Source of the DNA: Erysipelotrichaceae bacterium
GTDB taxonomy: Bacteria; Bacillota_I; Bacilli_A; Erysipelotrichales; Erysipelotrichaceae
Length of the DNA stretch: 60,765 nucleotides
NCBI GenBank assembly: GCA_013334325.1
Contig: JAAXXT010000011.1
Span: 1-60,765 of the forward strand
Direction of reading: 5' to 3'
The notes beneath the pieces were generated by a model. It did no database searches and had not been told where the DNA came from. It saw only the letters and a program-made list of their open reading frames with translations. A program made the translations under genes and the position numbers. Below, one piece after another: positions 1 through 60,765 of the stretch. Every line of letters starts with the position of its first letter. Within the stretch, counting starts at the first letter, position 1.

Positions 1-283
1 TGTCGGTGATTTCTAAACGTTTAACTGGTCTTCCTTTATAGAGATGTTCATTGACGATCTCATCGACATCGCCTAAGGTAACATGACTGTAGAAAACTTT
101 ATCGGGATGGATCGCTACGATAGGACCCTTTTGACACAAACCGAAACAGCCTGTCTTAACGACTTTGATTTCGCTTTGAAGATCCTTCATACGAATCGCT
201 TCTTCGAAACGTTTAACGAGTTCTAAAGATTTAGATGAGGTACAGCCTGTGCCTGCACAGACTAAGACATGTGTTCTTTCCAT
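1..283 (-). CDS. NuoF/HydB-like NADH-binding subunit of an electron-bifurcating [FeFe]-hydrogenase (partial, N-terminus only)
   Basis: Only the first 94 codons are in the window; the gene runs off the left edge. They form a thioredoxin-like [2Fe-2S] domain with the four-cysteine pattern C9, C14, C46 and C50. This domain precedes the FMN/NADH-binding domain in NuoF-type subunits of NADH-dependent [FeFe]-hydrogenases (HydB/HndC type). The start at 283 has an AGGTG ribosome binding site about 5 bases upstream. It is the last visible gene of a tightly packed minus-strand operon that begins with a NuoE-like gene. In comparable operons the catalytic HydA gene follows; here it would lie outside the window. 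A stand-alone ferredoxin-like protein cannot be excluded because the NADH-binding part is not seen. Confidence 0.75.
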   Translation of the reverse strand, partial: MERTHVLVCAGTGCTSSKSLELVKRFEEAIRMKDLQSEIKVVKTGCFGLCQKGPIVAIHPDKVFYSHVTLGDVDEIVNEHLYKGRPVKRLEITD

Positions 284-291
284 ATGTTCAC

Positions 292-651
292 CTATTTCGT
301 TACGTGGGTATAGGCTTCTAAGATCTTGCCTTGTTTAAGATGGCTTTCGATGATCTCTGAAGCTTTGGCTGCTGTGACTTCCAAATACGTTGTTTTGGTT
401 CCAGCTTGGTCGATGATCTCGACGATAGGCTCATGGATACACATCCCAATACAGCCTGTTTGTTGAAGCGTTACCGGCAATTGATCTTTGTCGATGGCGT
501 CTAAAAAGGTTTTCATGACTGGACGAGCACCTGCGGCGATACCACAAGTAGCCATGCCTACCAAGATACGATACTGGGCATTGTTTTGTCTAAGATTGAC
601 CTTTTTTAGGGCTGCTTCTCTGATCTTATTCAATTCATCTAGACTTTTCAT
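292..651 (-). CDS. Small thioredoxin-like [2Fe-2S] ferredoxin
   Basis: This 119-residue protein belongs to the thioredoxin-fold [2Fe-2S] ferredoxins found beside NuoE/NuoF hydrogenase subunits. The visible cysteines are C36 (TCGIAAG), C67 and C71 (TGCIGMC), so only three are in the usual places. An in-frame ATG at 702 exists, but the start at 651 is preferred because AGGGAGGAA lies just upstream; it overlaps the end of the ATPase gene by 17 bases. It lies 8 bases upstream of the NuoF-like gene. It probably passes electrons within the hydrogenase complex or supports its assembly. Whether three cysteines hold a full cluster is not clear from sequence. Confidence 0.8.
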   Translation of the reverse strand: MKSLDELNKIREAALKKVNLRQNNAQYRILVGMATCGIAAGARPVMKTFLDAIDKDQLPVTLQQTGCIGMCIHEPIVEIIDQAGTKTTYLEVTAAKASEIIESHLKQGKILEAYTHVTK

Positions 652-1201
652 AATCGATTCCTCCCTTACAGTTTTGGATATTCGTATTGATTTCTGATTC
701 AATCCATTTTAGAATGGCAGGCTCTGATAATGGTACCGGAGCGATGCTGGCTTCAAACGTTTTACTGTCAAAGGTATAAACGGATGAGTTGGTGCTAAAA
801 TTAAAAACCAAATGAATTTCTGGATGACCTTGAAGTAAGATCAATATGACTTCACCGAGATTGCCTAAAGGAGGCGCATCCCAATGTTTACTTTCCCAGG
901 TCCCATTGACGGTGGTACCTTGGTTAAGTGCGGAAGTAATATTCCAAGAACCTGCGGCTTGTTGAATGGCCTGTTTGAAGAAGGCAACACCCAAACCTAC
1001 TTTACGGGTCGTCCTGGAGGTAAAGAAGGGACTACTTACTTTAGCCAATGTGGCTTCATCCATCCCACAACCGTTATCAGCGATGATCATGGTTGATGTC
1101 CCGTCTTCTTGAGCTAAGGCAAGGGTGAAATCGATCTTGCTTGCTTTAGCACTGACTGAGTTTTGGATCAGTTCTAAACTGATCATGGCGATATCTTGCA
1201 T
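635..1201 (-). CDS. GHKL-type ATP-binding protein of the hydrogenase operon
   Basis: This 188-residue protein has the histidine-kinase/anti-sigma ATP-binding fold without a sensor or phospho-acceptor domain. The N-box is at residues 8-15 (LELIQNSV), the G1 box is DNGCGM near 43 and the G2 box is GLGVAF near 69. The C-terminal half is not recognised. The ATG overlaps the stop of the upstream PHP gene (TAATG), indicating translational coupling. Genes of this type recur in clostridial NADH-dependent hydrogenase operons together with DRTGG and PHP proteins. Their role there is not established; a regulatory or assembly function is inferred. Confidence 0.75.
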   Translation of the reverse strand: MQDIAMISLELIQNSVSAKASKIDFTLALAQEDGTSTMIIADNGCGMDEATLAKVSSPFFTSRTTRKVGLGVAFFKQAIQQAAGSWNITSALNQGTTVNGTWESKHWDAPPLGNLGEVILILLQGHPEIHLVFNFSTNSSVYTFDSKTFEASIAPVPLSEPAILKWIESEINTNIQNCKGGIDYEKSR

Positions 1202-1890
1202 TACTTAGCCCAAAAGCGCTTTTGAGCACCAGGTGTTAACGCAAGGCTTGCCTCATGGATATCTGATAAGGTATGCGCATCAGAATTCACGAAACATGGA
1301 AGATCAACATAAGTAGGATACTCTTTTAAGAAACGGTCTATTTCTTCCTCATGGACAAGTTCTACCCCATCGATAGGTAATCCTTTTGGGATAAAGCCCA
1401 ATTGGGTCATGATTCCATTCTTACGTCCATAGATGTGTGCTAATACCGCTAAACCATGGTGAGTATGGATCTTATCAAGGGTCTCTTCTAAACTCGCATT
1501 AAGTGAGAAGATCAAGGCTAGTTTCTCTTCTTCGATGATATTGTCTTCTTTATCGTAGAGATATTGATGACCAAAGAAGTTACTACGATTCATCACCTTC
1601 ATTTGAACGTGAGATAACCACGCTTGCATTTCAGGAAGATCAGCTTCATCTCTAAAGTAAGCCAAGACATGAACTTCTTCTTTCGTTTGGATCTCAACGC
1701 CATACAAGTAATTGAGATGATGTTGCTTAGCGACTTTCGCACAGATTGCTTGTTGTCTAAGGGAATTATGATCACATATCGATATGAGATCTAAACCTTT
1801 AATCTTAGCCATCTGTATGATGTTTTGAGGACTCATATCATCATCAGCACAAGGTGATAATCCTGAATGAATATGCAAGTCATAAAACAT
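1201..1890 (-). CDS. PHP-domain metal-dependent phosphoesterase
   Basis: This is a 229-residue PHP-family protein. Metal-binding motifs are visible: HIH at residues 6-8 (DLHIHS), CDH at 39-41, E66 and H74, with a late histidine in a NSDAH motif. The family hydrolyses phosphoesters with divalent metals; the substrate here is unknown. The reading frame stays open to 2010, but the upstream part overlaps the DRTGG gene, and ATG at 1890 starts directly at the PHP fold (MFYDLHIHSG), next to the upstream TGA at 1892. PHP genes are common in [FeFe]-hydrogenase operons of anaerobic Firmicutes, where their purpose is not settled. Confidence 0.8.
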   Translation of the reverse strand: MFYDLHIHSGLSPCADDDMSPQNIIQMAKIKGLDLISICDHNSLRQQAICAKVAKQHHLNYLYGVEIQTKEEVHVLAYFRDEADLPEMQAWLSHVQMKVMNRSNFFGHQYLYDKEDNIIEEEKLALIFSLNASLEETLDKIHTHHGLAVLAHIYGRKNGIMTQLGFIPKGLPIDGVELVHEEEIDRFLKEYPTYVDLPCFVNSDAHTLSDIHEASLALTPGAQKRFWAK

Positions 1891-1891
1891 A

Positions 1892-2221
1892 TCAAAGGCC
1901 CAATTGAACCAGTTTTTGAATGGTTTCGTAAGCAGGAAGCGGACTAACCAAGATCGAGATATCATTATCACGAGCACTTTGTAGAGCTTCTTCATCCATG
2001 GAATTCCCATCGATGAGGATCAATACAGAGAATTCTTTAAGTGAAGCGATTGCGATCACGTTTTGATGGGTCTGCATGGTTACCCAAGCTTGTTGAGGCT
2101 TGGCATTGCCCATGACATAAGATAATAGATCTCCTACATAGACCCCTTCGATAGGGGCTTCTAGTGGACCTGAATTGATCATGGTCCAATGAGTCAACTG
2201 AGTGAGTTCCAATACGGTCAT
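1892..2221 (-). CDS. DRTGG-domain protein (downstream copy)
   Basis: A 109-residue protein with the DRTGG fold, a small domain also found in pyrophosphatases and phosphotransacetylases. It contains the segment VYVGDLLSYVMGNA followed by an alternating beta/alpha pattern ending in a segment like those of its paralogue at 2624-3004. It overlaps the upstream ATPase gene by 4 bases (ATGA), so coupled translation is likely. Two DRTGG proteins, two GHKL ATPases and one PHP protein together form the accessory set of NADH-dependent hydrogenase operons in anaerobes. Sensing of a nucleotide or phosphate ligand is an inference. Confidence 0.75.
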   Translation of the reverse strand: MTVLELTQLTHWTMINSGPLEAPIEGVYVGDLLSYVMGNAKPQQAWVTMQTHQNVIAIASLKEFSVLILIDGNSMDEEALQSARDNDISILVSPLPAYETIQKLVQLGL

Positions 2222-2643
2222 ACGGACTCTCCTTTTTGTCTAAATCCTATTCTAAGTAATGTTCCCTTTGGTGAACTTAGAAGTTCAAAGGTATCTACGT
2301 TTTTCTTAATGTTTGGTAGACCCATACCTGCCCCAAAGCCCATCGACTGGGCATCCACTGAAGCTGTTGTCCATCCTGGTTGCATGGCCAATTCTAGATC
2401 CTCTATCCCAGGACCAGTATCTCTAAATACGATCGTGAACCAATCATCATCGACATTCAATTGGATCTGTCCTCCATGAGAATGGATGATCATATTGATC
2501 TCTGCTTCATAACAGGCCACGGCTACTCTTCTGATCATCTCAACAGACATCCCATAACTTTTCGCAATCTTTTTTATATCACTTGATATAGATCCCGCTG
2601 CGGTAAAGTCATTGGCTTCTAGATCATATGTTTTGATCATCAT
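2218..2643 (-). CDS. Anti-sigma-factor/RsbW-like ATP-binding protein
   Basis: This 141-residue protein has the compact GHKL ATPase fold of RsbW/SpoIIAB-type serine kinases. The N-box lies near residues 47-54 (EAEINMII), the G1 box is DTGPGIED near 74 and the G2 box is GFGAGMGLPN near 101. No sigma factor or anti-anti-sigma partner is encoded nearby. In hydrogenase operons such proteins occur without sigma factors, so another target is likely. The frame overlaps the upstream DRTGG gene by 20 bases and the downstream one by 4. A second ATG one codon downstream (2640) is an equally possible start. Confidence 0.8.
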   Translation of the reverse strand: MMIKTYDLEANDFTAAGSISSDIKKIAKSYGMSVEMIRRVAVACYEAEINMIIHSHGGQIQLNVDDDWFTIVFRDTGPGIEDLELAMQPGWTTASVDAQSMGFGAGMGLPNIKKNVDTFELLSSPKGTLLRIGFRQKGESV

Positions 2644-3004
2644 TGCGTGTTGCCGTTTTAAGCCCTTCTTTGTATAAGACTCCTACTGCTTCAAACATAG
2701 GCAAGGAAGTTGTAAATACATTCATTTCCATAGATGTCGCTAAGTCGATGTTGTCTTCGCTTAAGGTCTTGTTTCTACATAAGATGATCACATTGATGTC
2801 CATCATCTCAGCAGTTCTCAAAGCTTGACCATTCGCTAATCCTGTAAGTAAGATCGTTTGAGCAGGATTGGTACATATCATCGCCAAGGCATCGCTCATT
2901 AGATCTGTACAACTGACATAGAGATACTCTTTGAAAGCGATGTAGGGATCATTAACGGTAACAGGCGTTGCCTGTAAGAGTCCTATCATCGATTGGAGTT
3001 TCAT
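2624..3004 (-). CDS. DRTGG-domain protein (upstream copy)
   Basis: A 126-residue DRTGG-like protein. A variable first 30 residues is followed by a segment matching the fold of the 1892-2221 protein (YLYVSCTDLMSDALAM, then ILLTGLANGQALRTAEMMD). The two copies are clearly diverged, pointing to an old duplication and separate roles. The ATG overlaps the stop of the NuoE-like gene by 4 bases, making it the second gene of the operon. Position and company indicate a role linked to hydrogenase control, but no biochemical function can be named. Confidence 0.75.
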   Translation of the reverse strand: MKLQSMIGLLQATPVTVNDPYIAFKEYLYVSCTDLMSDALAMICTNPAQTILLTGLANGQALRTAEMMDINVIILCRNKTLSEDNIDLATSMEMNVFTTSLPMFEAVGVLYKEGLKTATRNDDQNI

Positions 3005-3495
3005 GCTTGAGGGGTATTTTCTTCTTTGATGATACGACGAATTGCGTTTTCTAATTCTTTATTGTTATTGGCATTCCCATAGACTTGTTCATCTAAAATG
3101 GCGACAGGAGCTAAACCACAGGCTCCCACACAACGTGTCGCATCTAGAGAAAACATATTGTCTTTGCTGGTTCCGTTGACAGGTGAATTGGTCAAGATCT
3201 TAACACGATCCAGTAGTAGTTGTGATCCTCTAACATAACAAGCAGTTCCCAAACATATGTTGATGACATGTTTGCCCTTAGGTTCAGTGGTAAATTGTGT
3301 ATAGAAACTGACGACCCCAAAGACTTCAGCAATAGGAACGTCCGCTCCAACACTGATTTTTTCCATGGCTTCAAATGGGATATACCCAAGTTGTTTTTGA
3401 ACGTCATGAAGCATCAATTTAACAGGTCCCTTCTTATCTTTATGCTCCGCCACAATCGCATCAATTTTCTTTAAGCTTTCAGTGCTAAGATTCAT
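3001..3495 (-). CDS. NuoE-like [2Fe-2S] subunit of NADH-dependent [FeFe]-hydrogenase
   Basis: A 164-residue NuoE-family protein. A helical N-terminal region of about 75 residues is followed by a thioredoxin-like domain with four [2Fe-2S] ligands: C81, C86 (CLGTAC), C122 and C126 (CVGAC). The motif VVSFYTQF before the cluster is typical of the family. It passes electrons between NADH and ferredoxin/hydrogenase centres in bifurcating hydrogenases and formate dehydrogenases. It is the first gene of the operon, with GAGGTAAT as ribosome binding site and a clear promoter upstream. The accessory DRTGG/GHKL/PHP genes favour hydrogenase (HydC/HndA type) over respiratory complex I. Confidence 0.88.
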   Translation of the reverse strand: MNLSTESLKKIDAIVAEHKDKKGPVKLMLHDVQKQLGYIPFEAMEKISVGADVPIAEVFGVVSFYTQFTTEPKGKHVINICLGTACYVRGSQLLLDRVKILTNSPVNGTSKDNMFSLDATRCVGACGLAPVAILDEQVYGNANNNKELENAIRRIIKEENTPQA

Positions 3496-3522
3496 CGTAG
3501 ATTACCTCGGTTATTTGTGAAT

Positions 3523-3550
3523 ATTATAACATAAGTAATTTATTGCTCAA
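3523..3550 (-). promoter_or_regulatory. Sigma-70 type promoter of the hydrogenase operon, with a possible Rex half-site
   Basis: On the minus strand TTGAGC (3545-3550) is separated by 16 bases from a perfect TATAAT (3523-3528). Overlapping the downstream edge of the -10 box, bases 3515-3521 read TTGTGAA on the plus strand, identical to one half of a Rex operator. The matching second half is only about 4 of 7 bases, so NADH/NAD-dependent control by Rex is possible but not secure. Confidence 0.6.
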
Positions 3551-3646
3551 GGTTTTTCTTCAAAAAGGACATAAAATTTCATAGATCTTAGGTCTTGTAA
3601 ATGCTTTTGACCTGAAATCATCTGAGACCATTGATTTATAACCTCG

Positions 3647-3655
3647 TGATATAAT
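3647..3655 (+). promoter_or_regulatory. Extended -10 promoter upstream of lemA
   Basis: TGATATAAT forms an extended -10 element (TGN plus TATAAT at 3650-3655) 37 bases before the lemA start. No good -35 box is present at the usual spacing, as is typical for extended -10 promoters. Confidence 0.45.
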
Positions 3656-3691
3656 ATCAATAAGCAAGAATTCATTCACTAGGAGAAAACT

Positions 3692-4237
3692 ATGAAAAAA
3701 TTAATACTTCCTTTAGTCGTCGTTGTCGCTTTAGTCGCTGTGCTTTTTTCAGGATATAACGGTCTTGTTAGAGATGAAGAAGCAGTCAATGGAAAATGGA
3801 GCACCGTTGAAACTCAACTTCAACGTAGATCTGATTTGATCCCAAATTTAGTGGCCACCGTAAAAGGTTATGCCGCTCAGGAGACGGCCATTTATACAGC
3901 TTTAGCTGATGCAAGAGCGAAACTCGCAGGCGCTGGTAACATCGCAGAAACTGAAGAAGCTCAAGCGGATATGAACGATGCCATTAGTCGTTTACTGGTC
4001 ATTGTTGAAAATTATCCTGAACTAAAATCCAACACCAATTTCTTAGCTCTACAAGATGAATTGGCGGGAACTGAAAACAGAATCGCTACTGCACGTACAG
4101 ATTATAACGAAGCTGTCCAAACCTATAACACCAAGATAAAATCTTTACCTACTGCTTTGTATGCAGGTCTATTAGGCTTTAGTCCTAAAGATTATTTTGA
4201 AGCGGATGAAAACGGAAATCCGAACGTAGAATTCTAA
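3692..4237 (+). CDS. lemA: LemA family protein
   Basis: A 181-residue membrane-anchored protein. Residues 4-24 form an N-terminal transmembrane helix, followed by a long helical body with the conserved LemA segment RRSDLIPNLV at about 46-55, and a C-terminal YNEAVQTYNTKIKSLPT stretch typical of the family. Its length is normal. ATG at 3692 follows AGGAGAAAACT. It is only 9 bases upstream of a TPM-domain gene, a pairing seen widely in bacteria. The function of LemA is not well established; envelope-associated roles have been proposed. Confidence 0.92.
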   Translation: MKKLILPLVVVVALVAVLFSGYNGLVRDEEAVNGKWSTVETQLQRRSDLIPNLVATVKGYAAQETAIYTALADARAKLAGAGNIAETEEAQADMNDAISRLLVIVENYPELKSNTNFLALQDELAGTENRIATARTDYNEAVQTYNTKIKSLPTALYAGLLGFSPKDYFEADENGNPNVEF

Positions 4238-4246
4238 AAGCCTTTT

Positions 4247-5005
4247 ATGAGGAAACTCTTTTATAGAAGTATCCTAATGTCTTTATTCAGTGGGATGCTT
4301 TTATTGATCCCTCTGATTCATCCTTTAGCGACGTCGATTCCTCAACCAAACGATACTTTTTATGTGTTAGATGAGGTAGGTCTCTTATCAGAATCTACGA
4401 TATCCACCATCATCTCCACATCACAGGAACTTCAATCAAAAACAAAAGCTCAGATCGTCGTCGTCATCGTACAATCGATGGAGGGTCAAAGCGTAGAAAC
4501 ATACGCATTAGATATCCTTCGTGATTGGGGCATAGGTGATACGGATCTGGATAACGGCTTATTGATTCTTCTATCTATCGATGAAAGAGTATCTCGTATA
4601 GAAGTAGGTTATGGTTTAGAGGGCATATTAAATGACGCTAAAACAGGTCGTTTTCAAGATACCTATATGCTTCCCTATTATACGGCAGGAGATTTTGATC
4701 AAGGCATTCTAAATGGATATCTTGCGTTTGCCCAAGAGGTCGCAAAAGAATACAATGTGACTCTTGATATCAATAATCCCATCCCATATTCAGACACAAG
4801 CAATAATATCTCAGATGTACCTTCATGGATCAGCATCTTAGCTATTATTATTCTTGTCTTGATTTTTGTGACAATGGACATTAGATTTCTAAATGGAGCA
4901 CTCTTGAGATTGTTTTTTTCAATCATATTTAGTGCTAGTTCTGGAGGAGGATCATTTGGGGGTGGTGGTTCAGGTGGTGGTGGAGGAAGTTCACGAAGAT
5001 GGTAA
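4247..5005 (+). CDS. TPM-domain membrane protein with glycine-rich C-terminus (YgcG-like)
   Basis: This 252-residue protein has a signal peptide or anchor (residues 1-30), an extracellular TPM domain at about 37-160 (FYVLDEVGLLSE, then AQIVVVIVQSMEG and VGYGLEGILNDA), a transmembrane helix near 195-215 and a glycine/serine-rich tail ending in SSRRW. TPM domains accompany LemA and have been linked to phosphatase activity or membrane-protein quality control; here this is only family knowledge. It follows lemA directly and ends at a strong terminator, so lemA and this gene form a two-gene unit. Confidence 0.88.
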   Translation: MRKLFYRSILMSLFSGMLLLIPLIHPLATSIPQPNDTFYVLDEVGLLSESTISTIISTSQELQSKTKAQIVVVIVQSMEGQSVETYALDILRDWGIGDTDLDNGLLILLSIDERVSRIEVGYGLEGILNDAKTGRFQDTYMLPYYTAGDFDQGILNGYLAFAQEVAKEYNVTLDINNPIPYSDTSNNISDVPSWISILAIIILVLIFVTMDIRFLNGALLRLFFSIIFSASSGGGSFGGGGSGGGGGSSRRW

Positions 5006-5034
5006 AGCCATCAACACAGTTGATGGCTTTTTTT
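5005..5034 (+). terminator. Rho-independent terminator after the lemA-TPM operon
   Basis: AAAGCCATCAA and TTGATGGCTTT form an 11-bp stem with a short loop, followed by a run of T. It starts at the stop codon of the TPM gene. The A-run on the other side could let it also end the convergent HAD gene transcript. Confidence 0.9.
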
Positions 5035-5053
5035 CGCTTATAAATTTCAGAAT

Positions 5054-5671
5054 TTATAGAATGCCTTTTGCCTTTAATGTAAGAATCAAATGGTCTATCG
5101 ACCCATCATATATCGTCCCATCTATCCCTACAGAAGCTGCTCCTTCTATGTTTTCTTTTCGATCATCGATCATAAAACAAGATTCTGGTTCTAAATCAAA
5201 ACGAGACATTAATGAGAGATAAATGGCAGAATCAGGTTTGATTTGATGGATCTCAGCTGAGATCAGTAATCCATTAAATTCATCAAGGGCTTTAATTTTA
5301 TCTTTATACTCATAGAAGCGAATGGATGCGTTTGATGCGAGATAAAGTTGACAACCTTTTGACTTCAGTTGCTTCACAAGAGGAATCATCTCTTCTCTTA
5401 CAATAACGGTTTTTGGCCATTCTAAGAAAATCGTATGAACCAAAGGATGCATCGATTTAGGTAACCTTAGACAAATCGATGCTTCAGCTTCCTTTTCAGA
5501 AATGGATCCTCTATCCAAGTTCATCCATTCACTCTTTAAGAATATCTCTTCTGTTAAAAGTTCTATGGTTAACTTATCATCGCAAAAAGCAGAAACGATA
5601 GCACGTGGATCAAAATCGATCAGTACGTTTCCCATATCAAATAGAATGGATTCATAAATTTTCTTAGTCAT
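5054..5671 (-). CDS. HAD-superfamily hydrolase (YihX-like phosphatase)
   Basis: A 205-residue haloacid-dehalogenase-like phosphatase. Motif I is FDMGNVLIDFD with nucleophile D12; the DxGNV form is characteristic of the YihX-like branch. Motif II is LASNAS near 114-119 and the acidic motif IV is DDRKEN near 169. YihX-type enzymes act on sugar phosphates such as glucose-1-phosphate. Its start overlaps the end of the GH3 glucosidase gene by 8 bases, so the two are probably co-expressed, consistent with a role in sugar metabolism. The precise substrate cannot be read from the sequence. Confidence 0.85.
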   Translation of the reverse strand: MTKKIYESILFDMGNVLIDFDPRAIVSAFCDDKLTIELLTEEIFLKSEWMNLDRGSISEKEAEASICLRLPKSMHPLVHTIFLEWPKTVIVREEMIPLVKQLKSKGCQLYLASNASIRFYEYKDKIKALDEFNGLLISAEIHQIKPDSAIYLSLMSRFDLEPESCFMIDDRKENIEGAASVGIDGTIYDGSIDHLILTLKAKGIL

Positions 5672-8054
5672 GTTTTTTCTTGAGTAAGCCTTTTAAGCCT
5701 TTGACGGTATGTCCATTGGCAAGATCTACGATCGCATAAGCGAGTGATTCACTTAAAGCACCTTGACTCATCAACATCGTCGATCTTAAAGGTGTCGTCA
5801 TCACAAAGGACATCATCATTTTAAACTGATTGGATTGTGTATCGGTTGGGGAATAATGGCCTGCTTTCATCAACATATTCCTAGATGCGATCTTCATCAT
5901 CTTACCTATCAATGTATGACTCATATCGTTTAAAGAAGAATCAATACTAAACTCACCTTTTCTTATTGGTTGATCAGTTGGGATCGCTTTCTCATAGACA
6001 AACTCAAAATCTTTATCGCTTGGCTTTCCTTCTAAGCTTTCATACCAAGTGTTGTGCCAAGCTTTTTCTACGTGTTGTAGACCGTTGGTTTTTAGTGTGA
6101 TCGTTTTTCTTAACCGAATATCTTGACTAGATGCCCCAACTTGAATCTCATATTCCCCATCAGCGCAGATGAAGCGTTGATAAGAGGTATCGTAGTACTC
6201 AAAAGCACTCTCATCCAAAGAAAGATGAAAGACTTTAGATTCCCCTGCCTTAAGCGTTATTTTCTCAAAAGCTTTCAACTCATGAGACGCAAAGAAATTG
6301 GCTTTCGTTTTATTAGAGACATAGATCTGTATGACTTCAGATCCAGTTATTTCTCCAGTATTGGTTAAAGTAAAGCTTAAGACATTCTCCACATAACTAA
6401 GATCACGATAACTAAAAGTGGTATAACTTAAACCATGTCCAAATGGATAGAGTACATCTTTCTTCGTAGAGTCATAATAACGATAGCCCACAAAAATGCT
6501 TTCTCGATAGTTGACTTGTTTCTGTTCATACCCAAAATGATCTGAACTTGGACAATCCTCATAACTTAAAGGATAGGTTTCTGCCAGCTTACCACTAGGA
6601 TTAACTTTCCCTGTGATGACATCAACTAAAGCTAAGCCTCCTGCTTCTCCAGGTAAATATCCATTCACGATGGCTTTGACCTTTGATGCCCAAGGCATCT
6701 CAACCACAGATCCTCCCGCTAAGATAACGATGACCTGTGAAGTCTTTTTTAGAACTGTTTCGATGAGTTGATCATGAGATCTTGGTAAAGCCATATTTAA
6801 GCGATCAAAGCCTTCGCTTTCAAGCTCTTCTGTGAGCCCTACGAAAACGATGACTTCTTGATCATGTTGGATATTTCTTGTCGCGTTATCAATCAATGAA
6901 AAATCATCTGAGTTGAGTACGTTATAGCCTTTCTCAAAATGATAAGTGATCTTAGCTTGGTCTAATCCATCTAGGAATGATTCTACTTTGATGGGATGGA
7001 CTTGAGAAGATCCTGAGCCTTGTATACGAGGGATCTGAGCCAATTCACCTAAGACTAAGATCGATGATTTCTCTTTTAATGGGAGAAGATGATCCTCATT
7101 TTTAAGTAAGACGATGCTTTCTTGGGCGACTTTACGCGCAAAAGCACGATGAGTTTCCTCATCGAAGTCTACTTTTCTTCTTAAGGCAGGAAGTGACTTA
7201 TTGATGAGATCTAGTACTCTTAAAGCGCTTTTATCGAGCTCTTCCATTTTTAAAGAGCCATCTTCTAATGCTTTTTTAACTTGTTCTAAATAGAAATGAT
7301 GATTCCCTGGCATTTCTAGATCTAGTCCAGCTTTGATGTCTATTGCGCGCTCATGGGCTGCTCCCCAATCACTCATCACGAGACCTTTAAAACCCCAAGA
7401 GTCACGAAGGACTTGATTCAATAACCAAGGATTACTACTACTATGGATCCCGTTGATCTTATTATAAGAACACATGACGGTCCAAGGTTGGGCTTGTTTG
7501 ATCGCGAGCTCAAAAGCTTTGAGATAGATCTCAAATAAAGCTCTTTGATCGATATTACTAGAACCTGTCATACGATCAGATTCTTGATTGTTTCCTGCGA
7601 AGTGTTTTAATGAAGTTCCTATGCCTTGGCTTTGTATGCCTTGGATCATTCTAGATGTCAAGAGTCCTGATAAAAGAGGATCTTCACTAAAGTATTCAAA
7701 GTTTCTTCCACATAAAGGATTTCGTTTAATGTTGATGCCAGGACCTAAGATCACAGATACTTTCTGATCGATGGCTTCTTCACCTAAGACTTGGCCCATC
7801 TTATAAAGCAGTTCTTTATCCCAACTACAGGCACTTAAGCTCGCAGTAGGAAAACAAACTGAAGGAAAACTATCTGAGATACCCAGTTGATCACTATCCC
7901 CTAGCTGTTTACGCAATCCATGAGGTCCATCTGTCACCATGATTTCTGGAATCTCTAATTCAGGATAAGACTCTATATGCCAAAAATCTTTTCCTGAACA
8001 TAAACGGATCTTGTCTTCAGTTGATAATTGACTTAACACAACTTGAATGTTCAT
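5664..8054 (-). CDS. Glycoside hydrolase family 3 beta-glucosidase
   Basis: A 796-residue GH3 enzyme without signal peptide, therefore cytoplasmic. The N-terminal barrel carries the substrate motifs KHFAGNNQE and VMSDWGAAH, whose aspartate (about D229) is the catalytic nucleophile. An alpha/beta sandwich domain (about 310-540) and an FnIII-like domain (about 560-655) follow. The last 130 residues are an additional helical region seen in some Firmicutes GH3 enzymes. ATG at 8054 is chosen because GGAGGTC lies just before it; an earlier ATG overlaps that site. It probably splits beta-linked oligosaccharides or aryl-glucosides; the exact linkage is unknown. It is followed by an overlapping HAD phosphatase gene. 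Confidence 0.9.
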   Translation of the reverse strand: MNIQVVLSQLSTEDKIRLCSGKDFWHIESYPELEIPEIMVTDGPHGLRKQLGDSDQLGISDSFPSVCFPTASLSACSWDKELLYKMGQVLGEEAIDQKVSVILGPGINIKRNPLCGRNFEYFSEDPLLSGLLTSRMIQGIQSQGIGTSLKHFAGNNQESDRMTGSSNIDQRALFEIYLKAFELAIKQAQPWTVMCSYNKINGIHSSSNPWLLNQVLRDSWGFKGLVMSDWGAAHERAIDIKAGLDLEMPGNHHFYLEQVKKALEDGSLKMEELDKSALRVLDLINKSLPALRRKVDFDEETHRAFARKVAQESIVLLKNEDHLLPLKEKSSILVLGELAQIPRIQGSGSSQVHPIKVESFLDGLDQAKITYHFEKGYNVLNSDDFSLIDNATRNIQHDQEVIVFVGLTEELESEGFDRLNMALPRSHDQLIETVLKKTSQVIVILAGGSVVEMPWASKVKAIVNGYLPGEAGGLALVDVITGKVNPSGKLAETYPLSYEDCPSSDHFGYEQKQVNYRESIFVGYRYYDSTKKDVLYPFGHGLSYTTFSYRDLSYVENVLSFTLTNTGEITGSEVIQIYVSNKTKANFFASHELKAFEKITLKAGESKVFHLSLDESAFEYYDTSYQRFICADGEYEIQVGASSQDIRLRKTITLKTNGLQHVEKAWHNTWYESLEGKPSDKDFEFVYEKAIPTDQPIRKGEFSIDSSLNDMSHTLIGKMMKIASRNMLMKAGHYSPTDTQSNQFKMMMSFVMTTPLRSTMLMSQGALSESLAYAIVDLANGHTVKGLKGLLKKKHD

Positions 8055-8071
8055 ACGGACCTCCATATGAC

Positions 8072-8094
8072 TAAAGCGCCGCATTAAGCGACGC
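8072..8094 (-). terminator. Hairpin between the membrane-protein gene and the GH3 gene
   Basis: On the minus strand GCGTCGC and GCGGCGC pair across a 5-base loop (one G-U pair) and are followed only by TTTAG. It lies just before the GH3 ribosome binding site. It may be a weak terminator or attenuator, or an mRNA end-protecting hairpin. Confidence 0.45.
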
Positions 8095-8105
8095 TGTCTA
8101 AATAC

Positions 8106-8966
8106 CTATATCAATTTTTCCTTATGTAAGATGGGAGGTATCCTCACCCACCAAGCAATCATCCAAAATATAAGCAAGACATGAAGCGTATCATTTTCGT
8201 TGAACCAGAAACCTGTAGCGTTATAGATAAGCGTTCCTTGTCCTGCAAATAAAGCCACAAAATAAGCCAAGTTGATAAAGATAAAGACGATCCATAGAAT
8301 CAACATCTGTTTATGTAAAGTCTCTTTTCTATGTTTGATACTCAATACGATAAATATAATTAGATTAGGACTTAGAAACAAAAGCATCCCTTCATAAGAC
8401 AACATAAACTGAACAGGAATCAACATCCCTATCCCTTGAAATATCGTAAAGGTTGCGACACTCACCAAGGCGATCTTCTTTAATAGAAGCGATAGTTTAT
8501 AGCTTTTCATCAATGAGGCATACGCCATCAAGATCGCATTTATAGATATAACAGTTACTGTCATATAAAGTAGTTCTACCCAATCGGTAAATAGACATTG
8601 AGTTAACCCTGTACATTTTAAATAATATCCAAAGGCTTGATAACTTAATCCCGCTAAGAAAGCTCCAATTCCCCAAAAGATAAAATTGATCCCCAACCAA
8701 TACGCAAAACGGCTCTTCTTACTGATGAAGTAATGGATGCCTAAACTAATGGTCAGTATCGATAAGATCAATATGATGATCGAAGAAGAAGGTTGCTGAA
8801 TGATAAGATTACCAATCGTAAAAGAAGGCCACTGATCCAGATAAGCTTGAGTAGAAATCGATGGAACCATAAATAAGGTCCCTACTTTCCCAAAGGTTGT
8901 AAATATAAAGAAACTCACACCCGTATAAATCAATAAAAGAGTCCCAATCGTTTTATCTTGTTTCAT
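8106..8966 (-). CDS. Uncharacterised polytopic membrane protein
   Basis: This 286-residue protein has about eight hydrophobic segments separated by short loops, with one cysteine-containing loop (LKCTGLTQCLF, about residues 115-125). No function is recognised. The assumed ATG at 8966 is only 7 bases from a TATACT sequence and has no ribosome binding site, so either the message is leaderless or translation starts further inside. It lies on the same strand as GH3 and HAD genes, with a hairpin between. Base composition and style match the neighbours, giving no sign of transfer. Confidence 0.7.
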   Translation of the reverse strand: MKQDKTIGTLLLIYTGVSFFIFTTFGKVGTLFMVPSISTQAYLDQWPSFTIGNLIIQQPSSSIIILILSILTISLGIHYFISKKSRFAYWLGINFIFWGIGAFLAGLSYQAFGYYLKCTGLTQCLFTDWVELLYMTVTVISINAILMAYASLMKSYKLSLLLKKIALVSVATFTIFQGIGMLIPVQFMLSYEGMLLFLSPNLIIFIVLSIKHRKETLHKQMLILWIVFIFINLAYFVALFAGQGTLIYNATGFWFNENDTLHVLLIFWMIAWWVRIPPILHKEKLI

Positions 8967-9029
8967 ATAGTTTAGTATACCACTTCTTTCCGTCAGCGTT
9001 TTTCTCTGTTTATCTCGTTTTAGAAAGCT

Positions 9030-9668
9030 TTATTCTTTAGGTGTATATTTCGTAGTATAGCCAGGATTATCTTCAGGACGTAATTGATTAGGGAAATTCA
9101 TATCAGTTTTGATGTCTAAAGAGACCTGCTTGATGGCTTTGAAAACTCCATATGGATCTTCGATGGCTTTGAAGTCACTGGTGATCGAACGTGTCCCGTT
9201 TTTTCCACTAGAGTATTCTCCGCAGAACACACTTACAGTACCTACTTTATACATGTTTTCTAGAGGTCCTACGTTGACTTCGATGTTTTGGATCTTATCA
9301 TAATCAACGACCTTTACATCAATCCCAAAGAATCCCGATCTATACATCAAACGTTTGCTTGTATAGGCATATTTCGTATTCTTATGAACCAAAACCAAAC
9401 GGATCATATTAAGTATGCTTCCATAGAATGGAAACATATGGAAAAGCATAAAGATCAAGATAAAAGTTCCAGCTCCACCGAAACCACCAATAAACGCAAA
9501 TTGTAGAAAGAAGAAATAATCGAAAGCTCCCCATAATAATCCAATGATAAGGAAAGGTATCCCTTGGGCTAAGAAAGGGACCAGTTTAGGAGAGCCTACC
9601 CAATAGATGGTCTCATCATTGTCTTTAAGCGATTCGAATTCTGAAGGAAGAAGATCTAGATTGTTCAT
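9030..9668 (-). CDS. Membrane protein with bacterial PH-like domain (YdbS/bPH2-type)
   Basis: A 212-residue protein with two hydrophobic segments (about residues 30-55 and 60-90), followed by a bacterial pleckstrin-homology-like domain. The diagnostic stretch is YAYTSKRLMYRSGFFG, then VVDYDKIQNIEVNVGP and a later SITSDFKAIEDPYGV. Proteins of this type are common but poorly characterised. ATG at 9668 is chosen over upstream starts because those lie on or beside a -10-like TATAAT; a weak GGGACC is the only ribosome binding site. It appears to be a single-gene unit. Confidence 0.75.
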   Translation of the reverse strand: MNNLDLLPSEFESLKDNDETIYWVGSPKLVPFLAQGIPFLIIGLLWGAFDYFFFLQFAFIGGFGGAGTFILIFMLFHMFPFYGSILNMIRLVLVHKNTKYAYTSKRLMYRSGFFGIDVKVVDYDKIQNIEVNVGPLENMYKVGTVSVFCGEYSSGKNGTRSITSDFKAIEDPYGVFKAIKQVSLDIKTDMNFPNQLRPEDNPGYTTKYTPKE

Positions 9669-9764
9669 AAGGTCCCATTTCATTGATGTTAAACATCTAT
9701 GCATTAATTATAATAGAATTCTCAGTTTATTGGGCATTCTTTTCATAAGGTGTCGTACTTAGTT

Positions 9765-9770
9765 TATAAT
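9765..9770 (+). promoter_or_regulatory. -10 box of the 9793 gene
   Basis: A perfect TATAAT lies 22 bases before the ATG, just ahead of the AAGGAG ribosome binding site. The -35 region at the normal spacing is poor (TTCATA). Confidence 0.4.
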
Positions 9771-9792
9771 AAACTTACCTTAAGGAGTCTCT

Positions 9793-10260
9793 ATGAACCT
9801 CTTCTTTCCTAAACAAGCAGACAATACGATCTCATTTAGTAAAATCATCGTCTATGTTTTTTACGCTATTACCTTGATGACCTTAATTAGAAGTTTGATC
9901 CATGTGTTTGCCTTAGATGGTGGAGCCAATTCGATCGCTACGATCATTACCTTTTCTGGTAATCCTGATCCTGATAATGTAATATACTTTGTCTTCTCTT
10001 TGTGGGGTCTATCTCAACTTCTAATGGGTCTATTTTATACGGTGGTCGCACTAAGATATCGTAATCTTATCCCATTGATGTTTATTCTGATATGGATCGA
10101 ATATGCGATGAGGATCGTAATTGGAAGAGTCCTTAAACCTTTAAGCGATGCTTACTTTATTGGGACTGCACCTGGAGAAATAGGTAATTATTTCTTTGTT
10201 GTATTGGTACCACTCCTCTTTGTCTTCTTATTCCTAAGCACTAAAAAAAGAGCACAATAA
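9793..10260 (+). CDS. Small four-helix membrane protein of unknown function
   Basis: A 155-residue integral membrane protein with four predicted hydrophobic segments (about residues 17-38, 62-85, 92-112 and 130-150) and a basic C-terminus (KKRAQ). No domain is recognised. The start is supported by TTAAGGAGTCTCT just upstream and a TATAAT box before that. It stands alone between a divergent PH-like gene and a convergent exporter gene, and ends at a clear terminator. Confidence 0.75.
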   Translation: MNLFFPKQADNTISFSKIIVYVFYAITLMTLIRSLIHVFALDGGANSIATIITFSGNPDPDNVIYFVFSLWGLSQLLMGLFYTVVALRYRNLIPLMFILIWIEYAMRIVIGRVLKPLSDAYFIGTAPGEIGNYFFVVLVPLLFVFLFLSTKKRAQ

Positions 10261-10263
10261 ACT

Positions 10264-10285
10264 AAAACCGCTAACGCGGTTTTTA
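10264..10285 (+). terminator. Terminator, probably used from both sides
   Basis: AAAACCGC and GCGGTTTT pair around a TAAC loop, with T-runs downstream on both strands. It separates the convergent genes ending at 10260 and 10283. Confidence 0.85.
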
Positions 10286-11320
10286 ATTTAATTGTCCTAG
10301 ATTTTCAAGGATAAGTTCATAATGAGAGACCATAAGATTAAGGTTCTCACCTATCCTACGATTTTCTAGAGTGAATTGTTGTGGATCTAAAGTAAGAGAA
10401 TGAGCACTAGGGATCTTTTTGAGATCTGTAAAATCAAGTTGTTTCAAACCTGTAATGATCGAATCTAAGACAGTAATCGCTGTTGGATCACAGACTACAT
10501 TGGTCTTTTCTTTGACGTAGATACAATCATAGGCAAGATGAATAAGGGTCTTGATTTGAATAATGACTTCATAATAGAGTTTAAGATTCTGTTTCTCTGA
10601 GGTATTAAATGGGATCTTCTTTTCTTTTCTCATGGTTTCTAGATTGGCTTTGACCATTTCGATATCGTTAAATACGGAAGCTAAGACAGCTTGATAGTTC
10701 ATAGACTCAATGTGTTTAGAACTCAAGATTTCTTTTGTTTTCTCAAGACCCAATAAGCCTTGGATCTTAACGAATTCTAAACGACGTTTCCCTAACTTAC
10801 GATAATAGAGGATGGAGAATAAAAAGTTACAGGCCAAGGCAATCGCAACCCCTAGACCTAAAGCCAAGATCCTTAATCTAAAGGTCAAAAGTATACTAGG
10901 GTTTCCTAAACCATCGTTTTGAAGCAACTGTGTCATATAGATACTTGTAAAGATAGCCACTGGAGAAACCATACGATAATCGATCTTAAGGGCGATGTAT
11001 AAGGTAAACCCAATTCCTAAGGCAATTACGAAGACATTGATTTGATAACCCATCAGATACACTAAGAAACCTGTCGTAATGGCACCTAAAGCAGACGCAA
11101 GTAATTGATTGATGCCTCCTTTTAAACCAGAGACATTGATGGCTTCTAGATTATACATGACTCCTAATAAGACAGAGACCATATCTAGTCGTGTGATCGG
11201 TAAAGCTCTTCCTATGAGATATCCAAGAGAAATAGCCACCATGGCTTTAACGATATATAGCCGTGAATCCAATAGAATAGCTTCTCTTTTTAATCCAAAA
11301 AACGCCTGTATTTGTTTCAT
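10283..11320 (-). CDS. Aromatic acid exporter (ArAE/FUSC) family membrane protein
   Basis: A 345-residue protein with about six transmembrane helices in the N-terminal 170 residues and a soluble helical C-terminal half. The N-terminal signature (RLYIVKAMVAISLGYLIGRA, then an NVSGLKGG segment) is that of the aromatic acid exporter family in Firmicutes. Such proteins are predicted to export organic acids, but few have been tested and the substrate here is unknown. The gene appears to be monocistronic and converges with the small membrane protein gene. Confidence 0.82.
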   Translation of the reverse strand: MKQIQAFFGLKREAILLDSRLYIVKAMVAISLGYLIGRALPITRLDMVSVLLGVMYNLEAINVSGLKGGINQLLASALGAITTGFLVYLMGYQINVFVIALGIGFTLYIALKIDYRMVSPVAIFTSIYMTQLLQNDGLGNPSILLTFRLRILALGLGVAIALACNFLFSILYYRKLGKRRLEFVKIQGLLGLEKTKEILSSKHIESMNYQAVLASVFNDIEMVKANLETMRKEKKIPFNTSEKQNLKLYYEVIIQIKTLIHLAYDCIYVKEKTNVVCDPTAITVLDSIITGLKQLDFTDLKKIPSAHSLTLDPQQFTLENRRIGENLNLMVSHYELILENLGQLN

Positions 11321-11507
11321 CGAGGTCTCCTAATGACCATAAAAGGTACTGAATAAGTGGTTTACTTATAACGATCATGAACTGCTTCTTTTCGTGTCTC
11401 ATTATAACATATCACCTTCTTTAATCGTTTTATCTCGAAATCAAAAAACCCTAAATAGGGGTATAATAAATTTATGGTCTAGTGACTATCATCTCAAAGG
11501 GGAACAC

Positions 11508-11969
11508 ATGAAAACAGGATTGATTATCTATTCGTATACAGGTATCACTTTAAAGATCGCAACTGAGATCCAAACTAAGTTGATCAAAGCAGGTCATGAA
11601 GTTGTCTTAATCTCATTGAAAGCGAAGAATGAGAGTCCAAATTCAACGGTGATTGAACTCTTAGATCACCCTGATTTAAGTTCTTTCGATCAGATCATCT
11701 TAGGTAGTCCAGTGAGGGGCTTTCAAGTATCGCCTATTATGAAAGCTTTTCTAGAAAAGACCCCATCTTTAAACCAAAAGAATTTCGCTTGTTTTGTGAC
11801 ACATGCCTTTCCTTATGCCTGGATGGGAGGCAATACCGCCATCAAGATGATGAAGGACCTTGTCTCAAAGAAAGATGGGATCGTTGTCTCAACGGGAATC
11901 ATCGATCATTCTAAAAAACCAAGCGAAAGTCAAGTCACGGATTTGTGCGAACGCTTCTCAAGACTATAA
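11508..11969 (+). CDS. Flavodoxin-like protein
   Basis: A 153-residue protein with a flavodoxin fold. The N-terminal phosphate-binding loop is YSYTGITLKIA (residues 7-17), and the motifs IILGSPVRGFQVSP and CFVTHAFPYAWMGG fit FMN-contacting loops. The frame is open upstream to 11394, but ATG at 11508 is chosen because of AAGGGG 6 bases before it and the fold beginning right there. TATAAT at 11462-11467 may be the -10 box. It may act as a low-potential electron carrier or a small NAD(P)H-dependent flavoprotein. It ends in a strong terminator. Confidence 0.82.
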   Translation: MKTGLIIYSYTGITLKIATEIQTKLIKAGHEVVLISLKAKNESPNSTVIELLDHPDLSSFDQIILGSPVRGFQVSPIMKAFLEKTPSLNQKNFACFVTHAFPYAWMGGNTAIKMMKDLVSKKDGIVVSTGIIDHSKKPSESQVTDLCERFSRL

Positions 11970-11981
11970 ATATATGCCCAT

Positions 11982-12018
11982 TAAAAAGCTCGATCCACTC
12001 ATGTGGTCGAGCTTTTTT
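11982..12018 (+). terminator. Bidirectional terminator between flavodoxin and GH1 genes
   Basis: AAAAAGCTCGA...TCGAGCTTTTTT forms a long stem with internal TCCA/TGG(T) pairing. T-runs occur on both strands, so it may end both convergent transcripts. Confidence 0.85.
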
Positions 12019-12050
12019 AATTATTCACAATAAGATTACTCCACTAGGCT

Positions 12051-13490
<1,440 letters not shown>

Positions 13491-13498
13491 CTAGTTCT

Positions 13499-13504
13499 AT
13501 TATA
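13499..13504 (-). promoter_or_regulatory. -10 box of the GH1 gene
   Basis: TATAAT on the minus strand lies 21 bases before the GH1 ATG. The expected -35 position falls inside the edge of the inverted repeat at 13525-13548. Confidence 0.5.
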
Positions 13505-13524
13505 CCTAAACCTATCAAAGAGAT

Positions 13525-13548
13525 TTTACGAAAGTATGCTTTCGTAAA
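13525..13548 (-). promoter_or_regulatory. Perfect inverted repeat upstream of the GH1 gene, candidate operator
   Basis: Two 10-base arms (TTTACGAAAG and its exact complement) flank 4 bases. It starts about 20 bases upstream of the -10 box and overlaps the -35 position, the expected place for a repressor site. No T-run follows it on the minus strand, so it is not a classical terminator for the nitroreductase gene, which has its own just upstream. Confidence 0.5.
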
Positions 13549-13563
13549 TAAAAAAATCTTTAA

Positions 13564-13591
13564 TAAAAAAACAGTTTCTTATGAAACTGTT
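13564..13591 (-). terminator. Terminator of the nitroreductase gene
   Basis: On the minus strand AACAGTTTC and GAAACTGTT pair around a 4-base loop, directly followed by seven T. Confidence 0.88.
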
Positions 13592-13598
13592 TAATACC

Positions 13599-14351
13599 TC
13601 ATTTGAGTCTAAATATAAACCCTTGATCACGAACCACATTTAAGAGTTCTTGACGAGTAGGATTATGGGCGTTGATTCGTTTAGCGACTTGATGAGTAAA
13701 GCTATCTAGTCGACGATTGGTATCTCTTAGATCGTAGTAGCTTTGCATAAGCTCATCATAGTCTGAAAGTGATTCTAAGATATTATCAGGAGCTTTATAG
13801 GTATTCTCGAAGGTTCTCAGCCTCATCGGCATCCTTGGCTTCAATGCAGGATTCTGATTGGGTTTCCCTATGCCTACACCTACGACAGGAAAAGTCAAAG
13901 GAGGCAAGTTAAGCAAGGCACATAACTCAGTAGGTTCATTATGGATACTACCGATGTATAAGGTTCCTAGATCCATGGATTCCGCAGCGTTGACCACGTT
14001 TTGAGCCATAAGACAGGCATCGGTAAAGGATTGAAAGAAACTATCCATTCCTGCCGCCCCATCTGAAATAATACCTTGAGCTTTGGCGATCGCATTATTA
14101 CGATGTTGATCAACGATGAAGATCAGAAGTAAAGGAATTCTTCCGATGTATTCTTGATGACAGATCGTAGCGATCTTCTTTTTGAGTTCAGGATCACTGA
14201 TGCGTATGATCGAAGAAGCTTGTAGACCACTGGATGTAGCGGTTTGTCTTGCGACCTCCATAAGTTCTAGATACGTTGTCTCACTAAAAGGCTCTTCAAT
14301 GAATTCTCTGATCGAGCGATGATTCAGTTGATGTTTAATGGTTTCGTTCAT
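13599..14351 (-). CDS. Nitroreductase family flavin oxidoreductase (NfsA/FRP-like)
   Basis: A 250-residue FMN-dependent nitroreductase. It shows the N-terminal RSIREF signature (residues 13-18), then TSSGLQASS near 40, a central GMDSFFQSFTDACLMAQN motif and the ESMDLGTLYIGSI stretch, all typical of NADPH-dependent NfsA/NfrA-type enzymes. These reduce nitro compounds, quinones, flavins or disulfides; the physiological substrate is unknown. Single gene with a terminator immediately after its stop. Confidence 0.9.
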   Translation of the reverse strand: MNETIKHQLNHRSIREFIEEPFSETTYLELMEVARQTATSSGLQASSIIRISDPELKKKIATICHQEYIGRIPLLLIFIVDQHRNNAIAKAQGIISDGAAGMDSFFQSFTDACLMAQNVVNAAESMDLGTLYIGSIHNEPTELCALLNLPPLTFPVVGVGIGKPNQNPALKPRMPMRLRTFENTYKAPDNILESLSDYDELMQSYYDLRDTNRRLDSFTHQVAKRINAHNPTRQELLNVVRDQGFIFRLK

Positions 14352-14416
14352 ATGTTTCTCCTAATGGATAAGTTCTATCCTTATCATACCTTAAATAAGC
14401 TAAGCTTCCTCAAAAC

Positions 14417-14824
14417 TTATGAGCGTTTGGTAAACTCATGACGACAATAAGGACAGGTAATGGCTACTTTCCCATGACCTTTAGGTATCCTCACTTTCCC
14501 ATTACATTGAGGACAAATGAAGACTTTATGATTTCTATCGTTGATGTTTTTCTTAAGTACGACCCATCTTGAGCGTAGAGGTCTTACTACCTTTAAAAAG
14601 AAATTGTTTTCTTTTCTTCGTTGAGAAATGTTTCTTGAGAAGAAACGAAAATTATGCACCATGAATCCCACTAAAATGACCCAGTAAAGTAATGTATTAT
14701 CTCTAAAGAATAGCGATAAAAAGATGAGGATATACATAGTGACCATGATGAATCGATTGAGCCCATCATCCCCATATCTTCCTCTCATAAATCTTATCCA
14801 AGACAATCTAAGCTTTTGAATCAT
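14417..14824 (-). CDS. Membrane protein with C-terminal zinc ribbon
   Basis: A 135-residue protein. The conserved opening (RGRYGDDGLNRF, about residues 14-25) is followed by two transmembrane helices (about 27-45 and 48-62), a basic linker, and a C-terminal zinc ribbon with CPQC at 105-108 and CPYC at about 126-129. Similar small proteins are frequent in clostridia, but none has a known function that can be named here. It appears monocistronic. Confidence 0.75.
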   Translation of the reverse strand: MIQKLRLSWIRFMRGRYGDDGLNRFIMVTMYILIFLSLFFRDNTLLYWVILVGFMVHNFRFFSRNISQRRKENNFFLKVVRPLRSRWVVLKKNINDRNHKVFICPQCNGKVRIPKGHGKVAITCPYCRHEFTKRS

Positions 14825-14883
14825 AGGTCACCTTCATTATGGGTGTCGTTTATAATCACCTTGTTAAATGATAACACAGACCA

Positions 14884-14914
14884 ATAAAAAACTGCCGAGT
14901 TTGACTCGACAGTT
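14884..14914 (-). terminator. Terminator of the FN3-repeat protein gene
   Basis: On the minus strand AACTGTCGAG and CTCGGCAGTT pair (one G-U) and are followed by TTTTT. Confidence 0.88.
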
Positions 14915-14921
14915 TCTTCTT

Positions 14922-15980
14922 TTAACTTGTAGGAAGCACTAAGGTTTCAGGGGTCAAGAATTTGACCGTTTCTGTGGTAACCTTATGATCCTTATAAAGA
15001 TAACTAATCGTAAAGTAGTATTCTGTATTAGGTTTCAAATAACTATTGATGTCTCCTCCATTATAGGCTTCACTATTATCGATAAGGATCGTATTCTCAT
15101 TATGATCCGTGATCCATCTAAGATAGCCATCATCTGGATAAGATGGGGTAGGGTTAGATTCTGAAATAACGACTTTATAACCATTTAGACAATCACAATC
15201 TTCCATTGTCCAAGATAGTCTTAGACCAGCCTCAGCAACTTCAACATTAAGAATCAAGCTACTTGGATCCAGTGGGGTCTCTTCTTCAGGAACACTCAGT
15301 TCTGATGGGGTAGTGAAATGAATGGTTGGGGTAGTTACTTTCGATTCATTATAAAGATACGTGATCGTAAAGTAATACTCTGTATCTGCCTTTAGATAAG
15401 AATCAATATCGCCTCCATTATAGGCTTCGGAGTTATCGATGATGATTGTGGTCTCATCTCTATCTGTGATCCACCTTAAGTATCCATCATCTGGATAAGA
15501 AGGATTAGGATTGTTTTCTGAGATGACGACTTTATAACCTCTTAAGTCTTCACTGGTTTCTTTCGTCCATGTGAGTTTCAATCCACCTTCAACTGCGACT
15601 ACTTTTAATCTTAGATCCAAAACAGGATCAGGTTTAGGATCTACAGGATCAGGTTTAGGATCTACGGGATCTGGATCTTTTTCTTCAATTGGTGGATCGA
15701 CTTCTTCTACAGGATCCTCCTGATCAACATTCTCTACAATGATTTCTGGAGGATTCTTTGTATCCTCTTTTAATAGATCCTTTAGATCAGCGATCTCATC
15801 TTCTAGAGCTTTGATCTTTTCATCTTGTTTATCTACCTGAGCAAATAAACGACTGACCATTTGAAAGACATCCACTTCCCCATTGGTGGCGACAGCCAAT
15901 ACAGGTTGAAAAACAACTGCCATCAATAGAAGAGAGCCAAGTATTCCAAGAACTACTTTCTTTGTGGATCGTTTAGACAT
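14922..15980 (-). CDS. Secreted coiled-coil protein with two fibronectin type III-like repeats, under c-di-GMP riboswitch control
   Basis: A 352-residue exported protein. It has an N-terminal basic/hydrophobic signal segment (residues 1-31, ending near LAVA), a short coiled coil (about 45-72, ALEDEIADLKDLL), an acidic proline-rich linker with DPKPDPV repeats (about 85-125), and two FN3-like domains (about 127-225 and 242-345). The two domains share near-identical stretches such as PSYPDDGYLRWITD and NSEAYNGGDI. No catalytic domain or cell-wall anchor is visible, suggesting a surface or matrix/adhesion role. Start supported by AAGGAGGAAACTT. A cyclic-di-GMP-I riboswitch and terminator precede the gene, linking it to the motile/sessile switch. 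Confidence 0.82.
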   Translation of the reverse strand: MSKRSTKKVVLGILGSLLLMAVVFQPVLAVATNGEVDVFQMVSRLFAQVDKQDEKIKALEDEIADLKDLLKEDTKNPPEIIVENVDQEDPVEEVDPPIEEKDPDPVDPKPDPVDPKPDPVLDLRLKVVAVEGGLKLTWTKETSEDLRGYKVVISENNPNPSYPDDGYLRWITDRDETTIIIDNSEAYNGGDIDSYLKADTEYYFTITYLYNESKVTTPTIHFTTPSELSVPEEETPLDPSSLILNVEVAEAGLRLSWTMEDCDCLNGYKVVISESNPTPSYPDDGYLRWITDHNENTILIDNSEAYNGGDINSYLKPNTEYYFTISYLYKDHKVTTETVKFLTPETLVLPTS

Positions 15981-16037
15981 AAGTTTCCTCCTTTATGTTT
16001 CGAATACCACATTCGTTTGAAAGCAAACCTTATGAAA

Positions 16038-16071
16038 TGATAAAAAATTCCTTTTTGTTTAAACAAAAAGA
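16038..16071 (-). terminator. Intrinsic terminator in the leader of the FN3 gene (riboswitch expression platform)
   Basis: On the minus strand CTTTTTGTTT and AAACAAAAAG form a perfect 20-base palindromic hairpin (16051-16070), then GGAA and six T (16041-16046). It lies between the riboswitch aptamer and the ribosome binding site, so ligand binding probably decides readthrough. Whether c-di-GMP turns the gene on or off cannot be read by eye. Confidence 0.75.
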
Positions 16072-16078
16072 ACAAATA

Positions 16079-16165
16079 ACTTGGAAACTGGCTGCCACCA
16101 TTATGAAGGCCCTTTAGCTTTGCGTCCTTACCTTTCGATAAGTTTGCCGTTTCATTCACTGTTCT
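16079..16165 (-). ncRNA. Cyclic-di-GMP-I (GEMM) riboswitch aptamer
   Basis: Minus-strand landmarks of the GEMM-I aptamer occur in the right order: GGCAAAC, a short stem capped by the TCGAAAG tetraloop, GGACGCAAAGC, a G-rich/pyrimidine second stem (AAAGGGCCT), and the closing GGTGGCAGCCAG plus GTTTCC. GGCAAACTTATCGAAAGG and GACGCAAAGC are near-identical to the consensus. The P1 arms (GAAAC with GTTTC) can pair. It sits between a good promoter and an intrinsic terminator ahead of the secreted FN3-repeat gene. Ligand identity is from family knowledge; details that distinguish c-di-GMP from cGAMP variants were not resolved. Confidence 0.9.
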
Positions 16166-16175
16166 ATCTAATCGA

Positions 16176-16203
16176 ATCATAGCACAACTTTAGATAAGGT
16201 CAA
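16176..16203 (-). promoter_or_regulatory. Promoter of the riboswitch-FN3 transcript
   Basis: TTGACC (16198-16203) and TATGAT (16176-16181) with a 16-base spacer on the minus strand. Transcription would start near 16169, just ahead of the aptamer. Confidence 0.7.
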
Positions 16204-16326
16204 GCACTTCTTTTATGATGACTTAAATTAACCATCTAGTTTAATACCCCAAGAGTTCATAATCAAGACACAATTATTCATTATACTGTTGCCTATCAAA
16301 TAAAATTTGAAAGATATGGAGTACTT

Positions 16327-17124
16327 ATGGAACTACTATTAAATTATGGATTTGCATGGATTGCGATGGGATTAACACTGGTCTTGGCGATTGTTTATAT
16401 GACTCGCAAGATGATCAAGACTTCCGACAATAAAAAACTTTGGATAAAGATCAATAAAGGCTTACGTAAGTATCACAAAGAAATCGGTGTCTCTCTTATA
16501 GGATTTGGATTGATCCATGGATTGTCTTCTTCAATGAGTGTCTTTACACTGAATATGGGAACCCTAGCTTGGATCTTCTCTATCGTTTTGGGGCTTAATT
16601 GGTTATTTAGAGCCCCTTTATCGAAATCTGTTCAATGGATGAAAATCCATAGGATATTAACTGTAGGTTTTGTGTTGGTGTTGATGCTTCATCTTAATGA
16701 GGTAGGTGGCGTTCAAATACTATCTATTCTAAGCAATTCTGAAAGTGCACAAACCATTACAACGCTTGAAGGGCTGACTTCAGGAGAACAATTGACTTAT
16801 GGGACTTTCACTGATGGGACGTATACAGGAACTGCCACTGGTTATGGATCAGGGTTAACAGTTGAAATCGTACTATTAGACAACACAATCACTTCCATCA
16901 ACATCATCAGTCACAATGAAAAAAATAGTCAATATTACTCAAAGGCTTTCAGTAATGTACCTAGTAGCATCTTAAACGCCCAAAGTTTAGATGTGGACAC
17001 TGTATCAGGCGCGACCTTCAGTTCAGTGGGGATCATCAACGCAGTCAACAATGCGTTAAGCAAGGCATTGATCGATGGATCCTTACCATCAAACTTAACC
17101 TTACCTACTAAACGAGGACATTAA
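16327..17124 (+). CDS. Membrane protein with ferric-reductase-like helices and covalent FMN-binding domain
   Basis: A 265-residue protein in two parts. The N-terminal half has about four transmembrane helices (about 8-27, 52-70, 75-95, 108-130) with histidines H50, H64, H108 and H122, candidates for b-type heme ligands. The C-terminal extracytoplasmic FMN-binding domain (about 155-250) ends with DTVSGATFSS at 224-233, the ApbE flavinylation motif, so FMN would attach at T230. Such proteins move electrons across the membrane to outside acceptors. ATG at 16327 follows TATGGAG. No apbE is in the window. Confidence 0.85.
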   Translation: MELLLNYGFAWIAMGLTLVLAIVYMTRKMIKTSDNKKLWIKINKGLRKYHKEIGVSLIGFGLIHGLSSSMSVFTLNMGTLAWIFSIVLGLNWLFRAPLSKSVQWMKIHRILTVGFVLVLMLHLNEVGGVQILSILSNSESAQTITTLEGLTSGEQLTYGTFTDGTYTGTATGYGSGLTVEIVLLDNTITSINIISHNEKNSQYYSKAFSNVPSSILNAQSLDVDTVSGATFSSVGIINAVNNALSKALIDGSLPSNLTLPTKRGH

Positions 17125-17126
17125 AA

Positions 17127-17152
17127 ATAAACCATTCCGAAACGGAATGGTT
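17127..17152 (+). terminator. Bidirectional terminator
   Basis: AAACCATTCCG and CGGAATGGTTT form a near-perfect stem around AAA, with T-rich ends on both strands. It separates the convergent genes ending at 17124 and 17153. Confidence 0.87.
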
Positions 17153-18178
17153 TTATATCTTCTGGCTAATGATTTTTCTTAAGATCTCAGGATCATACAT
17201 TAACGTCTTAAGTCGATCGACTTCAGTCACTGTCTCATCGATGCTTTCTAGATAAAGATTGATCTTTTTAAGTACTTTCTGATACATCTTATCAGGATGC
17301 TTCATTACTCTATGATGAGCCATACTTTCAAATGTCAAATAGATCAAGGCAGGAATAAACTCAACACAAGATGATTCTATCCAGAAATCAACTTGATCAT
17401 AAGGAGGAAGATACTGTTCAAGTAGACCTTGGATCAGTTTAAATCCATCCTCATTGGATTGCCAAATATCGACGAAGGTATAATCATAGTCCTTCATGAA
17501 CTCTTCATCGAAGAAGTTAAAGGCATCTCCTTCTATGATGTTTAAAGTGATGTTCTTAGGAAACTGAGGTAAAAGATATTTCTCAAAAAGATCGATCACT
17601 GCTTTTGATTTCTCTATGACTGTAATAGAAGTCACATCAGGATTAAGCATGGCCATATAGATGAAGTAACCTATCCCTAATCCAAAGGTCAATACATTGC
17701 CTTTGGCTTTCATAGCATAGGGGTCCATTGTGTTGGCTTCAGAAGGCGCATCCAACATCCACACTTCTTTACCTTGGTATAAGAAAGTAGCTTTATAAGG
17801 CTCATCTAAGGCTCTTAGAGTCATCCAATCATTGAGTTCTCTTAAAGGATCTGGATGGATAGATGAGACACTAAATAGTTCATGAGACGCTAAGGTCTCT
17901 GTGGTAAAACGAAAGGCCTTATCTTTTATCTTATCAAGATGGATATGAGAATGATAAGGACTCTTAAGAAAAGCTTTCGTCGACATAAACAAAGATGGCC
18001 AAGATGATCTTGGGCCTTGGAATTCAGCGAAGCCAGCCACTTTCATGGCGTACTGTATCTCAGCTTCATTTTGTGCATTTACTTGTAGACCTAGGAAGTC
18101 ATTCTTCATCTCTTGAGTAAGATTATTTTTACATCGTGAGAAGAATCTTTCTAGTTCTGGGTTCGTTTTTATTTTCAT
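17153..18178 (-). CDS. SAM-dependent methyltransferase-like / spermidine-synthase-fold protein
   Basis: A 341-residue protein whose central part shows a class I SAM-binding fold: VLTFGLGIGY (motif I, about 164-173), then VIEKSKAVIDLF (motif II) and IIEGDAF (motif III), followed by YTFVDIWQ, reminiscent of spermidine synthase. The N-terminal 130 residues and the C-terminal 80 are unrecognised. Substrate unknown. The start overlaps thpR by 4 bases (ATGA), so the two are co-translated. A polyamine role is possible but not shown; catalytic aspartates of true spermidine synthases were not identified with confidence. Confidence 0.65.
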   Translation of the reverse strand: MKIKTNPELERFFSRCKNNLTQEMKNDFLGLQVNAQNEAEIQYAMKVAGFAEFQGPRSSWPSLFMSTKAFLKSPYHSHIHLDKIKDKAFRFTTETLASHELFSVSSIHPDPLRELNDWMTLRALDEPYKATFLYQGKEVWMLDAPSEANTMDPYAMKAKGNVLTFGLGIGYFIYMAMLNPDVTSITVIEKSKAVIDLFEKYLLPQFPKNITLNIIEGDAFNFFDEEFMKDYDYTFVDIWQSNEDGFKLIQGLLEQYLPPYDQVDFWIESSCVEFIPALIYLTFESMAHHRVMKHPDKMYQKVLKKINLYLESIDETVTEVDRLKTLMYDPEILRKIISQKI

Positions 18179-18723
18179 AGGACCTTTTCAGCAGGGTTTA
18201 AGTTAAACGCTGCGATTTCAGTATACTGTAATTCATCGTGGAACCGCTCACTCTTCATCAAAGAAAATGAATTCACTTTGAAAGATAAGGGTTTAGACTG
18301 AGATAAAAGAAGAGTTTCTTGAGTTGACGCTTTATAATTTCTCACCAAAGTCAAATGAGGCACATACTTCTTATCCTCAAAAGAGATCTCGTTTTCTCTT
18401 AAAGCTTTAGAGATACTGTCTTGAAGTTTATTTAGGTGAGGATTTGGCTTTATACCTACCCACCAGATATCCCCATCTCTTTTTATAAAATTACCCAATT
18501 CTCCTAAGGTCAATTCAAAAGGAAGACCTTTGACTTCTTCTAAAATAGATTCAATAAACTCTGTCTCCTGGATCGAACATTCTCCTATAAACACTAAGGT
18601 CAAATGAAGATTATTGAACGAAGTAAAGTTTCCTCTTTGTCTTCTTAAACGAAAAGGTGTTTGAAGATCTTGAAGGGCAAGTTTTATAGGATCACTTAAG
18701 GTAATGGCGATAAATAGTCTCAT
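18175..18723 (-). CDS. thpR: RNA 2',3'-cyclic phosphodiesterase (2H family, ThpR)
   Basis: A 182-residue 2H phosphoesterase. Both HxTx motifs are present: HLTL near residue 40 and HLTLVRN near 126. The opening MRLFIAITL is typical of the bacterial 2'-5' RNA ligase-like group. Known members hydrolyse 2',3'-cyclic phosphate ends of RNA. It is the first gene of a two-gene unit with the methyltransferase-like protein. Confidence 0.9.
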   Translation of the reverse strand: MRLFIAITLSDPIKLALQDLQTPFRLRRQRGNFTSFNNLHLTLVFIGECSIQETEFIESILEEVKGLPFELTLGELGNFIKRDGDIWWVGIKPNPHLNKLQDSISKALRENEISFEDKKYVPHLTLVRNYKASTQETLLLSQSKPLSFKVNSFSLMKSERFHDELQYTEIAAFNLNPAEKVL

Positions 18724-18763
18724 GGGTTTCTCACAGTTCTATTATAAAGTTCTTACACCAATC

Positions 18764-18790
18764 AAACAAAAGAAAACCGAAGTTTTCTTT
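18764..18790 (-). terminator. Terminator of the mutarotase-like gene
   Basis: On the minus strand AAAGAAAAC and GTTTTCTTT pair around a stable TTCG tetraloop, followed by TGTTTG. It overlaps the stop codon. Confidence 0.8.
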
Positions 18791-19589
18791 AGAGAATAGA
18801 GATAGAATAGGAAGTCGAATAAGTGTCTTGAGGAGCTAAGAGGATGGTGCCTTCTCGTTTATAAAAATCAGTTGTGGATTCTTTAAAATCCCCATGGCCA
18901 TGCCAAGGCTCTATACATAAGAAAGCTGCTTTAGCTTTCTTCCAAAAGGCTACCCATCGATAGCCTTCACAGCTTACTTGTATCTTTATATCTTTTCTAT
19001 GAAGCTCTACATAAGGTGATCTTAAGTTCTCAGTAAGAAAAGTAGGGATCACAGAGAAGAATTCATCGTTCATATTGGCTTTGTGTTGATCTGTAAGTTG
19101 AGGATAGTCTTCGTTTATTGGAAACTCTATGTGTGCTTCTTGAGGGTCATCCAGAGCGAAAGCAGGATGAAGCCCAAAAGAGAAAGGCATGATTTCCTTA
19201 TCGTTATTTATAATACGATAATCGATGAGCACTGAAGATCCTTTTAAGGTATAACTGACTTCTAAAGTAAACTTAAAAGGATACTGAGCTAAGGTGATTT
19301 CACTTTCTTGTAGACGCAAAACGATCTGATCAGTTGTGTGCTTGATCAACGAAAAAACACTGTTGCGTGCGAAACCATGATTGCCCATCTCATATATAGA
19401 ATCTTTGATATGGATCTTTTTATCGAAGGTTGATCCTACGATAGGAAATAGGATCGGATTACGTCCTGCCCAATAAGCAGGATCTCCATTCCATAAGACT
19501 TCTTTTCCACTTTTCTTATCGATCAAAGACATCATTTCAGCCGCATTGAGGCTTACTGTAAGCGATAAAGATTCGTTTTGAATGTTCAT
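18789..19589 (-). CDS. Aldose 1-epimerase family protein (LacX-like)
   Basis: A 266-residue galactose-mutarotase-like protein. Recognisable elements are NPILFPIVGS (about 45-54), NHGFARNSVF (about 70-79, with the histidine of the NHGF motif), FSFGLHPAF with the second conserved histidine near 140, and CIEPWHGHGD near the C-terminus containing the acidic residue expected for catalysis. The family interconverts sugar anomers; LacX-like members occur with sugar catabolism genes. It stands alone here. Exact sugar specificity cannot be assigned. Confidence 0.88.
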   Translation of the reverse strand: MNIQNESLSLTVSLNAAEMMSLIDKKSGKEVLWNGDPAYWAGRNPILFPIVGSTFDKKIHIKDSIYEMGNHGFARNSVFSLIKHTTDQIVLRLQESEITLAQYPFKFTLEVSYTLKGSSVLIDYRIINNDKEIMPFSFGLHPAFALDDPQEAHIEFPINEDYPQLTDQHKANMNDEFFSVIPTFLTENLRSPYVELHRKDIKIQVSCEGYRWVAFWKKAKAAFLCIEPWHGHGDFKESTTDFYKREGTILLAPQDTYSTSYSISIL

Positions 19590-19640
19590 AAGGTCTTCCT
19601 TTTAAGCTCTTTCATCCTCTTTATTGTAGACCTAATTATC

Positions 19641-19672
19641 TCAAAACAAAAGATGGGATCAACCATCTTTTG
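19641..19672 (-). terminator. Terminator of the nickel-related operon
   Basis: On the minus strand CAAAAGATGG and CCATCTTTTG pair around TTGATC and are followed by TTTTG. It lies 40 bases after the stop of the DUF5692-like gene. Confidence 0.82.
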
Positions 19673-19714
19673 GATGACTCTAGATGAGAAGGAGGAAATC
19701 TAGAGGTCTATTGT

Positions 19715-20704
19715 TTATTCAGCTAAGGCTTTGATGTCTTGATAGGCTTTTAGATCTGTATAGAGATCTGCTTTATAAGGATTACGTTTAGTCTTGACGA
19801 TCTTGAAGATCATATAGATGAATACCGCAAGGTTGATGGCTAAAGATAAAGCCCCCAAGATTGTATAAATCGTAGGATTATAAGTCGAGTTCACCATGAA
19901 CTTTCCTTGGTCTTGAAAGAAAGGAAAAGTCTGGGCAAACATACACCAAATGGCTAAGGTCTGAGCACGATGTTGAAGCCAAGCACCTTTACCTAAAGTA
20001 AAGGCGCATAGAGTAGGCGCGATCAATAATGCTAAGCCAGCATACCAAGAATGGGTAGGTATACAGTTGTAGGTATAAACGAAGTTCCAGATATCATAAG
20101 CGATGATCCAAAACCACAATAGATCAGGCCAAAGCATATCTCTACTTGAATCTTTTTTAGATACTTGACGAATAACGATCCCAAACCAACCTGTAATACA
20201 GATGATGTTTAAAATGCCTGCGATCGCATTCATATAGTTCCAAGGTCCGCCTAAGACCCCAATGACTTCCCCTTCGATGGCGCCTGAATGAACCAACCAA
20301 TAGGTTGATCCAACTTCGAAATCACGCGCAACAGCTTCTAAGATATTGATGGCTAAGATGAGTGGAGGAAAACATAATGCGATCTTACTAGAGGCTAGTT
20401 TCCAGTTGATCTTCCCTGTTACTTTGTCTTTCTTTTCGATATGTCTTATCGCCCAAAATCCAATACTACCTATGGTCGCAGAATAGACTTTCGCTAAATG
20501 AAACCAATCTGTATACGTTGTTTCTTTTAAGGTCGTAAACCATAATACAGTCAAGACGATAGGCAAGGCTGTAAAGCTTACTAAGCCTGCCCATTTGTAT
20601 CGACGAGCCACTTCATTAAACACAAACAAAGAAGCACATACAACCAGTAGCATCATCACAGCCAAGGCAAATGATGAGCCCTCCGCAAGATTAAATGTAA
20701 ACAT
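19715..20704 (-). CDS. DUF5692-like polytopic membrane protein
   Basis: A 329-residue protein with about eight to nine transmembrane helices. The segments GPWNYMNAIAGI and WFWIIAYDIWNFVYTYNCIPTHSW suggest the DUF5692 family, of unknown function; this name is from memory and not secure. It is the last gene of the operon hypB-oxidoreductase-hypA-NicO-like transporter, 28 bases after the transporter, with AAAGGATAAAAC as ribosome binding site. Its place suggests involvement in the same nickel/redox process. No metal-binding histidine cluster is evident. Confidence 0.65.
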   Translation of the reverse strand: MFTFNLAEGSSFALAVMMLLVVCASLFVFNEVARRYKWAGLVSFTALPIVLTVLWFTTLKETTYTDWFHLAKVYSATIGSIGFWAIRHIEKKDKVTGKINWKLASSKIALCFPPLILAINILEAVARDFEVGSTYWLVHSGAIEGEVIGVLGGPWNYMNAIAGILNIICITGWFGIVIRQVSKKDSSRDMLWPDLLWFWIIAYDIWNFVYTYNCIPTHSWYAGLALLIAPTLCAFTLGKGAWLQHRAQTLAIWCMFAQTFPFFQDQGKFMVNSTYNPTIYTILGALSLAINLAVFIYMIFKIVKTKRNPYKADLYTDLKAYQDIKALAE

Positions 20705-20732
20705 GTTTTATCCTTTCCGATAAAAGTATCTG

Positions 20733-21437
20733 TTATATCCCAAGGGTCAATATCATGACCCCACATAAGGTGATGGCTAACCCAGCCATCGGATGAGCAA
20801 ACTTCTCTAAGCTTTTAAGCTGGATCGCTTTGATGCCTTTGACTCCTATATAAGTCATTGCCATCATCGATAGGATCGTACATACAGAGAAAGCCGCTGT
20901 GACTTCAATTAATACAAGCGTATTTTGAGTCGCTGCAGGAAACATAAGAAGTGGGATCAAGGGTTCACAAGGTCCCAACACAAATAGAATGAAGAGCCCC
21001 CAAATCAAATTCAGATTTGATTTTGGTTTAGCTTGATGATGATCATCAACGCTTTCGATATGATGATGATCATGGGTGATGATTTCCCCGTTGATCTTAT
21101 GCGTATGAGGTTTATTCTTATACATGTTTCTTAAACTGATGCCTGTATAGATGAATCCAAACACGATCATAAAGTAGGTCGCTAAGGTTCCTCTTATACT
21201 TTCGATGTTGACTAAGAAGGATAAGCTTTGGCTCATAAGGATTCCTAGTAAACCAAACAAAGCTGAACTTAAGACATGACCTATCCCACAGATCACTACG
21301 ATGCCCATCGTCTTTCTCATCGACCAAGCATTGGCTTTTGAAAGAACGACGAAGGGAACATAATGATCTACTCCGATAAGGGTATGGACGACACCTATAA
21401 AGACAGCTGTAGATAGTAAGACATTGATTTCGTTCAT
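20733..21437 (-). CDS. NicO/UreH-like metal (probably nickel) transporter
   Basis: A 234-residue protein with about six transmembrane helices. Helix I carries HTLIGVDH (residues 18-25), resembling the histidine/aspartate motif of nickel/cobalt permeases. A histidine-rich cytoplasmic loop (HTHK, then HDHHHIE and DDHHQ, about residues 111-134) is typical of metal transporters, followed by LGPCEPLIPLL. It follows hypA by 9 bases, supporting nickel supply to HypA/HypB. The direction of transport is uncertain, since RcnA-type exporters look similar. Confidence 0.78.
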   Translation of the reverse strand: MNEINVLLSTAVFIGVVHTLIGVDHYVPFVVLSKANAWSMRKTMGIVVICGIGHVLSSALFGLLGILMSQSLSFLVNIESIRGTLATYFMIVFGFIYTGISLRNMYKNKPHTHKINGEIITHDHHHIESVDDHHQAKPKSNLNLIWGLFILFVLGPCEPLIPLLMFPAATQNTLVLIEVTAAFSVCTILSMMAMTYIGVKGIKAIQLKSLEKFAHPMAGLAITLCGVMILTLGI

Positions 21438-21446
21438 TTACCCTCC

Positions 21447-21788
21447 TTAACAAACAATGATTTCTTTTATGATGAATTCTTTACCAGTAAGCAAGGTCCA
21501 ATCCTTTGTTTGACAGATAGGACAATGACCTTCACTGTCGACGATATTGAACACCTGATCACAATGATCACAATTCGCAGTCGCTTTTACGATCTCGATG
21601 ACAAGCTTTGTCTTCTCTAGCATCGTTCTATCGACTGCAGCAGGATAGCATTCTTCGATGTATCTAGGGATCATAGAAGAGATCTCACCGATCTGAAGAA
21701 CGATAGAATCTACTTCAGTGATATTATTTTCTATCGCGATCGCTTCTACTTGTTTAGCGACTTCGATGATGACACTCAATTCATGCAT
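21447..21788 (-). CDS. hypA: Hydrogenase/nickel maturation chaperone HypA
   Basis: A 113-residue HypA. The MHE nickel-binding N-terminus (H2, E3) is intact, and the zinc site comprises C73, C76, C89 and C92 (CDHC and CPIC). HypA hands nickel to HypB and on to [NiFe]-hydrogenase or urease. No HypC-F genes or [NiFe]-hydrogenase subunits are in the window, and the hydrogenase operon at the left edge is of the [FeFe] type, which needs no nickel. The target may be another nickel enzyme or lie elsewhere. It is 8 bases downstream of the large oxidoreductase gene. Confidence 0.92.
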   Translation of the reverse strand: MHELSVIIEVAKQVEAIAIENNITEVDSIVLQIGEISSMIPRYIEECYPAAVDRTMLEKTKLVIEIVKATANCDHCDQVFNIVDSEGHCPICQTKDWTLLTGKEFIIKEIIVC

Positions 21789-21796
21789 AGGACGCC

Positions 21797-24493
21797 TTAA
21801 GCTTCTTCTTTAGAAAATGATTTCTTAATATTCTTAGCGATGATCTTCACTTCACGAGTCAAGGCTGTTCTTACGACTAAAGGTTTCACATCTTCAAATG
21901 AAGCTCCACCTGAGTTATAGGTTCTAACCAACTTGATCGCATCAAACTTACACTTGGTTGTACATTGACCACAACCTACACACTTGTATTCATCGATCGT
22001 AGTCGCACCACAACCTAAGCATCTTTCAGTTTCTTTCTTGATCTGAGCTTCGGTGAAGGTAGGTCGTCCATCTTTGAAGGCATCTGTGCCTTTATATTTG
22101 GTTGTATCATGTGTACTTTGTCTTGGTAGACGATCATAGCTTTCTAAATCTAGGTTGTCTTTATCGATCGCTACATAGTCTCTTCTATCTCTACCATTGA
22201 CTAAACTTTGACCTGGTTGAACAAATCGATGAATGGATATCGCACCTTGTTTACCCGCTGCGATCGCATCGATGGCGAAACGAGGTCCTGTATAGCAATC
22301 CCCTCCTGTAAAGACATCTTTTTGATTGCTTTGATAGGTAAAGCCATCAGCTTGTAGAGTCATATTAGGGTTGAAGCTTGCGCTTGTGTCTTCTAAGAGC
22401 TTGCCCCAATCCATAGCTTGTCCTACAGAAACCAAGACATTATCTGCCTCAACGAAGATGACTTCGTTTTCGTTATATATCGGACTGAAACGTTTATTGG
22501 CGTCAAAGACGGATACACACTTCTTAAATTCGACTCCTTTTAAGACCCCATTCTCAACGACGATACGTTTTGGGCCCCATGAGTTATTGATCTTGATGCC
22601 TTCTTCAAATGCTTCTTCGATCTCTTCAGCCAAAGCAGGCATTTCTGGACGGCTTTCTAAACAAAGCATATCTACTTGACTGGAGCCTAGACGAACTGCT
22701 GTTCTAGCCACATCGATCGCTACGTTTCCTCCACCGATGACGACTGTTTTGCCTTTAAGCTCATTGAAGGATCCTAGATTGACTTCTCTTAGGAAATCTA
22801 CGCCTGTCAGTACCTTAGGATGATCTTCTCCTTCGATTCTTAAACTACGACCTTTTTGAGCACCTATAGCCACATAGAATGCTTTATAATCTTGAGCTCT
22901 AAGCTCATTTAGAGTAATATCTTTTCCTACTTCAATGCCTGTCTTGAATTCAACTCCGAGTTCTCTTAAGATATCGATCTCAGCGTTGATGACTTCTTTC
23001 TCTAAACGATAATTAGGAATACCTAGGGTCAACATGCCTCCTAAGACTTTTTGTTTTTCAAATACTGTGACTTTATAACCATCTACAGCTAGGTAGAATG
23101 CGCAAGATAGACCAGCAGGACCTCCACCGATCACAGCGATCTTTTTCCCATAGTTATGTTTTATCTTAGGGATATAACGATGTGTCTCATTGAGATCTTG
23201 CTGAGCGATGAACTTCTTGATCTCATCGATGGCGACCGCTTGATCGACGCCACAACGAGTACAGGCTGTTTCACATTTATGAGGACAGATACGACCACAT
23301 ATGGCTGGGAAAGGATTCTCATGTTTGATCAATTCTAATGCTTCTTTATACTTACCTAATGAGGCAAGTTTTACATAACCTTGAACAGCGATATGAGCAG
23401 GACACTCTGTCTTACAAGGACTGGTTCCAGTCGCAGTAACATCGGTTCTATTGGTTCTATAGTCGGTATTGAACTTCTCAGGACCCCATTTTGTATCTCT
23501 AGGATTATCTAAAGGTTTAACTTTTGTTGGGTTGATTTGAGTCAACTTAGTGCCTAAACGAGCCGCATTGGTAGGACAGTTTTCAACACATTCTCCACAC
23601 GCAACACATTTATCTTTATCGACATGAGCCACATAGTTCGATCTCACCATATCGGAATTACTGTACATTTGAGCAATACGCATCGCAAAGCATGAACATC
23701 CACAACAGTTACAGATCGCATGGGTCTTACCTGTCCCATCAAAGTTAGGAATCTGATGCATAAGGCCATTTTCTTCAGCCTTTTTGATGATCTCAAAAGC
23801 TTCTTCACGGGTGATCTCACGACCTCTACCAGTACGAATGTAGTATTCAGCTGCGTGATCCAATTGGATACACATGTCTTCTTTTAAGTGACCACAGCCT
23901 TCTCCCATAACTTCACGAGAGGTTCTGCATGAACAATCAGATACGGTAAACACATGAGCTTCATTGAGATATTTTGAGATCTCTTCATAAGACGCTCTAC
24001 GAGTTTCTCCTGAGATCGCTGTTTCAACTGGGATAACACGCATAACACCTACACCTACAGGAAACTTACCTACGCTCATCGGTCCTACGATACGACCATA
24101 TTCTTCAAAAGCCATGGCGATTTCTGGATATTTCTTGACGTTTGCTTTATTGTTGACCATCATTTCCATAATGCCTGGAACCCATGTGTCATACCAATAA
24201 ACATCAACGCCTTCCTTTTTATTGACGAAACATACCCCCGCTAAACTAAGTTCCCACGCCAACTTCTCAACGAGTTCTACAGGTTTACCACACAACTTGG
24301 CCAATTCTTCTGCGCTTTTAGGTTTTCTAAAATCCATCACCAAAGCGACTTCAGCCATCTCATCGGTTACTACAGGAGCTAAGATCTTATAGCGAGGATC
24401 TTCTGCGGTATAGGCTCCTTTTGAGCCCATCTTTTTTCCCCCTACTTTGTTCGCAAATTCTAATACTTTAAGCTTGACGACTTTCTCACTCAT
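21797..24493 (-). CDS. Multidomain iron-sulfur/FAD pyridine nucleotide oxidoreductase (GltD/NfnB-like core)
   Basis: An 898-residue fusion. The N-terminal 310 residues hold unusual cysteine motifs CSCR (about 187) and CNCCGC (about 271), then a [4Fe-4S] motif CVACGECVENCP (about 296). A GltD-like [4Fe-4S] domain follows (cysteines about 360-415), then FAD- and NAD(P)-binding Rossmann folds (IGGGPAGLSCAFYL near 456 and VVIGGGNVAIDVAR near 590), and a C-terminal ferredoxin region (CLGCG, then CVGCGQCTTKC). It probably moves electrons between NAD(P)H and ferredoxin or a partner. ATG at 24493, preceded by AAAGGAG, overlaps hypB by 8 bases. Confidence 0.82.
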   Translation of the reverse strand: MSEKVVKLKVLEFANKVGGKKMGSKGAYTAEDPRYKILAPVVTDEMAEVALVMDFRKPKSAEELAKLCGKPVELVEKLAWELSLAGVCFVNKKEGVDVYWYDTWVPGIMEMMVNNKANVKKYPEIAMAFEEYGRIVGPMSVGKFPVGVGVMRVIPVETAISGETRRASYEEISKYLNEAHVFTVSDCSCRTSREVMGEGCGHLKEDMCIQLDHAAEYYIRTGRGREITREEAFEIIKKAEENGLMHQIPNFDGTGKTHAICNCCGCSCFAMRIAQMYSNSDMVRSNYVAHVDKDKCVACGECVENCPTNAARLGTKLTQINPTKVKPLDNPRDTKWGPEKFNTDYRTNRTDVTATGTSPCKTECPAHIAVQGYVKLASLGKYKEALELIKHENPFPAICGRICPHKCETACTRCGVDQAVAIDEIKKFIAQQDLNETHRYIPKIKHNYGKKIAVIGGGPAGLSCAFYLAVDGYKVTVFEKQKVLGGMLTLGIPNYRLEKEVINAEIDILRELGVEFKTGIEVGKDITLNELRAQDYKAFYVAIGAQKGRSLRIEGEDHPKVLTGVDFLREVNLGSFNELKGKTVVIGGGNVAIDVARTAVRLGSSQVDMLCLESRPEMPALAEEIEEAFEEGIKINNSWGPKRIVVENGVLKGVEFKKCVSVFDANKRFSPIYNENEVIFVEADNVLVSVGQAMDWGKLLEDTSASFNPNMTLQADGFTYQSNQKDVFTGGDCYTGPRFAIDAIAAGKQGAISIHRFVQPGQSLVNGRDRRDYVAIDKDNLDLESYDRLPRQSTHDTTKYKGTDAFKDGRPTFTEAQIKKETERCLGCGATTIDEYKCVGCGQCTTKCKFDAIKLVRTYNSGGASFEDVKPLVVRTALTREVKIIAKNIKKSFSKEEA

Positions 24494-25166
24494 GCGATAC
24501 TCCTTTCCAGTTTTTGACTTCTTCTTTGACCCAATCACAGAACTCAGGGATTCCTTCACCTGTTCTTGCGGAAATCGGGATGATTTTTATGTTTGGATTC
24601 AATTTTAAGACACGTGCTTTACAAAGCTCAATATCGAAATCAAAGACAGAAAGGACATCGATCTTATTGATGAGTAGCACATCACAGATCTGAAACATCA
24701 AAGGATATTTCAAAGGCTTATCATCGCCTTCAGGTACACTTAGGATCATCGCATTCTTACTACTTCCTGTATCGAATTCTGCAGGACATACAAGATTGCC
24801 TACGTTTTCTAGGATAACCAAATCAAGCTCATTGACACCTAAACCAGCGAGACCTTGTTTGGTCATACCAGCATCTAAGTGACACATCCCACCTGTATGA
24901 AGTTGGATGACTTTAGCGCCCGTCTTAGCGATTGTGATCGCATCGACATCTGAATCTATGTCTGCTTCCATAACACCGATCTTAAGTTCATTCTTTAAAA
25001 GATTGATGGTTCTGGTTAAGGTCGTAGTCTTACCTGAACCAGGTGAAGACATAAGATTTAATAGAAAGATCCCCTCATTTTTTAGATCTATTCTCAGTTG
25101 ATCTGCTTGTCTGTCGTTTTTCTCAAAAACCGCTTGTTTGATTTCTAGAATTTTGAATTCTGACAT
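24486..25166 (-). CDS. hypB: Nickel-inserting GTPase HypB
   Basis: A 226-residue HypB. The P-loop is SPGSGKTT (residues 41-48), the metal site includes CHLDAGM (C95, H96), and ENVGNLVCP plus INKID (G4 motif) are present. The N-terminal CxxCGC nickel motif and His-rich stretch of some HypBs are absent. It drives GTP-dependent nickel transfer with HypA. ATG at 25166 follows GAGAGGACAAATC; an in-frame upstream start would lie over the promoter. First gene of the operon, with a palindrome between its -35 and -10 boxes. Confidence 0.93.
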   Translation of the reverse strand: MSEFKILEIKQAVFEKNDRQADQLRIDLKNEGIFLLNLMSSPGSGKTTTLTRTINLLKNELKIGVMEADIDSDVDAITIAKTGAKVIQLHTGGMCHLDAGMTKQGLAGLGVNELDLVILENVGNLVCPAEFDTGSSKNAMILSVPEGDDKPLKYPLMFQICDVLLINKIDVLSVFDFDIELCKARVLKLNPNIKIIPISARTGEGIPEFCDWVKEEVKNWKGVSHE

Positions 25167-25207
25167 GATTTGTCCTCTCGATATGGGCTTAAATGCTTCT
25201 TGTGAAC

Positions 25208-25236
25208 ATAATAACATAACACTTGTTATGTTTCAA
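25208..25236 (-). promoter_or_regulatory. Promoter of the hypB operon
   Basis: On the minus strand TTGAAA (25231-25236), a 17-base spacer, and TATTAT (25208-25213), leading to hypB 42 bases on. The spacer is almost entirely filled by a palindrome, the arrangement expected for repressor-controlled promoters. Confidence 0.75.
25213..25232. promoter_or_regulatory. Perfect 20-bp palindrome, probable TetR operator
   Basis: Arms AACATAACA and TGTTATGTT are exact complements around CT. The site lies between the -35 and -10 boxes of hypB and 81 bases before the divergent TetR gene. Size and position fit a TetR-family operator. The regulator's ligand is unknown; metal or redox signals are possible. 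Confidence 0.72.
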
Positions 25237-25283
25237 TACCCTTTTTAACTAAATTGAGCTACAATAAAGGTGTAAACAAAGTA

Positions 25284-25300
25284 AGCATAAAAAATATGCT
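25284..25300. repeat. Short inverted repeat before the tetR start
   Basis: AGCATA and TATGCT flank five A, 12 bases before the tetR ATG. It could be a second control site or an mRNA hairpin near the ribosome binding site. Its arms differ from those of the 25213 palindrome. Confidence 0.3.
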
Positions 25301-25312
25301 AAACTTGAGGTA

Positions 25313-25933
25313 ATGAATCAAACCATGAGCGAACTTCCCCTGAATAAACGAAAACAGCATCTCTTAGAATCAGCCATCCGTGTTTTCTCCGTGAAGGGTT
25401 TTGATGATGCGAGTATGCGTGAGATCGCTGCAGAAGCTGGTCTAACGACAGGTGCTATTTATCATCACTATAAAAACAAGGACGACCTTTTTTATGATGC
25501 TGTAAAAGAAGCAGCTTACTTCGTTCATAAGTTATCTGAACGCAACGAAAACAGCACTTTAAAAACCAACCAAGAGATGTTTAATGAGATCAGTGCCAAC
25601 GTAAGGGATAGAATGTCTAAAGATGTTGAACAGAGGTTACTTATTTTATTGGCTGCTTATGCGATGAGTAAAGGTGGTCGTATCCAAGAAAAGTATAAAC
25701 AAGACTATACCGAGATCATCCAGAAAGTCGCAGATATGTATTTCTTTGCCTTTGGGGTAGAGAATCTTGCCTATCAAAAAAGCTTAGCTGCCATCTTAGT
25801 AGCCGCCTTAGATGGGGTTGCCTTACAATACTCATTAGGCATACTAAAGTTCGATGATGAAGCCTTCAAAGATACCTTCATTACATTCTTCGCTGAAAGT
25901 ATTCCCGCCTTCCTTAGAACCCATAGAAAATAA
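25313..25933 (+). CDS. TetR/AcrR family transcriptional regulator
   Basis: A 206-residue TetR-type repressor. The N-terminal HTH (about residues 13-60) includes LLESAIRVFSVKGFDDASM and IAAEAGLTTGAIYHHYKNK, with the recognition helix in the latter. The C-terminal ligand domain is helical and unrecognised. It is divergent from hypB; a palindrome in the hypB promoter is its likely operator. ATG at 25313 has TTGAGGT just upstream. Probable repressor of the nickel/oxidoreductase operon. A terminator follows. Confidence 0.9.
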   Translation: MNQTMSELPLNKRKQHLLESAIRVFSVKGFDDASMREIAAEAGLTTGAIYHHYKNKDDLFYDAVKEAAYFVHKLSERNENSTLKTNQEMFNEISANVRDRMSKDVEQRLLILLAAYAMSKGGRIQEKYKQDYTEIIQKVADMYFFAFGVENLAYQKSLAAILVAALDGVALQYSLGILKFDDEAFKDTFITFFAESIPAFLRTHRK

Positions 25934-25951
25934 GCACCTTAGGTGCTTTTT
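25932..25951 (+). terminator. Terminator of the tetR gene
   Basis: AAGCACCT and AGGTGCTT pair around a single base, followed by TTT. Confidence 0.8.
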
Positions 25952-25958
25952 AGATCCA

Positions 25959-25985
25959 TAAAAAAAGTCTCTGAATTTCAGAGAC
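25959..25985 (-). terminator. Terminator of the TM2-DUF2752 pair
   Basis: On the minus strand GTCTCTGAAATTCAGAGAC forms a perfect hairpin that overlaps the stop codon, followed by seven T. Confidence 0.9.
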
Positions 25986-26364
25986 CTCTAATGATATTTA
26001 AGAACCAACTACTTAAGAGAACCAACACTAAGATAATAATCTGAGTGGTAGATAACTGAGGCTTCTCCCATACCAGCGCATAAGATGTCCCTTTAAGCGC
26101 ATCCACGATGCGTGCAGTAAATATCCCTATGAAGTATAAGATAAGAGGTATCGCTAAGAGATTGTAGCTTAGTGCTCCAATGATATCTAACCTAAGCAGC
26201 TCTTGAAAAGCTCTTGTCATTCCACAGCCTGGACAAGCGATATGAAATATCGCTTTAAAGATACATTGATAATCAAACACATAGATCGAAGCTAAAATAA
26301 GAAGTCCATAAAGAAGTTCTTCCTTATTTAGGATCTGTTTTAGTTTGATCTTCGTTTTGATCAT
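25978..26364 (-). CDS. DUF2752 membrane protein
   Basis: A 128-residue protein with the diagnostic CPGCGMTRA motif (about residues 44-52) between hydrophobic segments, and about three transmembrane helices. DUF2752 proteins are widespread, often beside TM2 proteins as here (8 bases after the TM2 gene). Function unknown. Confidence 0.85.
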   Translation of the reverse strand: MIKTKIKLKQILNKEELLYGLLILASIYVFDYQCIFKAIFHIACPGCGMTRAFQELLRLDIIGALSYNLLAIPLILYFIGIFTARIVDALKGTSYALVWEKPQLSTTQIIILVLVLLSSWFLNIIRGL

Positions 26365-26372
26365 TGGTTAGA

Positions 26373-26708
26373 CTATAGAACCATCATTAATGTTTGAAGA
26401 TTTTTCTGCTTACATTTGTCTTGAATGGTGATCCAGTCAATGATGGTTAAGACTCCACATAGTCCCCATGTGAACAATTTCAAAAGACCCATCCCAACAT
26501 CCCCTAACATAAAGCGGTCGATTCCTAAACTACCCAAGAAAATTGAAACGATCAACAAGGTCAGTGGATCCTTGAAATCTGAAGCCATAACAACCATCAA
26601 CTTAGATTCATCCGCTTGGCTCAACTTATCCTTGATGTTTAATAGTTGATTAGCTGGAAAGAACTTTCCGTTTGTGGCAAGAAACATACTTACTTTATCG
26701 TCTGTCAT
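26373..26708 (-). CDS. TM2-domain membrane protein
   Basis: A 111-residue protein. After a soluble N-terminus of about 50 residues comes the TM2 pair of helices with its signature FLGSLGIDRFMLGDVGMGLLK, then GLCGVLTIIDWITI. The start at 26708 is set by AAGGGATAAA; an upstream in-frame start lacks a site. It forms a two-gene unit with the DUF2752 gene. Function unknown. Confidence 0.85.
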   Translation of the reverse strand: MTDDKVSMFLATNGKFFPANQLLNIKDKLSQADESKLMVVMASDFKDPLTLLIVSIFLGSLGIDRFMLGDVGMGLLKLFTWGLCGVLTIIDWITIQDKCKQKNLQTLMMVL

Positions 26709-26852
26709 TTTATCCCTTTTCCGCACTTCTCTGGTGCTAAATATAATCTATGACCATCATACACGCTCAAAAAAAACTTGTCTACACACGATGAGTGAAA
26801 TAACCAAGGTTTTTATAGAAAAATAACCAGTTAAGCTTTAATGAAGGTTAGT

Positions 26853-27481
26853 CTACTTTCTCCACTCTGCAGGATTCTTCTTCCATTCCTTTAGTGTTTC
26901 TAGATCATTCTCTTTAATATATCCAGATTTAAGCGCTTCTTCAACCAAGACACTGTAGTTGGTCAAGGTATAAAGTTTGATATTTTTATCTTTAAAATTC
27001 AATAGACCTTTAGGTAATTCATAGGTAAATATGGCAGCGACACCTAAAACCAAAGCACCCTCTCTACTGGCTGCTTCACAGGCATCTAAGACACTACCAC
27101 CTGTTGAGATCAGATCTTCGATGACGACCATTTTTTGACCTTTACTTATCCTGCCCTCGATTTGGTTTTCTTTCCCATGATCTTTCGCTTTTGAACGAAT
27201 ATACACCATTGGTAGGTTCATAAGATCAGCGACCCAACACGCTTGGGGGATACCCGCAGTAGCCGTTCCAGCGATGACTTCAGTTTCTGGATATTCTTTC
27301 CTAATCAACTCAACTAAGCTTTTAGCGATGTCTTGACGAATAAGTGGATAGCTCATCGTAATTCGATTATCACAATAGATGGGGCTTTTGATACCACTAG
27401 CCCAGGTATAAGGATCATTAGGACTTAAGGTTACTGCTTGGATATCTAAGAGATGTCTTGCGATACGTTTTGAAGTGTCAT

Positions 27482-27485
<4 letters not shown>
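26853..27485 (-). CDS. pyrE: Orotate phosphoribosyltransferase
   Basis: A 210-residue enzyme forming orotidine monophosphate from orotate and PRPP. The PRPP-binding motif [13 protein letters not shown] is present near residues 120-132, with [12 protein letters not shown] near 33-44. The last gene of the pyr operon. ATG at 27485 overlaps the pyrF stop (ATGA); an alternative start at 27500 would add five residues. No convincing terminator was found right after it. Confidence 0.93.
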
Positions 27486-29884
<2,399 letters not shown>

Positions 29885-29891
29885 GTTGACC

Positions 29892-32800
29892 TCACAGACT
29901 TCTGGTCATAAATGACCGAGATTCTAAGACTCTTACTATGGCTCTGGCAGTATCTAGACTCGTAAATAAAGGAATACCTCTTTCAGTTGCTTCTCGTCGT
30001 ATGATGAACCCATCCGTTGAAGCATCTCTATCTTTCCCCATCGTATTGATGACGATATTGATCTCGTTGGATCGAATCAGATCGAGTAGGTTGTTTGTTT
30101 CTTGATCATGGATCTTAGATACAGTTTTTACTTTTAACCCTTTTGATTGAAAGAAAGCAGCAGTGCCTTTGGTTGCGATCAACGCATAACCAATATCACT
30201 GAATCGTTGAGCGACTTCTACAGCTTCATCTTTGGATTCATCTGAAACCGTAAACAAGACTGTCCCATAATCTTTAAGTTTATAACCACTCGCTGAGAAA
30301 GCTTTATAGAGTGCTTTGTCCAGTGTGACATCAGATCCCATAACTTCTCCCGTCGACTTCATTTCAGGTCCTAAGAAAGGTTCTACTTTCGTAAGTTTCG
30401 CAAAAGAGAAGACTGGTGCTTTGACGTGGACATTCTTGGAGTGTGGATAGAGCCCATCTTTGTATCCTAATTCAATCAAGGTCTTACCTAAGATGACTTG
30501 GGTCGCAATTTGAGCCATAGGGATTTCAGTGACTTTACTTAAGAAAGGCACTGTACGAGATGCTCTAGGATTAACTTCTATGACGAAGACCTCTTCCTCA
30601 TGGATGATGAATTGAACATTCATCATCCCAATACACTTCAGCCCTAAAGCCAATTTACGTGTAATCGTGGTGATGTCTTGGATCTGTTTATCACTTAAGG
30701 TCTGAGGTGGATAGACTGCGATCGAATCACCAGAATGGACCCCAGCTCTTTCAATGTGTTCCATGATACCTGGAAGTAAAACGGTAGTCCCATCACAGAT
30801 CGCATCGACTTCACATTCTTTCCCCAATAGATAACGATCGACAAGGACTGGATGTTCAGGAGAAGCCTTTACTGCGTATTTCATATAACGTTCTAGGATG
30901 ATTGGGTTCTCTACGATCTCCATCGCACGACCCCCGATCACATAACTTGGTCTTACTAAGACAGGATATCCTATTCTATTTGCTACTCCTAAAGCTTCTT
31001 CTAATGAAGTCGCAGTTGAACCAAGAGGTTGCTTGATGTCCATCTCACGAAGTGCCTTCTCAAATAATTTACGATCTTCTGCTCGATCTAGATCCTCTAT
31101 TGAAGTCCCTAAGATCTTGACCCCATAAGACTCTAGAGGTTGAGCCAAGTTGATGGCCGTTTGTCCACCAAATTGAACGATGACACCTAATGGTTGTTCT
31201 AGATCGATGACGTTCATCACATCTTCTAAAGTCAAAGGTTCAAAATACAACTTATCTGCGATCGAGAAGTCTGTAGATACGGTCTCTGGATTACTATTGA
31301 TGATGATAGCTTCATAGCCTGCCTTCTGAATAGCTTTTACACAATGAACTGTCGCATAATCAAATTCTATCCCCTGTCCAATTCGAATAGGACCTGAGCC
31401 TAAGACGATGACCTTTTCTCTTAAAGAGGCAAAGCTTTCTTGTTCAATCTCATAGCTAGAATAGAAATAAGGTGTTGCACTTTTAAACTCAGCTGCGCAT
31501 GTATCGACCATCTTATAAACAGGGATAATTCCTTTTTGTTTTCTAAAGGATCTTACTTCTATACTCGTTGAGTTCCACAGATCCGCAATCGCTGGATCAG
31601 AGAATCCAAAACGTTTGAGTTGTGTCAAACAATCCTCATCGAAAGGTTTTAGTTTAGCTTCTTCTTCTAATTCAATGATATGGGATAGTTTATCGAGAAA
31701 GAAAAGATCGATTTTTGTAAGTGAAGCCAATTCTAAGATCTTATAGTCTCTTCTAAGCGCTTCTGCGAGATAAAACAAACGATCATCTTGAGCTTTGATG
31801 ATCTTGGTGATGAGTTCTTCATCGCTCACATCTTTAAGTTCTTTGAGTTCAATTGCCATCGTTTTAAGTTCTAAAGAACGAACTGCTTTTAATAGTGCTT
31901 CTTCAATAGTTCGACCAATGGCCATGACTTCACCAGTGGCTTTCATCTGAGTACCTAAACGACGATCTCCCTTTTCGAATTTATCAAAAGGCCATCGAGG
32001 GATCTTAGCGACCACATAATCTAAGGTAGGTTCAAATTGGGCATAGGTGGTCAAAGTCACAGGATTTTTTATCTCATCTAAAGTCAAACCTACTGCGATC
32101 TTCGCAGCGATCTTAGCGATAGGATAACCTGTCGCTTTAGAAGCTAAGGCAGAAGAGCGTGATACACGAGGATTGACTTCGATGATGAAGTAATTATAAG
32201 AATGAGGATCAAGAGCCAATTGGACATTACATCCGCCTTCGATCTTCAAAGCACGAATGATCTTTAAAGAGGCATCTCTTAAAAGCTGATATTCCACATC
32301 AGTCAAGGTCTGAGAAGGTGCGAATACGATCGAATCACCTGTATGTATTCCTACAGGATCAAAGTTTTCCATATTGCAAACCACGATCGCATTGTCTGCC
32401 TTATCACGCATGACTTCATATTCGATTTCTTTATAGCCTGCGATACTCATCTCAACTAGACATTGATGAACTGGAGATAGTTTGAGTCCATTCTCTACGA
32501 TAATACTTAGTTCTTCTAAGTCATCACATAGACCTCCTCCTGTACCACCTAAGGTAAAGGCTGGTCTTACGATCAATGGGAATCCTGTTTTCTCTGCGAA
32601 TTCGATCGCTTCAGGTATCGTATGAACGATCGCACTGACAGGGACTGGTTCACCCAAGCGATTCATAAGTTGTTTAAAAAGATCTCTGTCTTCTGCTTCT
32701 TCAATGGCTTTAAGTTTGGTACCTAAAAGCTCGATATGAAGCTCATCTAGAATTCCGCTTTTAGAAAGATCCACCGCCATATTCAATCCTGTTTGACCCC

Positions 32801-33071
32801 CTAAAGTCGCTAAGATCGCATCTGGTCTTTCTTTACGTAAGATACGAGATACAAACTCTAGAGTAAGTGGTTCTATATAAACAACATCTGCGATTTCTTT
32901 ATCCGTCATAATTGTAGCTGGATTAGAATTCACTAAGACGACTTCATAACCTTCTTCTCTTAAAGCCAAACACGCTTGGGTTCCCGCATAATCGAATTCA
33001 GCGGCTTGACCGATAACGATAGGACCTGAACCAATCACCAAGATTTTCTTTAGATCTGTACGTTTAGGCAT
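29892..33071 (-). CDS. carB: Carbamoyl-phosphate synthase large subunit
   Basis: A 1059-residue enzyme of normal length. Two homologous ATP-grasp halves begin with [23 protein letters not shown] and [21 protein letters not shown] (about residue 550), followed by the C-terminal MGS-like allosteric domain ([12 protein letters not shown], about 965 on). It makes carbamoyl phosphate from bicarbonate, ammonia from CarA and ATP. ATG at 33071 is fixed by AAGGAGG and overlaps carA by 8 bases. A pyr-operon copy suggests control by pyrimidines. Confidence 0.96.
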
Positions 33072-34149
33072 TCTTGGCCTCCTTATAGACATCCATCATA
33101 TCCATGAATTCATCGAAAAGATGATTCCCATCATGAGGACCAGGTGTCGCATCTGGATGAAACTGGACACTAAAAGCAGGGACTTGTCTATGTCTTATTC
33201 CTTCTATAGAGAGATCGTTGATTTCGATATGAGTCACCATCAAGATACTTTTATCGATGCTTTTTGGATCTACCGCATACCCATGGTTTTGAGAGGTAAA
33301 ATCGATACGACCTGTGGCGATCTCACGAACAGGATGATTGAATCCACGATGACCAAATTTAAGCTTATAGGTATCTGCTTTATTCGCTAAAGCCAAAAGC
33401 TGATGACCTAAACAGATCCCAAAGACAGGGACCTTTCCCATCAATTGTTGGATCGTAAGTATGGCTTCTGGGACATCTTTTGGATCTCCAGGACCATTTG
33501 TCAACATGACCCCATCAGGGTATTGATTTAAGATCTCAGTGGCACTGGTCGTATAAGGCATGATGATACAGTCACAATCTCTACGACTCAGTTCTCTTAA
33601 GATACTGTGTTTTAAGCCAAAGTCTAAGACGACAACTCTACGTTTAGTTCCTGGATTAGGATAAGCCGCATGAGTTGAGACTTGCGCGACATTGTTTATA
33701 GGTAAGATGGTAGACTTAAGTTTTACTAAAGCTTTCTCAAGGTCTTGATCCGCATTGAGAATGGTGCCTTTTATGACCCCACTATCGCGTAGTTTACGTG
33801 TCAACATACGTGTATCTATTCCAGATAGACCTACGATCTTCTTTTGCTTAAGAAAGGTATCTAGATCCATCGTCATACGCCAATTGGAAGGAACTCTCGC
33901 GAATTCTCTTACGATGACACCTCTACATGTAGGACTGATAGACTCTAAGTCATCTCGATTGATGCCTGTATTTCCTATCAAAGGATAGGTGAAAGTAATG
34001 ATCTGTCCATTATAAGATTGGTCAGTGATGGATTCTTGATAGCCTGTCATCCCTGTGGTAAAGACCACTTCTCCTACAGTATCCCCATCATAGCCAAATC
34101 CTTCGCCTTTTAAGATGGTTCCATCTTCAAGTAGTAGTACTCTTTTCAT
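33064..34149 (-). CDS. carA: Carbamoyl-phosphate synthase small subunit
   Basis: A 361-residue glutamine amidotransferase subunit. The GATase domain holds the catalytic cysteine in [15 protein letters not shown] (about 248-262) and the histidine in [11 protein letters not shown] near the C-terminus. N-terminal domain [19 protein letters not shown] is typical. ATG at 34149 follows GGAGGGG. Supplies ammonia to CarB. Confidence 0.96.
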
Positions 34150-34150
34150 T

Positions 34151-35422
34151 TCAGCCCCTCCATACGATCTTTCCATCTACCATCGTCATCACAGTATCCC
34201 CAAAGATCTTTCTTCCGATAAACGGAGAGTTTGAGGACTTTGAGACAAAATGATCAGGAATCGTCACTTCGTTTTCTAAATCAAAGAAAGCTAAATCAGC
34301 GATGGATCCTACGCTTAATGATGAGACATCTAGTTCAAAACACTCAGCAGCTTTACTGCTCATCCACTTCACCAAGTCTTCCAAACTAAAGATACCTGTC
34401 TTAACGAAATGGGTATACAGTAAACCAAATCCATATTCTAAACCTATGATCCCAAAGGGAGCTCTTAAGAGTCCTTGAGCTTTTTCTTCAATACTATGTG
34501 GCGCATGATCACTGGCGATACAATCTATGGTCCCATCCAGTAATCCTTCTAGTAGCGCTTTTTGATCAGCCTTTCCTCTTAAAGGAGGATTCATCTTATA
34601 ATTCGCATCGTTGATCAAGTTTTCATCACACAGAAGCAAATGATGAGGCGTCACTTCACAGGTAACATAGATTCCTGCTTTTTTCGCTTCTCTGATGATT
34701 CGAACGCTTTCATTCGTGGAGACATGACAGACATGATAATGAGCTCCACTGGCTTCCGCTAATAAAAGATCTCTTGCGATCTGACTTGATTCAGAGATAC
34801 TAGGAATTCCAGGAAGACCCATCTTAAAACTCATCTCACCTTCGTGGATGACCCCATTGCCTTTTAATGATTCATCTTCAGCGTGGGCTGCGATGATGGC
34901 TTTAAGCGAAGCTGCTTGTTTCATCGCAAGAAACATCGTATTGGCATCTTGGACGCCTAATCCATCATTGGTGAAGGCAACTGCACCTGCTTTTAATAGT
35001 TGATCTTGATTGACTTGGTTGTTTGATTTTAATCCTTGTGTAATAGGTGCATAACTCAATACATGAACGAGTGCTTCTTTCTTTACGATCTCATAGAAAT
35101 CATGAAGACGTTCAAAGGTGTCTGGGGTAGGATTCGTATTAGGCATCGCACAGATGGTCGTAAAACCTCCTCGTGCTGCGGCTTGAGATCCGCTTTTAAT
35201 GGTTTCCTTATGGGTAAAGCCAGGCTCTCTTAAATGGACATGAAGATCGACTAAACCAGAAGTTACTAAGGCTCCTTTTACGTCGATCAGTTCTGCGTTA
35301 CTTGGATAATATTCTTTCTTAGATTTGATCTCAGTAATAAGGCCATTTTCGATCGTGATGAAACAAGGCTCTAAAAGATTATCTTTTACGATTCTTTGAG
35401 CGTTTAGGATGATAGTTTTCAT
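34151..35422 (-). CDS. pyrC: Dihydroorotase
   Basis: A 423-residue amidohydrolase. The metal site HVHLREPG (about 60-67) and later histidines in YHVCHVS, plus IASDHAPH (about 304-311), match class I dihydroorotases, which close the ring of carbamoyl aspartate. It overlaps pyrB by 4 bases and is 1 base from carA. Confidence 0.95.
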
Positions 35423-36342
35423 AGGTTTGACCGATAAGCGAGGATCGCTTCTAATACTGCCATCCTAATATAGACTCCGTTGGTCATTTGAGCTATGATA
35501 CGAGACGCTTTGGATTCAACCAAAGCATCCGCCAATTCGACATCTCTATTAACAGGAGCTGGATGCATAATGATGGCAGATGGCTTCATCTTCTTGGCTC
35601 TTTCTAAAGTTAAACCAAATTCTTGATGATATTCTTCTTTTGAGAAACTTGTTTCTTCATGATGACGTTCATGTTGAACCCTAAGTAGCATCACTACATC
35701 CATTTGATCAATGATCTTATCGAGTTCAGTTCTTTGTCCATACTCATCAAATGCAGGATCTAACCATTGTTGAGGTCCACAGAAATAAAGCTCCGCATTC
35801 AAACGCTTCAGCATGATCGCATTAGAACGTGCGACTCTTGAGTTTCTGATGTCTCCTACGATGGCGATCTTTAATCCTTTAAAGGTTTTGAATTCTTCAT
35901 ATATGGTCATAAGGTCTAAGAGACATTGGGTTGGATGTTGACCCTTCCCATCTCCACCATTGATGATCGAACAGGTAATGGATGGACTCTCAACGAGTTG
36001 TTTATAGTACTCATCTTGATTGTGTCTAATCACACAAACATCTATGCCAATCGCAGACATGGTCAAGATCGTATCGTATAAGCTTTCACCTTTACTGGTA
36101 GAGCTTGTAGAGGCATCAAACTGAATCACATCGAGTCCTAATTTTCTTTGAGCCATCTCAAAACTACGATGGGTACGAGTACTGTTCTCAAAGAACAGAT
36201 TACATGCTGTAACTTGTTTTTCTAGTTTAAAAGATCTAGTCTTGGCTTTGTATTCTTCAGCCACTGTGAGTAAACCCATAAGTTCTTTATCACTGAGATC
36301 TTCGATTCGTAGTAGATGTTTAAGCTTGATCGATGTGGTCAT
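35419..36342 (-). CDS. pyrB: Aspartate carbamoyltransferase catalytic subunit
   Basis: A 307-residue enzyme. The carbamoyl-phosphate motif [12 protein letters not shown] (about 51-62), SKGESLYDT and [10 protein letters not shown] are intact. No regulatory pyrI gene is present, as in Gram-positive bacteria, where control is by PyrR. A PyrR-type attenuator lies between pyrR and this gene. Confidence 0.95.
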
Positions 36343-36357
36343 AAGGCCTCCTGTTAC

Positions 36358-36391
36358 TAAAAAACTCTTACCCAGTTTTGAGTAAGAGTTC
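36358..36391 (-). terminator. PyrR-dependent attenuator terminator between pyrR and pyrB
   Basis: On the minus strand AACTCTTAC and GTAAGAGTT form the stem and six T follow. An upstream AAGAGTAA can pair with the 5' arm to form a competing antiterminator. Confidence 0.82.
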
Positions 36392-36425
36392 CCATTTTAT
36401 ATGGAAAGGTTCTGTTACTCTTATG

Positions 36426-36439
36426 GGTCTCTCTGTACT
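36426..36439 (-). promoter_or_regulatory. PyrR RNA-binding site 2
   Basis: The minus strand reads AGTACAGAGAGACC, matching 11 of 14 positions of the ARUCCNGNGAGGYU loop recognised by PyrR. It lies just after pyrR and upstream of the attenuator, so UMP-bound PyrR would favour termination. Confidence 0.75.
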
Positions 36440-36453
36440 CATTTAAAGATTAA

Positions 36454-37088
<635 letters not shown>

Positions 37089-37115
37089 ATCTTAAAGGAG
37101 ATTTATTTCCCCCTT

Positions 37116-37144
37116 ACTTTACCTTGTATAGGAGAAGATGTCAA
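37116..37144 (-). promoter_or_regulatory. Promoter of the pyr operon
   Basis: A consensus TTGACA (37139-37144), 17-base spacer and TAAAGT (37116-37121) on the minus strand. Transcription would begin near 37109 and include both PyrR sites. Confidence 0.72.
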
Positions 37145-37197
37145 TGCTTATCCGATGACTGTCTATTTAAAAAGAACAGTCCTGTATACATAAGCAT
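37142..37197. repeat. Nested inverted repeat between the GH66 lipoprotein gene and the pyr promoter
   Basis: Outer arms ATGCTTAT (37144-37151) and ATAAGCAT (37190-37197), inner arms GACTGT (37157-37162) and ACAGTC (37176-37181). It starts right at the GH66 stop and touches the pyr -35 box. No T-run follows, so it is either a weak terminator or a processing/regulatory structure. Confidence 0.45.
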
Positions 37198-37198
37198 C

Positions 37199-38980
37199 TT
37201 ATTTCTTAACGATATAGATCATAGACCAATAACTTAAGGTAGGGACTTTAACGGTGATTCCATCTTTACTGGTCTTAAACTCAAGCTTCTGGCTTAAACC
37301 ACCGTTGATATCTGGAGAAGCAAAATAGACACCATCAATGAGTTCTGAATCGATTGGTATATTTACCACTAAGTCTTTTTGAATAGTAGGTTCAATTGTA
37401 TTATCGAAATCATCTCTCCATAATGTATCTTTCTTATTAAGGAAGTTTAATAAATGAACAACTTTATACTGCTCATTTTCTTTAGAGAATAACCAAATCG
37501 ATTTCGCAGCAGGAAGTGAATTAAATTTCAAATCATCTAGAGTAAGACCACTGTTGTCTTCATCTAAGTCTCCTCTTAATAGATTCTCATACGCAACCAT
37601 AAAATCACCATACTCGATCATCTTATTTGTTAGATTATCCGTCATACTCAATTTATTGTTTGGGAAATATTCACTCGACAACATCCCTAGATCACCCATC
37701 GACAGATGAGCCCCACCAGAAGCTAATATCACGGATTCTGTATAGAGTACCGCAGCTGTATTGAAGTTACCTGTTTTCTTAGGGTAATTCATATAGCTCG
37801 CCAATACAGAAGCATATCCATTCTTAATATCCTTATCGATGATACCCTTTAAGCTAGAATAGGTAGGATATCTATCCGGCCACACTTCTGTATACGCAAA
37901 GTCTATACTCTTGGTTTTAGAGATTTCAGTTTTAGCGTATTCACTTACGAAGTTAAAGAGAATGCCTTGGTTCAATTTTGATTTTAGGTTTACTGTAAAT
38001 TGAGCCATAGCTGTTTCCATATTTACAAGTTTACCTGAAGAGTCATACAATGTCCCTCGGTTACCTAAGGTATCAAGATGCATAATATCGAATCCAAAAT
38101 ATGTATTGGCTTCATTTTCCATGTGTAGATAATGGTCTTGCCAAAGTGTACTCGATGGATTTACAAGATATAGATCGCTTGCCCAAGAATTAGGCAAATC
38201 ATGCTTATCTTGAGTATTTTGTCCATTGTCTTTATACAGAGCGATTTCTTTGTTTTTAGTAGCGAAATCTTCATAGACTCCATACACTAAGTTATAATTG
38301 GCTGCTTTCATATTTCTATCATGAAGATTCGTAATGTACGAGATCACTTTTGATGAATAGACTCTGTTATTGGCGATGTTTAGCCATGATTCATCCAGAT
38401 TGCCTGAGCTTAGTGATACCGGTTGATCGTGTCTATATTGCCAATCATAGAAGAGAAAACCTGTTAGATGATATCGATTTAATCGATCAATTGTTTCTTC
38501 ATTTTCATTTTCTGTAGTTAAGCTAAAATCAGCAAGATAACCATATCTAGGGAAGACTTCCCAAGTCGATGAGACATCTACACCTATGGTTTGTTGGTCA
38601 ATGACCTTATCTTGATCAAGTAGATAAACACTGACAAGATACCCTGTGTAGTCCACAAGTGGTGGTGTCCAATCAAAGATGATCGAAGATGAATCTTCTA
38701 ATAGATCTTGTGTTTCTTCATATACCATTTTTTCTAGATGAGTGACTTCTATCTTAAATGTAGCCTCACTTGAGAGATCCTTTTCTGCATCAAATAGTAT
38801 TTCGAGTTTAACCTTATCTCCAAGCTTGTATCTTGCCTTATCTGTTTGAAGTGACTTTATGATTCCTGAATCATAGGTATTCTCAATCTTTACAGAACAC
38901 GCTGATAAAGAAAAAAGCATCATTAAAATGATGCTGAGTTGAATATCTTTTCTAATGCTTATTTGTCTTAGTTTCATCAT
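37199..38980 (-). CDS. Lipoprotein glycoside hydrolase family 66 (dextranase-type)
   Basis: A 593-residue exported enzyme. The N-terminus is a lipoprotein signal peptide with lipobox LSAC (C28). An Ig-like domain (about 40-135) is followed by the GH66 barrel: PRYGYLADF (about 144-152), FYDWQYRHD, the nucleophile D303 in FDIMHLDTLG and the acid/base E365 in FAYTEVWPD. GH66 enzymes cleave alpha-1,6-glucan (dextran) or make cycloisomalto-oligosaccharides. It would act at the cell surface, releasing oligosaccharides for the ABC transporter of this operon. It overlaps the GH13 gene by 4 bases and is last in the operon. Confidence 0.87.
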   Translation of the reverse strand: MMKLRQISIRKDIQLSIILMMLFSLSACSVKIENTYDSGIIKSLQTDKARYKLGDKVKLEILFDAEKDLSSEATFKIEVTHLEKMVYEETQDLLEDSSSIIFDWTPPLVDYTGYLVSVYLLDQDKVIDQQTIGVDVSSTWEVFPRYGYLADFSLTTENENEETIDRLNRYHLTGFLFYDWQYRHDQPVSLSSGNLDESWLNIANNRVYSSKVISYITNLHDRNMKAANYNLVYGVYEDFATKNKEIALYKDNGQNTQDKHDLPNSWASDLYLVNPSSTLWQDHYLHMENEANTYFGFDIMHLDTLGNRGTLYDSSGKLVNMETAMAQFTVNLKSKLNQGILFNFVSEYAKTEISKTKSIDFAYTEVWPDRYPTYSSLKGIIDKDIKNGYASVLASYMNYPKKTGNFNTAAVLYTESVILASGGAHLSMGDLGMLSSEYFPNNKLSMTDNLTNKMIEYGDFMVAYENLLRGDLDEDNSGLTLDDLKFNSLPAAKSIWLFSKENEQYKVVHLLNFLNKKDTLWRDDFDNTIEPTIQKDLVVNIPIDSELIDGVYFASPDINGGLSQKLEFKTSKDGITVKVPTLSYWSMIYIVKK

Positions 38981-40590
38981 TCAAGCTCAAAGGCATATGC
39001 ATCATACGGCATTAGGTCGAGTTCTTGATGAATTGGTGAATCTGTATTTGAGATGATTTTTTTGATTATACGACTTGGTATCTTATAATGGGTTTTCTGA
39101 TTCCCATAGTTCGCAACGATCAAAATACGTTTATGTTCATCTTGTCTTTCATATACAAATAAATGTTGATCTTTTGGTTCTAAAAGAGTAAATCTTCCAT
39201 CTTGGATAAGATCACTATAATCACTGTCTTTACGTAATTGGATAAGTGATCTATAGAAATTATAGACTGAGTTCTTATCATCGATCTGCTTTTCAGCGTT
39301 GACTTCCTTATAGTTCTTACAGAGTGGTAACCATGGTTTAGCTATTGAGAAACCTGCATTAGGAGAAGCATCCCATTGCATAGGTGTTCTTACATTGTCT
39401 CTTCCAAAAATACTGGCTGATTTTAAGAACGCTTCTTCAGATAATAAAGCACGATCGATAACGAGATCTTGATAGGCATTGATTGTCTCTACATCGACAT
39501 AATCCGATATAGTACTGAATCGTGCATTAGACATCCCTAATTCTTCACCTTGATATATAAACGGAGTGCCTTGCATAAAGTAGTTGATGAGGGCGAAAAA
39601 CTTAGCTGAGTGAACTGGATTAATCAAATCATCATTCCATCTAGAAATGATTCTTGGCATATCATGATTATTCCAAAACAAGGAGTTCCAGCCTTGGCCC
39701 ATCATACTGATCTGCCAATTACTAAGCACTTCTTTTAGTTTTACGAAATCCAAAGCACAAGGTTTCCATTTACCTAATGTCTCATCCCAATCAATCTTCA
39801 TATGGTCAAATTGAAAGATCATACTGAATTCAGAGCCATCTGGATTAGAATATTGTTTGGCTATTGGGATATCGACATTCCAACATTCTCCTACTGTAAG
39901 CGTGTTTCGTTTTCCAAAAGTAGCTTTATTCATTTCTTTAATGTAGGTATGGAGTTGAGGTCCATTGGCAGTTACCATAGATAAAGGTTCCTTCCCAATG
40001 TATTCAATGACATCGAATCGAAATCCTTCTATCCCTAGATCAAGCCAGATGTTCATCATCTGATATATTTCATTTCTTAATGCTTTGTTTTTCCAATTCA
40101 AATCAGGCATCTTCTTACTAAATAAGTGAAGAAAATATTCCTTTGTTTCCTCGTTGTATTCCCAAGCAGAACCTGAGAATGTACTAATAAGTGAGTTGGG
40201 TTCTTTCGCCCATACATAAAAGTCATTTGTACGATTTGATTTATTCTTACGACCTTCTATAAACCATTTATGTTCATCAGAAGTATGATTGAGTACTAAA
40301 TCTAAAATGATCTTGATATTACGATCTTGGGCTTCTTTAATCAATTGTTTCATGTCTTCCATAGATCCAAAAAGAGGATTGATCGATAGATAATCACTGA
40401 TATCATAGCCATTATCATCCATAGGAGAAGCATACACAGGTGAAAGCCATATGACGTCTATCCCCAATTTTTCTAAATAGTTTAGTTTACTGATCAAACC
40501 TTGAATATCACCAACCCCATCCCCATTTGAGTCCATAAATGATTTAGGATAGACTTGATAAACGACAGACTTCTTCCACCAATTTTTCAT
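38977..40590 (-). CDS. GH13 alpha-glucosidase (oligo-1,6-glucosidase / dextran glucosidase type)
   Basis: A 537-residue cytoplasmic GH13 enzyme. Conserved regions are DLVLNHTSDEH (about 97-107), the nucleophile D193 in GFRFDVIE, the acid E235 in TVGECWN and D310 in NNHDMPR. The start MKNWWKKSVVYQVYPKSF is typical of oligo-1,6-glucosidases and DexB. ATG at 40590 is preceded by GGAGATTAAT. It would hydrolyse imported isomalto-oligosaccharides to glucose, working after the GH66 enzymes. Confidence 0.92.
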   Translation of the reverse strand: MKNWWKKSVVYQVYPKSFMDSNGDGVGDIQGLISKLNYLEKLGIDVIWLSPVYASPMDDNGYDISDYLSINPLFGSMEDMKQLIKEAQDRNIKIILDLVLNHTSDEHKWFIEGRKNKSNRTNDFYVWAKEPNSLISTFSGSAWEYNEETKEYFLHLFSKKMPDLNWKNKALRNEIYQMMNIWLDLGIEGFRFDVIEYIGKEPLSMVTANGPQLHTYIKEMNKATFGKRNTLTVGECWNVDIPIAKQYSNPDGSEFSMIFQFDHMKIDWDETLGKWKPCALDFVKLKEVLSNWQISMMGQGWNSLFWNNHDMPRIISRWNDDLINPVHSAKFFALINYFMQGTPFIYQGEELGMSNARFSTISDYVDVETINAYQDLVIDRALLSEEAFLKSASIFGRDNVRTPMQWDASPNAGFSIAKPWLPLCKNYKEVNAEKQIDDKNSVYNFYRSLIQLRKDSDYSDLIQDGRFTLLEPKDQHLFVYERQDEHKRILIVANYGNQKTHYKIPSRIIKKIISNTDSPIHQELDLMPYDAYAFELE

Positions 40591-40591
40591 A

Positions 40592-41794
40592 TTAATCTCC
40601 AAAAACTGAGTTAAACTCTCCAAGTAGAATAGAGTTATTCACGATCTCATTGGTTACGATCTGAGCCATACCGATAACGAACTTTTCATTGACTAAAACA
40701 GTGAAACAGATTTCAGTTTCCATTTTAGCTTTCTTATAGAACCAATTCTCTCTGATGATCTCTTTAAGATAAGTTTCAAGCAATTCAGTATCGACTTCTT
40801 TTTTGACACCTATGATGATGCGTTGTGGATTCATCTGCATGATGAGATTGATGACAGCGATCCCAACGAAGTTATAGACTTCCAGCATCGTCTCATCGAC
40901 GATCTTCTTATCGACGACGTTTTCTCTAAAGACTTGATTATAGGTCACCGTTTGACCGATCTTCTGTTCAATACGATGTAATACTTCATCTTCATTGACA
41001 TACATTTCTAAACAACCGTGTTGACCACAGTAGCACTTCTTACCACCTGGGAATAATATTTGATGGCCTATTTCACCAGCTCCACCAAACTCACCTTTAT
41101 AAAGCTTCCCATTGATGATGATCCCAGAACCAACACCTTCCCCAACGGTCATACAAACAAAGCTATTATGACCTTTACCAAACTCAGAGTTAAGTTGATA
41201 AACCGCAAATGCGTTGACGTCGTTTTCGATGAAGATTACAACTCCAAATTCTTTTTTAAGATCATCACATAGATGAATATTACTCCAACCTAATAAGGTC
41301 GATGAGATCAACATTCCTTTATCGTCATCAACGATACCACTTATGGTGATCCCTATCGCAAATACTCTATCTTGATTCATAAGATGAAGTTCTTTGATCA
41401 ATATAGGTAATAATTCTTCATAGCTTGTCCCGATCTTAAAATCAGTAACAGAAGTTGAAATAATACTTGGTTCTAAATTACATAATGCAATAATCAATTT
41501 AGAAGCTTCTATCTTAACACTTAAGATAAAGCCAAAATCGTTATTAAACTTTAAATTAATTGGTTTTCTTCCCCCGGTAGAGGTCCCATCTCCAACTTCA
41601 AGAATCAATCCATCTTCTATGAGTGGATTGATAATTTTAGTGATGGTCGACTGGGCAAGACCAATCTCTTTACTGATCTCAGCTCGACTAATCAAATCGT
41701 GGGATCGTATGGCATTGATACAATGATAAATATTGATATCCTTTATCAGATCTTTATTGCCAGTACGATTGTTTATCGTTCTATCAACTTTCAT
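40592..41794 (-). CDS. ROK family transcriptional regulator (sugar-responsive repressor)
   Basis: A 400-residue XylR/NagC-type ROK protein. An N-terminal winged HTH (about 28-70; RAEISKEIGLAQSTITKIINPLIEDG) is followed by a sugar-kinase-like domain with ENDVNAFAVYQ, GEGVGSGIIING, GGAGEIGHQ and the zinc motif CYCGQHGCLE. Kinase residues may be degenerate. It lies inside the sugar operon between the GH66 and GH13 genes, overlapping the upstream GH66 stop. It probably represses the operon via the palindrome at 46459-46483 in the absence of an isomalto-oligosaccharide or glucose signal. Confidence 0.9.
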   Translation of the reverse strand: MKVDRTINNRTGNKDLIKDINIYHCINAIRSHDLISRAEISKEIGLAQSTITKIINPLIEDGLILEVGDGTSTGGRKPINLKFNNDFGFILSVKIEASKLIIALCNLEPSIISTSVTDFKIGTSYEELLPILIKELHLMNQDRVFAIGITISGIVDDDKGMLISSTLLGWSNIHLCDDLKKEFGVVIFIENDVNAFAVYQLNSEFGKGHNSFVCMTVGEGVGSGIIINGKLYKGEFGGAGEIGHQILFPGGKKCYCGQHGCLEMYVNEDEVLHRIEQKIGQTVTYNQVFRENVVDKKIVDETMLEVYNFVGIAVINLIMQMNPQRIIIGVKKEVDTELLETYLKEIIRENWFYKKAKMETEICFTVLVNEKFVIGMAQIVTNEIVNNSILLGEFNSVFGD

Positions 41795-43406
41795 ATTGCA
41801 TGTACACCATTGTCCAATATTGGATCTTATCAATCGTAAACTCTACTGCTTCCCCATGTTCATGAGGAACAATTCTATGCTCTACTTTTAACATTTTACC
41901 ATTTAGATCATCAGGACTGGCAATATACACCTCTTTGATCTTCTTGGTATTTAAAATACGAATCGTTGTATTAAGGATTGGTTCTGGTGTTTCTTTCTGA
42001 TCATACCAAACTGATTCTTTTTGATTGCTTAGATTGATCAGATTGATTGAACTATACTCTTTAGCTTTTCCTAAGATCGCATAGAGATATCCAGGTTCAG
42101 CTTTTATAGAGGTTGGTTTATTGATATAGAAGTCTGTATTGGTTCCATCATAACCACCAAATGAAGTATAAGAAAGATCAACTTTATCTCCATAAAGGAT
42201 CTCACTGTATTTGACGATAAAATCTAGGTATTGTTTGACCTTAGAACCAAAGGCATCACTATACTTCTTATAGTCTACATAGTAAGCATTGCTTAATATC
42301 CCATTATATTCTCCATAGAGTAGATTATAGGCTCCTAATGAGCTGCATATCGCATGCATAAGCAAAGCACCATTCTCGGAAAGCTCAACATTTTCTTGTG
42401 TCTTAAATGGAGGTAAATAGGCTGCTAAAACGATAGGTCTATTTTGAGATCTTAGTTTACCTTCAACGATGATCCTTCTAAGATCTTCATAGGTATTGTT
42501 TGGATTCCATACTTCTATGTAGACTACATCTTGTTTAGAATCGACGATGGTTTCTATTGGCCAATTATTGACATAATTAAAATCTATAAACAATTCCTTC
42601 TTTAATCCATTTAATTCCTTCAATACTAAATTTATAAAATCAGGCAACTCTTTCTCAAAGTCGATAAGTTCCCCATTCTTTCTTAATGAGTATTTAGGAA
42701 AGCCATATTGATCAAGATGGATCCCATCGAAATCCTTTATAGTAATAGCCTTTTTAAATTCATTGATGATGTGTTTTGACCAAGAGTGATCAATGGATAT
42801 ATCCATCATGCCTATTTGATCAAGAAGTGCGAAATACTTACCATCAGTTCTATACATCAATTCATCCATATGGACACTAAAATAATCGCTTTCAGCCCCA
42901 TAGATGGCCCCATACGCAACCGCAAACATTCCATACTTATGACAAAGATTAATTTTGTCTTTCAATATCCTATTGTCGATTTCACGTCCAAAGAAATCAG
43001 CATAAACAGTCTCCTCATTGATCAGATCATCATGACGATACATCCAGTCATAGAATTGGATGGTCGTAAGATGATAATCATTGAGTTGCTCAAACATAGA
43101 TTCATGATCTTCATCGATGGTCGTAAAGTTACTTACGAATCCATATCTAGGAACATCCGTTAGTTTCTTTACCACGTCGAATGCCGTGGTTTGTCCTTCA
43201 ACGTTGATAGAATATCCACCTAAGGGATATACACCAATCTTGACTGTATTTCTACCTTCCTTTAAATCGAAGCTCATATTTTTTATCACTTCATAAAGAT
43301 GGGTAACTGTAACTTCAGCTTTTGTTTGAGTATCAGAATAAATGATGAGTTGAACTTCTTCGAGTAAGCGATAAGCGCACTTATCCATTGTTATTTTATT
43401 GATCAT
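41784..43406 (-). CDS. Cytoplasmic glycoside hydrolase family 66 enzyme
   Basis: A 540-residue GH66 enzyme without signal peptide. PRYGFVSNF (about 86-94), FYDWMYRHD (about 118-126), nucleophile D232 in FDGIHLDQYG and acid/base E298 in VVYIEVWNP match the lipoprotein paralogue at 37199-38980. C-terminal beta domains end in the similar IQYWTMVYM stretch. An intracellular GH66 is unusual beside an extracellular one; it may cut imported long or cyclic isomalto-oligosaccharides. It is 3 bases after the MalG-like permease gene. Confidence 0.87.
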   Translation of the reverse strand: MINKITMDKCAYRLLEEVQLIIYSDTQTKAEVTVTHLYEVIKNMSFDLKEGRNTVKIGVYPLGGYSINVEGQTTAFDVVKKLTDVPRYGFVSNFTTIDEDHESMFEQLNDYHLTTIQFYDWMYRHDDLINEETVYADFFGREIDNRILKDKINLCHKYGMFAVAYGAIYGAESDYFSVHMDELMYRTDGKYFALLDQIGMMDISIDHSWSKHIINEFKKAITIKDFDGIHLDQYGFPKYSLRKNGELIDFEKELPDFINLVLKELNGLKKELFIDFNYVNNWPIETIVDSKQDVVYIEVWNPNNTYEDLRRIIVEGKLRSQNRPIVLAAYLPPFKTQENVELSENGALLMHAICSSLGAYNLLYGEYNGILSNAYYVDYKKYSDAFGSKVKQYLDFIVKYSEILYGDKVDLSYTSFGGYDGTNTDFYINKPTSIKAEPGYLYAILGKAKEYSSINLINLSNQKESVWYDQKETPEPILNTTIRILNTKKIKEVYIASPDDLNGKMLKVEHRIVPHEHGEAVEFTIDKIQYWTMVYMQYES

Positions 43407-43409
43407 AGC

Positions 43410-44231
43410 TTAACCTTTCACCGATCCACTTAAGAAATCACCTTTAATAAAGCGTTTCTGGAAGACAATAAAGAAGATAATGATTGGGACCAATGCGATA
43501 AGTGTCGCTGCGAAGATCAATCCCCAATCTGTCCCATGTTGTTGTCTAAACAATTGTATCGCGATTGGAAGTGTTCTCTTACCGACTGACTTGATGATGG
43601 TCAAAGCACTTGAGAATTCATCCCAGAATCCAGTGAAGGCAAAGATGGCGAAGGTACCTAATGCAGGTTTTGATAGAGGCATGATGATACGCGTAAAGAT
43701 GGTAAATCTACTTGCCCCATCGATGATAGCACTTTCTTCAATTTCTCGTGGAATGGATTGGAAGAAACCTCTTAAGAAGAAGGTATTATAGGCAATACCT
43801 GCCCCTACATAAAGTAGAATCAAACCAAAGTAACTATCTACCAAACCAATGGTGTTGATAAAGAGGAATTGAGGCACAATGTTTAATAAACCTGGGATCA
43901 TCAAGCTAAACAAGTATAGTTTAAATAATTTTTCTTTAAATCTAAATTCAAATCGAGCAAAGGCATAAGCAGACATCGAAGAAACGATTATAGCTACTAA
44001 GGTTGAAATAGATGAAACATACACACTATTCATAAAATACTTTAGGAAATTATTAGAAGACAAAGCAGCGATAAAATTTCCTAAGTAGAAAGCAGCTGGG
44101 ATCAAAATCGGTGGATAAGGGATAATATAAGAATCAGGAGTAAACGCTGTAGCTACCATATACATGAATGGAATGATGGTTGTAATGGAGAATAGTATCA
44201 ATACAATATACATCAATGTTTTCTTGATCAT
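43410..44231 (-). CDS. Carbohydrate ABC transporter permease (MalG type)
   Basis: A 273-residue permease with six transmembrane helices. The EAA loop IPREIEESAIIDGASRF...IIMPLSKPALGT (about 160-190) contacts the ATPase. Overlaps the MalF-type permease by 4 bases. It imports oligosaccharides delivered by the lipoprotein at 45198-46430. No ATPase gene is here, so a shared MsmK-type protein is expected elsewhere. Confidence 0.93.
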   Translation of the reverse strand: MIKKTLMYIVLILFSITTIIPFMYMVATAFTPDSYIIPYPPILIPAAFYLGNFIAALSSNNFLKYFMNSVYVSSISTLVAIIVSSMSAYAFARFEFRFKEKLFKLYLFSLMIPGLLNIVPQFLFINTIGLVDSYFGLILLYVGAGIAYNTFFLRGFFQSIPREIEESAIIDGASRFTIFTRIIMPLSKPALGTFAIFAFTGFWDEFSSALTIIKSVGKRTLPIAIQLFRQQHGTDWGLIFAATLIALVPIIIFFIVFQKRFIKGDFLSGSVKG

Positions 44232-45136
44232 AGTTGGCTCTCCTTATATCCCATATTCATAAATTTCATTTGACCCATAGCCAGGATGAAGATAAACAGT
44301 CCAACGATCACAGATAAGGCAGATGAATAACCAATATTGAAATCCGTGAAGGCTACTTTATACATATAGGATAATAAGACCTGAGTTCTACCCATAGGAG
44401 CTCCATTGGTCATTATGTACACTTGAGTAAATACATTGAATGATCCAACGAGCAAATTCGTCATGACGAAGAAGATAACAGGCTTTAAGAGTGGAACTGT
44501 GATATATCTAACCTTTTGAACAGTATTAGCTCCATCGATTTCAGCAGCTTCATAATAAGATCTATCGATGCCTTGTAGTCCAGCTAAGAAAACAATCATA
44601 TTCCAACCTATGCCTTTCCAAACAGCAAGGATCCATATAACAGCGTTCGCTGTCCATCGATTTGAGAACCATGAGATTGAATTAGGGATTATTCCTGATT
44701 TTAATAAGATGTAATTGATCAAACCCGCATCACCAGATTCAAAGATATATCTAAAGATCAAAGATACAATCAACCAACTTGTAATAACAGGGATATAGAA
44801 AAGGATTCTGAATAAGAATGATCCTTTAATTTTCGTATTGATGATGATGGCTAAAATGAGACCTAGAACCATTTGTGGTAGAACAGTAACGATCGCATAT
44901 AAAGCTGTATTGACAAATGAATCCCAAAGCACAACATCTTTAAGTGCTTTGATGTAATTCGCAAATCCAACAAACTTGTTCATTTTATCTAAGAAGATAT
45001 TATAGTCAGATAGACTCATATAGAAATTCTTAGCGATTGGGTAAAAGATAAAAATAAGCAATAAGATAAAACCAGGAAGAAGAAAAGGCAGCACCTCTAA
45101 TTCATTACGATATTTGTACTTCAGAGATTTTTTCAT
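44228..45136 (-). CDS. Carbohydrate ABC transporter permease (MalF/UgpA type)
   Basis: A 302-residue permease with six transmembrane helices; the EAA loop is DRSYYEAAEIDGANTVQKVRYITVPLLKP (about 190-218, only part shown in the family pattern). The start follows CAGGAGGAAGA. It pairs with the MalG-type permease and lies downstream of a hairpin after the binding-protein gene. Confidence 0.92.
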   Translation of the reverse strand: MKKSLKYKYRNELEVLPFLLPGFILLLIFIFYPIAKNFYMSLSDYNIFLDKMNKFVGFANYIKALKDVVLWDSFVNTALYAIVTVLPQMVLGLILAIIINTKIKGSFLFRILFYIPVITSWLIVSLIFRYIFESGDAGLINYILLKSGIIPNSISWFSNRWTANAVIWILAVWKGIGWNMIVFLAGLQGIDRSYYEAAEIDGANTVQKVRYITVPLLKPVIFFVMTNLLVGSFNVFTQVYIMTNGAPMGRTQVLLSYMYKVAFTDFNIGYSSALSVIVGLFIFILAMGQMKFMNMGYKESQL

Positions 45137-45155
45137 TCTTCCTCCTGGTTTAATA

Positions 45156-45185
45156 AATGAAAGGCATTTTTAGATGCCTTTCATT
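45156..45185 (-). terminator. Intercistronic hairpin between binding protein and permease genes
   Basis: AATGAAAGGCAT and ATGCCTTTCATT pair around a T/A-rich loop; on the minus strand it is followed by TATT. It probably acts as a partial terminator or 3'-end stabiliser, giving more binding protein than permease. Confidence 0.75.
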
Positions 45186-45197
45186 GCATTCAATTGT

Positions 45198-46430
45198 CTA
45201 CTTTAATAAAGCGTCGATTTCGGTTGCAGCGGCATTCAAAGCTTCTGTAGGAGTCTTTTCTCCTCTGAAGACACTTTCAATCGCCAATGATAATACTTGT
45301 TCAATGGAGCCCCAGTTTGCACTTGGTGTTCTCGGTTGAGCGGTTTCTAGTTGTTTGATATAAGTTGCTACATAAGCAGGAACATCAGTTAATGAAGATG
45401 AAGCTGTTTTTGTAACTGGGATCATACCTGTTTTAGCCATGATCTTTTGAACTTGGTCTTCCATCATGAATTGCATGAAGATCCAAGAAGCATCTTTATT
45501 AGCAGTCTTATTAAACATAACTAAGTCTTCTCCACCTACGACAGAAACGCTTCCACCTTTACCAGCAGGAATTGTAGAAACAACGGTACTGTCGATGGCT
45601 GATTGACCGATAATGGAGAAGTACCATGGGCCGTCATCGATCCACAAGTAATTCCCGCCAGCCATTCCGTCCCAAGCACTTGGTTGTTCACCAAACATTG
45701 CAGGACCGATTAAGCCTTCTTTATAGTAATCATACAATTGTTGAACAGCAGCAACACTATCAGCACTGTTTAAGTAACCAGTAGCGACGGTATATTTATC
45801 ATCTGTAATATTACCACCTAAAGTCCAGAAATAAGGTAAGAAGCCCCATGGGCCAAAGCCTTGAGGAACCAAGCCCCAACGTTCATCTTTATCTTTCAAT
45901 TGACGAGCTAAGGCAATCATTTCATCCCAAGTCTGAGGAGCAGCTGTCAAGCCTAATTCAGCCAATACAGCTTTACTATAAACAGCAACCTTAGTATTAG
46001 TATTCAAAGGTAATCCATAGTATTTTCCATCATAGAAATTGGTTGACAATGATCCAGCAAAGAAATTATCCTTTAGACCATCAAATTCGTCAAATGCACT
46101 TACTTCTTCAAGTATACCTTGTTTTGCGAACTCGGCAACCCATCCAATATCCATACGCATAACGTCCGGCGCTACATTTCCTGTATAAGCCGTAATTATT
46201 TGTTGTTTAAGCCCATCATAAGGCATACGTACAGATTCAATCTCAATGTCAGGATACTTTGCAGTAAACAATGGAAGAACTTCTTCTAAGAACAACTTTT
46301 CTTCGCCTTCGCTATAAGTGTGCCAGAACATTACTTTTCCACTTACTGGCTTAGGATCTGCTTTGCAGCTCGTTAGTCCTACGACCAACAAGAGTGCAAA
46401 TAACCCTACTAATACTTTCTTTAGAGTCAT
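45198..46430 (-). CDS. Sugar-binding lipoprotein of an ABC transporter
   Basis: A 410-residue family 1 extracellular solute-binding protein. A lipoprotein signal peptide ends at LTSC (about C22), followed by VMFWHTYSEGEEKLF and later WIDDGPWYFSIIG-type motifs of oligosaccharide binders. ATG at 46430 is set by AAGGAGGGTTAT. The first gene of the alpha-glucan operon, with promoter and palindromic operator just upstream. Expected ligand: isomalto-oligosaccharides, from the GH66/GH13 neighbours. Confidence 0.92.
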   Translation of the reverse strand: MTLKKVLVGLFALLLVVGLTSCKADPKPVSGKVMFWHTYSEGEEKLFLEEVLPLFTAKYPDIEIESVRMPYDGLKQQIITAYTGNVAPDVMRMDIGWVAEFAKQGILEEVSAFDEFDGLKDNFFAGSLSTNFYDGKYYGLPLNTNTKVAVYSKAVLAELGLTAAPQTWDEMIALARQLKDKDERWGLVPQGFGPWGFLPYFWTLGGNITDDKYTVATGYLNSADSVAAVQQLYDYYKEGLIGPAMFGEQPSAWDGMAGGNYLWIDDGPWYFSIIGQSAIDSTVVSTIPAGKGGSVSVVGGEDLVMFNKTANKDASWIFMQFMMEDQVQKIMAKTGMIPVTKTASSSLTDVPAYVATYIKQLETAQPRTPSANWGSIEQVLSLAIESVFRGEKTPTEALNAAATEIDALLK

Positions 46431-46450
46431 ATAACCCTCCTTGTAGAGAC

Positions 46451-46479
46451 ACAATAACATACTTTCTTCAATGAAGCAA
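46451..46479 (-). promoter_or_regulatory. Promoter of the alpha-glucan operon
   Basis: TTGCTT (46474-46479), 17-base spacer, TATTGT (46451-46456) on the minus strand. Moderate match, but a palindrome overlaps the -35 box and spacer. Confidence 0.5.
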
Positions 46480-46483
46480 GTAT
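46459..46483. promoter_or_regulatory. 25-bp palindrome, candidate ROK operator
   Basis: An odd-length palindrome with 11 of 12 base pairs matching; outer arms ATACTT and AAGTAT, inner CTTCA/TGAAG. It covers the -35 box and spacer of the operon promoter. Confidence 0.65.
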
Positions 46484-46561
46484 TGTTTTACTTTTTTAAC
46501 ATTTGTTATCATTTCTTTTATTTAGCATAGGTCCTATCTCTTATGATTTATTATGTTTAGA

Positions 46562-46586
46562 CAAAAATCATATACCTTCGTATATT
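46562..46586 (-). terminator. Terminator of the pst operon
   Basis: On the minus strand ATATAC and GTATAT pair around GAAG, then GATTTTTG. A short stem but well placed after pstB. Confidence 0.65.
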
Positions 46587-46620
46587 CATCGATCTATAGA
46601 ACGCAATACTCTTCTGTATA

Positions 46621-47382
46621 TTATCCAAATCTACCCGTAATATAATCACTGGTACTTTGTTCAACAGGATTGGTAAAGAGGTCTTTTGTTGGACCTGCTT
46701 CTATCATATCCCCCATTAACATGAATCCTGCTCGATCAGACAAACGTGCAGCTTGTTGAACACTATGAGGAATAATGATAATGGTATATTCAGCCTTAAG
46801 GGCTCTTAAGGATTCTTCTATCTTTAAAGTAGAGATTGGATCTAAAGCTGCACAAGGTCTATCTAATAGAATGATCTCTGAGCCTAACGCTAAGATCCTT
46901 GCGATACACAGACGTTGCTGTTGACCACCAGAGAGTCTTAAAGCGGAGGTATTCAAGCGATCTTTAACTTCATCCCAAAGGACAGTTAAACGTAAAGCTC
47001 TTTCTACTTTTTCTTTTAAGATAGTCATATCTTTGATCCCGCTTAGTCTAGGACCATAGGCGATATTATCGAAGATAGACATAGGTAAGGCAATGGGTTC
47101 TTCAAAAACCATCCCTATCTTACGTCTTAGTTCATTGACACTGATGTCTTCTGCTCTTATGTTTTTCCCATCGATGAGGATCTCACCTTCTACCCTTACC
47201 CCATGATCAAGATCACAAAGACGGGTAATGGCTCTAAACAAAGTGGTCGTTCCACTGTTGGCAGGTCCAAACAATGCGAATATTTCATTAGGTAAAATCT
47301 CAAGATTAAAATCCTTGATGACAAGTTTATCATTGTAATAAAAATTAAGATTCTTGATGACGATCTTTGCGGTTTTAGTCAT
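46621..47382 (-). CDS. pstB: PstB-like phosphate ABC transporter ATP-binding protein with altered catalytic motifs
   Basis: A 253-residue protein clearly of the PstB family by length and sequence (LDPIST, PMSIFDNIAYGPR, signature LSGGQQQRLCIAR at about 150-162). Three catalytic motifs are altered. Walker A reads GPANSGTTT (39-47), with threonine at position 45 in place of the invariant lysine. The residue after Walker B aspartate D174 is R175 instead of glutamate. The Q-loop glutamine is E94. The H-loop histidine H206 (IIPHS) is kept. The frame is intact and matches its neighbours. It may be a divergent PstB subgroup or may bind ATP poorly. No phoU follows. Confidence 0.85.
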   Translation of the reverse strand: MTKTAKIVIKNLNFYYNDKLVIKDFNLEILPNEIFALFGPANSGTTTLFRAITRLCDLDHGVRVEGEILIDGKNIRAEDISVNELRRKIGMVFEEPIALPMSIFDNIAYGPRLSGIKDMTILKEKVERALRLTVLWDEVKDRLNTSALRLSGGQQQRLCIARILALGSEIILLDRPCAALDPISTLKIEESLRALKAEYTIIIIPHSVQQAARLSDRAGFMLMGDMIEAGPTKDLFTNPVEQSTSDYITGRFG

Positions 47383-47391
47383 AGTGTCCTT

Positions 47392-48234
47392 CTATCTATT
47401 TTTCGCCACAAATCGATTAACGATCATGTTGGCGGCGATGTTGATCGCTAGGATAATAATGATCAATAAGGTAGCTGTCCCATAAGCTCTCTCCATAGAG
47501 ATACCTTCTCTCGCTAAGATATAGAAGTGGACTGCCATCGTACGGGCAGGTGCGAAGATAGAAGTAGGCATACGTAAAGAAGATCCCGCAGTTAAGATGA
47601 CCGCAGCTGTTTCAGCCACACAACGACCTATCCCTAAAATGACGCCTGTTGCGATCCCAGGAAATGAGGAAGGTAAAACAGCACCCAAAATGGTTTGCCA
47701 CTTAGTCCCCCCTAAAGAATAACTGACTTCACGATATCCAACAGGTACTGATCTTATCGCTTCTTCTGAGGTTCTAATGATGGTAGGTAAAATCATTACC
47801 CCCATCGTTAATCCTCCTGATAAGACTGACCATCCCATTTTTAGATAAATGACGAAGAATATGAATCCAAAGAGTCCATAGACGATGGACGGGATCGCCG
47901 CTAATGACTCAGCACTAAATCGAATGATCTTGGTTATTTTGGTTTCTCTGGTAAATTCAGTTAAGTAGAAAGCAGTGCCTACCCCAAACGGAGTCGCAAA
48001 TAGGACCGCTAAAACAGTGACCATCATCGTACTGACGATCGTCGAAAGTATACCACCAGATCTTCCCATATCACTGGGGCTTTCCGTTAAGAATTGCCAA
48101 GTCAAAGTAGGTAAGCCTTTTATGAGGATAAATGAAATGATAAAGAATAGAAGAAGAACTACTAAGATCGATATCAACCAGATAATGAATTTAGCGATCA
48201 ACTCAGATGTTTTTGGGCGAATCTTCATGTTCAT
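47392..48234 (-). CDS. pstA: Phosphate ABC transporter permease PstA
   Basis: A 280-residue permease with six transmembrane helices. SIVYGLFGFIFFVI and the EAA loop YREVSYSLGGTKWQTI...VLPSSFPGI are typical. The start overlaps the pstC stop (TAATG); a second ATG six bases in has better-spaced GAGGTAATG, so the true start may be 48228. Works with PstC, PstB and PstS to import phosphate. Confidence 0.94.
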   Translation of the reverse strand: MNMKIRPKTSELIAKFIIWLISILVVLLLFFIISFILIKGLPTLTWQFLTESPSDMGRSGGILSTIVSTMMVTVLAVLFATPFGVGTAFYLTEFTRETKITKIIRFSAESLAAIPSIVYGLFGFIFFVIYLKMGWSVLSGGLTMGVMILPTIIRTSEEAIRSVPVGYREVSYSLGGTKWQTILGAVLPSSFPGIATGVILGIGRCVAETAAVILTAGSSLRMPTSIFAPARTMAVHFYILAREGISMERAYGTATLLIIIILAINIAANMIVNRFVAKNR

Positions 48235-49079
48235 TACCTCTTCCTTACAATAAACTGAGCTACAGAGTTCAGCATCATGATCATCACAAATAAGACGATC
48301 CCCGTTGCGAATAGGGCTTGTTGATGTTCACCTGAGGCATAACCCATCTCAATCCCAATGTTGGTGGTTAAAGTACGTGCTGGATCTAGTATAGAATTAG
48401 GTAAGGCTACCGCATTCCCCAACACCATAATGACCGCCATGGTTTCCCCAATTGCTCTTCCTATCCCTAAAATAATCGCAGCCATGATCCCTGATTTGGC
48501 CGATGGGATCAAAACTCGATGAATGGTTTGCCAATGAGTGGCTCCTAAAGCCAAGGAACCTTGTTTATATAGTCCTGGTAAAGCTAAGAGCGATACTTCA
48601 GAGATACTGATGATGGTAGGAAGAATCATGATCGCTAATATAAGAGATCCCGCGAGGATACTTAATCCGGGTCCTCCTAAATAAGTTCTAATCAAAGGAA
48701 CGATAAAGGTCAATCCCCAAAATCCATACACTACAGAAGGTATCCCCGCCAATAATTGAATGGCAGGTCTCATGATGGTACGTACGCGTTTAGGTGCGAA
48801 TTCGGTTAAGAAGATACTTACACATAAGGCAACAGGCACACCTATTAAAGCAGACCCTAATGTAACGGATAGAGTTCCTACGATCATAGGAAAGATACCG
48901 TATTCTCCTTGACTAGGTGCCCATTTCATCCCAAAGATAAAATTGACAACTCCTACTTTATTGATAAGAGGTAAGCCTTCTACGAAGATAAAAATAGTGA
49001 TAACAGCCAAAGCTGATAAGGTAGATAAGGCAACTAAGAAGAACCCTAAACTAAGATATGTATCTTTTCTAAGTTTCAT
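48234..49079 (-). CDS. pstC: Phosphate ABC transporter permease PstC
   Basis: A 281-residue permease with six transmembrane helices. IPSVVYGFWGLTFIVPLI and the EAA loop LYKQGSLALGATHWQTIHRVLIPSAKSGI are conserved PstC features (the loop longer than shown). It overlaps pstS by 4 bases and pstA by 1. Confidence 0.94.
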   Translation of the reverse strand: MKLRKDTYLSLGFFLVALSTLSALAVITIFIFVEGLPLINKVGVVNFIFGMKWAPSQGEYGIFPMIVGTLSVTLGSALIGVPVALCVSIFLTEFAPKRVRTIMRPAIQLLAGIPSVVYGFWGLTFIVPLIRTYLGGPGLSILAGSLILAIMILPTIISISEVSLLALPGLYKQGSLALGATHWQTIHRVLIPSAKSGIMAAIILGIGRAIGETMAVIMVLGNAVALPNSILDPARTLTTNIGIEMGYASGEHQQALFATGIVLFVMIMMLNSVAQFIVRKR

Positions 49080-49924
49080 TGTGTTCCTCCGTTTTCAAAG
49101 GTGATCAAGCCTTCAGCATTTAGCATTCTTTTACCTTCATCAGAGAGTACAAAATCGATGAATTTCTTAACATCACCTGTAGGTTCTCCGTTGATGACAA
49201 ACAAGAAGGGTCTTGATAGATTATAAGTCCCATTGATGACGTTTTCACGTGTCGCTTCGACCCCATTAAGTTCAACTGCTTTTACCTTCTCATTGACTAA
49301 ACCTAAAGAAACATAGCCAATCGCATAAGGATCATCCCCAACCAATAATCTTACAGTCCCATTTGAATCTTGGACGATCGCATGTGGATCGATGTTTATT
49401 TTATTCATAACTAAACTTTCAAATGCGGATCTCGTCCCAGAGCCTTCTTCTCGTGTGATCACATGGATATCTTTGTTAATGCCACCCAATTGATTCCAGT
49501 TCGTGATAACTCCTGAATAGATATAACGAACCTGTTGAAGGGTCAGGTTTTGAATTGGATTACTTGGATGAACGATGACCGCTAAACCATCTCGAGCGAT
49601 CTCAACTGACCATAAAGTTTTTTCTTCATCCTTAAGATTTCTTGAAGACATCCCAATATCTGCAGTGTTGGTTTGAGCCGACATGATGCCTGCGGAAGAG
49701 CCTCCACCTTGAACGTCGATAATGAAACCTGGATTCAATCTCATATATTCCTCAGCCAAAGCCTCTGCGAAAGGTTGAACTGACGTCGAACCAGCGATGA
49801 TGATCCCTACTTCTGTGGATTGACTACAACCTGAAGTCAAGCTAAGGGTAAAAGTCACCAATAGTAGAGTGAACGTTTTTTTACTGAATCGAATCAGTTT
49901 ATTGACTAAAAGGATGGACTTCAT
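49076..49924 (-). CDS. pstS: Phosphate-binding lipoprotein PstS
   Basis: A 282-residue lipoprotein. The signal peptide ends at LTSGC (about C33). Phosphate-contact loops AGSTSVQPF (about 44-52), QGGGSSAGI and REEGSGTRSAFE (about 158-169) are all present. First gene of the pst operon. A weak -10 (TATAAT) lies far upstream at about 50065; no convincing PHO box was seen. Confidence 0.94.
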   Translation of the reverse strand: MKSILLVNKLIRFSKKTFTLLLVTFTLSLTSGCSQSTEVGIIIAGSTSVQPFAEALAEEYMRLNPGFIIDVQGGGSSAGIMSAQTNTADIGMSSRNLKDEEKTLWSVEIARDGLAVIVHPSNPIQNLTLQQVRYIYSGVITNWNQLGGINKDIHVITREEGSGTRSAFESLVMNKINIDPHAIVQDSNGTVRLLVGDDPYAIGYVSLGLVNEKVKAVELNGVEATRENVINGTYNLSRPFLFVINGEPTGDVKKFIDFVLSDEGKRMLNAEGLITFENGGTQ

Positions 49925-50257
49925 GATTTTATCGACTTAGAAAATCTAAATTTGTTGTTCTGCTTGATGAAACGCACCAATGATTTCCTGCCTTTCTCAC
50001 TTTTAAATCTTACTTAATCAGTTCCCCAAATCAAAAACAAGTTTTTGAATTTATCGGTTTAATTATATCATCTCAACTTCATTGAAGTGTTTAATATTCT
50101 TAGTAAGTTATTCAAAATAAATCATAACTTTTAATTATGATTTTAGATCCATGATTCTGTCATTGTTGAGGCATATAAAAGCCATCTTTCGATGGTCTAT
50201 TTCAAATCTTAACCTTTAGAATTCATCACATCACTATACAAAGTGAAAGACTTCTTC
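49925..50257. other. 333-bp intergenic region between pstS and the GGDEF/HD-GYP gene
   Basis: No gene is visible. It holds a TATAAT-like -10 facing pstS near 50065-50070, an AT-rich perfect inverted repeat AATCATAA...TTATGATT at about 50121-50143, a short ACTTCATTGAAGT palindrome near 50077-50089, and the terminator of the GGDEF/HD-GYP gene at 50174-50197. The core CTTCAATGAAG of the short palindrome also occurs inside the candidate ROK operator. Confidence 0.6.
50174..50197 (-). terminator. Terminator of the GGDEF/HD-GYP gene
   Basis: On the minus strand GACCATC and GATGGCT pair around GAAA, then TTTTAT. Short but well-formed. Confidence 0.7.
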
Positions 50258-52066
50258 TTAAATCGATGGGTTATCAAGAATCATATCTATAAATATTTTT
50301 GTAAGTAGTGGATCAAACTGAGTTCCTGAACATCTTGTGATCTCATTAATTGCTTCTTCTTTTGATTTCTGTTTACTGTATGTCCTATGAGAAGTCATTG
50401 CATCATAGGCATCCGCAATAGAGATGATTCTTGCCTCTATTCCAATCTCTTCTCCTTTAAGACCTTGAGGATAACCATTCCCATCCCAATACTCATGATG
50501 TTGTAAAACAGACGTAGATATCTCTGAGAATTCAAGAACGGATGACAAAATACGAGCACCTATCTCAGGATGTTTTTTGATTTGAAAGTACTCTTCCGAA
50601 CTTAATTGAGATGGTTTATTAAGGATATTATCTTCTATCCCTATTTTTCCAATATCATGCATTAACCCTATTAGTTCGATTGCGTTCATCTCATCTCTAG
50701 AAAATCCCAGTAACTCAGCTAATTTTACACTTAGAATACTTACTCTTTCTGAATGGACTTGTTCACGTGCACTTTTCTCAAATAAAGTCTTTGAAATAAG
50801 ATCAATCGTTCTACTTCTCATACTTGAGCTTTCGAACAGTTTATGACTATACATTGAATTCTCAGATTCTTTTAGAATCTCTTTAATATCTTGGTCAATG
50901 TCAGTTTTTGTGGCATACCCAAAAGATATTGAAAGTTCCATACTGCTAATCTTTTGAGTTGATAAACTATTCTTTATTCTTTGAACTACCTTCTCAGTCT
51001 GGGTTTTACTACAATTAGGCAAAATCAAGGCGAATTCATCTCCTCCTAAACGAGCGATGATTTCATCTTCTCGACAACCCTCTTTAAGTGAGTTGGCTGT
51101 TTTCACAAGTAACTCATCACCTAAACTATGGCCAAAGGAATCATTGATCAGTTTTAATCCATTGACATCCCCCATGATGATGGACATAGGATAATTTCGA
51201 CTCACATCGAGTCGTGACAGTTCAGCCTCAAAGAATCGTCTATTATATAGACCCGTTAGATCATCATGAAAATTGATGTATTGGATTTGTTTTAGTCTTT
51301 CCCATTTCTCAGTGTAATCTCTAAATACGATGACAACCCCGACCACATTGTTTCCAATGTCGATGATGGGAGCTGCACTGTCTTCTATCAGTTTCTCAGA
51401 AGCGTCTCTGGTAATCAAAATTGTATGGTTGGCGAGATTATGAATGGATTTTGTGGTTATGACCTTACTTATAATGTCATCATTATTGTTTCTTGTATAC
51501 TCACTGATGATGTTGAACACCGTGTATATGGGTTTTCCAAGAGCGTCCGCCAAAGGCCAACCTGTAAGAGATTCAGCGATCTTATTCATGAAGGATACAT
51601 TTTTATTGATGTCTGTGGCAATAACCCCATCCCCAATAGAAATCAGTGTCTTTTCAAACAGTTGTCTTTCAAAGTAAAGATTGGCGTTAATTTCAGCGAT
51701 CTTCTTAATTCTTTCTTCTTTTTCTTTATCATGCTGATGGATTTCATTATTGGCTGCCAATAACTCTTCAGCTTGTTTGGCTTTTTCTTCGATATGAAAA
51801 GTAAGTTCTTTATTGGTGACAAATAATTCTACAGCACGTTTTGCCTTCTCTTCAATTTGATAGGCTAACTCTATGTTTGCGAGTAATAACTCTTCCGCTC
51901 TTTTGATTCGTTCGTTGTTTAAAATGCCTACTTCCTCGTTGGCTTTTTTAAGTTCCTCTTCTGACTTTAATTTTATTTCAGCGACTAAACCAAGTTTCAA
52001 CTTCAAACTCGCAATCTCTTCTTCTAAAAGTAAAGTTTTATTCTTTTCATTTTCCATGATGGCCAT
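50258..52066 (-). CDS. PAS-GGDEF-HD-GYP protein (c-di-GMP turnover)
   Basis: A 602-residue cytoplasmic signalling protein. The N-terminal 125 residues are coiled coil with three ~21-residue repeats (RAEELLLANIEL, RAVELFVTNKEL, QAEELLAANNEI, each followed by an EEKAK-like end). A PAS domain (about 140-260), an intact GGDEF domain (RLGGDEFALILP, about 345) and an HD-GYP domain (HDIGKIG, HHEYWDGNGYP, then DAYDAM) follow. It could both make and degrade c-di-GMP. Start uncertain: ATG at 52066 or 52057; a TTG at 52087 is also in frame. Confidence 0.87.
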   Translation of the reverse strand: MAIMENEKNKTLLLEEEIASLKLKLGLVAEIKLKSEEELKKANEEVGILNNERIKRAEELLLANIELAYQIEEKAKRAVELFVTNKELTFHIEEKAKQAEELLAANNEIHQHDKEKEERIKKIAEINANLYFERQLFEKTLISIGDGVIATDINKNVSFMNKIAESLTGWPLADALGKPIYTVFNIISEYTRNNNDDIISKVITTKSIHNLANHTILITRDASEKLIEDSAAPIIDIGNNVVGVVIVFRDYTEKWERLKQIQYINFHDDLTGLYNRRFFEAELSRLDVSRNYPMSIIMGDVNGLKLINDSFGHSLGDELLVKTANSLKEGCREDEIIARLGGDEFALILPNCSKTQTEKVVQRIKNSLSTQKISSMELSISFGYATKTDIDQDIKEILKESENSMYSHKLFESSSMRSRTIDLISKTLFEKSAREQVHSERVSILSVKLAELLGFSRDEMNAIELIGLMHDIGKIGIEDNILNKPSQLSSEEYFQIKKHPEIGARILSSVLEFSEISTSVLQHHEYWDGNGYPQGLKGEEIGIEARIISIADAYDAMTSHRTYSKQKSKEEAINEITRCSGTQFDPLLTKIFIDMILDNPSI

Positions 52067-52232
52067 ATCGCTTTCTTGAAAATGCAATTAAAACGGAGAC
52101 CATATCGATACACTCTGTTCCTACATACTACCACTAATACAGTAGTTTTTGTGCTATACAATGAATCTTTGTTTAGACACTATAATTCGATATTTTGGTA
52201 ATAAGGAAATATTATCCCTTATCTCAACAAAT

Positions 52233-52257
52233 AAAAAATCCTTATGACTAAGGATTT
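52233..52257 (-). terminator. Terminator after tRNA-Leu
   Basis: AAATCCTTA and TAAGGATTT pair on the minus strand around a short loop, followed by TTTATT. Confidence 0.82.
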
Positions 52258-52286
52258 CAAAAGATCAATCGATCTTAATTAAGAAA

Positions 52287-52369
52287 TGGTGCGCGTGAAG
52301 GGACTCGAACCCATATGGTTGCCCGCTAGATCCTAAGTCTAGTGCGTCTGCCAATTTCGCCACACGCGC
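52287..52369 (-). tRNA. tRNA-Leu (anticodon UAG)
   Basis: The acceptor stem GCGCGTG/CACGCGC, a class II variable arm, T-loop GGTTCGAGTCC and encoded CCA are present. The anticodon loop CTTAGGA gives UAG, reading CUA/CUG-type leucine codons. Confidence 0.95.
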
Positions 52370-52376
52370 ATTGCTT

Positions 52377-52904
52377 TTAGATTATATCAAAATCTGCCTC
52401 TTCCTTCAATATCTCTTTTAGAAGTTCCCAATGTTCTTGCATTCTTATTTTCATAGGTTCAGGAAATTGCCCTTCATAAAGATACTTTAGAAAGCTTGAG
52501 GCATCGATCCAACGATGATCGATGGTTTCTCCATCTTGATAGCGAATCTGACTATCGTCTATCGTCTTCTTGACCATATAGGTAAACCATATACTATCTT
52601 CTTCGATCATCGTATATAAGATCTTAAGGTCACTTGGATCGATCATGATCCCTGTTTCTTCTTCAAGTTCTCTTACAGCACCTTGAAGTTCATCTTCACC
52701 TTTGATGACACTACCTGCAGTGACTTCCCATAATAAACCAAAGATCTTATCCGGATGTCTTAGAGTCACTAAAAGTTGATTGTCTTGATTAAAGGTAAAA
52801 ATCTGTACGACTTTATGATAAACACCATGTGGAATCTGCTCACCTCGAACCAAGTCAAATCCTAGCTTATTCCCAATCTGATCTACCGCATCAAACAATT
52901 CCAT
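52377..52904 (-). CDS. NUDIX hydrolase
   Basis: A 175-residue NUDIX protein. The box GSVIKGEDELQGAVRELEEETG (about 62-83, split here as G-x5-E-x7-REL-x-EE-x-G) is intact. The surrounding fold is like NDP-sugar/isopentenyl-type hydrolases, but the substrate is unknown. It lies 1 base after the thioredoxin-reductase-like gene. The 3' end of this gene contains the promoter of tRNA-Leu. Confidence 0.9.
   Translation of the reverse strand: MELFDAVDQIGNKLGFDLVRGEQIPHGVYHKVVQIFTFNQDNQLLVTLRHPDKIFGLLWEVTAGSVIKGEDELQGAVRELEEETGIMIDPSDLKILYTMIEEDSIWFTYMVKKTIDDSQIRYQDGETIDHRWIDASSFLKYLYEGQFPEPMKIRMQEHWELLKEILKEEADFDII
52381..52409 (-). promoter_or_regulatory. Promoter of tRNA-Leu inside the NUDIX coding end
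   Basis: TTGAAG (52404-52409), 17-base spacer, TATAAT (52381-52386) on the minus strand, 11 bases before the tRNA 5' end. The boxes encode the last residues of the NUDIX protein. Confidence 0.75.
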
Positions 52905-52905
52905 A

Positions 52906-53763
52906 TCAACCCAGTTTTCTCAAGTAAGTAATGGCTTGTAGACCTGCGACACAACCATCTCCGACTGCCTTACTGATCTGCATAAGTCCTGGTGTACAAT
53001 CACCTGCAGCAAATAAGCCAGGGACATTGGTTTCCATAGAATCTGAAACGACGATCTTATTCCCACTGACTTCTACGCCCAGTGTGACAGCGAGATCAAC
53101 TGAAGATGCGCTCCCAAACGCTACGAAGACCCCACTTACTTGTTCAAGTGTCCCATCTTCTAGCTCAATAGATTCTACTTTTTCTGAGCCATTGACGGAC
53201 TTAAGTTTAGCAGTATTCATAATAACTCTTGGATCGAAGTGGCCAGTAGCTTGTAGACCATTGGTGTAGACTGTGACTTGTTTAGCTACATTGACCAACT
53301 CAGTTGCCTCGTGAGCTGCATATTCTCCGTGTCCCAAAACGGCAACATTCTTGTTGCGATGAAAAAACGCATCACAGATCGCACAGTAAGAAACGCCTTT
53401 ACCTTCAAATTCTTTAACGCCTTTTAGCTTGGTCGTCATGCGTGGTGATCCTGTCGCCAAGATGACACTTTTTGACGTATAGGTATTCTTATCGGTGATG
53501 ATACTGAAACCTTCTAGTTCCATATGAAGTCCTGTGATCTCTTCTTGAATCAAAGGGATATTAAGATCCTTGAGTTGTTGATGACCAATAGCCAAAAGTT
53601 CAGGACCACTCATAGTTGGTACCCCAAAGTAATTGGCGACTTTATCGGTTCTGCTTAAGGAACCACCATCTTTCCCAATCACCATAACTTCTAAATTTGC
53701 GCGTTTAATATAGAGTGCTGCTTGTATTCCCGCAGGACCACTTCCACAGATGATAACGTCCAT
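52906..53763 (-). CDS. Thioredoxin reductase-like FAD/NAD(P)H disulfide reductase
   Basis: A 285-residue protein of the TrxB family. FAD-binding GSGPAGIQAALYI (about 7-19), redox pair CAIC at 127-130, a second nucleotide-binding VAVLGHGEYA segment and FAAGDCTPG at the end are present. GHGEYA instead of GGGDSA is a deviation, possibly altering nucleotide preference. No thioredoxin gene is nearby. It precedes a flavodoxin-like gene's downstream end by 11 bases. Confidence 0.88.
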   Translation of the reverse strand: MDVIICGSGPAGIQAALYIKRANLEVMVIGKDGGSLSRTDKVANYFGVPTMSGPELLAIGHQQLKDLNIPLIQEEITGLHMELEGFSIITDKNTYTSKSVILATGSPRMTTKLKGVKEFEGKGVSYCAICDAFFHRNKNVAVLGHGEYAAHEATELVNVAKQVTVYTNGLQATGHFDPRVIMNTAKLKSVNGSEKVESIELEDGTLEQVSGVFVAFGSASSVDLAVTLGVEVSGNKIVVSDSMETNVPGLFAAGDCTPGLMQISKAVGDGCVAGLQAITYLRKLG

Positions 53764-53774
53764 TGTGTTCTCCT

Positions 53775-54191
53775 TTACTTAATTCTGATTGAATCGATAT
53801 GATTAAATTTATAGATCAATTCGGTTTCTAATTTATGTGCAGCTTCTTTATAGTCTGTGTCGTTTGAGGCATGCGTCATGATGATGTCTACTTTAGGTAA
53901 TGTGGTTCTATGAGTAAATAAATAACTTCTTACAGGTGATGCCAACTTACCCGCATGTATTGGTGAAAACAGGGTCATATGATCATAATGTTTTAAGTTG
54001 ATATGGTCTTCTTTAAGTTTAACTGGCTTCTTAAAAGTAGATTTATAACCAAAATAGATGTAGGCAAAGAAGTTTTGGGGATCGAATTTTGGTTCTATTC
54101 GATGAAGATCCGCATTGTGTTCTTTTGCGTAAGCTTGAGCTAAGGCAAGTGCTTTCCCTGAATGAGAATAAACAACCACGATTTGTTTCAT
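53775..54191 (-). CDS. Flavodoxin-like protein
   Basis: A 138-residue protein with flavodoxin fold. The N-terminal loop VVYSHSGKALALAQ resembles FMN phosphate-binding loops, and FSPIHAGKLASPVRSYL is the second cofactor loop. It is first in a three-gene unit with the reductase-like and NUDIX genes, suggesting electron transfer between reductase and flavodoxin. Confidence 0.75.
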   Translation of the reverse strand: MKQIVVVYSHSGKALALAQAYAKEHNADLHRIEPKFDPQNFFAYIYFGYKSTFKKPVKLKEDHINLKHYDHMTLFSPIHAGKLASPVRSYLFTHRTTLPKVDIIMTHASNDTDYKEAAHKLETELIYKFNHIDSIRIK

Positions 54192-54220
54192 AGGTGACCT
54201 CTTAACTCATTTATTTTAAC

Positions 54221-54248
54221 ATAAAAAAACAGAGCCTGGGCTCTGTTT
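54221..54248 (-). terminator. Terminator of the liv operon
   Basis: AACAGAGCC and GGCTCTGTT pair around a 2-base loop on the minus strand, followed by seven T, overlapping the CBS gene stop. Confidence 0.9.
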
Positions 54249-54879
54249 AACGTACGGATACGACTGTGAATCCTTTAGATTCTAATAGCTTCTCAACTTT
54301 TTTCTTATCAGGATCATCGACTCTTATGATGAATTCATTATCAGACATAGAACTGATCAAGAAGTGGGATACATTGATTTTCGCATCAGCGAAGACTTTA
54401 CCTAATTCAGAGATGACTCCAACTTTGTTTTCACTGATGTCTAAGACTACACGAGTCCCAGCTTCATGATATCCAAAGAATTTTACGAAAGCAGATAAGA
54501 TATCCCCTGTGGTAATGATGCCTAATAAGGTACTATCTTTCGCTGTGACAGGTAAACAACCGATGTCTTTAACTTCCATCGTATCAGCCGCTTCTTCGAT
54601 CAAAGCATCAGGAGAGATCGTAACGACTTTCTTGATCATGATGTCTTTGACTTTAGTTTTCGATAAAAGATAATTCATCTCATGGATACTGAGTGTGGTC
54701 AAGTGTGATGGGGAATTCTCCGCAACGACACCTTGGGTCACCAAACCAACCAATTTCCCATTGTCTACAACAGGTAAACGATGGATGTCATGGTTACTCA
54801 TCAGATCCAACACTTCTGAAATGGTTTGATCAGGTCCAACACAAATCGGACTAGCGGTCATCATATGTTTTACAAGCAT
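54247..54879 (-). CDS. CBS-pair protein with ACT domain (AcuB-like)
   Basis: A 210-residue protein with two CBS domains (MTASPICVGPDQTISEVLDLM about 7-27, and IMIKKVVTISPDALIEEAADTM about 79 on) and a C-terminal ACT domain (about 140-208). CBS pairs bind adenine nucleotides; ACT domains often bind amino acids. It starts 5 bases after livF and so belongs to the liv operon, suggesting it senses amino acids or energy charge for the transporter. True function unknown. Confidence 0.82.
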   Translation of the reverse strand: MLVKHMMTASPICVGPDQTISEVLDLMSNHDIHRLPVVDNGKLVGLVTQGVVAENSPSHLTTLSIHEMNYLLSKTKVKDIMIKKVVTISPDALIEEAADTMEVKDIGCLPVTAKDSTLLGIITTGDILSAFVKFFGYHEAGTRVVLDISENKVGVISELGKVFADAKINVSHFLISSMSDNEFIIRVDDPDKKKVEKLLESKGFTVVSVR

Positions 54880-54883
54880 GGTT

Positions 54884-55588
54884 TTAACCTCCCAAGTAAA
54901 CTTTCTGGACTTCAGGACTACTCAACAATTCAGCTCCGGTTCCACTTAAGACAATGGTTCCTGTTTCTAATACATAGGCTTTATCTGCGATCTTCAAGGC
55001 TTGGAAAGCATTCTGTTCTACAACCAAGATGGTCGTTCCTTGAGCGTTGATCTCTTTGATGATACTAAAGATTTCTTTGACTAAGATAGGAGCCAATCCC
55101 ATGGATGGTTCATCCAAGAGAAGTAGCTTAGGTTTAGCCATTAAGGCTCTTGAGATCGCCAACATCTGTTGTTCGCCGCCTGATAAGGTAGAGGCATCTT
55201 GATGTTTACGATTCTCTAAGATAGGGAATCTTTCATACACTGATTTTAGATCTTTTTGAATACCTGCCTTATCTTTTCTAAGATAGGCCCCCATCAAGAG
55301 ATTCTCATAGACGGTAAGACCTGAGAAGATCCTACGTCCTTCTGGAACCTGAACCAAACCTTTTGTAGGTAAGATCTGAGGTGATAAGGACAATGTACTG
55401 ATACCTTGATAATTGATGCTTCCTGAAGTTGGTTTGATCAAACCACTTATGGTTCTAAGTAGAGTTGTCTTACCTGCCCCATTGGATCCAATCAAGGCTA
55501 CGATCGATCCTTCTTCTACTTCTAATTCTACATCTTTCAAAGCGTGGATAACACCGTAATGGACATTTAATCCGCTGATTTTCAGCAT
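54884..55588 (-). CDS. livF: Branched-chain amino acid ABC transporter ATPase LivF
   Basis: A 234-residue ATPase. Walker A GSNGAGKTTLL (33-43), signature LSGGEQQML, Walker B LLLLDEPSMGLAP, and H-loop VEQN are intact. It is 2 bases from livG. Confidence 0.94.
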   Translation of the reverse strand: MLKISGLNVHYGVIHALKDVELEVEEGSIVALIGSNGAGKTTLLRTISGLIKPTSGSINYQGISTLSLSPQILPTKGLVQVPEGRRIFSGLTVYENLLMGAYLRKDKAGIQKDLKSVYERFPILENRKHQDASTLSGGEQQMLAISRALMAKPKLLLLDEPSMGLAPILVKEIFSIIKEINAQGTTILVVEQNAFQALKIADKAYVLETGTIVLSGTGAELLSSPEVQKVYLGG

Positions 55589-55590
55589 GG

Positions 55591-56367
55591 TTATTCCTCC
55601 TCGCCCAAATAGGCTTCTATAACTTTAGGATTATTCTTGATTTCAGAAGGATTCCCTTGGGCAATCAGTTTACCATAATCCAAGACAAAGATACGTTCAC
55701 AGATCGTCATAACCAAAGACATATCATGTTCAATCAAGATGATCGTTAGATTCATCTCTTTACGAATTTGAGCGATAAAGGACGTTAAAGCGTGGGTCTC
55801 TTGAGGATTCATCCCAGCGGCTGGTTCATCAAGAACCAAAAGCTTGGCTCCTGTAGACATCGCACGAGCGATCTCCAATTGACGTTGTTTCCCATAAGGT
55901 AGATTCTTAGCCTTATCATAAGCAAGATCATCCAATTGAACGGTCTTCAAGAAATCATGAGCACGCTTTTCGATATCTGCTTCTGAACTGAAGAACTTAC
56001 CGATGCGTGTCAACGCTCCAAACAATCCATATTGTGTACTTTCATTCATCGCGACTTTGACATTTTCTAAGACTGTCAATTCTTTGAATAAACGAATGTT
56101 TTGGAAAGTACGTGCGACCCCATGGTGGGTGATCTTATACGGAGGTAATTTACTTAACTCGATGGTTTTCCCATTCTTAGTCAAGGTGATCTTACCAGCA
56201 GAAGGACTATATACACCAGTCAACACATTAAACAAAGTCGTTTTACCAGCCCCATTAGGACCGATCAAGCCAACCAATTCACCTTCTTCGATCGTTAAGG
56301 AGACATTAGATACAGCCGTTAAACCACCAAAATTACGCGTTACTTTTTCGATTGAGAGTAGGCTCAT
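55591..56367 (-). CDS. livG: Branched-chain amino acid ABC transporter ATPase LivG
   Basis: A 258-residue ATPase. Walker A GPNGAGKTTLFN (about 36-47), signature YGKQRQLEIARA (LivG-type), Walker B LLVLDEPAAGMNP and H-loop LIEHD are intact. It overlaps livM by 4 bases. Confidence 0.94.
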   Translation of the reverse strand: MSLLSIEKVTRNFGGLTAVSNVSLTIEEGELVGLIGPNGAGKTTLFNVLTGVYSPSAGKITLTKNGKTIELSKLPPYKITHHGVARTFQNIRLFKELTVLENVKVAMNESTQYGLFGALTRIGKFFSSEADIEKRAHDFLKTVQLDDLAYDKAKNLPYGKQRQLEIARAMSTGAKLLVLDEPAAGMNPQETHALTSFIAQIRKEMNLTIILIEHDMSLVMTICERIFVLDYGKLIAQGNPSEIKNNPKVIEAYLGEEE

Positions 56368-57332
56368 GAGCTTTTCTCCTTTTTCCTAAAGAAGGATTTA
56401 AAATCAGGCAAGACATTCAATGCGACTTCTTTCGCACCCATCAAACCTTGAGGTCTAAAGATCATAACGATGATCAAAACCAAGGCATAAGAAATCAAAC
56501 GCATTTCAGCGTAAGGCTGAAGTGCCATATTGACGAAACCGATGAAGATTGTAGAGATAATGGATCCACTTAATGAACCCATACCTCCAAATACGACAAT
56601 GATCAAGATATTGATCGAGGTATTGACCCCAAAGGTCTCAGGTTTAACGACATAATAGGTGGTCGCAAATAATGATCCTGCGACAGAAGCTAAGACAGCC
56701 CCAAACATAAACGCCATGACTTTATACTTTGTGGTATTGATACCCATGGCTTCAGCAGCGATCTCATCTTCTTTGATGGCGATACAAGCTCTGCCTATGG
56801 CCGATTGTTTAAAGTTATTGGTCAAGAATATCGTTAAGACAACAAATCCAAACAACAAAGGCCAACTCATCAACATCTTGATATTACTGATCCCAGAAGC
56901 CCCATTGGTGATGGTCATATTCAGGATAACGATACGAATGATCTCGCCTACCCCTAAGGTCGCAATCGCTAAGTAATCACCTTTCAATCGTAAGGTCGGC
57001 ATCGCAACGATAAACGAAACGATCATAGTAAGAACTATCCCAACTCCCATCCCAATAAAGAGACCTGTGATGGTTGGATTAGACGCCAATACTACAGCTG
57101 CACTATAAGCCCCAATAGACATGAATCCCGCATGGCCTAAAGACAATTGACCAGTGATCCCAATGATGATGTTTAGACCTAGAGATAGAATGATATAGAT
57201 ACCCATCCAATAAAGAACTGTACGATAATACGGTGTAAGGATACGTGCTTTGATTAAGTAATCAAAGACAAAAAAGATGATAACTAATAATACAAGCGAG
57301 ACTAGGTTTTTCTTATTGAGAAGGTTCTTCAT
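56364..57332 (-). CDS. livM: Branched-chain amino acid ABC permease LivM
   Basis: A 322-residue permease with about nine to ten transmembrane helices. YIILSLGLNIIIGITGQLSLGHAGF and GDYLAIATLGVGEIIRI are typical LivM motifs (each longer than one loop). It overlaps livG and is 1 base from livH. Confidence 0.93.
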   Translation of the reverse strand: MKNLLNKKNLVSLVLLVIIFFVFDYLIKARILTPYYRTVLYWMGIYIILSLGLNIIIGITGQLSLGHAGFMSIGAYSAAVVLASNPTITGLFIGMGVGIVLTMIVSFIVAMPTLRLKGDYLAIATLGVGEIIRIVILNMTITNGASGISNIKMLMSWPLLFGFVVLTIFLTNNFKQSAIGRACIAIKEDEIAAEAMGINTTKYKVMAFMFGAVLASVAGSLFATTYYVVKPETFGVNTSINILIIVVFGGMGSLSGSIISTIFIGFVNMALQPYAEMRLISYALVLIIVMIFRPQGLMGAKEVALNVLPDFKSFFRKKEKSS

Positions 57333-57333
57333 C

Positions 57334-58212
57334 TTAAACTTTCTCCTTCACATTCTTACCTAATAAACCACTTGGTTTAACGATCAAGATAAGGATCAAG
57401 ATCCCATAAACAACGGCATCTTTATATAAAGTACTTCCATAGCCTGCCACTAAGGTTTCTATTAAGCCAATCGCAAAGCCCCCTATCATAGCCCCAGGAA
57501 TGATCCCGATGCCTCCAAAGACAGCCGCAACGAAAGCTTTTAAACCAGGCGCAAAGCCCATAAATGGATAGATCTTAATATAGTAGAGGCCAACCATGAT
57601 TCCCGCAGCCGCAGCCAACGCAGAACCTATGGCGAAAGTAATCGTGATGGTATTATCAACATTGACACCCATCAAAACAGAAGCATCTTTGTCTACCGCT
57701 ACTGAACGCATAGCACGTCCTAGTTTTGTTTTCTTGACAATGAACTGTAAGATGAACATCAAGATGATCGACGTAAAGAAGATGACGAGCTGTAACAAAT
57801 TAATACGAACTCCGTAGACATCAAAGTATTGGTTAGCAATGATCTGTGGGAAAGCATAGATATTGGCTCCCATGATCAACTGAGTTCCATTTTGGATTAA
57901 AAAAGAAACACCGATGGCGGTGATCAACGCTGCAGTTTTTGATGATTTACGTAAAGGCTTATACGCAACGCGTTCGATGATAACCCCGAAAAGCGCCGTT
58001 ACAGCCATCGCTACGATCAATGCAGCAAAGAAATTGAGTTTGAATGTTGTGATGGCCACCATCCCAACATAGGCCCCAAACATAAAAATATCGCCATGGG
58101 CAAAGTTGATCAATTTGATAATTCCATAAACCATGGTATAGCCCAAAGCAATCAGTGCGTACACACTACCTATGGACAATCCATTAATGAGCTGCTGTAT
58201 AAATTGTGTCAT
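57334..58212 (-). CDS. livH: Branched-chain amino acid ABC permease LivH
   Basis: A 292-residue permease with about eight transmembrane helices. SIGSVYALIALGYTMVYG and LINFAHGDIFMFGAY (about 15-50), and AVDKDASVLMGVNVD are typical. A ribosome binding site AAGGAGGGTATAT is present. A hairpin separates it from the binding protein gene. Confidence 0.94.
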   Translation of the reverse strand: MTQFIQQLINGLSIGSVYALIALGYTMVYGIIKLINFAHGDIFMFGAYVGMVAITTFKLNFFAALIVAMAVTALFGVIIERVAYKPLRKSSKTAALITAIGVSFLIQNGTQLIMGANIYAFPQIIANQYFDVYGVRINLLQLVIFFTSIILMFILQFIVKKTKLGRAMRSVAVDKDASVLMGVNVDNTITITFAIGSALAAAAGIMVGLYYIKIYPFMGFAPGLKAFVAAVFGGIGIIPGAMIGGFAIGLIETLVAGYGSTLYKDAVVYGILILILIVKPSGLLGKNVKEKV

Positions 58213-58236
58213 ATACCCTCCTTCTTTTTAAGAGAC

Positions 58237-58267
58237 AAACAGGTGAAAGTTGACCTTTCACCTGTTT
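58237..58267 (-). terminator. Intercistronic hairpin between livJ and livH
   Basis: AAACAGGTGAAAG and CTTTCACCTGTTT form a 13-bp stem around GTCAA, followed on the minus strand by GTCTC rather than a T-run. It probably limits readthrough or stabilises the binding-protein message. Confidence 0.7.
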
Positions 58268-58290
58268 ACATAATACACTAAGGTTTCGGA

Positions 58291-59445
58291 TTAAGGATTG
58301 ACGATAACAGCGTTCGTTTGTTCGCCATTGGTCAATTGTACAACGATCGCAGATTTAACTGGATTGTTCAAAGCATCAAATGAGATGGTTCCAGTAACCC
58401 CTTCAAAACCAGTGGTAGCTTTCATAGCATCACGAACTTTAACAGGATCTGTACCAGCAGCATCGATAGCAGCAAACAACATGTACATAGCATCGTAAGC
58501 CAAAGCACTCAAAGCACTTGGAGCTTCACCAGCAGAAGCAGTATACGCAGCGATGAAGGAAGTAACTTTAGCATTGTCAACGATGGTTGAGAAGTGGGTC
58601 GAGAAATAAACATTGTTTACATTCGATGCTCCGCCAGCCAAGTCATTTAGATCAGGAGACTCAAAGCCGTCTGGTCCAACGATCGCAACTGTTTCTAAAC
58701 CAGCAGTAGCACGTGCTTGATTGATGATCAAACCAGCTCTAGCAGCATAGTCAGCAACGAACAATACATCAAATTCGCCTAAGGCAGCAATTGAAGTCAA
58801 TTGAGCACTGAAGTCGGTATCTGAATCAGCATAGTAGAATACATCAGATAATACTTCGCCACCATTGGCTGTAAACTGAGTTGTAAAGATGGAAGCCAAG
58901 TCTTTAGCATAATCGGAAGAGTTAGATCCCATAACAACTGCTTTTTTAGCAGATAGATTATCGGAAGCAAAGTTCGCTAATACTAAACCTTGGAATGGAT
59001 CAATGAAGCAAGCACGGAATACGAATGGATTAACAACATCCCCGTTCATCGTAACTTTGGCATTCGTTCCAGATGGAGTAATGGTCAATACTTCAGATTC
59101 TAAAGCAACAGGCCCAATCGCCATGGTAGGCGCGGAAGTCGCAGAACCTAAGATCGCAACAACACCTTCTTGAATCAACTTCTGTGAATTTTCAACAGCT
59201 TTGGCTGTATCGTAAGCATTGTCATAAATAACGAGTTCAACTTGTTTCCCGTCGATCCCGCCAGCTTTGTTGATTTCGGCAACAGCCAATTCAGCTGCTT
59301 TTTTCTCAGGAACACCGTAAACGGAGACTTCGCCTGTGAGTTCCAGATTCAACCCGATTTTAATCGTTTTAGGCGTACTAGTACACGCGGTTAATCCGGA
59401 AAGTACCAGTAAAGTCAGAGCTAATAAACTTATTAATTTCTTCAT
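58291..59445 (-). CDS. livJ: Branched-chain amino acid-binding lipoprotein
   Basis: A 384-residue Leu/Ile/Val-binding-type periplasmic-fold protein. Signal peptide with lipobox LTAC (C21), then IKIGLNLELTGEVSVYG, VVAILGSATSAPTMA and later SALAYDAMYMLFAAID. GTACC with AGGAGGGTACAT before ATG. First gene of the liv operon. Confidence 0.92.
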   Translation of the reverse strand: MKKLISLLALTLLVLSGLTACTSTPKTIKIGLNLELTGEVSVYGVPEKKAAELAVAEINKAGGIDGKQVELVIYDNAYDTAKAVENSQKLIQEGVVAILGSATSAPTMAIGPVALESEVLTITPSGTNAKVTMNGDVVNPFVFRACFIDPFQGLVLANFASDNLSAKKAVVMGSNSSDYAKDLASIFTTQFTANGGEVLSDVFYYADSDTDFSAQLTSIAALGEFDVLFVADYAARAGLIINQARATAGLETVAIVGPDGFESPDLNDLAGGASNVNNVYFSTHFSTIVDNAKVTSFIAAYTASAGEAPSALSALAYDAMYMLFAAIDAAGTDPVKVRDAMKATTGFEGVTGTISFDALNNPVKSAIVVQLTNGEQTNAVIVNP

Positions 59446-59474
59446 ATGTACCCTCCTTTGAGTAATATGTGTTC

Positions 59475-59503
59475 ATTCTATATGAAAGTTATGTGAAATG
59501 CAA
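59475..59503 (-). promoter_or_regulatory. Promoter of the liv operon
   Basis: TTGCAT (59498-59503), 17-base spacer, TAGAAT (59475-59480) on the minus strand, 29 bases before the binding-protein start. Confidence 0.6.
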
Positions 59504-59511
59504 TCAATTTC

Positions 59512-59540
59512 TTACATTTTCTTTATGTAAATATTTACAT
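59512..59540. repeat. Three TTACAT half-sites including a perfect 16-bp palindrome upstream of the liv promoter
   Basis: ATGTAAAT and ATTTACAT form a perfect palindrome (59525-59540); a further TTACAT (59512-59517) pairs with the first arm. It lies just upstream of the liv -35 box, a position typical for activator sites. Regulator unknown. Confidence 0.5.
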
Positions 59541-59554
59541 TTTATTAATAGATA

Positions 59555-59580
59555 GAATAAAAGCATCTTTCGATGCTTTT
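59555..59580 (-). terminator. Terminator after tRNA-Lys
   Basis: AAAAGCATC and GATGCTTTT pair around GAAA, followed by ATTC on the minus strand. Confidence 0.82.
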
Positions 59581-59589
59581 GTGTAAAGA

Positions 59590-59665
59590 TGGTGACCAGT
59601 CAGGGATTCGAACCCTGGACCCACTGATTAAGAGTCAGTTGCTCTACCAACTGAGCTAACCGGTC
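59590..59665 (-). tRNA. tRNA-Lys (anticodon CUU)
   Basis: The acceptor stem GACCGGT/ACTGGTC has a wobble pair. D-arm GCTCAGTTGGTAGAGC, anticodon loop CTCTTAA giving CUU, T-loop GGTTCGAATCC and encoded CCA are present. Confidence 0.95.
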
Positions 59666-59680
59666 GTTAGTTGCCTTATG

Positions 59681-59709
59681 ATTATAGCGTAAAAAACAAG
59701 ACAATGCAA
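59681..59709 (-). promoter_or_regulatory. Promoter of tRNA-Lys
   Basis: TTGCAT (59704-59709), 17-base spacer, perfect TATAAT (59681-59686) on the minus strand, 15 bases before the tRNA. Confidence 0.72.
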
Positions 59710-59787
59710 TAACCCACAGCGCTTTGGATTAACTTCGTTTTATTTTTCCCTATCCTTATTATATAATAACGCTAAGGAGAACACGTT

Positions 59788-59988
59788 ATGAAAAATGTAG
59801 GTAAGAAAGACGCAGCCATTAGATACTTCCTTGCGGCCCTCATCATCGCAGCAGCTGTCTATTTAGGGAAAGATACAGTCACCAAAGCGATCTTGTTTGC
59901 AGTCGCAGTTGGGATCATGTTAACTGCTCGATATAGCTTCTGTCCAATCTATAAAGTATTTGGGATCAAAACCAATAAGAAAGACTAA
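59788..59988 (+). CDS. DUF2892 small membrane protein
   Basis: A 66-residue protein with two hydrophobic segments (about 10-26 and 30-46) and the motif FCPIYKVFGIKT typical of DUF2892 (YgaP-like transmembrane domain). Start supported by AAGGAGAACACGTT and a TATAAT box at 59762-59767. Function unknown. Confidence 0.82.
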   Translation: MKNVGKKDAAIRYFLAALIIAAAVYLGKDTVTKAILFAVAVGIMLTARYSFCPIYKVFGIKTNKKD

Positions 59989-60012
59989 ACATCATAAACA
60001 TGATGTTTTTTT
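59987..60012 (+). terminator. Terminator after the DUF2892 gene
   Basis: AAACATCAT and ATGATGTTT pair around AAAC, followed by TTTT. Confidence 0.85.
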
Positions 60013-60018
60013 ATGCAT

Positions 60019-60043
60019 AAAAAAAGTAAACATCTCAGTTTAC
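60019..60043 (-). terminator. Terminator of the tRNA-Asn/Glu transcript
   Basis: GTAAAC and GTTTAC pair around a 6-base loop on the minus strand, followed by seven T. Confidence 0.75.
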
Positions 60044-60055
60044 AGTTTTTTTGAT

Positions 60056-60131
60056 TGGTGACCCGTACGGGATTCGAACCCGTGAATGTTTGCGTGAAAG
60101 GCAAATGAGTTGACCGTTTCTCCAACGGGCC
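60056..60131 (-). tRNA. tRNA-Glu (anticodon UUC)
   Basis: The acceptor stem GGCCCGT/ACGGGTC, anticodon loop CTTTCAC giving UUC, T-loop GGTTCGAATCC and encoded CCA are present. Four bases downstream of tRNA-Asn. Confidence 0.95.
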
Positions 60132-60135
60132 ACAA

Positions 60136-60210
60136 TGGCGCCTAAAGTAGGGCTCGAACCTACGACCAACCGGTTAACAGCCGGTTGCTCTACCACTGAG
60201 CTATTTAGGC
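60136..60210 (-). tRNA. tRNA-Asn (anticodon GUU)
   Basis: The acceptor stem GCCTAAA/TTTAGGC, discriminator G, anticodon loop CTGTTAA giving GUU, T-loop GGTTCGAGCCC and encoded CCA are present. Confidence 0.95.
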
Positions 60211-60222
60211 AAGTGCTCAATA

Positions 60223-60251
60223 AATATAACACAAGTGTTCTTTTTTTTCAA
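60223..60251 (-). promoter_or_regulatory. Promoter of the tRNA-Asn/tRNA-Glu pair
   Basis: TTGAAA (60246-60251), 17-base spacer, TATATT (60223-60228) on the minus strand, 12 bases before tRNA-Asn. Confidence 0.72.
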
Positions 60252-60261
60252 GATAAAAGTG

Positions 60262-60765
60262 TTAAATAGGCGTTTCAAAGATCGGAACTTTTTCCTCGTG
60301 GACATGAGATAAATTCTTTACCCATTTTTCTTTCTTAACAAGACCATACGCAAAGAAGAATTTAAGGAAATCTGTGCTTTGTCCTACCAAGTAAATGATA
60401 TAGACATTCCAGTTGGTAAAATAGGCAACAGCACCTACCACAGGTAGATTGACCAACCACATAAATACCGCATCCATCAATAATGTAGACTTTGTATCGC
60501 CACCCGCTCTTAAGATAAAGAAGCACTGAGCGTTTGACATATAGAGCCAAAACATACAGGCCATGATCCTTAAGAAAGCTTCTGATGTCGCTCTTGAAAC
60601 TTGGCTCACATCATACCATTGAGGTACGATATATGAAGCCCCAAACATAAGTAGACCCAATAGGATGGCCAATAGTTGAGAGAAATGGATGAGCTTATAG
60701 GCATCCTTACGCGCTTCTTCAAGTTTATTCGCACCTAATGCCTGGGAAATAACGACAGTTGTAGC
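60262..60765 (-). CDS. MATE family multidrug/metabolite exporter (partial, C-terminal part)
   Basis: 168 codons of a frame that stays open to the right edge, so the N-terminus lies outside. The sequence begins ATTVVISQALGANKLEEARK, a MATE motif, followed by helices with IMACMFWLYMSNAQCFFILRAGGDTKST, characteristic of MATE half two (only part of these stretches is diagnostic). About four transmembrane helices are visible, then a charged tail. MATE proteins export drugs or metabolites using Na+ or H+ gradients; substrate unknown. Confidence 0.87.
   Translation of the reverse strand, partial: ATTVVISQALGANKLEEARKDAYKLIHFSQLLAILLGLLMFGASYIVPQWYDVSQVSRATSEAFLRIMACMFWLYMSNAQCFFILRAGGDTKSTLLMDAVFMWLVNLPVVGAVAYFTNWNVYIIYLVGQSTDFLKFFFAYGLVKKEKWVKNLSHVHEEKVPIFETPI

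Follow-up and report, generated by a model that had tools for sequence, protein, structure and literature searches.

The window, by which we mean the whole stretch of 60,765 nucleotides that was analysed, contains a locus of six genes whose coordinates, together with those of the features discussed below, are listed in Table 1. A gene encoding a TetR-family repressor is divergently oriented with respect to five genes on the minus strand, and these five very likely form a single transcript because the gaps between hypB, the oxidoreductase gene, hypA, the gene for a membrane protein with a histidine-rich loop (the His-loop protein) and the DUF5692 gene are only -8, 8, 9 and 28 nt, respectively. 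The genes given in a preliminary description of this DNA were all found at their positions, and comparisons with Pfam and NCBIfam models confirmed their identities.

Table 1. Genes, protein domains and putative regulatory site of the locus.
Feature	Positions	Strand	Remarks
TetR-family repressor	25313..25933	+	PF00440 (TetR_N), 60.5 bits; divergent from the operon
Putative TetR operator, AACATAAC-N4-GTTATGTT	25213..25232	.	perfect 8-bp arms
hypB, nickel GTPase, 226 aa, without N-terminal metal domain	24486..25166	-	TIGR00073 equivalog
Fe-S/flavin oxidoreductase, IsrA-type (clade 9), 898 aa	21797..24493	-	
Winged-helix-like part of its N-terminal domain, ~residues 30-110	24164..24406	-	AlphaFold2 model, fold matches
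Cys6 site: C187, C189, C208, C261, C263, C268, with R190, H246, N262; putative Ni/Fe-S active site	23690..23935	-	
GltD/NfnB-type module: Fer4_20 (two [4Fe-4S]), FAD and NAD(P) binding	22253..23425	-	PF14691, PF07992 (Pyr_redox_2)
C-terminal Fe-S ligands C825-C848	21950..22021	-	invariant Cys
hypA, nickel metallochaperone, MHE start, two CxxC	21447..21788	-	PF01155
Membrane protein, 234 aa, histidine-rich loop HTHKINGEIITHDHHHIESVDDHHQ, DsbD_2-like	20733..21437	-	PF13386
DUF5692 membrane protein	19715..20704	-	PF18948, 386.5 bits

The two chaperones are well supported: HypB scores 249.9 bits against TIGR00073 (NCBIfam; cut-off 121.2) and HypA 96.4 bits against PF01155 (Pfam; cut-off 28.9). Their site residues are also conserved. 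The Walker A motif is present in 65 of 65 HypB relatives and the CH-xn-C motif in 64 of 65, both being kept in the window, and two CxxC pairs are found in 63 of 63 HypA relatives; the window HypA retains both pairs as well as the MHE nickel site. The assignment of the His-loop protein is less firm. Its best Pfam match is DsbD_2 (PF13386), which at 28.4 bits lies weakly above the cut-off and was the sole match in a comparison that included NicO/NiCoT models; the protein is a possible candidate for a nickel transporter. Among all the loci compared, it is found in this lineage only.

The same six genes, in the same order, are present in two genomes of another genus, G034 and G077, and encode proteins that are 59-82% identical to those of the window (77-78% for the TetR orthologue, which occupies the same position, and 61% for the His-loop protein); the check on gene-order conservation proposed in the preliminary description thus had a positive outcome. 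Three further genomes from the genus to which the window belongs yielded no full-length oxidoreductase. The arms of the putative TetR operator are identical in G034 and G077, where the operator lies at the same place and has different centres. Allowing two mismatches, a single site was detected in each of the three genomes (that of the window, G034 and G077), and the chance expectation of the operator in the window is 0.02. Since the operator is unique per genome and conserved, TetR would be a dedicated local switch, presumably answering to the substrate of the enzyme. This conservation in another genus of both the six-gene order and a genome-unique operator, as seen at the level of sequence, is new here, as are the co-occurrence of HypB with the oxidoreductase or [NiFe], the association of the chaperones with a shorter cysteine-domain protein in one genome, the make-up of the cysteine domain and the isomerase link, all described below. 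The hypB ATG at position 25217 falls within the operator; the true start is probably the ATG at 25166 (MSEFKIL), which matches the starts of related genes.

According to Pfam, the oxidoreductase contains Fer4_20, Pyr_redox_2 and two Fer4 sites. The module of the GltD/NfnB type in its centre matches PDB entries 9bov and 8oh5 and NfnA (9n5u). Residues 357-759 have the Fer4_20 and FAD/NAD(P) parts in common with NfnB, GltD and the N-terminal module of dihydropyrimidine dehydrogenase, but the models of those proteins extend neither to the first 285 residues nor to the Fe-S region at the C-terminus, and a partner subunit is absent. Nor do the models cover the protein as a whole, as the best NCBIfam models span 361-880 of 920 and score below cut-off.

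The N-terminal part contains a cysteine domain with six invariant cysteines and one invariant histidine. In an alignment of 61 homologues, the invariant positions include C187, C189, R190, C208, G243, H246, C261, N262, C263 and C268, and the Cys6 site was also invariant in a set of 64 homologues. The CSCR and CNCCGC motifs had been described as rare, a view that does not hold for the family: C-x-C-R and C-N-C-x4-C are invariant in the 61 homologues, and the two additional cysteines, C264 and C266 (CNCCGCSC), mark the clade of the window's enzyme. Sequence relatives of the cysteine domain were found in neither Pfam nor PDB. An AlphaFold2 model of the oxidoreductase (pLDDT 81, pTM 0.82) predicts a winged-helix-like start, and a fold search with the N-terminal 345 residues gave winged-helix matches only, at residues 7-140 (best Z 8.1 over 85 residues). 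The cysteine domain alone matched no PDB fold (the best E value with Foldseek was 1.4, and no chain reached Z 2), which does not by itself prove a new fold. The N-terminal cysteine domain is one for which no solved relative was found.

The oxidoreductase belongs by its sequence to a family on record since 2023, the IsrA or clade 9 oxidoreductases. IsrA itself is a putative isoprene reductase of Acetobacterium wieringae of 901 aa, an assignment based on proteomics: isoprene induces it 10.7 log2-fold, and it is the sole redox protein so induced (PMC10134865). Strain Y of this species is able to reduce the dienes isoprene and butadiene, whereas the monoenes ethene and propene are not reduced, nor is fumarate (PMC9765523). 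The authors proposed a Cys6 cluster, possibly bearing nickel, as the active site, and among the neighbours of 988 homologues they reported HypA at a frequency of 0.73, HypB at 0.56, DUF5692 at 0.40 and TetR at 0.21 (PMC10134865). The window's enzyme resembles IsrA (ISORED-2, strain Y) in its length of about 900 aa, in the order of its parts (N-terminal cysteine domain, Fer4, Fer4_20, FAD/NAD(P) and C-terminal Fer4), in having hypA and hypB as neighbours and in residing in a genome without a [NiFe] hydrogenase (PMC10134865, PMC9765523). Moreover, IsrA is described as having six cysteines near one another, and its two CxC pairs (180/182 and 254/256; C187/C189 and C261/C263 in the window, which has C208 and C268 besides) are 74 residues apart in both. 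Compared with the published description of IsrA, the window's enzyme differs in having the two further cysteines of CNCCGCSC. The window operon differs from the isr operon proper: the latter consists of five genes, isrA, two hypA, hypB and a 4Fe-4S ferredoxin gene (350 aa) (PMC10134865), of which the second hypA and the ferredoxin gene are absent from the window; conversely, the window has TetR, DUF5692 and the putative His-loop transporter, the last of which is not mentioned for isr. In the literature searched, we found no later paper on the IsrA family, no purified member and no report of measured nickel. The suggestion that the locus could represent an undescribed redox system dependent on nickel can be kept in part: nickel dependence is the best inference, but systems of this type had already been published in 2023 (PMC10134865). 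The most likely function of the six-gene locus is to produce an enzyme of the IsrA family and to equip it by means of private nickel chaperones.

The number of enzymes known to require nickel is small, and the well-characterised HypA/HypB pairs supply [NiFe] hydrogenase or urease. The HypA and HypB proteins studied here are true members of the families known from [NiFe]-hydrogenase maturation (HypABCDEF), but HypD and the [NiFe] large subunit are absent and HypB belongs to a separate lineage. The genome of the window (G000; 1.95 Mb, 98.8% complete) was searched for [NiFe] hydrogenase, HypD (the one member of HypC-F that was searched separately), CODH, urease and LarA. HypD, the [NiFe] large subunit, CODH and urease, most of which the preliminary description had listed for checking, were not found in this genome, nor was a clear LarA, the 18.8-bit match to Lar_N being below cut-off. 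Because the other nickel enzymes tested are absent, HypA and HypB most likely serve the oxidoreductase.

Co-inheritance points in the same direction. Among 115 genomes of the family, a full-length oxidoreductase is encoded in 24, a [NiFe] large subunit in 7 and a HypB that exceeds the curated cut-off in 31. HypB is paired with the oxidoreductase or the [NiFe] large subunit in 29 of these 31; the oxidoreductase is present in 23 of the 25 genomes that have HypB without [NiFe], and HypB in 23 of the 24 that have the oxidoreductase, the sole exception being a genome only 81% complete. HypD is missing from 18 of 23 named enzyme-carrying genomes, in several lineages. In a tree, the HypB proteins of oxidoreductase loci split from the [NiFe]-linked HypB proteins of the same family (branch support 100/99), and the window HypB clusters with those of its own enzyme clade. 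One genome (G010) has HypB and neither a full oxidoreductase nor [NiFe]. Its hypA-hypB genes adjoin a gene for a 387-aa protein in which a dicluster ferredoxin comes after the C-x-C-R...C-N-C domain and the flavin part is lacking. The chaperones therefore go with the cysteine domain in this single case, as expected if the metal enters that domain.

These data also bear on the proposal that HypA and HypB deliver nickel to a distant enzyme, with the oxidoreductase being a bystander. LarA is present in G034 and G077, and the weak Lar_N match in the window's genome could be read the same way. However, HypB tracks the oxidoreductase over the 115 genomes, hypB overlaps the start codon of the oxidoreductase gene within the operon, and the genome contains no [NiFe] hydrogenase, HypD, CODH, urease or above-cut-off LarA. 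A [NiFe] locus that might have accounted for the chaperones is thus missing and the gene order is conserved, so that the distant-enzyme proposal is largely refuted and we give it hardly any credence. That HypA and HypB serve the oxidoreductase can be held with high confidence.

That the metal is nickel and that it ends up in the Cys6 site is reasonably probable. Alternatively, HypA and HypB might act with another metal or as helpers of Fe-S assembly, in which case Cys6 would be an all-iron cluster resembling a double-cubane or P-cluster. Six to eight cysteines and a single invariant histidine could indeed bind an 8Fe or double-cubane cluster, and the authors of the IsrA study considered likewise. 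We regard this alternative as unlikely, as characterised HypAB proteins are nickel carriers, the motifs of the two chaperones (MHE and both CxxC pairs in HypA, CH-xn-C and Walker A in HypB) are retained, and the putative His-loop transporter is encoded alongside.

In a tree built from 98 homologues, two clades are distinct: a CNCC-x-C-x-C clade, comprising the window's enzyme and those of Clostridia, Treponema, Desulfobacterales and others, and a CNC-x4-C clade, which is larger and found mostly in gut and rumen bacteria. One divergent sequence with the CNCC motif has a long branch elsewhere in the tree. The family survey showed DUF5692 in exactly the five genomes that have an enzyme of the CNCC clade, whereas in lineages outside that survey it accompanies both enzyme types. 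A Pfam census of 190 neighbours showed that GntR-FCD and TetR regulators are the only clearly recurring genes outside the core. In Pseudobutyrivibrio, the enzyme gene is immediately preceded by a CdhC-like ORF (L099:8234-8962), which was considered as a nickel partner and rejected, as it recurs in only one further locus, seven genes away.

Within the CNC-x4-C clade, a link with fatty acid isomerisation was detected. The protein encoded at L129:5313-6713 matches PDB 2b9w (E 4e-114), which we take to be the polyunsaturated fatty acid isomerase (PAI) of P. acnes. The product of PAI is conjugated linoleic acid (CLA) (PMC2885616; Liavonchanka 2006, as cited in PMC13365329). A PAI-type isomerase is encoded in 9 of the 115 family genomes, and all nine carry the oxidoreductase, against 1.9 expected (P 2e-7, or 7e-5 when calculated by genus). 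These P-values are rough guides only, because related genomes were treated as independent, which they are not. In six loci (L129, L117, L110, L104, L076 and L007), the isomerase gene is co-directional with and adjacent to the oxidoreductase gene or lies within its operon; the order in L129 is isomerase-hypB-hypA-oxidoreductase, and the isomerase gap in L117 is 12 bp. The link is restricted to the CNC-x4-C clade and does not extend to that of the window, whose genome gave no match to a PAI-type isomerase, and we did not find it in the IsrA papers. Oleate hydratase, whose gene has been reported beside the A. woodii homologue, was rejected as a companion (4 of 28 versus 5.8 expected in the family survey).

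In the known route of biohydrogenation, isomerisation first yields a conjugated diene, which is then reduced (PMC6037716). The sister-clade operons pair a PAI-type gene with the oxidoreductase and would thus combine the two steps, as P. acnes PAI and a CLA reductase would; this pair is absent from the window's genome. CLA reductases have been reported earlier (Hughes 1982, Fukuda 2007, as cited in PMC4478896). Fatty acids are not among the IsrA substrates named in the 2023 paper (PMC10134865).

The private nickel chaperones and, in relatives from gut and rumen bacteria, the adjacent isomerase gene make it probable that the oxidoreductase depends on nickel and hydrogenates conjugated C=C bonds. 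For the family as a whole, the reduction of conjugated double bonds is fairly probable; for the window's own enzyme it is less so. Relatives of A. wieringae without IsrA carry homologues that are 47-49% identical, yet do not reduce isoprene, and a stretch of 26 residues (756-782) is unique to IsrA and Pelotomaculum (PMC10134865). HypA and HypB might also serve an oxidoreductase whose substrate is not a conjugated diene, such as another reductase or an electron-transfer or bifurcating enzyme of the Nfn type. The GltD/NfnB-like central half is a module of many enzymes, a substrate gene is absent from the window, and the window's clade does not share the isomerase link. Nevertheless, we consider a substrate of another kind rather unlikely, given that isoprene induces no redox protein other than IsrA (PMC10134865), that the isomerase link of the sister clade suggests conjugated double bonds and that the NfnA-like partner subunit is missing. 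On balance, we lean towards a self-sufficient operon, inducible by the substrate, that serves an IsrA-type, probably nickel-containing, Cys6-cluster reductase of conjugated dienes.

In such an operon, TetR would occupy the single operator between the divergent genes until released by a ligand, presumably the substrate. The GTPase HypB would, together with HypA, load the Cys6/His site in the N-terminal domain with a metal, which is most likely nickel and would be supplied in part by the putative His-loop transporter. Electrons would pass from NAD(P)H via FAD and four [4Fe-4S] clusters to the Cys6 site, where a conjugated C=C system in an otherwise unactivated hydrocarbon chain would undergo a two-electron reduction. 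For the sister-clade enzymes of gut and rumen bacteria, the diene would probably be a conjugated fatty acid produced by the linoleate isomerase encoded beside them. A bolder reading, which we put forward as tentative, is that the N-terminal domain constitutes a new nickel/Fe-S active site that is loaded by HypA/HypB without HypC-F and hydrogenates unactivated conjugated double bonds, and that the sister-clade enzyme, together with the PAI-type isomerase, is the CLA reductase of biohydrogenation.

The interest of the locus lies in the testable hypotheses that it offers on nickel enzymes and biohydrogenation. If nickel were shown in the family, it would provide an additional nickel enzyme, with a site for which there is no solved relative. 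Owing to the isomerase link, it becomes directly testable by expression which enzyme carries out the reduction of conjugated fatty acids in many anaerobes of the rumen and gut, a matter that bears on the trans fats of milk and meat, as well as on the anaerobic loss of isoprene.

Finally, the hydrogenase neighbouring the locus had been described as being of the [FeFe] type. No [FeFe] catalytic motif was found within the window; the remark is nevertheless plausible, because the ORFs at positions 2-3495 resemble the start of a HydB/HydC cluster.

PAI-type (linoleate) isomerase genes adjoin the gene of the IsrA-type oxidoreductase at eight loci from other genomes, those of gut and rumen bacteria. 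These neighbours are candidate isomerase/reductase pairs for fatty-acid biohydrogenation.

Features at loci carrying relatives of the oxidoreductase or of its nickel-chaperone genes
Locus	Position	Feature	Host
L129	5313-6713	PAI-type isomerase gene by oxidoreductase	
L117	6996-8408	same	
L110	7149-8561	same	
L104	186-1625	same	
L076	7410-8819	same	
L063	4436-5824	same	
L089	1-630	same	
L007	3706-5007	same	
L119	9385-11451	Operon: cysteine-domain/ferredoxin protein, HypA, HypB	
L099	8234-8962	242-aa CdhC-like protein, directly upstream of oxidoreductase	Pseudobutyrivibrio ruminis
L033	12189-15144	Metal-type ABC importer (periplasmic-binding, FecCD and ATPase components), immediately downstream of hypA	a Clostridium
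L113	10608-13303	Amino_oxidase-fold flavoprotein, 2Fe-2S ferredoxin-reductase-type protein	G020
L037	8932-20667	Multiple consecutive oxidoreductase-hypA pairs	Clostridium sp. Marseille-P2415

In the second clade, two hypB genes lie in tandem at L116, L118, L120, L122 and L138-L144, often in the order hypB-hypB-oxidoreductase-hypA. The paired copies fall on separate branches of the HypB tree, which suggests distinct roles. At L119, the stand-alone cysteine-domain/ferredoxin protein has 387 aa, and HypA has only 84 aa and lacks the zinc arm.

The L099 product is weakly similar to CdhC (CODH/ACS beta, PF03598), and the L033 importer is possibly a nickel importer. The two L113 genes sit between hypA and DUF5692, and the flavoprotein is RetSat/CrtI-like.

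Elsewhere in the window, an apparent start of a HydB/HydC-type [FeFe] hydrogenase cluster, accompanied by PHP and kinase-like genes, is interrupted by the window edge (2-3495). The region 37199-43406 has two GH66 (dextranase-type) genes, between which lie a ROK gene and one of the alpha-amylase family; a sugar-type ABC transporter adjoins this group. In a secreted-looking 352-aa protein (14922-15980), the motif DPKPDPV is repeated and two domains resemble each other.
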